34,907 nucleotides of DNA from Clostridiales bacterium. Lineage in GTDB: Bacteria > Bacillota > Clostridia > Christensenellales > Aristaeellaceae. Location: NCBI GenBank assembly GCA_015056315.1, contig SVGN01000027.1, forward strand, positions 1 to 34,907, written 5' to 3'. The notes below the pieces were generated by a model, which worked only from the letters and a program-made list of their open reading frames with translations, ran no database searches and was not told the origin of the DNA. Position 1 is the first letter of the stretch; every line of letters begins with the position of its first letter. The translations under genes were made by a program, and so were the position numbers. Below, one piece after another: positions 1 to 34,907 of the stretch.

Positions 1-11
1 TAGCTTTTTTC

Positions 12-91
12 CTCGCAGTACCGCTGCGAGCAACAGGGTGGGGCTCCGCGCCCCACACCTGCGGTTCCTCTTTTGACGCAAAAGAGGAACC
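12..91. repeat. Cluster of three short palindromes
   Basis: Three consecutive perfect inverted repeats are visible. CTCGCAG/CTGCGAG is at 12-18 and 24-30, GTGGGGC/GCCCCAC at 38-44 and 50-56, and GGTTCCTCTTTTG/CAAAAGAGGAACC at 63-75 and 79-91 (13-bp arms, 3-nt loop). None is followed by a T-run on the plus strand. This looks like a dispersed intergenic palindromic unit or the 3' end structure of a gene lying left of the window. Confidence 0.6.
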
Positions 92-681
92 AGAAAACAG
101 CGACACGCTCTCTTTGGTCAAATCCCTCTTAATTGCCCTTTTTCGTGGCGGCGGTCGCAATCAAGGTCACTCCGCAGATACAGGTCAGCTTACTCGCTGC
201 TTGTACAGCGCACTGCTCCCTTAACCCGCCCCGAAAAACGGCAGGGGGATTTGACGTCGTTCGCTACCGTCGCGTGCGGGGAGCCTCTTGGCTGTGCTCC
301 GTTTTCGTTGCCTCCCGAACCCCGAGTTGGCGTGGCGGGTCGGAAAGGTAGGAACAGCCTTCCTCGCCAAAGCATCGGGAGCCGCTTGGCTGCGAGCGGC
401 ATCCCCTGCCTCCCGAACCCCGAGTTGCCGGGGCGGGTCATCAAGGCAGAAACGGCCTTCCCCGCCAAAGCCGCAGAAGCCGCTTGGCGGCGAAAAGCAT
501 CCCCTGCCTCCCGTGCTCCGAGTTGCCGGGGCGGGTCTGCAAGCAAAACAGCCCTTGCTCACAGGCAGCTTCATATTACTTGGCTGCGTGTCTGCCACCC
601 CTCCACCCTCAGTGCCCTCATCCCCTGATGGGGCAGCCCCCTCTCACTCTACCTCACCCCATTACCAAAGGAGTCATTGCC
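92..681. other. Gene-free region upstream of the MFS gene
   Basis: No believable gene is seen here. Open frames on both strands run across a 98-bp repeat and have no ribosome binding site. The stretch holds the tandem repeat listed separately, preceded (about 213-310) by a more degenerate relative. I see no clear sigma-70-type promoter for the downstream MFS gene. Confidence 0.6.
311..604. repeat. 98-bp tandem repeat, about three units
   Basis: The motif CCTCCCGAACCCCGAG recurs at 311 and 409, and a variant occurs at 507, giving an exact 98-bp period. The third unit decays after about 40 bp, and a weaker unit seems to precede position 311. Each unit contains internal palindromes (CCCCG...CGGGG and CCGCCAA...TTGGCGG). 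A period not divisible by three argues against a coding repeat, so this is a structured non-coding repeat. Confidence 0.75.
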
Positions 682-1911
682 ATGTTCTCATTCATCCAAA
701 AGATGTCCAAGGCTCAGCGCAGCCTGCTGTTCACCTGCTTCTTCGCCTTTTTCGCCAACGGTACCCTCAGCCTCACCATGGGCTCCGTGATGCCCGACCT
801 GAAGACCGCCTACGGCCTCAGCGATACCGTCAGCGGGCTGTTTCTGTCCGCTCATTCGGCGGGCAACCTGATCGCGGGCTTCCTCAGCGCCCTCATCCCG
901 CTGTATCTGGGCGAGCGCAGATCCATCATGCTGATGGGCTCGCTGGCCTTTATCGGCTTTCTGATGATGACCCTCTGGGGCAACCCTGCCTGGCTGCTGC
1001 TGGCCTTTGCCTTCACCGGTCTGGGCCGCGGCAGTGTGACCAACTTCGACAACCGCATGGTCAACCGGCTCTCCGGCGGCGACCCGGCAGCCAGCAACAT
1101 GCTGCACGGCTCCTTTGCCATCGGTGCTATCCTTGCGCCGCTGGTGTTCCTGGCGCTGCGCAGCCTGCTGGGCTGGCAGGCGGGGCTGGGGTGGGTCATC
1201 CTGTGCGGCGTGGTCAGCCTTTTCAACTTTGGCCGCATGAGGCTGGAAAACGACCGCCCCGACCGCAAGGATAAGACCAACAGCACCCTGGTGTTCCTCA
1301 AAAACCCCTCCTTCCTCATCCTGGCCATGATGATGTTCTGCTACCTCTGCTCCGAGTACGCCATCAACGGCTGGCTGGTCACCTATATCCAGAACAAGGA
1401 AAGCCTGCTGGAGAGCCTGGCTCTTGGCGGCGGGGATGCGGCTCAGGCGGTGCGTACCTACAGCCAGACCATGGCTACCCTGCTGTGGGTGGTCATGCTG
1501 GTGGGCAGGCTGTTCTGTGCCTGGCTCTCTGTCAGGGTGAGCCAGAAAAAGATCATGATGGTGGCCAGCTTCGGCGTGGCGGTGTTCTTCAGCGCCATGC
1601 TGCTCAGCGGCAGCGTGCTCACAGTGAGCCTGTCGGTGGCGGGGCTCGGCTTCTGCATGGCAGGCATCTGCCCCATGATCTATTCCGATGCGGCCATCTT
1701 CACCAACGCTTACCCCATGGCCACCGGTGCGCTGCTGGCCATCGGCTCCGGCGGCGCCATCCTGATGCCCACGGTGGTGGGCGCTATGGCGGAGCGCTTC
1801 GGCTTTACCGGCGGCATGAGCGCCATTCTGGTCACCGTCTGCCTGCTGGTGGTCTTTGCGGTGCTCAATGTGGTCGTCAAGACCCGCAAGCCCGAAGAGG
1901 TTCAGGCGTAA
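682..1911 (+). CDS. MFS family transporter
   Basis: A 409-residue integral membrane protein of the major facilitator superfamily. The chain has about twelve hydrophobic segments in two halves, split by a charged central loop near residues 190-205 (ENDRPDRKDK). Length and the pattern of Gly-rich helices (GLGRGSVTNFDNR in the first half) fit sugar or organic-solute permeases, possibly FucP-like. The start at 682 follows AAAGGAG (667-673) by 8 nt; a longer open frame runs upstream only through repeats. A hairpin with a T-run follows the stop. The gene stands alone, so the substrate cannot be inferred from neighbours. Confidence 0.85.
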   Translation: MFSFIQKMSKAQRSLLFTCFFAFFANGTLSLTMGSVMPDLKTAYGLSDTVSGLFLSAHSAGNLIAGFLSALIPLYLGERRSIMLMGSLAFIGFLMMTLWGNPAWLLLAFAFTGLGRGSVTNFDNRMVNRLSGGDPAASNMLHGSFAIGAILAPLVFLALRSLLGWQAGLGWVILCGVVSLFNFGRMRLENDRPDRKDKTNSTLVFLKNPSFLILAMMMFCYLCSEYAINGWLVTYIQNKESLLESLALGGGDAAQAVRTYSQTMATLLWVVMLVGRLFCAWLSVRVSQKKIMMVASFGVAVFFSAMLLSGSVLTVSLSVAGLGFCMAGICPMIYSDAAIFTNAYPMATGALLAIGSGGAILMPTVVGAMAERFGFTGGMSAILVTVCLLVVFAVLNVVVKTRKPEEVQA

Positions 1912-1933
1912 GCGAACCAACCAAACAGCACAC

Positions 1934-1971
1934 AGCCCCCTTGTACGGCTCCGGCCCGCAGGGGGGCTTTT
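1934..1971 (+). terminator. Intrinsic terminator after the MFS gene
   Basis: AGCCCCC (1934-1940) pairs with GGGGGCT (1962-1968), followed by TTT. A second GC-rich stem (GGGGGGC/GCCCCCC, about 1994-2014) lies just downstream without a T-run. Confidence 0.7.
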
Positions 1972-2026
1972 CGCATCCGCAAAGACCTGCGCCGGGGGGC
2001 ACTGCCCGCCCCCCACCATCCCTGCG

Positions 2027-2056
2027 TTGACAAGTTTTTGCAGGGCATGATAAGAT
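2027..2056 (+). promoter_or_regulatory. Promoter of the TIR-STAND gene
   Basis: A perfect -35 TTGACA (2027-2032), an 18-bp spacer and TAAGAT (2051-2056, 4 of 6 matches) as -10. It sits directly upstream of the TIR gene, giving a leader of only about 20 nt. Confidence 0.6.
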
Positions 2057-2064
2057 AAAACAAA

Positions 2065-2081
2065 AAACAGGAGCCCTGTTT
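2065..2081 (+). promoter_or_regulatory. RBS inside a small hairpin
   Basis: AAACAGG (2065-2071) and CCTGTTT (2075-2081) are perfect 7-bp arms around a 3-nt loop, immediately before the ATG at 2082. The Shine-Dalgarno AGGAG (2069-2073) lies in the left arm and loop, so the folded leader would mask the ribosome binding site. Confidence 0.55.
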
Positions 2082-5000
2082 ATGAAAATATTCATCAGCT
2101 ACGGCCACAACGACCATACCGCCCTTGTGGATGCCCTCTACGATGCCCTGCTCCGGGATGGGCACGAGCCCTGGAAGGATGACCGCTACGAAGGCACCAG
2201 CGGCATCCCCGCCGGGGAGGATTTCACCAACATCATCTACGATGCCATCCGGGAAAGCGACTTTGTGGTCGCTTTCGTTACCGCCGCCACCCAGCGCAGC
2301 CGCTACTGCTGCGACGAGCGCCAGTATGCCTACAACATGAAGGGCAGCCACTTCATCCAGCTGCGGCTGGATGGGGTGGAGATCCGTCTGGGCAACGCAG
2401 GCAGCTACATCGATATGGATGCGGTGGAGCGTGCCGGCGGCATCGATCAGGAGCTGTTCCGGCAGAAGCTGGGGGCGCTGTATGCCGCCTTCCGGGAGCC
2501 TGCCAGCCTGCTCAGCCCCAGCGCCAAGTTCGAGCGGTACCTGAAGATCCGCGGTGCGATGCAGTACGATGAGTTCATCGCCATGCCCGAGCGGGACGAT
2601 TTCGTTGGCCGGGAATGGCTCCGGGAGCAGTGCAAGCGCTGGGCGATGGATGATACCATCCCCTGCCGCCTGTTCGTGATCCTTGGCGAGGCGGGCACCG
2701 GCAAGACCGCCTTCGTGCGCCACCTGGCAGAGGATAAGGAGCTGGTGCGCTCGGTGCACGTGTGCGTGTTCGACCGCCCCAAGACCCGCAACGTAAAGGA
2801 TACGCTCAAAAACCTGGCCTACACCCTCACCCTTACCAACCACAGCTACAGCGATTTTCTCCGCAACCGTAATTTCGACAGCCTGGAGGAGATGGATTAC
2901 GACGGGCTTTTCGAGTTCCTTTTCGTGGAGCCGCTGAAAAACGAAAAAGAGAAGTATCTGCTCATCATCGATGGGCTGGATGAGCTGGAGGAGACCACCG
3001 GCCTCAACCCGCTCATCAAGGTGCTGCGCCAGTATGCCCGCACCATCAACCCCAACATTTCCATTCTGGTCACCGGCAGGCCGGAGGAGAGCATCGTGAG
3101 CAAGATCCGCACGGTGCACAGCTCCGCCACCGGCCAGAGCGTGCTCCTCAGCAAGGATAACGGCCGGGAGGATCTGAACGCCTTTATCGAAAAGAACCTG
3201 CGGGAGCTGGATTGCTACTCCGATGCGCTCCGGCAGAAGATCTTCGAGGCCTGCGACGGCAACTTCGAATACCTGACCCTGCTCTTCCGGGAGGCAGCGG
3301 AGGAAGGGCTCCGGCTCTCCGGCGAAACGCCCCTGCCCCGCGGCCTGCGGGATCGCTATACCCAGTATCTGGACCGCAGGATGGAGAAAAACGGCCAGGA
3401 GGAAGAGCTCACCCGGGAGCAGCACAGGCTGCTCTCCGTGCTCAGCGTGGCCTACGAGCCCATTCCCTGCTCGCTGCTGGCGGCGGTCACCGGCTTTGAC
3501 GATTACGATGTGAACCAGGAGCTGAAGGTGTTCGGCTCTCTGGTGCGCCGCATCCCCATGGGGGAGGATGACCGGCTCATTTCCTTCTTCTCCAAGGGCT
3601 TCCGCGATTATCTGCTCTCCGGCGAGTACGGCCAGTACAGCGTGAGCGCCCGGCAGGGCCACAAGGCCATGGCTGCCTATCTGATGAAGCGCTTCACCAA
3701 CGAGGCCGCCTTTGCCCGCAGTCCCTATATGGATAAGCACGGCTTTACCCACCTGCTGGTGCATATGCGCAAGGATCGGGAGGCGGCGCAGGAGTATCTG
3801 GAGCAGATGAAGAAGGCCGATCTGGCCAAGACCATCACCAGGCTGGCTGCCGCCCTGTGCTCCGGCGAGCGGGAGGCGCTGGAGGCGTATTTCGATCAGG
3901 AGACGCCCGGCCAGGATGAGCGGCTGGTCATTACCCGGCTGAAGAACATCCGCGCTACCCATGTGCTCAATGCCATCATCGAGCACTATCAGGCTGAGGG
4001 TGCCATCGCCAAGGCCTGCACCCTTCAGGCCGATGTGCTGCGCATGGAGCCCACCCCCGAAAACATCAGGCAGGCCGCCGAGCTGTACCACCAGGCCCGG
4101 GAGATCTATCAGCGGGAGCTGGAGGCGGCCCCCTCCTACGATACCCGCTTTGCCCTGGGGCTGGTCTACGAGCGGCTGGGCAACATGGCCAGAGCGCTGG
4201 ATACCACCGCAGGCTGGGCTGAGGCGGAGGAGTGGTACGGCAAGCTGCTGGCGCTGGATGAAGAGAATTTCCGGGAGAACCCTGGCTATGAGTGCTGCCG
4301 TGCACTGGGCATCACCTACGGTCGTCTGGGCGATGTGGCCCGGGTGAAGGGCACCCCCGAGGGCTATGCCGAAGCGGAGGTATGGTACCGCAAAAAGCTG
4401 GAGCGGGATGAGGAGAACGACCGCAACTACCCCGGCTACGAGAGCAGGCGCGCCCTGGGCATCTGCTACGACCGTCTGGCCGCCCTGGCCAAGGCCAGGG
4501 AGACCCCCGAGGGCCGCGCTGAGGCGGAGCAGCTCTACCTTACCCGGCTCAAGCTGGATGAGCAGAACTACCGGGAGACCCCCTGCTACGACAGCCGTAC
4601 TGCCCTGAGCATCACCTGCGATCATCTGGGCAGTCTGGCAGGCGAGAAGGAGACCCCCGAGGGCCGCGCCCAGCAGGAGGAATGGTGCCGCCGCTGTCTG
4701 GAGCTGGATGAGGAGAACCACCGGGAGAACCCCTGCTACGATACCCGGCATTCCCTCAGCATCACCTACGACCGCCTTGGCAGGCTCGCCAGGGATAAGG
4801 GCGGCGATGCAGGCTACGAGGAGGCCGGGCGCTGGTACCGCAAGAGCCTGGAGATGGATGAGCAGAACTACCGGGAGAACCCCTGCGGCAAGAGCCGCCG
4901 CAACCTGAGCGTTACCTGCTGCACCCTGGGCGATCTGGCGCAGGATCGCCACACCGCCGAGGCCCAGGCGGAGGCCGAGGGCTGGTACCGCCGCTGCCTG

Positions 5001-5909
5001 GAGCTGGATGAGCAGAACTACCGGGAGAACCCCATCGCCAGGAGCCGGAGAGATCTGGCCGTGGTCTACGAGCGCCTTGGTGCCATTGCCGATACCCGCG
5101 GCAAGCTGGAGGAGGCGGTGGAGTGGTACCACAAGTCCATTGCGCTGCACGAGGAAAACCTGAAGGAGAACCCCACCCGGGCCGGTCGCCGTTCGCTGGG
5201 CATCTCCTACGAGGTGCTGGGCATAACGCTGCAAAAGATGGCCGCCGATGCGCCCCCGCGCCTGGAGGAGGCGGCGGCTCTGTACCGCCGGGCCATGGAG
5301 CTTTGCGAGGAAAACCTCCGGGAGAACCCCACCCTTACCCTCTGGCAGGATCTGGCCAACCTGTGCGATCATCTGGGCGATATCGCTATGACCCGGGAGA
5401 CCCCCGAGGGGCTGGCGGAGGCGGAGGAATGGTACCGCAAGCGGCTGGAGATCTGCCAGCGCTGCTACCGGGAGAACCCCACCGCCCGCACCCGCCGTAA
5501 CCTGAGCCTGAGCTACTTCTCTCTGGCGGAGCTCAAGCAGGAGCAGGGCACCCCCGAAGCGTTGCAGGCAGCAAACGAATGGTACCTCCGGGAGCTGGAG
5601 CTGGATGAGGAGAGCCTCCGTCTGGCCCCCGGCTACGAGAGCCGCCGGGATCTGGGCGTTACCATGAGCCGTCTGGCCGCGCTGGCGCAGGTGTCGGATG
5701 CCCCGGACGGTAAGGAGACCGCCCGGCAGTGGTACCTGAAAAAGCTGGAGCTGGATGAGGAGAACCATCGCAACGAGCCCTGCAAACAGACTGCCTCGGA
5801 TATGCGCTTCACCTGTGCGCAGCTGTACCGGCTGGCCAAGGCGCAGGAGACCCCCGAGGGCGAGGAGGAGGCCGCAAAGTGGGCGGTCAAATTCCACTCG
5901 CTGGAGTAA
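2082..5909 (+). CDS. TIR-STAND NTPase with C-terminal ~50-aa helical repeats (putative immune receptor)
   Basis: A 1275-residue multidomain protein. Residues 1 to about 130 form a TIR domain: KIFISYGHND start, BB-loop-like GIPAGEDF (41-48), and S73-R-Y-C-C-D-E79, where E79 is the candidate NAD-cleaving glutamate. A STAND/NACHT-type P-loop NTPase follows: Walker A GEAGTGKT (202-209), Walker B LLIIDGLDEL (D297, D300, E301) and a sensor-like LVTGRPEES. From about residue 665 to the end are TPR-like helical repeats with a mostly exact 50-residue period, consensus EAEEWYRKxLELDEENYRENP then RRxLGITYDRLGDLA. Known TIR-STAND proteins sense a trigger through C-terminal repeats, oligomerise and deplete NAD+. 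Antiphage function is inferred from architecture; no second defence gene is adjacent. The start at 2082 follows AGGAG by 8 nt. Confidence 0.85.
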   Translation: MKIFISYGHNDHTALVDALYDALLRDGHEPWKDDRYEGTSGIPAGEDFTNIIYDAIRESDFVVAFVTAATQRSRYCCDERQYAYNMKGSHFIQLRLDGVEIRLGNAGSYIDMDAVERAGGIDQELFRQKLGALYAAFREPASLLSPSAKFERYLKIRGAMQYDEFIAMPERDDFVGREWLREQCKRWAMDDTIPCRLFVILGEAGTGKTAFVRHLAEDKELVRSVHVCVFDRPKTRNVKDTLKNLAYTLTLTNHSYSDFLRNRNFDSLEEMDYDGLFEFLFVEPLKNEKEKYLLIIDGLDELEETTGLNPLIKVLRQYARTINPNISILVTGRPEESIVSKIRTVHSSATGQSVLLSKDNGREDLNAFIEKNLRELDCYSDALRQKIFEACDGNFEYLTLLFREAAEEGLRLSGETPLPRGLRDRYTQYLDRRMEKNGQEEELTREQHRLLSVLSVAYEPIPCSLLAAVTGFDDYDVNQELKVFGSLVRRIPMGEDDRLISFFSKGFRDYLLSGEYGQYSVSARQGHKAMAAYLMKRFTNEAAFARSPYMDKHGFTHLLVHMRKDREAAQEYLEQMKKADLAKTITRLAAALCSGEREALEAYFDQETPGQDERLVITRLKNIRATHVLNAIIEHYQAEGAIAKACTLQADVLRMEPTPENIRQAAELYHQAREIYQRELEAAPSYDTRFALGLVYERLGNMARALDTTAGWAEAEEWYGKLLALDEENFRENPGYECCRALGITYGRLGDVARVKGTPEGYAEAEVWYRKKLERDEENDRNYPGYESRRALGICYDRLAALAKARETPEGRAEAEQLYLTRLKLDEQNYRETPCYDSRTALSITCDHLGSLAGEKETPEGRAQQEEWCRRCLELDEENHRENPCYDTRHSLSITYDRLGRLARDKGGDAGYEEAGRWYRKSLEMDEQNYRENPCGKSRRNLSVTCCTLGDLAQDRHTAEAQAEAEGWYRRCLELDEQNYRENPIARSRRDLAVVYERLGAIADTRGKLEEAVEWYHKSIALHEENLKENPTRAGRRSLGISYEVLGITLQKMAADAPPRLEEAAALYRRAMELCEENLRENPTLTLWQDLANLCDHLGDIAMTRETPEGLAEAEEWYRKRLEICQRCYRENPTARTRRNLSLSYFSLAELKQEQGTPEALQAANEWYLRELELDEESLRLAPGYESRRDLGVTMSRLAALAQVSDAPDGKETARQWYLKKLELDEENHRNEPCKQTASDMRFTCAQLYRLAKAQETPEGEEEAAKWAVKFHSLE
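4218..5906 (+). repeat. Eleven ~150-bp coding repeats in the TIR-STAND gene
   Basis: Repeat units start at 4218, 4368, 4518, 4668, 4818, 4968, 5106, 5262, 5415, 5565 and 5715, with a 14-codon partial unit from 5865. Eight are exactly 150 bp; the others are 138, 156 and 153 bp. Units share runs of identical DNA such as GAGCAGAACTACCGGGAGA, so the array could expand or contract by recombination. A less similar capping unit precedes the array (from about 4074). Confidence 0.85.
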
Positions 5910-5937
5910 GAATGTATCATTTTACCCGAAACGGGCA

Positions 5938-5982
5938 AACCTTCCTGATGAGGCACCCTGTGCCTGGTCAGGAGGGTTTTTT
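5938..5982 (+). terminator. Terminator hairpin overlapping the sleB ribosome binding site
   Basis: AACCTTCCTGA (5938-5948) pairs with TCAGGAGGGTT (5968-5978; one G-U), enclosing a second perfect stem AGGCAC/GTGCCT (5951-5956 and 5960-5965). The stem runs directly into T5979-5982. The right arm contains AGGAGG (5970-5975), the only good ribosome binding site for the sleB ATG at 5983. Confidence 0.75.
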
Positions 5983-6663
5983 ATGTTGGCAAAGCTCCGG
6001 GATAAAATGTTCTGGCTGCAGCTTTTCTGCGCCCTGGTCACCTTTGTGCTGTTTTTCCTGTTCGTCCGTGCGGATGCGGCCCAGTATGCCTGGGGCAGCA
6101 AGGGCGAGGAGGTGCGGCAGATCCAGCAGAAGCTGCGCCAGTACGGCTACATGACCGCTGCCGCCGATGGCATCTTCGGCAAGGATACCTACGATGCGGT
6201 GGTCTGGTTCCAGAAAAAGAACGGCCTTGTCCAAGACGGGGTGGTGGGCAAAAAGACCGCCGCCGCGCTGGGGCTTACCCTCAGCGGCAGCGTGGCAGCT
6301 GCCGGGTACAACGAAAGCGAGACCTACATGCTGGCCCGGCTGGTGCACGGCGAGGCCCGGGGCGAGCCCTATGTGGGCAAGGTGGCGGTGGCGGCGGTGG
6401 TGCTGAACCGGGTCAAGAGCCCGCTGTTCCCCAACACCATCAGCGGGGTCATTTTTCAGGCCGGGGCCTTCGATGCGGTCAGCGATGGGCAGTACAACCT
6501 GACGCCGGATGCAGACAGCATCCGTGCCGCCAAGGATGCCCTGGGCGGCTGGGATCCCAGCGGCGGGTGCCTGTATTACTACAACCCGGTCACCTCCACC
6601 AATGACTGGATCTGGACCCGCACCGTGCAGCTGAGCATCGGCAAGCACAACTTTGCTATTTAG
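5983..6663 (+). CDS. sleB: Spore cortex-lytic enzyme SleB
   Basis: A 226-residue SleB-type cell-wall hydrolase that degrades spore-cortex peptidoglycan (muramic-lactam sites) during germination. Residues 10-29 are a signal or anchor helix. Residues about 38-97 form a peptidoglycan-binding domain (GSKGEEVRQIQQKLRQYGY...DGIFGKDT). Residues about 113-223 are the Hydrolase_2 catalytic domain with HGEARGEPY, where E124 is the likely catalytic acid, and a C-terminal GKHNFA motif typical of the family. ypeB follows after 9 nt, the usual sleB-ypeB pairing. The ATG is preceded by AGGAGG at 7 nt, but that site is buried in a terminator stem. No sigma-G promoter was recognised. Confidence 0.92.
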   Translation: MLAKLRDKMFWLQLFCALVTFVLFFLFVRADAAQYAWGSKGEEVRQIQQKLRQYGYMTAAADGIFGKDTYDAVVWFQKKNGLVQDGVVGKKTAAALGLTLSGSVAAAGYNESETYMLARLVHGEARGEPYVGKVAVAAVVLNRVKSPLFPNTISGVIFQAGAFDAVSDGQYNLTPDADSIRAAKDALGGWDPSGGCLYYYNPVTSTNDWIWTRTVQLSIGKHNFAI

Positions 6664-6672
6664 GGAGGCACT

Positions 6673-8010
6673 ATGGGCAAGAAAAGCAGTTGGATCCTTG
6701 CGGCGGTGCTGGGCCTGTGCCTCTGCGCCGCTCTGGTGTACGGCGCATGGCAGGGCCGGGAGGCACAGCTGTTGGCACGGCAGCTGGAGAGCGGCTATAC
6801 CCGCCGCCTGATGGAGTCTCAGGAGCATTTGCAGGCCATCGGCATCAAGCTGAGCAAATCGCCGCTGGCGGGGGATGTGCGCCTGCAGGTGCAGCTGCTG
6901 GCAGAGGTGAGCCGCCAGGCGGATGGGGTGGTCAGCGGCCTGTCTGCGCTGCCGCTGAGCCATGCCGCCATGAGCGATACCATCCGTTTCTGCAATCAGC
7001 TGTCGGAGTATGCGCTTTTGCAGGCGCTGCGGGTGGCTTCCGGGCAGCCGCTGGAGGAGGAGACCGTGAGCCGTCTTCAGGCGCTGCGGGAGCAGTGCGC
7101 CCTGCTGACGGGGCAGCTGGCAGTGGCGCAGCAGAGCATGCTGGCGGAGGGCATGAAGCTGGCGGCGGAGGGCAATGTGTTCTACGCCCCCGCCCAGGCG
7201 GACAGCCGCCCGCTGGAAATGGTGGGGGATAAGGATCACGGCATGGATTACCCCACCATGGTCTACGACGGTGCCTTCTCCGATGCCACCCACTACGGCC
7301 AGCCCAAGGCGCTGGGGGAGGGGGAGATCGCTCCGGAGGAAGCCCTGACCATCGCCCGGGATTTTGTGGGTGCAGACCGGGTCAGGGCTGCAGCTCACGC
7401 CGGGGAGGCGGCAGGGCTGCTGGCGGGCTACCGGGTCACCTTGACCTTGCAGGATGGTACCGTGCTCAACGCCGAGGTGACCCGGCAGGGCGGCAAAATG
7501 CTGTGGCTGATGCCCGAGCACGCCTCCTTTGCTCAGCGCCTCCCGGTGGAGGAATGCACCGCCCGGGGTGCGGAATTCCTGCAAAGCCGGGGCTTTGGCG
7601 AGACCGAGGCCAACCATGTGCGCGTGTACGATGGCCTGTGCGTGGTCAATTTCGTGCCCGTGCAGGATGGGGTGCTCCTTTACCCGGATCTGGTCAAGCT
7701 GCAGCTGCGCATGGATACCGGCGAGGTGGTGGGGCTGGAGAGCAACAACTACCTGATGAACCATACCCGCCGGGAGGGGCTGGAGCCGGTGTACAGCCGT
7801 ATGCAGGTGCTCCGTCAGGTATCGCCCCTGCTCATGGAGCCGACGGCCCGCCTGTGCCTGATCCCCTATCTGGGCGGGGAAAGGCTGTGCTACGAGGTAT
7901 CCGGCAGCTATGGGGAGGAAGCGTACCGCATCTATGTGGATGCTGCTACCGGCGAGGAACTGGAGATCCTCATGATGGTGCAGGATCCGGAAGGCACTCT
8001 GAGCGTGTAG
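6673..8010 (+). CDS. ypeB: Germination protein YpeB
   Basis: A 445-residue YpeB, the partner that SleB needs for localisation and stability in the spore. One N-terminal transmembrane helix (about residues 6-24) is followed by a helical region rich in Gln/Leu/Arg, then PepSY-type modules in the C-terminal half. The YpeB hallmark DYPTMVYDGAFSD is present near residue 195, and the C-terminus contains a YRIYVDAATGEE PepSY ending. The RBS GGGAGG overlaps the sleB stop codon, so the two genes form one translation unit. The family is unambiguous; the 445-residue length is normal. Confidence 0.92.
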   Translation: MGKKSSWILAAVLGLCLCAALVYGAWQGREAQLLARQLESGYTRRLMESQEHLQAIGIKLSKSPLAGDVRLQVQLLAEVSRQADGVVSGLSALPLSHAAMSDTIRFCNQLSEYALLQALRVASGQPLEEETVSRLQALREQCALLTGQLAVAQQSMLAEGMKLAAEGNVFYAPAQADSRPLEMVGDKDHGMDYPTMVYDGAFSDATHYGQPKALGEGEIAPEEALTIARDFVGADRVRAAAHAGEAAGLLAGYRVTLTLQDGTVLNAEVTRQGGKMLWLMPEHASFAQRLPVEECTARGAEFLQSRGFGETEANHVRVYDGLCVVNFVPVQDGVLLYPDLVKLQLRMDTGEVVGLESNNYLMNHTRREGLEPVYSRMQVLRQVSPLLMEPTARLCLIPYLGGERLCYEVSGSYGEEAYRIYVDAATGEELEILMMVQDPEGTLSV

Positions 8011-8087
8011 CGCAGGCTCTCATGGAAGCAGCTCCCCGTTTGCCGGGAGGGGTGCATGGCAGTACAGGAAAACGGAATAACAGGAAT

Positions 8088-8119
8088 AGCCCCCGCTGCG
8101 GAAAAATGCAGCGGGGGCT
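8088..8119. terminator. Strong hairpin after ypeB
   Basis: AGCCCCCGCTGC (8088-8099) and GCAGCGGGGGCT (8108-8119) are perfect 12-bp arms around an 8-nt loop. No T-run follows; instead the end of the dispersed element (copy A) abuts the hairpin at 8120. It is probably the original ypeB terminator, displaced from its T-run by the insertion. Confidence 0.65.
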
Positions 8120-8335
8120 CAGCTCGTTGAAAAGTGCGGGGCGCAGGGGGATCATCTCCGCAACCTCAGTCGGCGTGCAGCCCACTAACCGTGGTCTGCA
8201 CTTGCTTCGGCCCGACACTGCGGGTCGCTAACGCCTTCGGCGTTGTGCTCACTGGGCACGCGCTTCCCTTCATCTCCCTGCCGGGTGTGGGCGGAGCCCA
8301 CAAACCAACTCACCGTAGTGCTTTCCTGCTCACTC
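8120..8335 (+). mobile_element. Dispersed 280-bp-type element, copy A (truncated)
   Basis: Starting with CAGCTCGTTGAAAA at 8120, about 190 bp match the reverse complement of 11540-11727 with only about ten differences by eye. The match then fades through a diverged segment (AGTGCTTTCCTG) and ends at the hsp20 stop codon. About 70 bp of the far end are missing. It has no coding capacity and contains palindromes such as ACGCC/GGCGT. Confidence 0.75.
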
Positions 8336-8779
8336 GGTGAGGGCTGCGGGGGCTTCGCCGCCGATGGCGATCTGCCGCTTGGCGGGCTTTTCGGCGGGCT
8401 GCTCCTTGGGCAGGGTCAGCTTCAGTACGCCGTCCACATAATCGGCGGCGATGGCGGCGGTGTCGATGCCCTCCAGCTCGAAGCTGCGCTCCATGCGGTG
8501 CTCCATGCGGTGTTCGGCAGCGGCTTCGCCCTCGGGCTTATGCCACTCAGGGGCACGGCGCAGAGCGGAGATGGTGAGCACATTGCCCTCGGTGGTCAGG
8601 GTGATGTTGTCGCGGCCTACGCCGGGCAGGTCGCTTTCCAGCAGGTAGGCGCTGTCGGTCTCGTGGATGCGCACCTGCATGCCGGGGCGGTTGGGGCGGC
8701 GCTGGGGCTCACCGAAGAAACCGCGGAAAAAAGGATCGTTGAACATGGGGGAGAGGGGCTTCATCATGGAATACATCAT
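8330..8779 (-). CDS. Hsp20 / alpha-crystallin small heat-shock protein
   Basis: An ATP-independent holdase chaperone of about 149 residues. The alpha-crystallin domain covers the central part (QVRIHETDSAYLLESDLPGV, then ITLTTEGNVLTISA, then the VDGVLKLTLPK strand ending). The N-terminus is Met/Phe-rich (MFNDPFFRGFF), typical of bacterial class A Hsp20. The longest frame starts at 8788, but AAGGAGG (8789-8795) directly abuts that ATG, so the ATG at 8779 (9 nt away), or the one right after it, is preferred. CtsR-type operators overlap the promoter. The stop codon lies in the remnant of element copy A, so the extreme C-terminus may have been altered. Confidence 0.9.
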   Translation of the reverse strand: MMYSMMKPLSPMFNDPFFRGFFGEPQRRPNRPGMQVRIHETDSAYLLESDLPGVGRDNITLTTEGNVLTISALRRAPEWHKPEGEAAAEHRMEHRMERSFELEGIDTAAIAADYVDGVLKLTLPKEQPAEKPAKRQIAIGGEAPAALTE

Positions 8780-8871
8780 ACTGTACATCCTCCTTCGATA
8801 TGGTTCGGTAAGTAGTGGCGGCTGATATCGTTGCGCCCGGGTCTTGGCTTCTTTTCCCTTGGCGCATGTTT

Positions 8872-8900
8872 ATGATAACACGAAGGTCAAAGATAGTCAA
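8872..8900 (-). promoter_or_regulatory. hsp20 promoter
   Basis: On the minus strand, TTGACT (8900-8895) is the -35 and TATCAT (8877-8872) the -10, with a 17-bp spacer. The -35 lies inside a CtsR box. The predicted leader is about 85 nt. The rest of the 8780-9141 gap is AT-rich sequence (about 8936-9030) with two similar CGTTTTCTTCTGTTTT-like tracts and no gene. Confidence 0.7.
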
Positions 8901-8938
8901 AAGTCAGAAATGCAGAGTGAAAGTCAAAGAAGGTCTAA
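8885..8938. promoter_or_regulatory. Tandem CtsR operators
   Basis: GGTCAAA-GAT-AGTCAAA (8885-8901) matches the CtsR heptanucleotide direct repeat (RGTCAAA-N3-RGTCAAA) exactly. A second, near-consensus site AGTCAAA-GAA-GGTCTAA lies at 8922-8938. The first overlaps the hsp20 -35 hexamer, consistent with repression released on heat or protein stress. The ctsR gene is not in the window. Confidence 0.8.
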
Positions 8939-9054
8939 CAGCATTTCGAAACATTCCGTTTTCTTCTGTTTTCTAATGAAAAATAAAAATATCTCGTTTT
9001 TTCTTCTGTTTTTGTTATACAAGCATGCGTGTGCGCAGCAGCTCTGCCCTTTGC

Positions 9055-9083
9055 TTGACGATGCCCTGCCGCAAAGGTATAAT
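9055..9083 (+). promoter_or_regulatory. secDF promoter
   Basis: TTGACG (9055-9060), a 17-bp spacer and a perfect TATAAT (9078-9083). An AT-rich tract just upstream could act as an UP element. It excludes the upstream ATGs of the secD frame as starts. Confidence 0.85.
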
Positions 9084-9141
9084 AAATAAATGTATGCTTT
9101 CGCCTGCTTTTGCGTTGGCATACCAGACCAGAAACGGAAGG

Positions 9142-10497
9142 ATGGTTGACTCTCTGATGAAAGCCGCCAATCGCCCCCGCAGCAAGACCAACCGGAAAAC
9201 TGCGGCGATCGTAAGCCTGAGCATCGCATTGGTGCTGACCGTACTCATCGGCCTTTTGGCCCTGAACGGCATGCCGCTGGACAGCCGCGGCCTCTACCGC
9301 CTGCTGCCGTGGGTGCCCAGCCCCGGCAACTGGCCGGACAGCATCTCTCTGGGCCTGGACCTGAAGGGCGGCGTGTACGTGGAGTACGAAGCCAGCCTCA
9401 GCCCGGAGCAGGAGGCCGAGGGTGCCGAGTACGGCCCCCTGATGGAGGCCACCCAGAAGGTGATGATGGATCGCCTCTCCGATAAGGGCTTTGCCGAAGC
9501 CACCGTTACCCAGATCGGCAACACCGGCATCCGTGTGGAGATCCCCGATGTGAAGGATCCCCAGGCTGTGCTGGATCTGATCGGCACTCCGGCCAAGCTG
9601 GAGTTTGCCGACCCCAACGGCAACATTTTTATGGATGGCAGCTACGTGCAGACCGCCAGCCAGAGCTTTGATGTGGACAGCAAGCCCTGCATCCAGCTGG
9701 TGCTGACCAAGCAGGGCGAAAAGCTCTTCGGCGATATGACGGCTCAGAGCATCGGTCAGGAGATCGCCATCTATCTGGATGATCAGCTGCTGATGAGCCC
9801 CGTGGTGGAAAGCGCCATCTACGGCCCGGTGCAGATCTCCGGCGACTACACGGTGGAGAGCGCCGCCAATGTGGCCATGCAGCTGCAGAGCGGTGCCCTG
9901 CCCATGGATCTGCGGCAGGATAAACTGGATACCATCTCCGCCACCCTGGGCCGGGATGCGCTGGATACCAGCGTTACCGCCGCCATGATCGGCATCCTGC
10001 TGGTAATGCTCATCATGCTGGTGCGCTACCGGGTCTGCGGCCTGGTGGCCTCCTGGGCGCTCAGCATCTATATCATTGCCCTGTTCTTCCTTATTGCAGT
10101 GGTGCCGGGCATCCAGCTCACCCTGCCCGGCATTGCGGGCGTGGTGCTGGGCATCGGCATGGCGGTGGATGCCAATGTGGTCATCTTCGAGCGCATCAAG
10201 GAAGAGGTGTCCGGCGGCCGCCCGCTGATCCATGCGGTGCGCATCGGCTTCAAAAACGCCATGAGCGCCATTCTGGATGCCAATGTGACCACCATCATCG
10301 CCGCTATGGTGCTGCTGATCTTCGGCACCGGCTCCGTGCGCGGTTTTGCCACCACGCTGCTGCTGGGCGTGCTGGTGAGCATGCTCACGGCCATTGTGGT
10401 CTCCCGCTTCCTGCTTACCAATGTGGTGCGCTTGGTCAAGAACCCGGCGGTATTCCTCTGTGCGCCCAAGGCGCAGGCCGAAAAGGAGGTGCAGTGA
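9142..10497 (+). CDS. secD: Protein translocase subunit SecD
   Basis: SecD of the SecDF accessory complex, which uses the proton motive force to pull proteins out of the SecYEG channel. About 451 residues with six transmembrane helices: one N-terminal, a large extracytoplasmic region, then five. Family motifs are LGLDLKGG after TM1, and GMAVDANVVIFERIKEE with FATTLLLGVLVSMLTAIVVSR in the membrane half. The start is uncertain: GGAAGG (9136-9141) abuts the ATG at 9142, whereas the next in-frame ATG (9157) lies 15 nt downstream of it. ATGs before 9090 precede the promoter's start point. secF follows after 3 nt. Confidence 0.93.
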   Translation: MVDSLMKAANRPRSKTNRKTAAIVSLSIALVLTVLIGLLALNGMPLDSRGLYRLLPWVPSPGNWPDSISLGLDLKGGVYVEYEASLSPEQEAEGAEYGPLMEATQKVMMDRLSDKGFAEATVTQIGNTGIRVEIPDVKDPQAVLDLIGTPAKLEFADPNGNIFMDGSYVQTASQSFDVDSKPCIQLVLTKQGEKLFGDMTAQSIGQEIAIYLDDQLLMSPVVESAIYGPVQISGDYTVESAANVAMQLQSGALPMDLRQDKLDTISATLGRDALDTSVTAAMIGILLVMLIMLVRYRVCGLVASWALSIYIIALFFLIAVVPGIQLTLPGIAGVVLGIGMAVDANVVIFERIKEEVSGGRPLIHAVRIGFKNAMSAILDANVTTIIAAMVLLIFGTGSVRGFATTLLLGVLVSMLTAIVVSRFLLTNVVRLVKNPAVFLCAPKAQAEKEVQ

Positions 10498-10500
10498 ACC

Positions 10501-11397
10501 ATGAAGCTTCAGAAAAAGACGCTTATCTGCCTCGGTATCTCTCTGGCCATCATGCTCACGGCACTGGTGCTCACCCTTTGCGGGCGGGGCATCAACTTTG
10601 GTCTGGATTTTACCGGCGGCCTCATTCTCAACTATGATATGGGCGAGAGCTTCGATACCGCCATCGTGGAAAAGACCCTCGGCGAGATCGGCGTGGCAGA
10701 GTTCGCGGTCAGCTCCTCCGGCGAGGATGGCCGGGTGATGCAGGCCCGCATCGCCAGCCTTGGCAGCGAGGACGAGGTGCAGCTTTTGCAGGCCGCTCTG
10801 GAGGAAAAGCTGCTGGCGGTCTATCCGGGTATGGATGCCGCCGCTGCCACCGCCAGCTATGTGGGCCCGGTGGCAGGCAGCACCCTGGTGCGCAACGCCA
10901 TTTCCAGCGTACTGCTGGCGGCTGTGCTGATGCTGGTCTACATCGCCTTCCGGTTCGATTTTGCCAGCGGTCTGGCGGCTGTGCTGGGCCTTCTGCACGA
11001 TGTGCTCATCATGCTCAGCTTCATGGTCATCCTGCGGGATCTGCTGCAGATGAACTCTTCCTTCATCGCCGCCATGCTGACCATCGTCGGCTATTCCATC
11101 AACAACACCATCATCATCTTTGACCGCATCCGCGAGAACCGCAAAAAGCCCGTTCATGCCGGGCTGGACAGGATGCAGATGGTGGATGTGTCCGTGCGGG
11201 AGAGCCTGGGCCGCACCATCAATACCACTCTTACCACGCTGGTCACCATCACCTGCCTGTATCTGCTGGGCGTCAGCGCCATCCGGGAGTTCAGCCTGCC
11301 CATCATCGTGGGCGTGCTGGCGGGCGTGTACAGCGCCAACCTGATCAACGGTTATCTGTGGGCTGCGCTGGAGGGCATCGGCAAGCGCAAAAAGTAA
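10501..11397 (+). CDS. secF: Protein translocase subunit SecF
   Basis: A 298-residue SecF, the second half of the SecDF pump. It has an N-terminal helix, FGLDFTGG at residues 32-39, an extracytoplasmic domain, then five helices with the conserved SINNTIIIFDRIREN segment and TTLTTLVTI. The ribosome binding site AAGGAGG (10483-10489) lies in the 3' end of secD, so the two are translated from one message. The spacing of 11 nt is slightly long but workable. Confidence 0.95.
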   Translation: MKLQKKTLICLGISLAIMLTALVLTLCGRGINFGLDFTGGLILNYDMGESFDTAIVEKTLGEIGVAEFAVSSSGEDGRVMQARIASLGSEDEVQLLQAALEEKLLAVYPGMDAAAATASYVGPVAGSTLVRNAISSVLLAAVLMLVYIAFRFDFASGLAAVLGLLHDVLIMLSFMVILRDLLQMNSSFIAAMLTIVGYSINNTIIIFDRIRENRKKPVHAGLDRMQMVDVSVRESLGRTINTTLTTLVTITCLYLLGVSAIREFSLPIIVGVLAGVYSANLINGYLWAALEGIGKRKK

Positions 11398-11426
11398 CCC
11401 CCGCTGCACAGGCAGCATAGTCTGAA

Positions 11427-11447
11427 TGGGCTGCCAAAGGTGGACCG
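11427..11447. repeat. Left flanking duplicate of element copy B
   Basis: TGGGCTGCCAAAGGTGGACCG abuts the left end of the element. The sequence abutting its right end (11728-11748) matches in 18 of 21 positions and is the left part of the working terminator. Confidence 0.7.
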
Positions 11448-11727
11448 CAGACTGTTGATAAACCCATACTTATCGATCAGAGCCGCACATCTTGCACCTT
11501 CGGTGCTCGCTGTGCTTGCAGGAAAACGCTGCGGCGTAAGGGCTGTGGGCTCTGCCCACACCCGGCAGGGAGACGAAGGGAAGCGCGTGCCCAGTGGGCA
11601 CAACGCCGAAGGCGTTAGCGACCCGCAGTCGTCAACCGAAGCAAGTGCAGACCACGGTTAGTGGGCTGCACGCCGACTGAGGTTGCGGAGATGATCCCCC
11701 TGCACCCCGCACTTTTTCAACGAGCTG
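11448..11727 (-). mobile_element. Dispersed 280-bp element, copy B (full)
   Basis: A 280-bp non-coding element bounded by imperfect inverted ends: CAGACTGTTGATAAA on the left, and TTTTTCAACGAGCTG on the right (CAGCTCGTTGAAAAA when inverted). The interior has several palindromes (GCACCTTCGGTGC, GTGCCCAGTGGGCAC, ACGCCGAAGGCGT). It lies inverted relative to copy A at 8120 and shares its left ~110 bp, in direct orientation, with copy C at 21475. It is flanked by a 21-bp duplication. No transposase is present, so it would have to move in trans. Confidence 0.75.
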
Positions 11728-11728
11728 T

Positions 11729-11753
11729 GGGCTGCCAAAGGCAGCCCGTTTTT
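11729..11753 (+). terminator. secDF terminator
   Basis: GGGCTGCC (11729-11736), loop AAA, GGCAGCCC (11740-11747), then GTTTTT. It now lies beyond the inserted element; a damaged copy of its left part lies before the element at 11427. Confidence 0.85.
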
Positions 11754-11779
11754 CCAATCATCAAAGGAGGCGCATCGTT

Positions 11780-12943
11780 GTGACCCGATGGCTCATCCGC
11801 CGCTTTGTTCCCAATGCGGAAAACACCGAAAACCTTGCCGTACGCGGCGCTTACGGCACCCTTGGGGCCACCGTGGGCATCTGCGTGAATGCTCTTTTGG
11901 CAGCCGTCAAGTTTCTGATGGGGCTCCTCAGCGGCTCGCTGGCTGTTATGGCCGATGCGGTCAACAACCTGTCGGATGCGGCAGGCAGCGTGGTGGCGCT
12001 GGTGACCACCCGCATGGCACAGAAGCCGGTGGATGAGGATCATCCCTTCGGGCACGGGCGCATGGAGTACCTTGGCTCGCTGGCGGTGGGCGTGCTCATC
12101 CTGGTCATGGCCATCTCTCTGCTGAAGGATGGCATCGCCGCCATTCTGGCCCCCACCCCGCTGGATGTATCCGTGCTGGTGGGCGTGGTGCTGATCCTCT
12201 CCATCGGTCTCAAGGGCTGGCTGTACTTCTTCTACCGTAAGGTAGGCTCCCTTACCGATAACAGCACCCTGCTGGCAGCCGCCAAAGACAGCCTGAGCGA
12301 TTGCATCGCCACGGCGGCGGTGGTCATCAGCATGGTGCTGCAGGAGATCTTCGGCTGGCTCATCGATGGCTGGATCGGCATCATCGTGGCGCTGATCGTG
12401 CTCAAGGCGGGCGTGGATGTGTGCCGCACCACGGTAGACAGCCTGCTGGGCGGCAAGCCCGACCCGGAGAAGATCCGCCGCATCAAGGAGCTGATGCTCA
12501 GCTACGACGGCATCCTGGGCGTGCACGACCTGGTGCTGCACGACTACGGCCCGGGCCGCTGCCTGGCCTCTGCCCATGCGGAGGTGAGCGTGGAGGGCGA
12601 TCTGCTGGAGATCCACGAGATGATCGATGATGCGGAGCGCCACATCGCCCGGGAGATGAACATGCCCATCTGCATCCATATGGATCCCATCGTAACAGAC
12701 GATGAAGCGGTCAACGAGCTGCGCCGCTCCATCGAGGGCTTCCTGCGCCAGACCGACCCCTGCCTGAGCCTGCACGATTTCCGTGTGGTGCCGGGGCAGG
12801 AGCATACCAATGTGATCTTCGATTGCGTGCTGCCTGCCGGGTACAGGGGCAAGGAGCAGCTACACCGGGCCCTGACCGCCTATGTGACCGGTCTGGACAG
12901 CCGCTACCGGCTCGTAGTGGTCTACGATACCGACTTTACCTGA
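11780..12943 (+). CDS. Cation diffusion facilitator, probable Mn2+ exporter
   Basis: A 387-residue CDF-family metal/proton antiporter. There are about six transmembrane helices in the first 220 residues, then a cytoplasmic ferredoxin-like dimerisation domain (DGILGVHDLVLHDYG) and a further C-terminal extension. Metal-site residues read N62-x3-D66 in TM2 (ADAVNNLSDA) and D170-x3-D174 in TM5 (AKDSLSD). Zinc CDFs usually carry His or Asp in these places, whereas an N/D-D-D pattern is characteristic of manganese exporters of the MntE type. The conserved DEDHPFGHGRMEYL segment follows TM2. The start is GTG at 11780, 9 nt after AAAGGAGG (11763-11770). Metal specificity is inference. Confidence 0.88.
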   Translation: MTRWLIRRFVPNAENTENLAVRGAYGTLGATVGICVNALLAAVKFLMGLLSGSLAVMADAVNNLSDAAGSVVALVTTRMAQKPVDEDHPFGHGRMEYLGSLAVGVLILVMAISLLKDGIAAILAPTPLDVSVLVGVVLILSIGLKGWLYFFYRKVGSLTDNSTLLAAAKDSLSDCIATAAVVISMVLQEIFGWLIDGWIGIIVALIVLKAGVDVCRTTVDSLLGGKPDPEKIRRIKELMLSYDGILGVHDLVLHDYGPGRCLASAHAEVSVEGDLLEIHEMIDDAERHIAREMNMPICIHMDPIVTDDEAVNELRRSIEGFLRQTDPCLSLHDFRVVPGQEHTNVIFDCVLPAGYRGKEQLHRALTAYVTGLDSRYRLVVVYDTDFT

Positions 12944-13014
12944 TATTCCCTGCAATCCATACCGGCTTCGGTTCGTTATCATCAGCGTAAGACTGTTATC
13001 CGGAGGGATGCTGT

Positions 13015-13881
13015 ATGAAACGAACCACCCGTGCCGCCAAGCGGCTCACCGCCCTTCTTTGCGCCGCCCTTATGCTGCTTGCTGCCCTGCCTGCCCGGGC
13101 CGGAGAGGCGGAAACGCTGAACATCCTGCTCATCGGAGAGGATGCCGCCCGGGAAGGCCGCAACGGTCGCAGCGATACCATGATGCTGGTGCAGATCGCC
13201 CCGGAGAGCGGCGCTGTAAAGCTGGTCTCCTTTCTGCGGGATCTGTATGTGCCCATCGAGGGCCACGGCACCCAGCGGCTGAACGCCGCCTATGTGCACG
13301 GCGGCGAAGCGCTGCTGCGCCAAACGCTGACCGGGCTTTTCGGCGTGCGCATCGACCGCACCGCCAAGGTGGATTTTGCCGCCATGGCCGCCCTGATCGA
13401 CCGGCTGGGCGGCGTGGAGCTGGAGATCTCCGAGACCGAGCGCCGGGCCCTCAACGAGATCCTGGAGGCCTACTGCCGGGAGCGGGCGTTGCCCTATGCC
13501 CCGGTGGAGACCGCCGGTACCGTGCGTTTGACCGGCCCCCAGGCCCTCAGCTACAGCCGTGTGCGCAGCCCGGACAGCGATTTTGTCCGCGTCAGCCGCC
13601 AGCAGCAGGTGCTTACCGCACTGCTCCGGCAGGCCATGGCGCTGGAGCCTGTGGAGCTGATCGGGCTGGCAGTGATGTGCATGAACAGCATCGAGACCGA
13701 TCTGGGGCTCAGCGATCTGCTCACCCTGCTGCCCCTGATGGATAGGGACATCGACCTTGCCGCCGCCCATGTGCCCTTCGAGGGCACCTGCCGCGACCTG
13801 CAGGTGGATGGCATGTGGGTGCTGGAGAGCGATATCGCCGAAAACAAAAAACGGCTGCACGCCTTTCTGGCGGAGCCGTAA
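13015..13881 (+). CDS. LCP (LytR-CpsA-Psr) family protein
   Basis: A 288-residue LCP protein. Family members transfer undecaprenyl-linked glycopolymers to peptidoglycan on the outer face of the membrane. The N-terminus (residues 8-29) is a hydrophobic signal with a possible A-R-A cleavage site, so it may be released or anchored. LCP residues are visible: GEDAAREGRNGRSDTMML (R52, D54), SFLRDLYVPI (R75, D76), QRLNAAYVHGG, and SYSRVRSPDSDFVRVSRQQ. The start follows GGAGG (13002-13006) by 8 nt. A perfect hairpin (13884-13901) without a T-run follows the stop, and dus starts 44 nt later, so co-transcription is possible. Confidence 0.9.
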   Translation: MKRTTRAAKRLTALLCAALMLLAALPARAGEAETLNILLIGEDAAREGRNGRSDTMMLVQIAPESGAVKLVSFLRDLYVPIEGHGTQRLNAAYVHGGEALLRQTLTGLFGVRIDRTAKVDFAAMAALIDRLGGVELEISETERRALNEILEAYCRERALPYAPVETAGTVRLTGPQALSYSRVRSPDSDFVRVSRQQQVLTALLRQAMALEPVELIGLAVMCMNSIETDLGLSDLLTLLPLMDRDIDLAAAHVPFEGTCRDLQVDGMWVLESDIAENKKRLHAFLAEP

Positions 13882-13925
13882 GCGCTGCGCGGGCGCGCAG
13901 CAAGCCACACAAAAGGAGCTGCCGT

Positions 13926-14855
13926 ATGCAATACAGCTTTGCGCCCATGGAGGGCATCACCAACCATCTCTACCGCAACGCCCACAAGGATTGCTTCGCC
14001 CCGGCGGACAGGTACTTCATCCCCTTTGTATCGGCCAAGGGCAAGGGCTTTACCGGCAGGGAGAAGCGGGATATCGACCCGGAGAACAACCGGGGCCTCC
14101 ATGTGGTGCCCCAGGTGATGAGCAATGATGCGGAATCCTTTATGTGGGTGGCAGGCGAGCTGATCGCCCGGGGGTATGAGGAGATCAACCTGAATCTGGG
14201 CTGCCCTTCCTCCACGGTGGTCTCCAAGGGCAAAGGTTCCGGCTTTCTGGGCAGGCCGGAGGCGCTGGAGAGCTTCCTTGCGCAGATCTTCGACCGCTGC
14301 CCGGTGCGCATCTCCATCAAGACCCGTCTGGGCATGAAGGATCCGGCAGAGTTCGAGCGCATCCTTCAGATCTACGAACGCTTTCCCCTTTCGGAGCTGA
14401 TCGTGCACCCCCGCATCCGGGAGGATCTCTACCGGGAGCCGGTGCGCCCGGAATGGTTCGAATTTGCCCGGCAGCACAGCCGCTTTACCCTGTGCTACAA
14501 CGGCGATCTTTATACCGCGGAGGATGTACGCGCCTTCGAAGCCGCTCACCCGGAGGTGGAGCGGGTCATGATGGGCCGGGGCTTTCTGATGCGCCCGGGC
14601 ATGGTGGGACAGCTCAGAGGGCAGGAGCCCACCGTGGAGCAGCTGCGCCGCTTTCATGAGCGGATGTACGGGGCGTACCGGCAGCTTCTGGGCACCGAAG
14701 CCTTTGTGATGATGAAGATGAAGGAGCTGTGGGCCTATCTGGGCGTTGGCTATGAGATCGGCGACAAGCTGCTGAAAAAGATCCGCAAATGCGATCGCTA
14801 TCGGGATTATGATGCCGCCATGGCACTGGTGTTTGCGGAGCTGGAAAGCCGGTAG
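13926..14855 (+). CDS. tRNA-dihydrouridine synthase
   Basis: A 309-residue flavoenzyme that reduces uridines in tRNA to dihydrouridine. The TIM barrel starts with SFAPMEGITNHLYR (FMN phosphate region). The catalytic cysteine is C93 in NLNLGCPSSTVVSKGKGSGF, with K132 in SIKTRLGM and FMN-binding ELIVHPR, YNGDLY and MMGRGFL later on. The helical C-terminal RNA-binding domain is present. The start at 13926 follows AAAAGGAG (13911-13918) by 7 nt. I cannot say which Dus subgroup this is; DusC-like spacing is possible. Confidence 0.92.
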   Translation: MQYSFAPMEGITNHLYRNAHKDCFAPADRYFIPFVSAKGKGFTGREKRDIDPENNRGLHVVPQVMSNDAESFMWVAGELIARGYEEINLNLGCPSSTVVSKGKGSGFLGRPEALESFLAQIFDRCPVRISIKTRLGMKDPAEFERILQIYERFPLSELIVHPRIREDLYREPVRPEWFEFARQHSRFTLCYNGDLYTAEDVRAFEAAHPEVERVMMGRGFLMRPGMVGQLRGQEPTVEQLRRFHERMYGAYRQLLGTEAFVMMKMKELWAYLGVGYEIGDKLLKKIRKCDRYRDYDAAMALVFAELESR

Positions 14856-14869
14856 CCCGAAGCCTATTT

Positions 14870-14919
14870 CCTCAGGCTCCCTCTTCAGAGGGAGCTGTCA
14901 CCCGAAGGGTGACTGAGGG
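14870..14919. repeat. Palindromic intergenic repeat (two hairpins)
   Basis: GCTCCCTC/GAGGGAGC (14876-14883 and 14888-14895) and GTCACCC/GGGTGAC (14897-14903 and 14907-14913) stand side by side between outer CCTCAG and CTGAGG. Double hairpins of this sort are common between genes in gut Clostridia. It separates the convergent dus and methyltransferase genes. Confidence 0.7.
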
Positions 14920-14953
14920 TGCCGCCCCGGCTCCCCTCCACCCGCTCTCATCA

Positions 14954-15523
14954 CTACCGCCCCAGATACCGGCGCACCCGGCCCATATACGCCCTGTATT
15001 CCTCACCGAACACCCCCAGCAGGTACTCCTCCTCCTGAAGGATCTGCAAATGCAGCATCACCGCCGCAAACAGGCAGCACAGCACCACCCACACAGTGGG
15101 AAACAGCAGGCAGGCGGACAGGTACAGCAGATCGAACCCCACAAAGGCCGGGTTGCGGCTCAGGCGGTAGATGCCATCCGTCACAAGGGCGGTCTTTTCC
15201 TCCGGTATGCCCACCCGCCAGCTGGTCTTCATACTGATGGTGGCGGCAGCAAAGAAGATAATGCCCGCCAGCCCGGCAGCGATGCCTGCGGCGATCAGCG
15301 CCGGGGAGGTCTGAGGCCCGGCGAACAGGATGCTGCCCGCACTGCTCACCAGCGCCAGCACCGTGGCCAGACTCATGATGCGCTCGACCCGGAGCACATG
15401 GGCGGGCTTGTTGCCCCGGCCCATCTGGTTGGTGCGGATCTGTTGCCTGTGCTGGAGATAGAGTTTGGCCAGATAGAAGCCGTAGAAAACGATCTGGATG
15501 AGGATAGCTGCTGCGCGGAGCAT
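14954..15523 (-). CDS. Isoprenylcysteine/phospholipid methyltransferase-like membrane protein
   Basis: A 189-residue integral membrane protein with about five hydrophobic segments. The C-terminal half carries the ICMT/PEMT-type S-adenosylmethionine region: GIYRLSRNPAFVGFDLLYLS, then the ending EEEYLLGVFGEEYRAYMGRVRRYL, in which the ExxYxxYxxRxxR(Y/F) pattern is diagnostic. Bacterial members methylate unknown small or lipid substrates, so no substrate is assigned. The chosen ATG at 15523 follows AAAGG by 10 nt; an upstream in-frame ATG at 15562 lacks an RBS. It is transcribed alone, convergent with dus. Confidence 0.82.
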   Translation of the reverse strand: MLRAAAILIQIVFYGFYLAKLYLQHRQQIRTNQMGRGNKPAHVLRVERIMSLATVLALVSSAGSILFAGPQTSPALIAAGIAAGLAGIIFFAAATISMKTSWRVGIPEEKTALVTDGIYRLSRNPAFVGFDLLYLSACLLFPTVWVVLCCLFAAVMLHLQILQEEEYLLGVFGEEYRAYMGRVRRYLGR

Positions 15524-15581
15524 GGAGACACGACCTTTCCTATTTGATGAACATGTGAACACTTATTCATATGACAGAAGC

Positions 15582-15610
15582 AGTAAACCACAAAACAGAA
15601 CGGCTGTCAA
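15582..15610 (-). promoter_or_regulatory. Promoter of the methyltransferase-like gene
   Basis: Minus strand: perfect TTGACA (15610-15605), 17-bp spacer, TTTACT (15587-15582; 4 of 6). The leader contains two direct TGTTCA copies in TGTTCACATGTTCA (about 15551-15564), which could be an operator. Confidence 0.55.
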
Positions 15611-15622
15611 GCCCTGTTGATG

Positions 15623-15667
15623 AAAAAAGCCCCTGTGCAGGAGGATGACCCTCCATACACAGGGGCT
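15623..15667 (-). terminator. Terminator of the SPOUT methyltransferase gene
   Basis: Read on the minus strand, AGCCCCTGTG (15667-15658) and CACAGGGGCT (15637-15628) pair, with an inner GGAGG/CCTCC stem, and are followed by a T-run (15628-15623). It is oriented to end transcripts coming from 16582-15788. Confidence 0.85.
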
Positions 15668-15787
15668 GTATGCCGTCTGTCTCAGCCCTTCCGGGGAGCG
15701 GCTTCGGGTGAGAACAGCTCATCTGTTCGGGAGCCGCAAAAAAGGGGGGGCAGCCGGTTGGCAACGCTGCTGCACGGCTGCTGCCCC

Positions 15788-16582
15788 TCACGCCCGGCTT
15801 TTCCCGAACAGCTCCCAGAAGGCCACTGCTCCGGCGGCGGCCACGTTCAGAGAGTTCACTTCGTTATACATGGGTATGATCACCGCATGGTCGCAGCCAT
15901 CGATGGTCTCCTGCCGCAGACCGTCGCCCTCTGCGCCCAGGAACAGGGCCAGCCGGGCCGCCTGCTTCAAAAGCGGGTCGTGCACGGGCAGCGCATTCTC
16001 CCGCAGCGCCAGCGCAGCGGTGGTGAAACCCGCCGCCTTCAGCGCAGCCAGCGGCTGCGGGCACACCGCCCACGGGATGCGCAGCACGGCCCCCATGCTC
16101 ACCCGGGCAGCCCGCCTTTGCAGGGGATCGCAGCAATCCGGCGTCAGCAGGATGCCATCCGCTCCCAAAGCGGCGGCAGAGCGCATCAGCGCCCCTATGT
16201 TGGTGCCGTCCACCACGTTTTCCAGCACGGCGATGCGCCGGGCATCCGTCAGCACGGCTTCGGCGGTCAGCGGTGCCGGGCGCTCCATCGCACACAGGAT
16301 GCCCCGGCTCAGCCTGAAGCCGGTCAGGCTTTCCAACAGGGCATCATCGCCGGTGTATACCGGCACGCCGCAGCGCTCCACCAGCCCTTTGCCCTTGCCG
16401 GTGATGTGCTGCCGCTCCATCAGCAGCGAAAGGGGACGGCACCCGGCCTCCAGCCCGGCGGCGATCACGTTCTCGCTCTCGGCAATGAACAGGTTGCTGC
16501 CCAACAGCTGCCTGCCGGTCAGCTGCCGGTAGGGGGCGAGGGCGGGGTCCTCCGGAGTCAGGATCTCGTAAAGCTCTGGCAT
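15788..16582 (-). CDS. SPOUT (TrmH/SpoU) family RNA 2'-O-methyltransferase
   Basis: A 264-residue RNA ribose methyltransferase with the trefoil-knot SPOUT fold. An N-terminal substrate-binding region (residues 1 to about 110) precedes the three SpoU motifs: motif 1 LENVVDGTNIGALMRSAAA (N122, N128, R134), motif 2 LFLGAEGDGL (214-222) and motif 3 IIPMYNEVNSLNVAAA (235-250). The start at 16582 follows AAAGGA by 8 nt; a slightly longer start at 16591 abuts the RBS and is unlikely. The target RNA cannot be told from sequence. It is divergent from the 2H gene across a 130-bp gap. Confidence 0.9.
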   Translation of the reverse strand: MPELYEILTPEDPALAPYRQLTGRQLLGSNLFIAESENVIAAGLEAGCRPLSLLMERQHITGKGKGLVERCGVPVYTGDDALLESLTGFRLSRGILCAMERPAPLTAEAVLTDARRIAVLENVVDGTNIGALMRSAAALGADGILLTPDCCDPLQRRAARVSMGAVLRIPWAVCPQPLAALKAAGFTTAALALRENALPVHDPLLKQAARLALFLGAEGDGLRQETIDGCDHAVIIPMYNEVNSLNVAAAGAVAFWELFGKSRA

Positions 16583-16654
16583 GCGGCTCATCCTTTGCGG
16601 TTTGGTTCCCCTCCAGTGTACCACAGATCGCCCCGGTTGGGAAACGCCCCGGGT

Positions 16655-16684
16655 TTGACTTCCGGCCTCGGTTCGTGCTATCCT
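16655..16684 (+). promoter_or_regulatory. Possible promoter of the 2H gene
   Basis: TTGACT (16655-16660), 18-bp spacer, TATCCT (16679-16684; 4 of 6). A moderate match, correctly placed about 30 bp before the gene. Confidence 0.45.
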
Positions 16685-16715
16685 GCCCAAAAGCAACGAA
16701 ACGAGGCGAACCCAT

Positions 16716-17225
16716 ATGGCAGAATCCTTCCTCACCATCATGGCAGAATATTCGGAAAACGACCAGCAGAAGATCTCCCTCTGGCGCGATGCGCTCATCG
16801 ATGCGGGCTTCACCGGCAACCAGACCCCCGGGCTCCGGCACCACATCAGCCTGGCTGCCTGGCCGTTGGAAAAAGAGCGGGAGGCCATCGAGATGGTCCT
16901 GCGAGCAGGCGAACGTTTCGCCCCGGTGGATGTGGCCATCCGTCACATCGGTGTGCTGCCCGGCGGCAAGGTGCTGGCGGCGGCTCCGGATATGAGCCCT
17001 GCGCTTACCGCCCTGCAGCGGGCATGCGGCAACAGCATCGTGCACGGCTACCCCTGGCTGCCCCACACCACCCTGCTGATGGAGGAGACCGAGACCCTCG
17101 CTGCCGCCCTGCCCACGCTGATGAAGCACTTTACGCCCATTCCCGCAAGGATCGACCGGCTGCGCCTGTGCGCTTTCTGGCCGACGAGGGAGATCGCCTG
17201 CGTGGCGCTGAGGGGGGAGGAGTGA
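16716..17225 (+). CDS. 2H phosphoesterase / 2'-5' RNA ligase-like protein
   Basis: A 169-residue protein with the two-histidine signature of the 2H phosphoesterase superfamily: H43-I-S45 (HHISLA) in the first half and H117-T-T119 (LPHTTLL) in the second, about 75 residues apart. Such proteins act on 2'-5' or cyclic phosphodiester bonds in RNA or nucleotides. The substrate here is unknown. The RBS is weak (GAGG about 10 nt before the ATG). No terminator of its own is seen before glnS other than the hairpin that overlaps the glnS promoter. Confidence 0.8.
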   Translation: MAESFLTIMAEYSENDQQKISLWRDALIDAGFTGNQTPGLRHHISLAAWPLEKEREAIEMVLRAGERFAPVDVAIRHIGVLPGGKVLAAAPDMSPALTALQRACGNSIVHGYPWLPHTTLLMEETETLAAALPTLMKHFTPIPARIDRLRLCAFWPTREIACVALRGEE

Positions 17226-17271
17226 GGAGCAGGCGATGGCACCTGCCTTTGTATTTCACTGCGATCACATC

Positions 17272-17300
17272 TTGCCAAATGCCGTTACCCGTTATATAAT
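17272..17300 (+). promoter_or_regulatory. glnS promoter
   Basis: TTGCCA (17272-17277), 17-bp spacer, perfect TATAAT (17295-17300). Start of transcription is expected near 17307, giving a leader of about 45 nt. Confidence 0.85.
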
Positions 17301-17318
17301 TAGCGGTAACGGTTTTTT
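17282..17318 (+). terminator. Inverted repeat and T-run overlapping the glnS promoter
   Basis: CCGTTACC (17282-17289) and GGTAACGG (17305-17312) are perfect 8-bp arms that bracket the glnS -10 box and are followed by six T (17313-17318). It can act as the intrinsic terminator of the upstream 2H gene or as a symmetric operator of glnS. A third GCCGTTA copy lies at 17322-17328. Confidence 0.65.
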
Positions 17319-17352
17319 ACTGCCGTTAATCTGTAGGAAAGAGGGCACTGCA

Positions 17353-19071
17353 ATGGAGAACCCCGCAACGAAAAGCAATTTCATCTGGGAAGCCGTAGAA
17401 GAGGATTTACGGAGCGGGCGCTGCCAAAGCGTGCATACCCGTTTCCCCCCCGAACCCAACGGTTACCTGCACATTGGCCACTGCAAGGCGCTGGTGGCAG
17501 ACTTTCTGACCGCCGAGCGCTACGGCGGCGTTACCAACCTGCGCTTTGACGATACCAACCCCGCCAAGGAAGAGACCGAGTATGTGGACGGCATCATGGA
17601 TGACATCCGCTGGCTGGGCTTCGATTGGAAGGGCGGCCTGTTCTTTGCCAGCGAGTACTACCAGAAGTGCTACGACATCGCTGTGGATTGGATCAAGCGC
17701 GACCTGGCCTATGTGGACGAGCTTACCCAGGAGCAGATGCGCGAATACCGCGGCACCCTCACCGAGCCGGGCAAGAACAGCCCCTACCGGGACCGCCCCA
17801 TGGAGGAGAACCTGCGCCTGTTCGAAGAAATGAAGGCAGGCAAGCACCCCGAGGGCAGCATGATCCTTCGTATGAAGATCGATATGGCCTCCCCCAACAT
17901 CAACATGCGCGACCCCGCCATGTACCGCATCCTCTACAAGGAGCATCACCGCACCGGCAAGGAATGGTGCATCTACCCCATGTACGACTTTGCCCACCCC
18001 ATCGGCGATGCGCTGGAGGGCATCACCCACAGCCTGTGCTCTCTGGAGTATGAGGATCACCGCCCCCTGTACGACTGGGTGGTGGAAAAGTCCGCTGCCA
18101 TGCTGCCGGGCCGCCCCCGCCAGATCGAGTTCAGCCGCCTGAACCTGACCCGCACCGTTATGAGCAAGCGCTACCTGCGCGCGCTGGTGGAGGGCGGCTT
18201 CGTTACCGGCTGGGACGATCCCCGCATGCCCACCCTGTGCGCCATGCGCCGCCGCGGCTACACCCCCGAAGCCATCCGCGATTTCATCGACCGCATCGGC
18301 CTTGCCAAGGCGGACAGCACCGTGGATATGGCCCTGCTGGAAAGCTGCGTCCGCGACGACCTGGGCGACAAGGTGCCCCGCGCCATGGCTGTGGTTCGCC
18401 CCCTGAAGGTGATCCTGACCAACTGGCCCGAGGATAAGATCGACGAGCTGGAGATCGAGAACCATCCCAAGCACCCGGAAATGGGCAGCCACAAGGTGGT
18501 CATGACCCGCGAGATCTACGTGGAGCAGGAAGACTTTATGGAGGTTCCCCCCAAGAAGTACTTCCGCCTGTTCCCCGGCAACGAGGTGCGCCTGATGGGT
18601 GCCTACATCATCAAGTGCGAGGGCTGCGAGAAGGATGAGAACGGCAACGTGACCGCCGTGCTCTGCACCGTGGATATGGACAGCCGCAACGGCAGCGAGG
18701 GTGCCAACCGCAAGGTGAAGGGCACCCTGCACTGGGTGAGCGCCACCGAGAACGTGCCCGTTGAGGTGCGCATGTTCGAGCCCATCCTGCTGGATGAGGA
18801 CGAGACCAACGGCATCGAGGGCGAAAAGCTGGAGGAGCTGCGCAAGCAGCTGCCCCTGAAGGACGACTTCCTCACCCGCCTCAACTTCAACAGTCTGGAG
18901 ACCTGCAACGGCTATGCCGAGAAGGCTCTGGCCACCGTGGAGGCCGGCTCCACCTACCAGTTCCCCCGTGTGGGCTACTTCTGCAAGGATACCGACTCCA
19001 CCGCCGGGAAGTATGTCTTCAACCGCGTTGTGGGCCTGAAGGATACCTTCGCCAAGCAGATCAAGAAGTAA
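17353..19071 (+). CDS. glnS: Glutaminyl-tRNA synthetase
   Basis: A 572-residue class I aminoacyl-tRNA synthetase that charges tRNA-Gln with glutamine. The catalytic Rossmann fold has PPEPNGYLHIGH (HIGH at 40-43) and the KMSKS-loop variant V269-M-S-K-R273. The insertion and acceptor-binding domain (YRDRPMEENLRLFEEMKAG) and the two C-terminal anticodon-binding beta barrels (FPGNEVRLMGAYI, KGTLHWVSA, FNRVVGLKDTF) are intact. Length is near that of the E. coli enzyme. The start at 17353 follows GAGGG by 7 nt. Many Firmicutes lack GlnRS and use Glu-tRNA-Gln amidation instead, so this gene marks the lineage that has it. Confidence 0.96.
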   Translation: MENPATKSNFIWEAVEEDLRSGRCQSVHTRFPPEPNGYLHIGHCKALVADFLTAERYGGVTNLRFDDTNPAKEETEYVDGIMDDIRWLGFDWKGGLFFASEYYQKCYDIAVDWIKRDLAYVDELTQEQMREYRGTLTEPGKNSPYRDRPMEENLRLFEEMKAGKHPEGSMILRMKIDMASPNINMRDPAMYRILYKEHHRTGKEWCIYPMYDFAHPIGDALEGITHSLCSLEYEDHRPLYDWVVEKSAAMLPGRPRQIEFSRLNLTRTVMSKRYLRALVEGGFVTGWDDPRMPTLCAMRRRGYTPEAIRDFIDRIGLAKADSTVDMALLESCVRDDLGDKVPRAMAVVRPLKVILTNWPEDKIDELEIENHPKHPEMGSHKVVMTREIYVEQEDFMEVPPKKYFRLFPGNEVRLMGAYIIKCEGCEKDENGNVTAVLCTVDMDSRNGSEGANRKVKGTLHWVSATENVPVEVRMFEPILLDEDETNGIEGEKLEELRKQLPLKDDFLTRLNFNSLETCNGYAEKALATVEAGSTYQFPRVGYFCKDTDSTAGKYVFNRVVGLKDTFAKQIKK

Positions 19072-19079
19072 ACAGCCTG

Positions 19080-19113
19080 AGCCGCCTTCGCAAGCCGGAG
19101 GCGGCTGCTTTTT
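19080..19113 (+). terminator. glnS terminator
   Basis: AGCCGCCT (19080-19087) pairs with AGGCGGCT (19099-19106), followed by GC and TTTTT. Confidence 0.85.
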
Positions 19114-19139
19114 CATCATCGTTCGGGAGGATGCTCGCC

Positions 19140-19616
19140 ATGTCTGTAACCTATCGTTTCGCCACCCGGGAGGATACCGGGCTGATCCTGCAATTCATCC
19201 GGGAGCTGGCAGAGTACGAAAAAATGCTGGATCAGGTCGTTGCCACCGAAGCGCTGCTGGCAGAGGAGCTGTTCGAAAAGCGCCATGCCGAGGTGCTCCT
19301 TGCCCTGGCGGATGGGCAGGCGGTGGGCTTTGCGCTGTTCTTTCACAATTTCTCCACCTTTTTGGGCCGCTCCGGCATCTATCTGGAGGATCTGTATGTG
19401 CGCCCGGAGCACCGGGGCAAGGGGTTGGGCAAGGGGCTTCTGCGCAGGCTGGCGCAGCTTGCGCTGGAGCGGGGCTGCGGCAGGCTGGAATGGGCCTGCC
19501 TCAACTGGAACAGGCCCAGCATCGATTTTTACCTCTCCACCGGCGCACAGCCCATGGAGGATTGGACGGTGTACCGGCTCACCGGCGAGAGCCTTGCCCG
19601 TATGGCAAAGGAATAA
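19140..19616 (+). CDS. GNAT family N-acetyltransferase
   Basis: A 158-residue acetyl-CoA-dependent acetyltransferase. Motif A is clear: IYLEDLYVRPEHRGKGLGKGLL, with R92-G-K-G-L-G97 holding the CoA pyrophosphate. The ending NRPSIDFYLSTGAQPMEDWTVYRL is the usual motif B. The overall pattern, with an N-terminal ELAEYEKM, resembles diamine or thialysine acetyltransferases of the SAT type, but substrate is not proven. GGGAGG (19125-19130) abuts an ATG at 19131; the ATG at 19140, nine nt further, is the better start. It lies between terminators as a single-gene unit, with no promoter recognised. Confidence 0.88.
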   Translation: MSVTYRFATREDTGLILQFIRELAEYEKMLDQVVATEALLAEELFEKRHAEVLLALADGQAVGFALFFHNFSTFLGRSGIYLEDLYVRPEHRGKGLGKGLLRRLAQLALERGCGRLEWACLNWNRPSIDFYLSTGAQPMEDWTVYRLTGESLARMAKE

Positions 19617-19641
19617 CAGCTGCATAACAAAGGCTGCGAAG

Positions 19642-19678
19642 GGCCCGCTGCACAGCTTTGGCTGCTCGGCGGGCCTTT
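19642..19678 (+). terminator. Terminator after the GNAT gene
   Basis: GGCCCGC (19642-19648) pairs with GCGGGCC (19669-19675), followed by TTT. Confidence 0.65.
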
Positions 19679-19762
19679 GTGCTGCCCTGCACCCATCGAT
19701 CTTCCCCGCATAGGATGAAGTGCGGGCAGAATCGCTGCCTGCATTTGAACGAAGGGAAGGAA

Positions 19763-20803
19763 ATGACGATGCGAAATAGAGATTCCGTCACCTGTGCTGC
19801 CCAGCCTGCCTGCGGCTGCGGTACGGTGCAGACCGCCTCGGTTTTCCGGGCGGTGGATAGCTGCGCCCCTTGCAGCAACAACGGCACGGACTGGAACCAT
19901 TGGGATCGTAATATGCACCGGAGCGGCTGTTGCGGGAGCCGGAGTGGCGGTGATGGCTGCAATGCCTGGGGTACTGCTGGTGTGAATGAGTGCTGCAGCA
20001 ATGGCTGCGCCACTGCTGCCGATCACAGCTGGGGCAATAGCTGTGATGCCTGTGGTACTGCCGCAGCCATCAACTGCAACCCCTGCGCCGCTGCCGCCAA
20101 CACCGGCTGCGCCGCCTGTACCCGCTGCGGCAACAGCCCCTGCACCTGCCACAGCAACGGCTGCACTGCTGCTGCCAACAGCTGCAATGCTTGCGCTGTT
20201 ACCGCCGACTGCAACCCCTGCGCTGCTGTCGCCAACACCGGCTGCGCTGCCTGTACCCGCTGCGGCAACAGCCCCTGCACCTGCCACAGCAACGGCTGCA
20301 CTGCCGCTGCCAACAGCTGCAACGCTTGCGCTTCTGCCGCCAACTGCAACCCCTGCGCCGCTGCCGCCAACACCGGCTGCGCCGCCTGCACCCGCTGCGG
20401 CAACAACCCCTGCACCTGTGGCCTGACCCCTGCCATGGTCTATGAGACTCCTCACGGCCTCAACGCCCTCCATGGCTTTGAGGAGGCCATCCGCAAGGGC
20501 ACGCTGTTCGGTGAGCTGTATATGCCCATGAATGGCGAATGCGCCGACAACTGCGGTGCCCGGCTCTGCGATGGGCAGGCCGAGGCCTTTGCCGCCTGGG
20601 AGCTGCGCCTCTACCTGAACACCCACCCCTGGGATCGGCACGCTCTGGAGCTGTTCCGGCAATGCTGCCGCCGGGGCGATCTGCCCAACTACGCCTGTGC
20701 CTTCGCCTCCGATGACGGCTGCGCGGACCGCTGGCGTTGGACGGATGCTCCCTGGCCCTGGGAGCTTGGCAGCACCTGCGAAAACAACTGCGGCTGCCAC
20801 TGA
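19763..20803 (+). CDS. Cys-rich repeat - CotJA - CotJB fusion spore-coat protein
   Basis: A 346-residue protein read as one frame. Residues 1 to about 219 are extremely rich in Cys, Ala, Asn and Gly, ending in repeats of exactly 45 residues (CNPCAAxANTGCAACTRCGN core) at 105-149, 150-194 and 195-219 (partial). Residues about 230-256 resemble CotJA (FEEAIRKGTLFGELYMPM). Residues about 272-335 resemble CotJB (AFAAWELRLYLNTHPWDRHALELF...RWRWTDAPWPWE). CotJA and CotJB are normally separate small coat proteins encoded before cotJC, which follows here after 21 nt. The start may be 19763 or 19769; both have AAGGG/GGAAGG at workable distance. CATAGGAT (19709-19716) could be a sigma-E-like -10 but is weak. 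The cysteines suggest disulfide cross-linking or metal binding. Confidence 0.82.
   Translation: MTMRNRDSVTCAAQPACGCGTVQTASVFRAVDSCAPCSNNGTDWNHWDRNMHRSGCCGSRSGGDGCNAWGTAGVNECCSNGCATAADHSWGNSCDACGTAAAINCNPCAAAANTGCAACTRCGNSPCTCHSNGCTAAANSCNACAVTADCNPCAAVANTGCAACTRCGNSPCTCHSNGCTAAANSCNACASAANCNPCAAAANTGCAACTRCGNNPCTCGLTPAMVYETPHGLNALHGFEEAIRKGTLFGELYMPMNGECADNCGARLCDGQAEAFAAWELRLYLNTHPWDRHALELFRQCCRRGDLPNYACAFASDDGCADRWRWTDAPWPWELGSTCENNCGCH
20075..20419 (+). repeat. 135-bp coding tandem repeat in the coat fusion gene
   Basis: Units start at 20075, 20210 and 20345 (the last is partial, 75 bp). The DNA is nearly identical between units, indicating recent duplication. Codons are dominated by TGC, GCN and AAC. 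Confidence 0.9.
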
Positions 20804-20824
20804 CGGAGAGGGGGAGGAAAGACC

Positions 20825-21421
20825 ATGTTTGTTTATGAAAAAGAGTTGCAGTATCCCGTACGCATCACCCGGCCCGACCCACGCATGGCGGCGGCCATCA
20901 TCAGCCAGTACGGCGGCCCGGACGGCGAGCTGGGCGCATCGCTCAGGTACCTGAGCCAGCGGTTCTCCATGCCTGATGCCCGCATCAAGGGTCTCCTGAC
21001 CGATGTGGGCGTGGAGGAGCTCGGGCATCTGGAGATCGTGGGAGCCATGATCTACCAGCTTACCAAGGGCATGTGCGAAAACGACCTGAAGCAGGGCGGC
21101 TTCGATGCCTATTTCACCGACCACACGCTGGGGGTCTACCCCCAGTCGGCGGCCGGGCAGCCCTTCACGGCGGCCTATATCGGCGTAAAGGGCGACCCCG
21201 TCACCGATCTGCACGAGGATCTGGCCGCCGAGCAGAAGGCGCGCACCACCTACGAGAACCTGCTCCATTTGGCGGATGACCCGGACGTGAAGGATGTGCT
21301 CCGCTACCTGCGCCAGCGGGAGATCGTGCACTACCAGCGTTTTGCCGAAGCCCTGGGCATGGTGCGGGAAAAGCTGGATGAGCGCAATTTCTACGCCTTC
21401 AACCCCGCCCTGGGCAGTTGA
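20825..21421 (+). CDS. cotJC: CotJC, manganese-catalase-like spore coat protein
   Basis: A 198-residue ferritin-like four-helix protein of the CotJC/manganese catalase family, found in the spore coat of Bacillus and Clostridia. Likely di-manganese ligands are E35 (GELGASLRYLSQRF), E65 and H68 (VEELGHLE), E136 (LAAEQKAR) and E166/H169 (REIVHYQRF). It is shorter than stand-alone manganese catalases, which is normal for CotJC. GGGAGG lies 7 nt before the ATG, and only 21 nt separate it from the CotJA-CotJB fusion, so the two form one operon. A strong hairpin follows the stop. Confidence 0.92.
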   Translation: MFVYEKELQYPVRITRPDPRMAAAIISQYGGPDGELGASLRYLSQRFSMPDARIKGLLTDVGVEELGHLEIVGAMIYQLTKGMCENDLKQGGFDAYFTDHTLGVYPQSAAGQPFTAAYIGVKGDPVTDLHEDLAAEQKARTTYENLLHLADDPDVKDVLRYLRQREIVHYQRFAEALGMVREKLDERNFYAFNPALGS

Positions 21422-21444
21422 TGCACAGTATACAAAAGAATAAT

Positions 21445-21474
21445 GGGGGAGCGGGCCACACGGCCCGCTCCCCT
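21445..21474 (+). terminator. cotJ terminator hairpin, left copy (no T-run)
   Basis: GGGGAGCGGGCC and GGCCCGCTCCCC are perfect 12-bp arms around ACAC. The hairpin is followed not by a T-run but directly by element copy C at 21475. A near-identical 30-nt copy with a T-run lies beyond the element at 21756. Confidence 0.75.
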
Positions 21475-21754
21475 CAGACTGTTGAAAAACCCATACATAC
21501 CAACACGAGCCGCACATCTTGCACCTTCGGTGCTCGCTGTGCTCACAAGAAAGCGCTGCGGCGCAAGGTTTGTGGGCTCTGTTCCGCAACCTCAATCGTC
21601 GTGTAGCCTACTACCGTAGCCTACACTCGTTTCGGTTGACGACTGCGGGTCGTTTTGCGCTTCGCGCAAGTGCCCACTGGGCACACACTTCCCTCCGTCT
21701 CCACACCCGGCAGGAAACTGAGTTTCCTGCACCTTCCCCTTTTTTGACAACCTG
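21475..21754 (+). mobile_element. Dispersed 280-bp element, copy C (full)
   Basis: Non-coding, 280 bp, with left end CAGACTGTTGAAAAACCC as in copy B and a right end that reads CAGGTTGTCAAAAAA when inverted. The left ~110 bp align with copy B in the same orientation. The next ~150 bp align with the opposite strand of copy B, so the core is inverted between copies. It is flanked by 30-nt terminator duplicates (28 of 30 identical). Confidence 0.75.
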
Positions 21755-21755
21755 C

Positions 21756-21788
21756 GGGGGAGAGGGCCACACGGCTCGCTCCCCTTTT
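21756..21788 (+). terminator. cotJ terminator, right copy with T-run
   Basis: GGGGAGAGGGCC/GGCTCGCTCCCC stem (one mismatch, one G-U) followed by TTTT. It differs from 21445-21474 at two positions. The remaining 21789-21965 sequence holds no gene; CTTGT/ACAAG arms lie just before the next promoter. Confidence 0.75.
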
Positions 21789-21965
21789 ATGCTGCCGCCG
21801 GGCCCCTTGCTCACGGTGCTGAATTTGGAGAAAAAAAGCACCCCAACTCCGGGCGTTTTCCGGGTACAAAATGACGTGAAATAACATGGGAAATGCATGG
21901 TATCCTTTGTATTTTCTTTGTATGTAACCGCACCGACAGGTTCATAAATCTTGTTTTACAAGTGG

Positions 21966-21994
21966 TTGACGTTAGAAGCAAACCATGCTATTAT
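21966..21994 (+). promoter_or_regulatory. Promoter of the ABC transporter operon
   Basis: TTGACG (21966-21971), 17-bp spacer, TATTAT (21989-21994; 5 of 6). The leader of about 108 nt contains a TTGCAT/ATGCAA stem-loop (about 22026-22042). Confidence 0.8.
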
Positions 21995-22108
21995 AATAAC
22001 AATCTTCACATTCATGCGGCTCTTTTGCATGACCGATGCAAGTTCTGCCATTGTGAGTTGCAAGAAAAGCTTGCTGAAAGTAAGAAATAAAAAGTGGAGG
22101 AAAACATC

Positions 22109-24628
22109 ATGAGCAAAAACCTCAAGTCTGTTTTGGCGGTCGTTTTGTGCATGGTGCTTGTAGCTTCCATGTTCGTGGCTTCTGCCGAACAGGTCGCTCT
22201 CAAGCAGGCCGAGTACAACACCACCACCAGCACCATGCCCAGCAACTGGAACGAGTTCACTTATTCTGATAACAACGATACTCAGATCATGAACTACATC
22301 GTTTCTTCCTTCTTCGACTACGACTACAAGTTCGAAGACGACAAGAAGTTCAACGATGACGGCTCCATCAACAAGGATGGCATCGTTCCCGGTGCTTACA
22401 CCACCAACTACTCCGCCGCTACCAAGCTGGAGGATGTTACCGCTACCGTTGATGCCAAGTGGGGCTACACCGACGAGCAGAAGGCCGAAGGCGGCTATGC
22501 TTGGAAGATCACCCTGCGCGACGACCTGAAGTGGGACGATGGCACCCCCATCACCGCGGCTGATTTCGAATATTCCATGAAGGAACTGCTGGATCCCGCC
22601 TTCATGAATTTCCGCGCCAACACCTACTACGACACCCTGATGATCAAGAACTCCAAGCCTTACTTCTTCCAGAACAAGGAAGGCACCTACGAGACTCTGG
22701 GTTCTCAGGGCTACGCCTCCGTGCAGGCTGCTGTTGATGCCGGCGAGACCGTGTACGTCAACATCTGGAACATGTGGGGCACCAATGGTTACCTGGATGC
22801 CGAGGGCAACGAGTGCCCCGAGTACGTAACCATCACCGACGAGACCACCTACAGCAATGCCGATGGCTCCGACTCTGCTTCCGGCTCCTTCCTGTACCAG
22901 AACTACGGTGCTTACCTGGAGCCCAACGGCGGCTACGATGCCACCATCTATGTTGAGAACGAAGTCCGCAACGTTGCTTGGGAAGATGTCGGCCTCTACG
23001 CCATCCCCGAAGAGAACGCTGTGGTCCTGTGCCTGGACAAGGCTTACTCCTTCCTGAAGGAAGACGGCAGCCTGTCTGTTTGGGCTCCCTACTACTTCTC
23101 CAGCCTGCCCCTGGTCCATAAGGACAAGTACGAGGCTGCCAAGATCGCTCCCGCCAACGGCGCCACCCTGTGGACCTCCAGCTACAACTCCTCTCTGGAG
23201 ACCACTGCCAGCTGGGGCCCCTACAAGCTGGCCGAGTTCGAAGCCGGTTCCCACTACAAGCTCGTGAAGAACGAGAACTGGTACGGCTGGAACATGGAGC
23301 AGTACAAGAACCAGTACAACATCTCCGCCATCAACTGCCGCAAGGTTGAAGAGTTCGCCACCAAGTGGATGGGCTTCCTCAACGGCAGCTACGACGATGC
23401 TGAACTGCAGACCGAGAACGTAGCCGATTACCTGGATTCCAAGTACGTCTACTTCACCTCTACCTCCACCGGTACCTTCGGTATGCAGCTGTTCTCCGAC
23501 CTGAAGGTGCTCAAGGAGAGCGAGAACAACAACGGCATCCTGGCCATCCAGGAGTTCCGTCATGCCTTCAACCTGGGCCTCAACAGAAGCGACATCGTTG
23601 AGAAGATCTGGCCCGGCTCTGCTGTGCCCTGCTTCGGTCTGCTGAACGTTGCCTACTACTACGACATCGAGAATTCTCCCGAGCTGGAAGACGGCGGCCA
23701 GTACCGCAATGCCACCATCGCTAAGGAAGGCATCCTGCGCGCTTACGGCTACGTTCAGGCTGAAGATGGCACCTGGTCCACCGGCGACATGACCGGCCTG
23801 GATACCGAGGAAGCCTACGAGACCCTCACCGGCTACAACCCCACCCTGGCCAAGGAAAAGATGAAGGAAGCCATCGCCATCCTGCTCGCCGATCCCGAGA
23901 AGTATGGCTACGATGCTACCAAGAACATCACCCTGATCTACGGTTCTTCCGTTGATAACGACAAGCAGCGCTTCCGTGCCGGCTACGTGCAGGAAGTTCT
24001 GGACGGCCTGACCGCCGGCACCGAGCTGGAAGACAAGATCGACGTTGTGTTCGATGCTTCCGCCGGCGCTCAGTGGTCTGAGGCTTTCCGCTCCGGCGAT
24101 ACCCAGATCGGCTTCGGCTACGGCTTCTCCGGCAACGCCTTCAACCCCTTCGATATCGTTGGCGCTTTCGTTAACCCCGACGATGATCTGAACTACCATA
24201 TGTACTGGGATACCTCCGCTATCGACCTGACGCTGACCATGCCCGAAGGCGATTACGAGGGTGCCGGTGAGACCATCACCATGAACGTACAGAACTGGTA
24301 CTACTGCCTGAACGGTCTGGCTGAGACCGAGAAGCAGGTGCACACCTACAACTGGGGCGAAGGCTTTGCTCCCGTTGAGGCCCGCCTGATGATCCTCTCC
24401 GCTCTGGAAGAGCTGACCATCAAGGAGTCCCGTTCCGTTATGCTGATCGCTGATGGCGGCGGTTCCTTCCTGGGTGCCAAGTTCTCCTACTTCTCCGAGG
24501 ACGAGCACACCTTCATGGGCTTTGGCGGCCTCCGTTACATGGAAGTCAACTACACCGACGCTGAGTGGGCCGAGTTCGTTGCTGCCAACAACAACGACCT
24601 GTCTGCCGAGTACAAGAAGTCCGAGTAA
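22109..24628 (+). CDS. Family 5 (peptide-type) ABC substrate-binding protein, oversized
   Basis: An 839-residue extracellular solute-binding protein of the oligopeptide/dipeptide class, which captures substrate for the permeases encoded next. Residues 1-26 form a signal peptide ending A24-S-A26, a signal-peptidase-I type site; no lipobox cysteine is present. The family core motif W142-DDGTPITAADFEYS is followed, where other members have a short loop, by about 110 additional residues (about 186-293, rich in Tyr, Asn, Gly). The core resumes at ENAVVLCLDKAYSF. Usual length is 520-600. GTGGAGG lies 8 nt before the ATG. Codon use is strongly biased to C-ending codons, suggesting high expression. 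Substrate (peptide or other) is not certain. Confidence 0.9.
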   Translation: MSKNLKSVLAVVLCMVLVASMFVASAEQVALKQAEYNTTTSTMPSNWNEFTYSDNNDTQIMNYIVSSFFDYDYKFEDDKKFNDDGSINKDGIVPGAYTTNYSAATKLEDVTATVDAKWGYTDEQKAEGGYAWKITLRDDLKWDDGTPITAADFEYSMKELLDPAFMNFRANTYYDTLMIKNSKPYFFQNKEGTYETLGSQGYASVQAAVDAGETVYVNIWNMWGTNGYLDAEGNECPEYVTITDETTYSNADGSDSASGSFLYQNYGAYLEPNGGYDATIYVENEVRNVAWEDVGLYAIPEENAVVLCLDKAYSFLKEDGSLSVWAPYYFSSLPLVHKDKYEAAKIAPANGATLWTSSYNSSLETTASWGPYKLAEFEAGSHYKLVKNENWYGWNMEQYKNQYNISAINCRKVEEFATKWMGFLNGSYDDAELQTENVADYLDSKYVYFTSTSTGTFGMQLFSDLKVLKESENNNGILAIQEFRHAFNLGLNRSDIVEKIWPGSAVPCFGLLNVAYYYDIENSPELEDGGQYRNATIAKEGILRAYGYVQAEDGTWSTGDMTGLDTEEAYETLTGYNPTLAKEKMKEAIAILLADPEKYGYDATKNITLIYGSSVDNDKQRFRAGYVQEVLDGLTAGTELEDKIDVVFDASAGAQWSEAFRSGDTQIGFGYGFSGNAFNPFDIVGAFVNPDDDLNYHMYWDTSAIDLTLTMPEGDYEGAGETITMNVQNWYYCLNGLAETEKQVHTYNWGEGFAPVEARLMILSALEELTIKESRSVMLIADGGGSFLGAKFSYFSEDEHTFMGFGGLRYMEVNYTDAEWAEFVAANNNDLSAEYKKSE

Positions 24629-24667
24629 TTTGGGCCTCTGTAACCTTTAATTACTTAGATTAAGTGA

Positions 24668-24709
24668 TTGCAAACGGCGGTGAGCCTTTGGCTCACCGCT
24701 TGTTTGCAA
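24668..24709 (+). promoter_or_regulatory. Long hairpin between binding-protein and permease genes
   Basis: TTGCAAAC-GCGGTGAGCC-TTT-GGCTCACCGC-GTTTGCAA nearly fully pairs (24668-24709) and has no T-run. Further stems lie at 24750-24779 (CCGCAGCAG/CTGCTGCGG) and 24814-24829. The gap 24629-24958 contains no gene and no clear promoter, so the hairpins probably protect the binding-protein message or limit read-through. Confidence 0.65.
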
Positions 24710-24958
24710 CATATGAACCCAGTACCCCGACACCTGTGATACTCCCCTGCCGCAGCAGTGCCCTTGCGGCCTGCTGCGGCCGATGAATAATCAAAGCGAC
24801 CGGTTTTGTTAATGGCTGCGCAGGCAGCCGTTCAGATGTTTTTGAGCATCAGGTTGAAGGCGGCGCGCGGATGTATTCTTCACGCGGAGCCTTCCGACCG
24901 GCTCTTTCAGGCTCAGACACTGTGAATTGGAAATCAACAAAACAGAGGAGAAATACCT

Positions 24959-25966
24959 ATGTATATGTTCAAATATGTAACGAAGCGCTTAGGGTTGATG
25001 CTGCTTACGTTCAGCATCATCTTTACGATGTGCTTTGTGCTGATCAAGCTTCTGCCCATCCCTACCACCGCGCTTCCCGGACAAGATCCCGAGATCGTTA
25101 TGAAAACGCTGGAGGGCCGCGGCTGGATCACCAACATAAAAGAGGGTTCCAACGGTGTCTGGACTTACGACCGAGTGCCCATCATGCTTCAGTTCGGCAA
25201 CTACCTGAAGCGTATCGTTACCGAGGGCGATTTCGGTATCGCTACCACCTACGGCGAATATCTCAACATGAATATCTGGCAGGTGTTCGTCAACCACCTG
25301 CCCCCCACGATCCTGATCAATATCTACTCCACGCTGATCGGTGTGCCCATCGGTCTGGCGCTGGGTATCATTGCTGCTCTCAAGAAGAACAAGTGGCAGG
25401 ATCAGGTCATCAATATCGTCATTATTCTGCTGATCTCTGTTCCCTCCATTGTTTTGGCGCTGATGATCCAGTATGTATTCTGCTTCAAGCTGGGCTGGTT
25501 CCCGCTCACCATGTCTGTAAGCAACGAATACTTTACCTGGCCGGTGTTCCGCTCCATGCTGCCCGCAGTGTTCGCGCTGTGCCTGGGCTCCATCGCAGGC
25601 TATGCCCGCTACACCCGTGCGGAGCTGTCTGAGGTGCTTACCGGCGAGTTTATGCTGCTGGCCAGAACCAAGGGTCTTACCAAGCGGCAGGCCATCTACC
25701 GCCACGCAATGCGCAACTCCATGGTCGTCATCTTCCCCTCCATTCTGAGCGAGTTCATCTCCGTGCTCTCCGGTTCGCTGATCATTGAAAAAATGTTCGG
25801 CGTAAACGGTGTGGGCGGTCTGTACCTGAACTCCATCACCTTCCAGGATTATGACTTTTTCATGCTGTTGTCTGGCTTCTACACCTTGGTCAGCCTGACC
25901 GCCGGTATCGTTGTTGATATCAGCTACGGTTTCATTGACCCGAGAATCAGAATGGGAGCGAAGTAA
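24959..25966 (+). CDS. Peptide-type ABC permease, DppB/OppB family
   Basis: A 335-residue inner-membrane permease with six transmembrane helices and the DppB layout: first helix, a medium external loop (about residues 38-95), then five helices. The coupling EAA loop is GEFMLLARTKGLTKRQAIYRHAMRNS, contacting the ATPases. The C-terminal FGVNGVGGLYLNSITFQDY is also typical. Length is normal, unlike the other subunits. The start follows GAGGAG by 8 nt. The next gene begins 2 nt after the stop. Confidence 0.93.
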   Translation: MYMFKYVTKRLGLMLLTFSIIFTMCFVLIKLLPIPTTALPGQDPEIVMKTLEGRGWITNIKEGSNGVWTYDRVPIMLQFGNYLKRIVTEGDFGIATTYGEYLNMNIWQVFVNHLPPTILINIYSTLIGVPIGLALGIIAALKKNKWQDQVINIVIILLISVPSIVLALMIQYVFCFKLGWFPLTMSVSNEYFTWPVFRSMLPAVFALCLGSIAGYARYTRAELSEVLTGEFMLLARTKGLTKRQAIYRHAMRNSMVVIFPSILSEFISVLSGSLIIEKMFGVNGVGGLYLNSITFQDYDFFMLLSGFYTLVSLTAGIVVDISYGFIDPRIRMGAK

Positions 25967-25968
25967 AG

Positions 25969-27549
25969 ATGGATAACAATATAAACAATATTCCCATTGA
26001 GAAATTCCGGCTTGCTTCCAGAGGCGATCTGCTCCACGACAGCAAGTTCGAGACCAAGCCCGTAAGCTATTTCCAGGGCGCTTTCCAGCGCTTCAGCAAG
26101 AACAAGGGTGCTGTTGTCGGCGGCATCATTATTGCTGTGCTGGTGCTGTTTGCCATTCTCGCCCCGTTCTTCACGCCCTTCAAGCCTGCGTATTACGATA
26201 TGGTCTATGCCTACGTGAACCCCAGGCTGAACGTGTTTGCCGAAAGCAACATCAATTTCTGGGATGGCTGCCGCCAGAAGGATACCAACCAGGTCGGCTA
26301 CCTGAAGGATCTGGCCCTGGCCACTGAGACCGGCCGTGAGGTCATCAAGAACGGCGAGTATACCGTCAGCGAGGATGGCTCTGTTTACTCCTACCGCTAC
26401 GATACCTACTACGGCGTAGGCTTTGGTAAGTACAAGACCATCTCTCAGGAAGAGTTCCTGGATATCCAGCGTTACCAGAACGAGACCGGCCGCCAGGTGC
26501 TCTACCCCGTGGTCAAGTCTTCCGACCGCCCCACGCTGGAAAAGAATAAGTACGATGCCAACATCTACTATGTGGTAGAAAACCGCAAGGCCTCCACCCT
26601 TCGCCCCAAGCTGGACAAGGAAGGCAACATCGTTCCCAACTACTGGAAGTACGATGCCGCCAAGCCCAGCTCCACCATTCCGGAGTACAACTCCCTCCGT
26701 CTGGAAGGCGAGAACGGCATCCAGGAGGATGGCAAGCAGTACTTCTACGCCTACGGCCGCAAGGTGGATGGCGGTATCGAGGTACGTGCCGAGTACTATG
26801 AGTACTACACCTACCGCCACACCGAAGTGCTGAAGGATGGCATCTCCGAGCCCAACTTCATCTTCGGCACCACCCAGACCGGTAAGGATATCTTTGCCTG
26901 CCTGGCCTACGGCGCACGCTTCTCCTTCCTGTTCGCCACCATCGTGGCCATCGCCAACTTCCTCGTGGGCGTGATCTGGGGCTCCATCTCCGGCTACTGC
27001 GGCGGCAAGATCGACCTGACCATGGAGCGCATTGCCGAGATCCTGGGTTCTGTGCCCACGATGATCGTTATCACCCTGCTGAAGTACCACATGGGTACTG
27101 CAAGCCAGGTGCTGGTTCTGTTCATCGCCTTCTTTGCCACGGGCTGGATCGGCATGGCGGGCAGAACGCGTATGCAGTTCTACCGCTTCAAGAACCAGGA
27201 GTATGTTCTGGCAGCCAGAACGCTGGGCGCCCGGGATACCCGCATCATGTTCAAGCACATCTTCCCCAACGGTCTGGGTACCATCGTTACCAGCGTTGCG
27301 CTGGTCATCCCCTCGATGATCTACTCCGAGACCAGCCTTTCCTATCTGGGTATCATCAATCTGGAAGCAGGCAACACCACCTCTGTCGGTACGCTGATCG
27401 CAGCGGGCCAGCAGTCCATCACGGCCAATGCCGGCTACGTGGCGCTGTTCCCCTGTATGTTCCTGGTTCTTTTGATGCTTAGCTTTAACCTGTTCGGTAA
27501 CGGATTGCGCGATGCGTTCAATCCCTCTCTGAGAGGAACGGAGGAATAA
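25969..27549 (+). CDS. Peptide-type ABC permease, DppC/OppC family, with a large external loop
   Basis: A 526-residue permease; usual DppC length is about 280-320. TM1 lies at about residues 48-68. The family then normally has a short loop before the (F/L)GTD..GRD motif, but here that motif (F299-G-T-T-Q-T-G-K-D) appears only after about 225 extra residues (about 72-296). These are rich in Tyr, Lys and Asp and predicted to be outside the cell. TM2-TM6 and the EAA loop (YVLAARTLGARDTRIMFKHIFPN) are normal. GGAG lies 12 nt before the ATG. The loop probably contacts the equally enlarged binding protein; that is inference. Confidence 0.92.
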   Translation: MDNNINNIPIEKFRLASRGDLLHDSKFETKPVSYFQGAFQRFSKNKGAVVGGIIIAVLVLFAILAPFFTPFKPAYYDMVYAYVNPRLNVFAESNINFWDGCRQKDTNQVGYLKDLALATETGREVIKNGEYTVSEDGSVYSYRYDTYYGVGFGKYKTISQEEFLDIQRYQNETGRQVLYPVVKSSDRPTLEKNKYDANIYYVVENRKASTLRPKLDKEGNIVPNYWKYDAAKPSSTIPEYNSLRLEGENGIQEDGKQYFYAYGRKVDGGIEVRAEYYEYYTYRHTEVLKDGISEPNFIFGTTQTGKDIFACLAYGARFSFLFATIVAIANFLVGVIWGSISGYCGGKIDLTMERIAEILGSVPTMIVITLLKYHMGTASQVLVLFIAFFATGWIGMAGRTRMQFYRFKNQEYVLAARTLGARDTRIMFKHIFPNGLGTIVTSVALVIPSMIYSETSLSYLGIINLEAGNTTSVGTLIAAGQQSITANAGYVALFPCMFLVLLMLSFNLFGNGLRDAFNPSLRGTEE

Positions 27550-27551
27550 GC

Positions 27552-29780
27552 ATGAATAAAGAAATCAAACTTTCCGTAAACGATCTGAAGATCTCCTTCC
27601 GTACAGATGCAGGCAAGGTGCAGGCTGTACGCGATATCTCCTTCGACCTCTACAAAGGCGAAACGCTGGCCATCGTTGGCGAGTCCGGCTCCGGTAAGTC
27701 TGTTACCTCCAAGGCCATTATGGGCATCTCTGCGGGCAACTCCATCTACGAGGGCGGCGAGATCCTCTACGACGGTCAGGATCTTACCCGCATCCCCGAG
27801 GAGGAGATGCACAAGCTGCGCGGCGACAAGATCGCCATGATCTTCCAGGATCCGCTCTCCTCGCTCAACCCCATCATGCGCATCGGTAAGCAGATCACCG
27901 AGGCTATGCTTCTGAAAAACAAGGCCAACCGCAAGGAGGGCCGGGTCACCTTCAACAAGACCCTGGCGGTGCTTTCCGATACCATCAAGAAGGCGTTGGC
28001 CGAGAAGCCCATGGCGGGCACCTCCAACGGGGATGTGGATAAGTACATCAAGACCTTTGATGCTTTCAACATCCAGGCCATCAAGCTGGAGAACAGCTAT
28101 AACGATGCCCGTACCGCTGCCCAGGAGATGATCGCCCAGATCGACGATCTGCTCTTCATGACCGAGAACAAGCAGAAGGTAGACGTGGTGGGCTCTCTGG
28201 GGCTCATCAAGAGCAGGCTCAAGGAGATCGGCGACAAGTACTTCGTTGCCGATTATGCCGACCGGCTGAAGGCGCACGCCGCCACGCTGGACGGCATCAC
28301 CCGTGCGGAGCGGGCCAAGGTATCTGTTTTCGACTTCGCCAAGAAGCTGATCAACAATACCGCCTCCAAGAACGAGGCCTCCCCCGAGACCGTGGAGGCG
28401 CTGAAGGAGCTGCGCAAGACCGCTCAGGAAATGCTGGATCTTCCCGAGTACGACTTCTTCCGCATCGGCTACTATGTGTACAAGCACCCCCAGACCGACC
28501 TGAGCCGTATGCCTGCCGACGAGGCCAACGAAATGGCCCTCAGGTTCCTGAATGAGGATTTCATGGACTCCTTCATGGTGCTGGTAAAGCAGGCGGTGGA
28601 GTACTCCTTCAACAAGAACATCGAAAACAAAAAGACGGCTGTTGCCGGTATCGAAAGCGCCATCGCCTTCTTCCGCAAGGGCGGCTTTACCGCCCAGGAT
28701 GCGGATAAGACCGTGAAGCGCGTTACCGCCGATGTGAACGCCGCCATCGATCCTCTGGCCATCGTTAAGGATAACGTAGCCTACACCTTCGGCAGCGCCT
28801 TTGAGCGTGAGGTGGAGAAGTACTTCTTCTACATCAAGAACAACCCCAAGGAAGAGGCCCGCGTCGCCCGCCAGACCGCCCAGCGTGAGGCCCTGCTGGC
28901 CAAGGGCAAGAAGGTGGATTGGAAGATCGTTCCCAAGTCTGTGATCGAGCCCGAGGAGCAGATCGAGACCATCGTTACCGTGCTCACCCGCGTGATGGAT
29001 CGCTTCAAGGCGGATATCGCCGCTGCGGGCAGCTTCGATGCGGATAAGCGCTGCACGGAGATCATCGATTTCCTGAAGGAGAAGGCCTCCCAGATCGTTT
29101 ATACGCTCACCAAGCCCATCGCCAAGGAAAAGGCCATCAAGCTGATGGAAGAGGTGGGCATCCCCGAGGCCAGAATGCGTTACCGCCAGTACCCCTTCGA
29201 GTTCTCCGGCGGTATGCGCCAGCGCATCGTTATCGCCATCGCCCTTTCCGCCAACCCGGATATCCTCATCTGCGATGAGCCCACCACCGCACTGGATGTT
29301 ACCATCCAGGCCCAGATCCTGGAGCTGATCAACCGGCTGAAGCGGGAGCGCAACCTGTCCATCATCTTCATCACCCACGACCTGGGCGTTGTTGCCAACA
29401 TGGCAGACCGCATCGCCGTGATGTACGCGGGCAAGATCGTTGAGTACGGCACTGCCGAGGAAGTGTTCTACGATCCTCAGCACCCCTACACCTGGGCGCT
29501 GCTCTCCTCCATGCCCGATCTGGATACCAACGAGAAGCTGGATGCGATCCCCGGCACGCCTCCCAACATGATCTATCCCCCCGTTGGCGATGCGTTTGCG
29601 GAAAGAAACAAGTACGCCATGGAGATCGATTTTGAAATGCAGCCGCCCATGTATGAGGTGTCTCCCACCCATCACGCTGCAACCTGGCTGCTCCACCCCA
29701 ACGCACCCAAGGTGGAAATGCCCAAGATCATTACCGAGCGCATCCGCCGCATGAAAGAAAGGGGTGGCGACCGTGGCTAA
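27552..29780 (+). CDS. Peptide-type ABC ATPase, DppD/OppD family, with ~400-aa insertion
   Basis: A 742-residue ATP-binding subunit; the family norm is about 320-350. Walker A is G43-ESGSGKS50 and the Q-loop Q99 (MIFQDPLSSLNP). A mostly helical, charged segment of about 400 residues (about 123-524) follows. The ATPase then resumes with KAIKLMEEVGI, signature S552-GGMR556, Walker B ILICDEP (D575, E576), D-loop ALDV and switch H609. The C-terminal oligopeptide-transporter extension (HPYTWALLSSMPDLD...PGTPP) is present, though the Cys motif found in many relatives is absent. GGAGG lies 7 nt before the ATG. All catalytic motifs are intact, so the insertion is in the helical subdomain and the enzyme should be active. 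Confidence 0.93.
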   Translation: MNKEIKLSVNDLKISFRTDAGKVQAVRDISFDLYKGETLAIVGESGSGKSVTSKAIMGISAGNSIYEGGEILYDGQDLTRIPEEEMHKLRGDKIAMIFQDPLSSLNPIMRIGKQITEAMLLKNKANRKEGRVTFNKTLAVLSDTIKKALAEKPMAGTSNGDVDKYIKTFDAFNIQAIKLENSYNDARTAAQEMIAQIDDLLFMTENKQKVDVVGSLGLIKSRLKEIGDKYFVADYADRLKAHAATLDGITRAERAKVSVFDFAKKLINNTASKNEASPETVEALKELRKTAQEMLDLPEYDFFRIGYYVYKHPQTDLSRMPADEANEMALRFLNEDFMDSFMVLVKQAVEYSFNKNIENKKTAVAGIESAIAFFRKGGFTAQDADKTVKRVTADVNAAIDPLAIVKDNVAYTFGSAFEREVEKYFFYIKNNPKEEARVARQTAQREALLAKGKKVDWKIVPKSVIEPEEQIETIVTVLTRVMDRFKADIAAAGSFDADKRCTEIIDFLKEKASQIVYTLTKPIAKEKAIKLMEEVGIPEARMRYRQYPFEFSGGMRQRIVIAIALSANPDILICDEPTTALDVTIQAQILELINRLKRERNLSIIFITHDLGVVANMADRIAVMYAGKIVEYGTAEEVFYDPQHPYTWALLSSMPDLDTNEKLDAIPGTPPNMIYPPVGDAFAERNKYAMEIDFEMQPPMYEVSPTHHAATWLLHPNAPKVEMPKIITERIRRMKERGGDRG

Positions 29781-31029
29781 TCAGGAAGTATTGTTGAAGG
29801 TAGAGCACCTCTGCCAGTATTTTCGCCTTGGCCGCAAGGACCTGAAGGCTGTAGACGATGTGAGCTTTGAGATCCACCGGGGCGAGAGCTTCGGTCTGGT
29901 AGGCGAGTCCGGCTGCGGCAAGACCACCACCGGCCGTTCCATCATCAAGCTGTACGACATCACCTCCGGTAATGTGTACTTCAAGGGCGAGCGCATCGGC
30001 GCAGGTATCCGCTCCTATCAGGATGCCATCACCGCCGCCCGCACCGACGCCGCTGCAAAGATCAAGGCTCTCCGTGAGGAGAAGGATGCCGACCCGGCCC
30101 GGAAGGAGCAGATCCGGGAGGAGATCAAGCAGATCAACAAGGAGCTTGGCGATATCGTAGACCGCAACCGTGCGCTGATCCGGGGCGCCCGTTCCAGCAG
30201 CAAGGATGTGGACAAGCGCTATGTGGAGACCCTGCTGAAAGCGCTGGAGGCCGAGTACGCCCCCAAGTTCGATGCCGCCCGGCTGGACAGCGAGAAGCTG
30301 GCCGCCCTGCAGAAGGAATACAAGAACCGCTGCCGTGTGGCCAAGAAGAGCAAGCTGATCACCCAGATCCAGATGATCTTCCAGGATCCCATCGCATCGC
30401 TGGATCCCCGTATGACGGTGCGCGACATCATCGCCGAGGGTCTGGTCATCAAGGGCATTACCGATCAGGCGTATATCAACGAGAAGGTATACGAGATCCT
30501 GGAGACGGTAGGCCTTGTGCGTGAGCATGCGGATCGCTATCCCCACGAGTTCTCCGGCGGCCAGCGCCAGCGCATCGGCATTGCCAGAGCGGTCATCATG
30601 CAGCCGGAGATGATCATCGCCGACGAGCCTGTTTCCGCACTGGACGTATCCATCCAGGCGCAGGTCATCAACCTGCTGAACGATCTGCGGGATCGCCTGG
30701 GCCTGACCATTCTGTTCATCGCCCACGACCTGTCTGTGGTCAAGTACTTCTCCGACCGCATCGGTGTTATGTACTTTGGTAAGATGGTAGAGCTGGCCGA
30801 TTCCGACGAGCTCTTCAAGAATCCGCTGCACCCCTATACCAAGTCCCTGCTCTCCGCTATTCCTCTGCCCGACCCGGTGTACGAGAAGCAGCGCACCAGG
30901 ATCATCTACAACCCCATTGCCGAGCACGATTACACCGTGGATATGCCCTCCTTCCGTGAGGTGGCTCCCGGGCATTTCGTGCACTGCAACGATGCCGAAG
31001 AGGCAAAGTACAAGCAGCAGCTCAAGTAA
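29773..31029 (+). CDS. Peptide-type ABC ATPase, DppF/OppF family, with ~100-aa insertion
   Basis: About 418 residues; the family norm is about 310-330. Walker A is G44-ESGCGKT51. The Q-loop (Q204 in MIFQDPIASLDP) lies about 154 residues after the Walker lysine instead of about 50, because of a charged, probably coiled-coil segment (REEKDADPARKEQIREEIKQ region, about 75-170). Signature FSGGQRQRIGIARA, Walker B MIIADEPVSALDV and FIAHDLSVV are intact. The GTG start at 29773 is 8 nt after AAAGGGG and overlaps the upstream stop codon by 8 nt; a GTG at 29764 is the alternative. It is the second half of the ATPase heterodimer. Confidence 0.92.
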   Translation: MANQEVLLKVEHLCQYFRLGRKDLKAVDDVSFEIHRGESFGLVGESGCGKTTTGRSIIKLYDITSGNVYFKGERIGAGIRSYQDAITAARTDAAAKIKALREEKDADPARKEQIREEIKQINKELGDIVDRNRALIRGARSSSKDVDKRYVETLLKALEAEYAPKFDAARLDSEKLAALQKEYKNRCRVAKKSKLITQIQMIFQDPIASLDPRMTVRDIIAEGLVIKGITDQAYINEKVYEILETVGLVREHADRYPHEFSGGQRQRIGIARAVIMQPEMIIADEPVSALDVSIQAQVINLLNDLRDRLGLTILFIAHDLSVVKYFSDRIGVMYFGKMVELADSDELFKNPLHPYTKSLLSAIPLPDPVYEKQRTRIIYNPIAEHDYTVDMPSFREVAPGHFVHCNDAEEAKYKQQLK

Positions 31030-31051
31030 CAGGACGGGCGGTCAAGAAACA

Positions 31052-31471
31052 GTGAAACAGCAAACCAAAGCCGAATTGCGCAACTACGGCATCTGCGTGG
31101 GCATTGCAGCGCTGATCGCCTTTCTGGTCATCTGGTCCAAGGGGTTCTTCGCCCATACCGCGGCGGTGAACATCCAGATCCTGTCCGATGCATTCTCTGT
31201 TTCGGGCGCACTGATGACCATGTTTGCCGGTATGATGTACATCAGCGGCGAGGGCGGCCTTCTGGGGATCGGGTTCGTTCTGCGGAACGTTGTGCTTACC
31301 TTCATCCCCATGGGCAGGGCAAAGCATGAGCTGTACCGGGATTACCGTGCGCGCAAGCTCAAGGAAGCCAAAAAGACCAGCAACCGCTATGTGCTGGTCA
31401 CCGGGCTGGTATTCCTTCTCATCGGCCTCGTCTTTACGATCATTTGGTACACTGCGTTCTATCAGGCATAA
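31052..31471 (+). CDS. Small membrane protein, DUF3899-like
   Basis: A 139-residue protein with about four hydrophobic segments: 14-29, about 45-65, about 70-90 and 113-135. The middle (ILSDAFSVSGALMTMFAGMMYISGEGG then a basic YRDYRARKLKEAKK stretch) resembles the DUF3899 family, of unknown function. A GTG start at 31052 fits the frame and excludes a segment that overlaps the ATPase gene; the RBS is poor, suggesting translational dependence on the ATPase gene 22 nt upstream. Its place at the end of the operon suggests a transporter-related role, but nothing in the sequence proves it. Confidence 0.72.
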   Translation: MKQQTKAELRNYGICVGIAALIAFLVIWSKGFFAHTAAVNIQILSDAFSVSGALMTMFAGMMYISGEGGLLGIGFVLRNVVLTFIPMGRAKHELYRDYRARKLKEAKKTSNRYVLVTGLVFLLIGLVFTIIWYTAFYQA

Positions 31472-31483
31472 GATGGGATGCAA

Positions 31484-31543
31484 AACACACCCCCACTGCG
31501 GGTTGCAGGCGGTCGCCTGCTCCGCAGTGGGGGTGTGTTGTAT
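31484..31543. terminator. Bidirectional terminator between the convergent genes
   Basis: Perfect 18-bp outer arms (31484-31501 and 31522-31539) enclose a second GCAGGCG/CGCCTGC stem, giving an almost continuous 25-bp hairpin. Plus strand continues TGTATTTT. Minus strand continues with a short T-run (31485-31482). It serves both the ABC operon and the ribokinase gene. Confidence 0.85.
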
Positions 31544-31583
31544 TTTGGTTCTGACCGGGCAGACAGCAGCTGGGAGCGCATGC

Positions 31584-32507
31584 TCACTGATCCGCAGCCG
31601 TACAGCCTTCGCTGTGCTGCTGCATAAAAGCGGCCACCTCTTCCGCTTTCGGGATGGAAGCCCCCGCACCGGGGCGGGTCACGGCCAGGGCAGCGGCATG
31701 GGCAGCCGCCCGCAGGGCATGGGCCGCATCGCCGCTGCGGAGCCATGCGGTGAGGAAATACCCGGTAAAGGTATCTCCGGCGGCGGTGGTATCCACAGCG
31801 GTCACCGGGATGGCGGGCTGGTGGTGGCAGGTGCCGTGCGCAGCCTGCCAGTAAGCACCCTCTGCGCCGAGCGTCAGCACCACAGCGGTATGGGGGCAGC
31901 GCTTCCGCAGCCCCTCCAGTATGGCCCGGGGCTGAGTGCTGCCGGTCAGGTCGCAGCCCTCCACCTCGTTGAGCAGCAGCAGATCCACGGCTTCCAGCGG
32001 CCAGGCAGCCAGCTCCGGCGAGGCGGGGGAGGGGTTCAGAGCCACCCGCAGGCCCTGCTCCTTGGCCAGCAGCAGGATCTCCCGCCCGCAGCTGATCTCG
32101 TTCTGCAGCAGCACCCAATCGCCGGGGCAGAGCCCGGCCAGCGAAGCAGCCGCCATCTCCCGGTCGATGCACCGGTTGGCACCGCCGTACAGCAGGATGG
32201 CATTGCCGCCTCCTGCCTCCTCCACCTGAATAATGGCGTGCCCGGTGGGCTTGTCCAGCACCTGCAGGCGGGTGGTATCCACGCCGCTGTCTGCCAGCAG
32301 CTGGCGAAGGAACAGCCCATCCTGCCCGATGGCCCCGGCAAAGGCGGTATCCATACCGGCCTTCGCCAGCGCAATGGCCTGGTTCAGCCCCTTGCCGCCT
32401 GCGTTGCGGCTGTAGGCAGCGGAGGGCAGGGTCTCGCCCGGGCGCAGAAAATGGGGTACCTGATACACATGGTCTATGTTCAGGGAGCCAAAGACCAGCA
32501 CCTTCAT
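31584..32507 (-). CDS. rbsK: Ribokinase (PfkB family)
   Basis: A 307-residue sugar kinase that phosphorylates ribose at C5 using ATP. PfkB signature 1 is AGGKGLNQAIALAKAG (G37-G-K-G). Signature 2 is D239-TTAAGDTFTGYFLTAW, with catalytic base D245. The N-terminal GSLNIDHVYQVPHFLRPGET binds the sugar (N10, D12). The start at 32507 follows GGAGG by 9 nt, and its ATG overlaps the TGA of the upstream nucleoside hydrolase (ATGA), so translation is coupled. This partner supports ribose as substrate rather than fructose or adenosine. Confidence 0.9.
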   Translation of the reverse strand: MKVLVFGSLNIDHVYQVPHFLRPGETLPSAAYSRNAGGKGLNQAIALAKAGMDTAFAGAIGQDGLFLRQLLADSGVDTTRLQVLDKPTGHAIIQVEEAGGGNAILLYGGANRCIDREMAAASLAGLCPGDWVLLQNEISCGREILLLAKEQGLRVALNPSPASPELAAWPLEAVDLLLLNEVEGCDLTGSTQPRAILEGLRKRCPHTAVVLTLGAEGAYWQAAHGTCHHQPAIPVTAVDTTAAGDTFTGYFLTAWLRSGDAAHALRAAAHAAALAVTRPGAGASIPKAEEVAAFMQQHSEGCTAADQ

Positions 32508-33430
32508 GCCTCGCCGCCTCCCTCCGTCAGCTTGCGGAACAGGTCGCCCAGCAGCGCATCCCGGTTGATGTGGTAGGCGTAGCGGCAAAGCGGGTTCAGG
32601 GGCGCACTGCCCCAGTGATGGTCATACTCCGGCACCGGCGTGGGGATCAGCCGGGAATGGATGTAGCGGTGCTCGTCGTTGAGCAGCCAGGCCACGGCGG
32701 TCACATCCCACAAGACACGGCTCCAGACCTTGCCTTCGGCGTAAGTCTTTACCTCGTCCACCGTGTTCTTGACCAGGAAATCGCACAGGGCGTTCCTGCC
32801 CCGCAGCCAGTAATCCAGCTCCGGGCCGGTGGTGGTAAAGGTGCTCACCACCCCAAGGCAGGGCAGCATCACCAGCGGCGCACCGCAGCCGTACACGATG
32901 CGGCTGGCGGCCACATCCTGGCTCAGGTTGAATTCCCGGTTCTGGGGCCAGTCCAGGCTGTGCCCGCCCAGGAACACGATCACCACCCGGTCGGCGATCT
33001 CGGGCTGCAAAAGCAGTGCGGAGGCCACATTGGTAATGGCCCCCAGCGCCACCACATACAGCGGCTTCTCCGGGCTGTACTGCATGGCCCGGGCAGCCAG
33101 ATCCCGGCTGGCATCGGAAAGAACGGGGGTCTCCTCGTCGGGCAGGTAGCAGGTGGCTCCCCGGTAATGGGGCACAGCCTGCCCAAGGAGCTGCAGCAGC
33201 CGCCCCATCTCCTGGTAGCTCTTCTCCATGCCATCCTCCGGAGAGGTGGAGCGGTGGTTCAGAAAGGGCGCGGCGTAGAGAGCCTGCACCCGGCACCTTT
33301 CGGGCGAGAGCAGCGCAAGCGAGATGGCGAACTGATCGTCGATTTCGTTGTAGGTATCGCTGTCGATCACCACATCGATCAGCCCGGTGGGGATCTCCAG
33401 CATGGCAAGGCGTTGGGCGGTGGTCAGCAT
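32504..33430 (-). CDS. Inosine/uridine-type nucleoside hydrolase
   Basis: A 308-residue N-ribosyl hydrolase that splits nucleosides into base and ribose. The calcium and ribose site is V21-IDSDTYNEIDDQFAI (D23, D25, N28, D31, D32), the NEIDD variant of the DTDxxxDD motif. Further family features are ALGAITNVASALL, and VLWDVTAVAWLL near the C-terminus, which supplies the last Asp ligand. AAAGGAGG lies 10 nt before the ATG at 33430; upstream frame extension lacks an RBS. It forms an operon with rbsK through a 4-nt overlap, so the ribose is fed to ribose-5-phosphate. No nucleoside permease is adjacent. Confidence 0.9.
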   Translation of the reverse strand: MLTTAQRLAMLEIPTGLIDVVIDSDTYNEIDDQFAISLALLSPERCRVQALYAAPFLNHRSTSPEDGMEKSYQEMGRLLQLLGQAVPHYRGATCYLPDEETPVLSDASRDLAARAMQYSPEKPLYVVALGAITNVASALLLQPEIADRVVIVFLGGHSLDWPQNREFNLSQDVAASRIVYGCGAPLVMLPCLGVVSTFTTTGPELDYWLRGRNALCDFLVKNTVDEVKTYAEGKVWSRVLWDVTAVAWLLNDEHRYIHSRLIPTPVPEYDHHWGSAPLNPLCRYAYHINRDALLGDLFRKLTEGGGEA

Positions 33431-33549
33431 AGGGGAAAAGCCTCCTTTGCGGCATGGCGCACAGCTGCCCCCTGCCTGCCGGGAATGGCGGCAGAACTTG
33501 GGCGTATGGGCCGGTGCTATGGTCATGGTGTGCACAAAATACTGCTTGC

Positions 33550-33578
33550 AGTATAGCAGAGAAAACCGCTTTGCGCAA
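33550..33578 (-). promoter_or_regulatory. Promoter of the nucleoside hydrolase-rbsK operon
   Basis: Minus strand: TTGCGC (33578-33573), 17-bp spacer, TATACT (33555-33550; 5 of 6). CTGCAAGCAG follows the -10 as a small palindrome (about 33540-33549). The 33431-33739 gap holds only this promoter and the gltX promoter and leader. Confidence 0.6.
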
Positions 33579-33649
33579 TGGCGGCAGTGCCCTGTATGCC
33601 CGGCCACCGCCCTCCGGGGGCCGAATTCTTGCAGAACGTGAAAAATCTG

Positions 33650-33678
33650 TTGGCAGAACCTCACATTTCGGTTATAAT
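33650..33678 (+). promoter_or_regulatory. gltX promoter
   Basis: TTGGCA (33650-33655; 5 of 6), 17-bp spacer, perfect TATAAT (33673-33678). Confidence 0.88.
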
Positions 33679-33682
33679 ATAG

Positions 33683-33710
33683 GCTTGAAGGTATTTGTGT
33701 ATCTTCAAGC
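33683..33710 (+). promoter_or_regulatory. Stem-loop at the 5' end of the gltX message
   Basis: GCTTGAAG (33683-33690) and CTTCAAGC (33703-33710) pair around a 12-nt loop, right at the predicted transcript start (about 33685). It is not followed by a T-run and leaves the RBS free, so it is more likely a stabilising 5' hairpin or an operator than an attenuator. Confidence 0.55.
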
Positions 33711-33739
33711 TATTTCTTTGATTCTTTAGGAGGCGCCTT

Positions 33740-34907
33740 ATGACTGTTCGCACCCGGTTCGCACCCAGCCCCACGGGCTACCTGCATCTGGGCGGTTTGC
33801 GTTCCGCCCTGTACACCTACCTTTTCGCCAAGAAGAACGGCGGTAAGTTCATCCTTCGTATCGAGGATACGGATCAGGAACGCGAGGTGCCGGGCGCTGT
33901 GGAAAAGATCTACTCCAGCATGCGTATGGCAGGCCTCAACTACGATGAGGGCCCCGATGTAGGCGGCGACTACGGCCCCTACATTCAGAGCCAGCGCAAG
34001 GATACCTACCTGCCCTACGCCATGCAGCTGGTGGAGAGCGGCGCGGCCTACCCCTGCTTCTGCACCAAGGAGGAGCTTCAGGAGCGCCGCGATGCCGCCA
34101 CCGCCAAGGGCGAGCAGTGGAAGTACGACAAGCACTGCCTCTCCATTCCCAAGGAGGAGGCCCTCAAGCGCATGCAGAGCGGCGAGCCCTTCGTCATCCG
34201 TCAGAACATCCCCACGACGGGCGTTGCCAGCTTTGAGGATGCGCTCTACGGCCACGTGGAAGCCCCCTGCGATACGCTGGATGATAACGTGCTCATCAAG
34301 CAGGATGGTCTGCCCACCTACAACTTCGCCAACGTGATCGACGACCACCTGATGGGCATCACCCACGTTATGCGCGGCACCGAGTACCTTTCCTCCACCC
34401 CCAAGTACAACCTGCTCTACGAGGCCCTGGGCTGGACGCCCCCCGTCTACATCCACATGAGCCCCGTTATGAAGGATGCCAGCCGCAAGCTGAGCAAGCG
34501 CTACGGCGACCCCGGCTTCGAAGACCTGCTGGAGCAGGGCTATGTGCGGGATGCCATCATCAACTTCATCGCGCTGCTGGGCTGGTGCCCCGATGTAAAG
34601 ACCTACGGCGAGAAGGAGTTCTTCACCATGGATGAGCTGGTGGAGGCCTTCGACCTTTCCGGCCTGAGCAAGAGCCCCGCCATCTTCAACACCGAGAAGC
34701 TCAACTGGTTCAACCATGAGTACATCATGAAGATGGATTTCGAGGAGTATCTCGAAATGGCCACCCCCTGGTTCGACAAGGCGCTGGCAGGCAAGAACAT
34801 CGACTACCGTATGCTGGCCACCCTGATGCACACCCGCACCGAGATCTTCTCTCAGGTGCCCGATCAGGTACGTTTCCTGGCCGAGCTGCCGGAGTACGAC
34901 CCCGAGA
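33740..34907 (+). CDS. gltX: Glutamyl-tRNA synthetase (3' end outside the window)
   Basis: The first 389 residues of a class I synthetase that charges tRNA-Glu. Catalytic motifs are APSPTGYLHLGG (HLGG at 16-19, the HIGH variant) and K250-LSKR254 (KMSKS variant). The bacterial features FILRIEDTDQERE, YPCFCTKEEL and TYNFANVIDDHLMGITHVMRG are present. The anticodon-binding region begins near residue 300 and runs out of the window. AGGAGG (33728-33733) lies 6 nt before the ATG. A separate GlnRS is encoded at 17353. Confidence 0.96.
   Translation, partial: MTVRTRFAPSPTGYLHLGGLRSALYTYLFAKKNGGKFILRIEDTDQEREVPGAVEKIYSSMRMAGLNYDEGPDVGGDYGPYIQSQRKDTYLPYAMQLVESGAAYPCFCTKEELQERRDAATAKGEQWKYDKHCLSIPKEEALKRMQSGEPFVIRQNIPTTGVASFEDALYGHVEAPCDTLDDNVLIKQDGLPTYNFANVIDDHLMGITHVMRGTEYLSSTPKYNLLYEALGWTPPVYIHMSPVMKDASRKLSKRYGDPGFEDLLEQGYVRDAIINFIALLGWCPDVKTYGEKEFFTMDELVEAFDLSGLSKSPAIFNTEKLNWFNHEYIMKMDFEEYLEMATPWFDKALAGKNIDYRMLATLMHTRTEIFSQVPDQVRFLAELPEYDPE

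Follow-up and report, generated by a model that had tools for sequence, protein, structure and literature searches.

DDE transposons normally make short target duplications, the length of which is dictated by the geometry of the enzyme. Members of the IS1182 family carry transposases with DUF772 and DDE domains, as does the transposase linked to the element described here, and direct repeats of 0-60 bp are given for the family. The closest described systems are IS1272 and TnSha1 of staphylococci. According to the accounts of target choice in PMC5678879 and PMC4923244, they share with our element the IS1182-family transposase and the use of hairpin or terminator targets that have no sequence in common. 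However, IS1272 inserts at hairpins and removes them, replacing the stem-loop without any duplication, whereas the element here duplicates the whole stem-loop. PMC5678879 also draws the possibility that attack at the 5' feet of a stem-loop would duplicate the stem-loop whole, and it is this predicted branch that our copies match. The IS1182 family is heterogeneous, since ISCaa15 is listed with 4-bp repeats in PMC3196728 and two of the more distant copies considered below (L299 and L300) show no hairpin duplicate.

Other systems resemble the element in part. IS1549 and IS1634 also make long and variable direct repeats, of 8-514 bp, for which the description in PMC2266710 proposes no mechanism, and they belong to a different IS family. 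ERIC, RUP, Correia and similar bacterial MITEs are short and gene-less, with inverted ends and many intergenic copies, as is the element; unlike it, they are not credited with terminator-hairpin duplication in the sections of the MITE review PMC10969869 that describe them. In the literature searched, with its partial journal coverage, an IS1182-type MITE with a hairpin-length target duplication was not found as a documented class. We suggest, with a probability of roughly 85%, that the element is a MITE of IS1182-type transposons that inserts at hairpins and duplicates the whole hairpin, which would be captured as a cruciform or as a single strand.

The element and its copies

The window, i.e., the whole stretch of 34,907 nucleotides that was analysed, contains one truncated copy (A) and two 280-bp copies (B and C) of the element, with the following features.

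8088..8119, no strand assigned: perfect terminator-like hairpin adjoining truncated copy A; 32 nt, 13-bp stem, -28.6 kcal/mol as RNA
8120..8302, minus strand: copy A, truncated, right end and inner part only; 95% identity to B positions 97-280
11427..11447, plus strand: decayed upstream copy of the terminator hairpin of secF, lacking the T-run; 21 nt, 3 mismatches against 11728-11748
11448..11727, plus strand: copy B, 280 bp; ends CAGACTGTTGATAAA ... TTTTTCAACGAGCTG
11569..11689, minus strand: nested module of about 118 bp in B; corresponds to C positions 109-228 read on the other strand; the 162-bp form lacks about 118 bp
11728..11748, plus strand: downstream hairpin copy at B; T-run at 11749-11753
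21445..21474, plus strand: upstream hairpin copy after the manganese-catalase/CotJC-like gene, without T-run; 30 nt, 2 mismatches against 21756-21785
21475..21754, plus strand: copy C, 280 bp; ends CAGACTGTTGAAAAA ... TTTTTTGACAACCTG
21582..21702, plus strand: nested module of about 118 bp in C; orientation opposite to that in B
21756..21785, plus strand: downstream hairpin copy at C, then TTT

The sequence-only reading had described B and C as 280-bp copies with a common start (CAGACTGTTGA), each between imperfect duplicates of a hairpin, and had placed a strong hairpin beside copy A. Coordinates, sequence, duplicates and the hairpin at A were all confirmed. A pattern search of positions 7501-9000 gave no second copy of the hairpin at A.

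The element exists in two sizes, 162 and 280 bp, of which 162 bp is the common form, and it is high-copy in the host genome. It is short, has no transposase gene, and its termini of about 15 bp form inverted repeats (CAGACTGTYGAAAAA / CAGGTTGTCAAAAAA); the ends read CAGACTGTYGAAAAACCC and, on the opposite strand, CAGGTTGTCAAAAAAGG. Copy B has at least 59 matches in the host genome (the best 40 of 98 candidates were scored), and copy C as query likewise gave 59. With the 162-bp form as query, 11 of 17 genomes of the genus, the host included, match at E <= 0.001; the matches in G001, G012, G014 and G015 are weak, with best E values of about 1e-8 to 1e-9. Among the named relatives (L052-L090) there was no convincing match.

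The difference between the two sizes is the module of about 118 bp, which the sequence-only reading does not mention and whose insertion point as well as orientation differ between B and C. The module is also found alone, without the element, elsewhere in the host genome, as a structured sequence at L017, L019, L021, L038, L039, L043 and L045, some of them at contig ends. The module appears to be a separate repeat family in its own right, and copies consisting of the core only or the module only were left out of the element counts. In an alignment of 16 copies from six genomes, 10 of the 41 pairs predicted in the interior of the element are changed on both sides, and in the hairpin near the right end four pairs have been exchanged as a block; this pattern of sequence change suggests that pairing inside the element is kept. 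At locus L009 the target hairpin resembles the internal hairpin of the element, so that the insertion there may be into a related copy of the element. Elsewhere in the window, positions 2082-5909 encode a 1275-aa protein that has 150-bp internal repeats and gives TIR, NACHT-like and TPR matches; it may serve in defence or signalling. Positions 19658-20803 encode a CotJB-domain protein with a Cys-rich stretch built of 135-bp (45-aa) repeats, and a 98-bp tandem repeat pair, 79% alike, lies at 279-474.

Duplicated hairpins at the insertion sites

The hairpin duplication is strongly supported. Ungapped abutting direct repeats flank 19 of the 24 host copies that have two defined ends, and in a scripted set drawn from five genomes a repeat is present at 53 of 59 two-ended copies (14 repeats in G000, 17 in G004, 16 in G005 and 3 each in G008 and G009). 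This target-site duplication is a further mark of a MITE, and the earlier description, in which a non-autonomous element makes target duplications of unusual length, is supported. As a control for chance, an abutting repeat of equal score occurred at 1 of 3000 random 162-bp spacings in the window. The scripted set uses a stricter end pattern and partly overlaps the 24 host copies. Its input was the two window copies, 43 host loci and 60 loci of G000, G001, G004, G005, G006, G008, G009 and G011, taking 20 of the 50 listed matches of G004 and 21 of 40 for G005; many loci without two ends were dropped (degenerate ends, contig ends, module only). The sequence-only reading had named copies without flanking duplicates as evidence against it. 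Three such copies, L018, L035 and L036, have no flanking duplicate among the 24 two-ended host copies, so that hairpin duplication is not universal; five copies in all have no ungapped repeat, and at the remaining two, L028 and L034, inspection by eye shows a hairpin duplicate that is gapped or partial. The six copies of the scripted set that have no repeat include L028, L188 and L227, where a hairpin is seen by eye on both sides.

The repeats are 18-47 bp long, with a median of 28 (53 repeats), and the axis of the hairpin lies at their centre. Whole-site folding with 20-nt flanks gave no information because the flanks mispaired, and a register test was used instead. Counted inward from the ends of the repeat, contiguous pairs number 4.89 on average in the true register (shift 0) and 0.36-1.11 once the register is moved by 1-6 bases in either direction (n=53). 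By position, pairing across the 53 sites amounts to 94% one base inside the ends, 64% at the ends and 53% just outside. Folded alone, the repeats leave 0-1 unpaired base at the 5' end in 50 of 53 cases and at the 3' end in 51 of 53, and 46 of the 53 are more stable than all 200 of their mononucleotide shuffles. Thus, to within one or two bases at the foot, the duplicated unit is a stem-loop. Since the bases just outside the repeat are also able to pair at about half of the 53 sites (0.53), the cut lies near the end of the stem and is not always exact. The flanking repeats are whole hairpins of very different lengths, and it is therefore the hairpin, not a fixed stagger, that determines the duplication.

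The first reading observed that only the far copy keeps the T-run, and this is confirmed here; the reason is that the stem-loop is duplicated and its T-run is not. A T-run or A-run lies beside 40 of the 47 sites in G000, G004 and G005: a T-run on the right only at 11, an A-run on the left only at 12, both at 17 and neither at 7, with no bias in the direction of the element relative to the T-run (11 vs 12 of 47). The hairpins used are in most cases transcription terminators. Two transposase-bearing copies (L248 and L252) duplicate AT-rich palindromes, and the target is better named a hairpin or palindrome than a terminator. In G004 three loci (L183, L186 and L193) are arrays with 5, 4 and 3 occurrences of one hairpin, respectively, spaced about 189-202 bp apart and separated by elements. 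These arrays fit a duplicated hairpin acting as a fresh target, as expected, and unequal crossing-over would also produce them.

Orthologous sites in relatives agree with the expectation, raised on the first reading, that sites lacking the insertion carry a single terminator. The gene that follows secF is the same in 5 of 16 relatives. In all five, a direct repeat of 14 or more is absent from the secF site, and four have exactly one perfect hairpin with a stem of at least 7. In the fifth, G005, no hairpin reaches this threshold, and an imperfect one is seen by eye. The site of copy C, after the catalase gene, has one hairpin in G009, and at L015 and L024 the corresponding sites of relatives also have just one, as judged by eye only; for the L031 site there was no clear orthologue across the insertion. 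Since the hairpins of the relatives differ in sequence, these are orthologous single-hairpin sites and not identical empty sites. In G001 the orthologue of the L024 site (L277) holds another small element, whose ends are similar (CAGATCGTTGACAAATC / CAGCTTGTCGAAAAAG) and which lies between two copies of a 27-bp hairpin repeat.

IS1182-type transposons with related ends

A search with PF13751 gave matches in 6 of the 17 genomes of the genus, and none in G004 and G005, both of which are element-rich. The host match (L116, 1406-2898) is a 1493-bp IS1182-type copy with ends CAGACTGTCAAAGAAG / CAGTCTGTCAAAAAAG, the sole IS1182 found in the host assembly, which is 80% complete. Its transposase gene is broken into two frames; the NCBIfam IS1182 model, with a cut-off of 270, gives the two pieces scores of 222.8 and 91.5, and Pfam PF05598 and PF13751 are above their cut-offs. 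The CAGACTGTCGAAAAAC end of the element agrees with each end of L116 at 13 of 16 positions, and agreement rises to 14 of 16 with the ends of L248 and L252, transposons from two other families of the order. B-type ends match those of L116 at 10-11 of 16 positions only.

Both ends and flanks could be placed for 11 distinct IS1182-type copies, of which 6 lie between duplicates of one hairpin or palindrome, 2 between different hairpins and 3 have no such flanks. The duplicated unit is 20 bp at L124, 31 bp at L125, 22 bp at L129 and about 26 bp at L301, a degenerate copy on a Rhizobium plasmid. The AT-rich palindromes at L248 (about 19 bp, one indel) and L252 (22-24 bp, mismatched) are not terminator-like. 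The transposase genes of L129, L252 and L301 are broken, and L124 encodes an intact transposase of 449 aa. L116 and the Thermocaproicibacter plasmid copy L294 (829-2354, with L302) have a different perfect hairpin at each end, and recombination between two copies would do this. Among the more distant copies L297, L299 and L300, no duplicated hairpin was seen in flanks judged by eye, and the flanks of L297 are themselves an inverted repeat. No end pair could be placed at most of the transposase loci L111-L152 and L242-L257, and none was found at the plasmid loci L295, L296 and L298. A flank search based on CAG...CTG ends missed IS1182 copies that a repeat-first search found. The inverted ends together with these IS1182 copies point to IS1182-type transposition.

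Mechanism, alternatives and significance

Since the duplication length tracks the hairpin length, the target was probably attacked while physically folded, perhaps as a cruciform. The complete hairpin copy on each side of the element suggests that the transposase recognises the folded shape of the DNA, not its sequence. In the mechanism we propose, the transposase would capture a hairpin that is extruded as a cruciform or exposed as a single strand. The two 3' ends of the element would then be joined to the two 5' feet of the hairpin, which are distant in linear sequence and close together at the base of the fold. Repair synthesis would copy the entire hairpin to both sides, the T-run being lost from the upstream copy and kept by the downstream one. 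With an upstream hairpin that has no T-run and a downstream hairpin that has one, termination is probably kept after the element.

The same family might instead attack the hairpin as single-stranded DNA, for example where a replication fork exposes the lagging strand or inside a transcription bubble. The repeats form strong hairpins whichever state is attacked, and the absence of a direction bias relative to the T-run (11 vs 12 of 47) neither favours nor excludes it; in DDE transposition, however, two-ended strand transfer with duplication is simpler on a double strand, and we regard the single-strand route as unlikely. Far less probable is that recombination between repeats, or replication slippage between them, produced the flanking hairpins with the element as a passive spacer. 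Tandem arrays do exist, with five hairpins about 190 bp apart at L183, four at L186 and three at L193, but exact element ends adjoin many unrelated hairpins, the secF site is unduplicated in relatives and transposase-bearing copies have the same flanks. This alternative, the second proposal of the sequence-only reading (a repeat that recombines through hairpins), is not needed.

Replacement of the hairpin as by IS1272 would be in keeping with the shared transposase family and the hairpin targets reported in PMC5678879 and PMC4923244. Such replacement leaves no target duplication, however, whereas whole hairpins lie on both sides in 53 of 59 copies here; L116 and L294 aside, it is already contradicted for the copies with duplicates, and we give it the least weight of all. 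A REP-like or 3'-UTR RNA element, kept near terminators for its function and not moved by an IS1182 transposase, is also very improbable. The internal hairpin pairing seems to be kept, with the two-sided changes given above, and copies with degenerate ends occur, yet the window has no Rfam match at the gathering score and the marks of a transposon, inverted ends and target duplications, are present. Group IIC introns and IS200/IS605-type elements were considered and dropped, since neither is known to make such a target duplication.

The IS1182-type MITE thus remains our preferred reading. Beyond it, we lean towards the broader view that a subgroup of IS1182-type transposases targets folded DNA, with both strand transfers at the feet of the hairpin and the duplication length (18-47 bp) read off the hairpin. 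The second hairpin would then be a second target that can seed arrays, and the gene would keep a working terminator, a built-in safe harbour. A duplication equal in length to the target hairpin is direct and testable evidence for structure-guided integration, and through it the whole-stem-loop branch, hypothetical in the IS1272 model, becomes a class represented by many cases. Insertion at terminators with termination kept would represent a safe-harbour strategy, and the duplications would provide a natural readout of hairpin extrusion in living cells.
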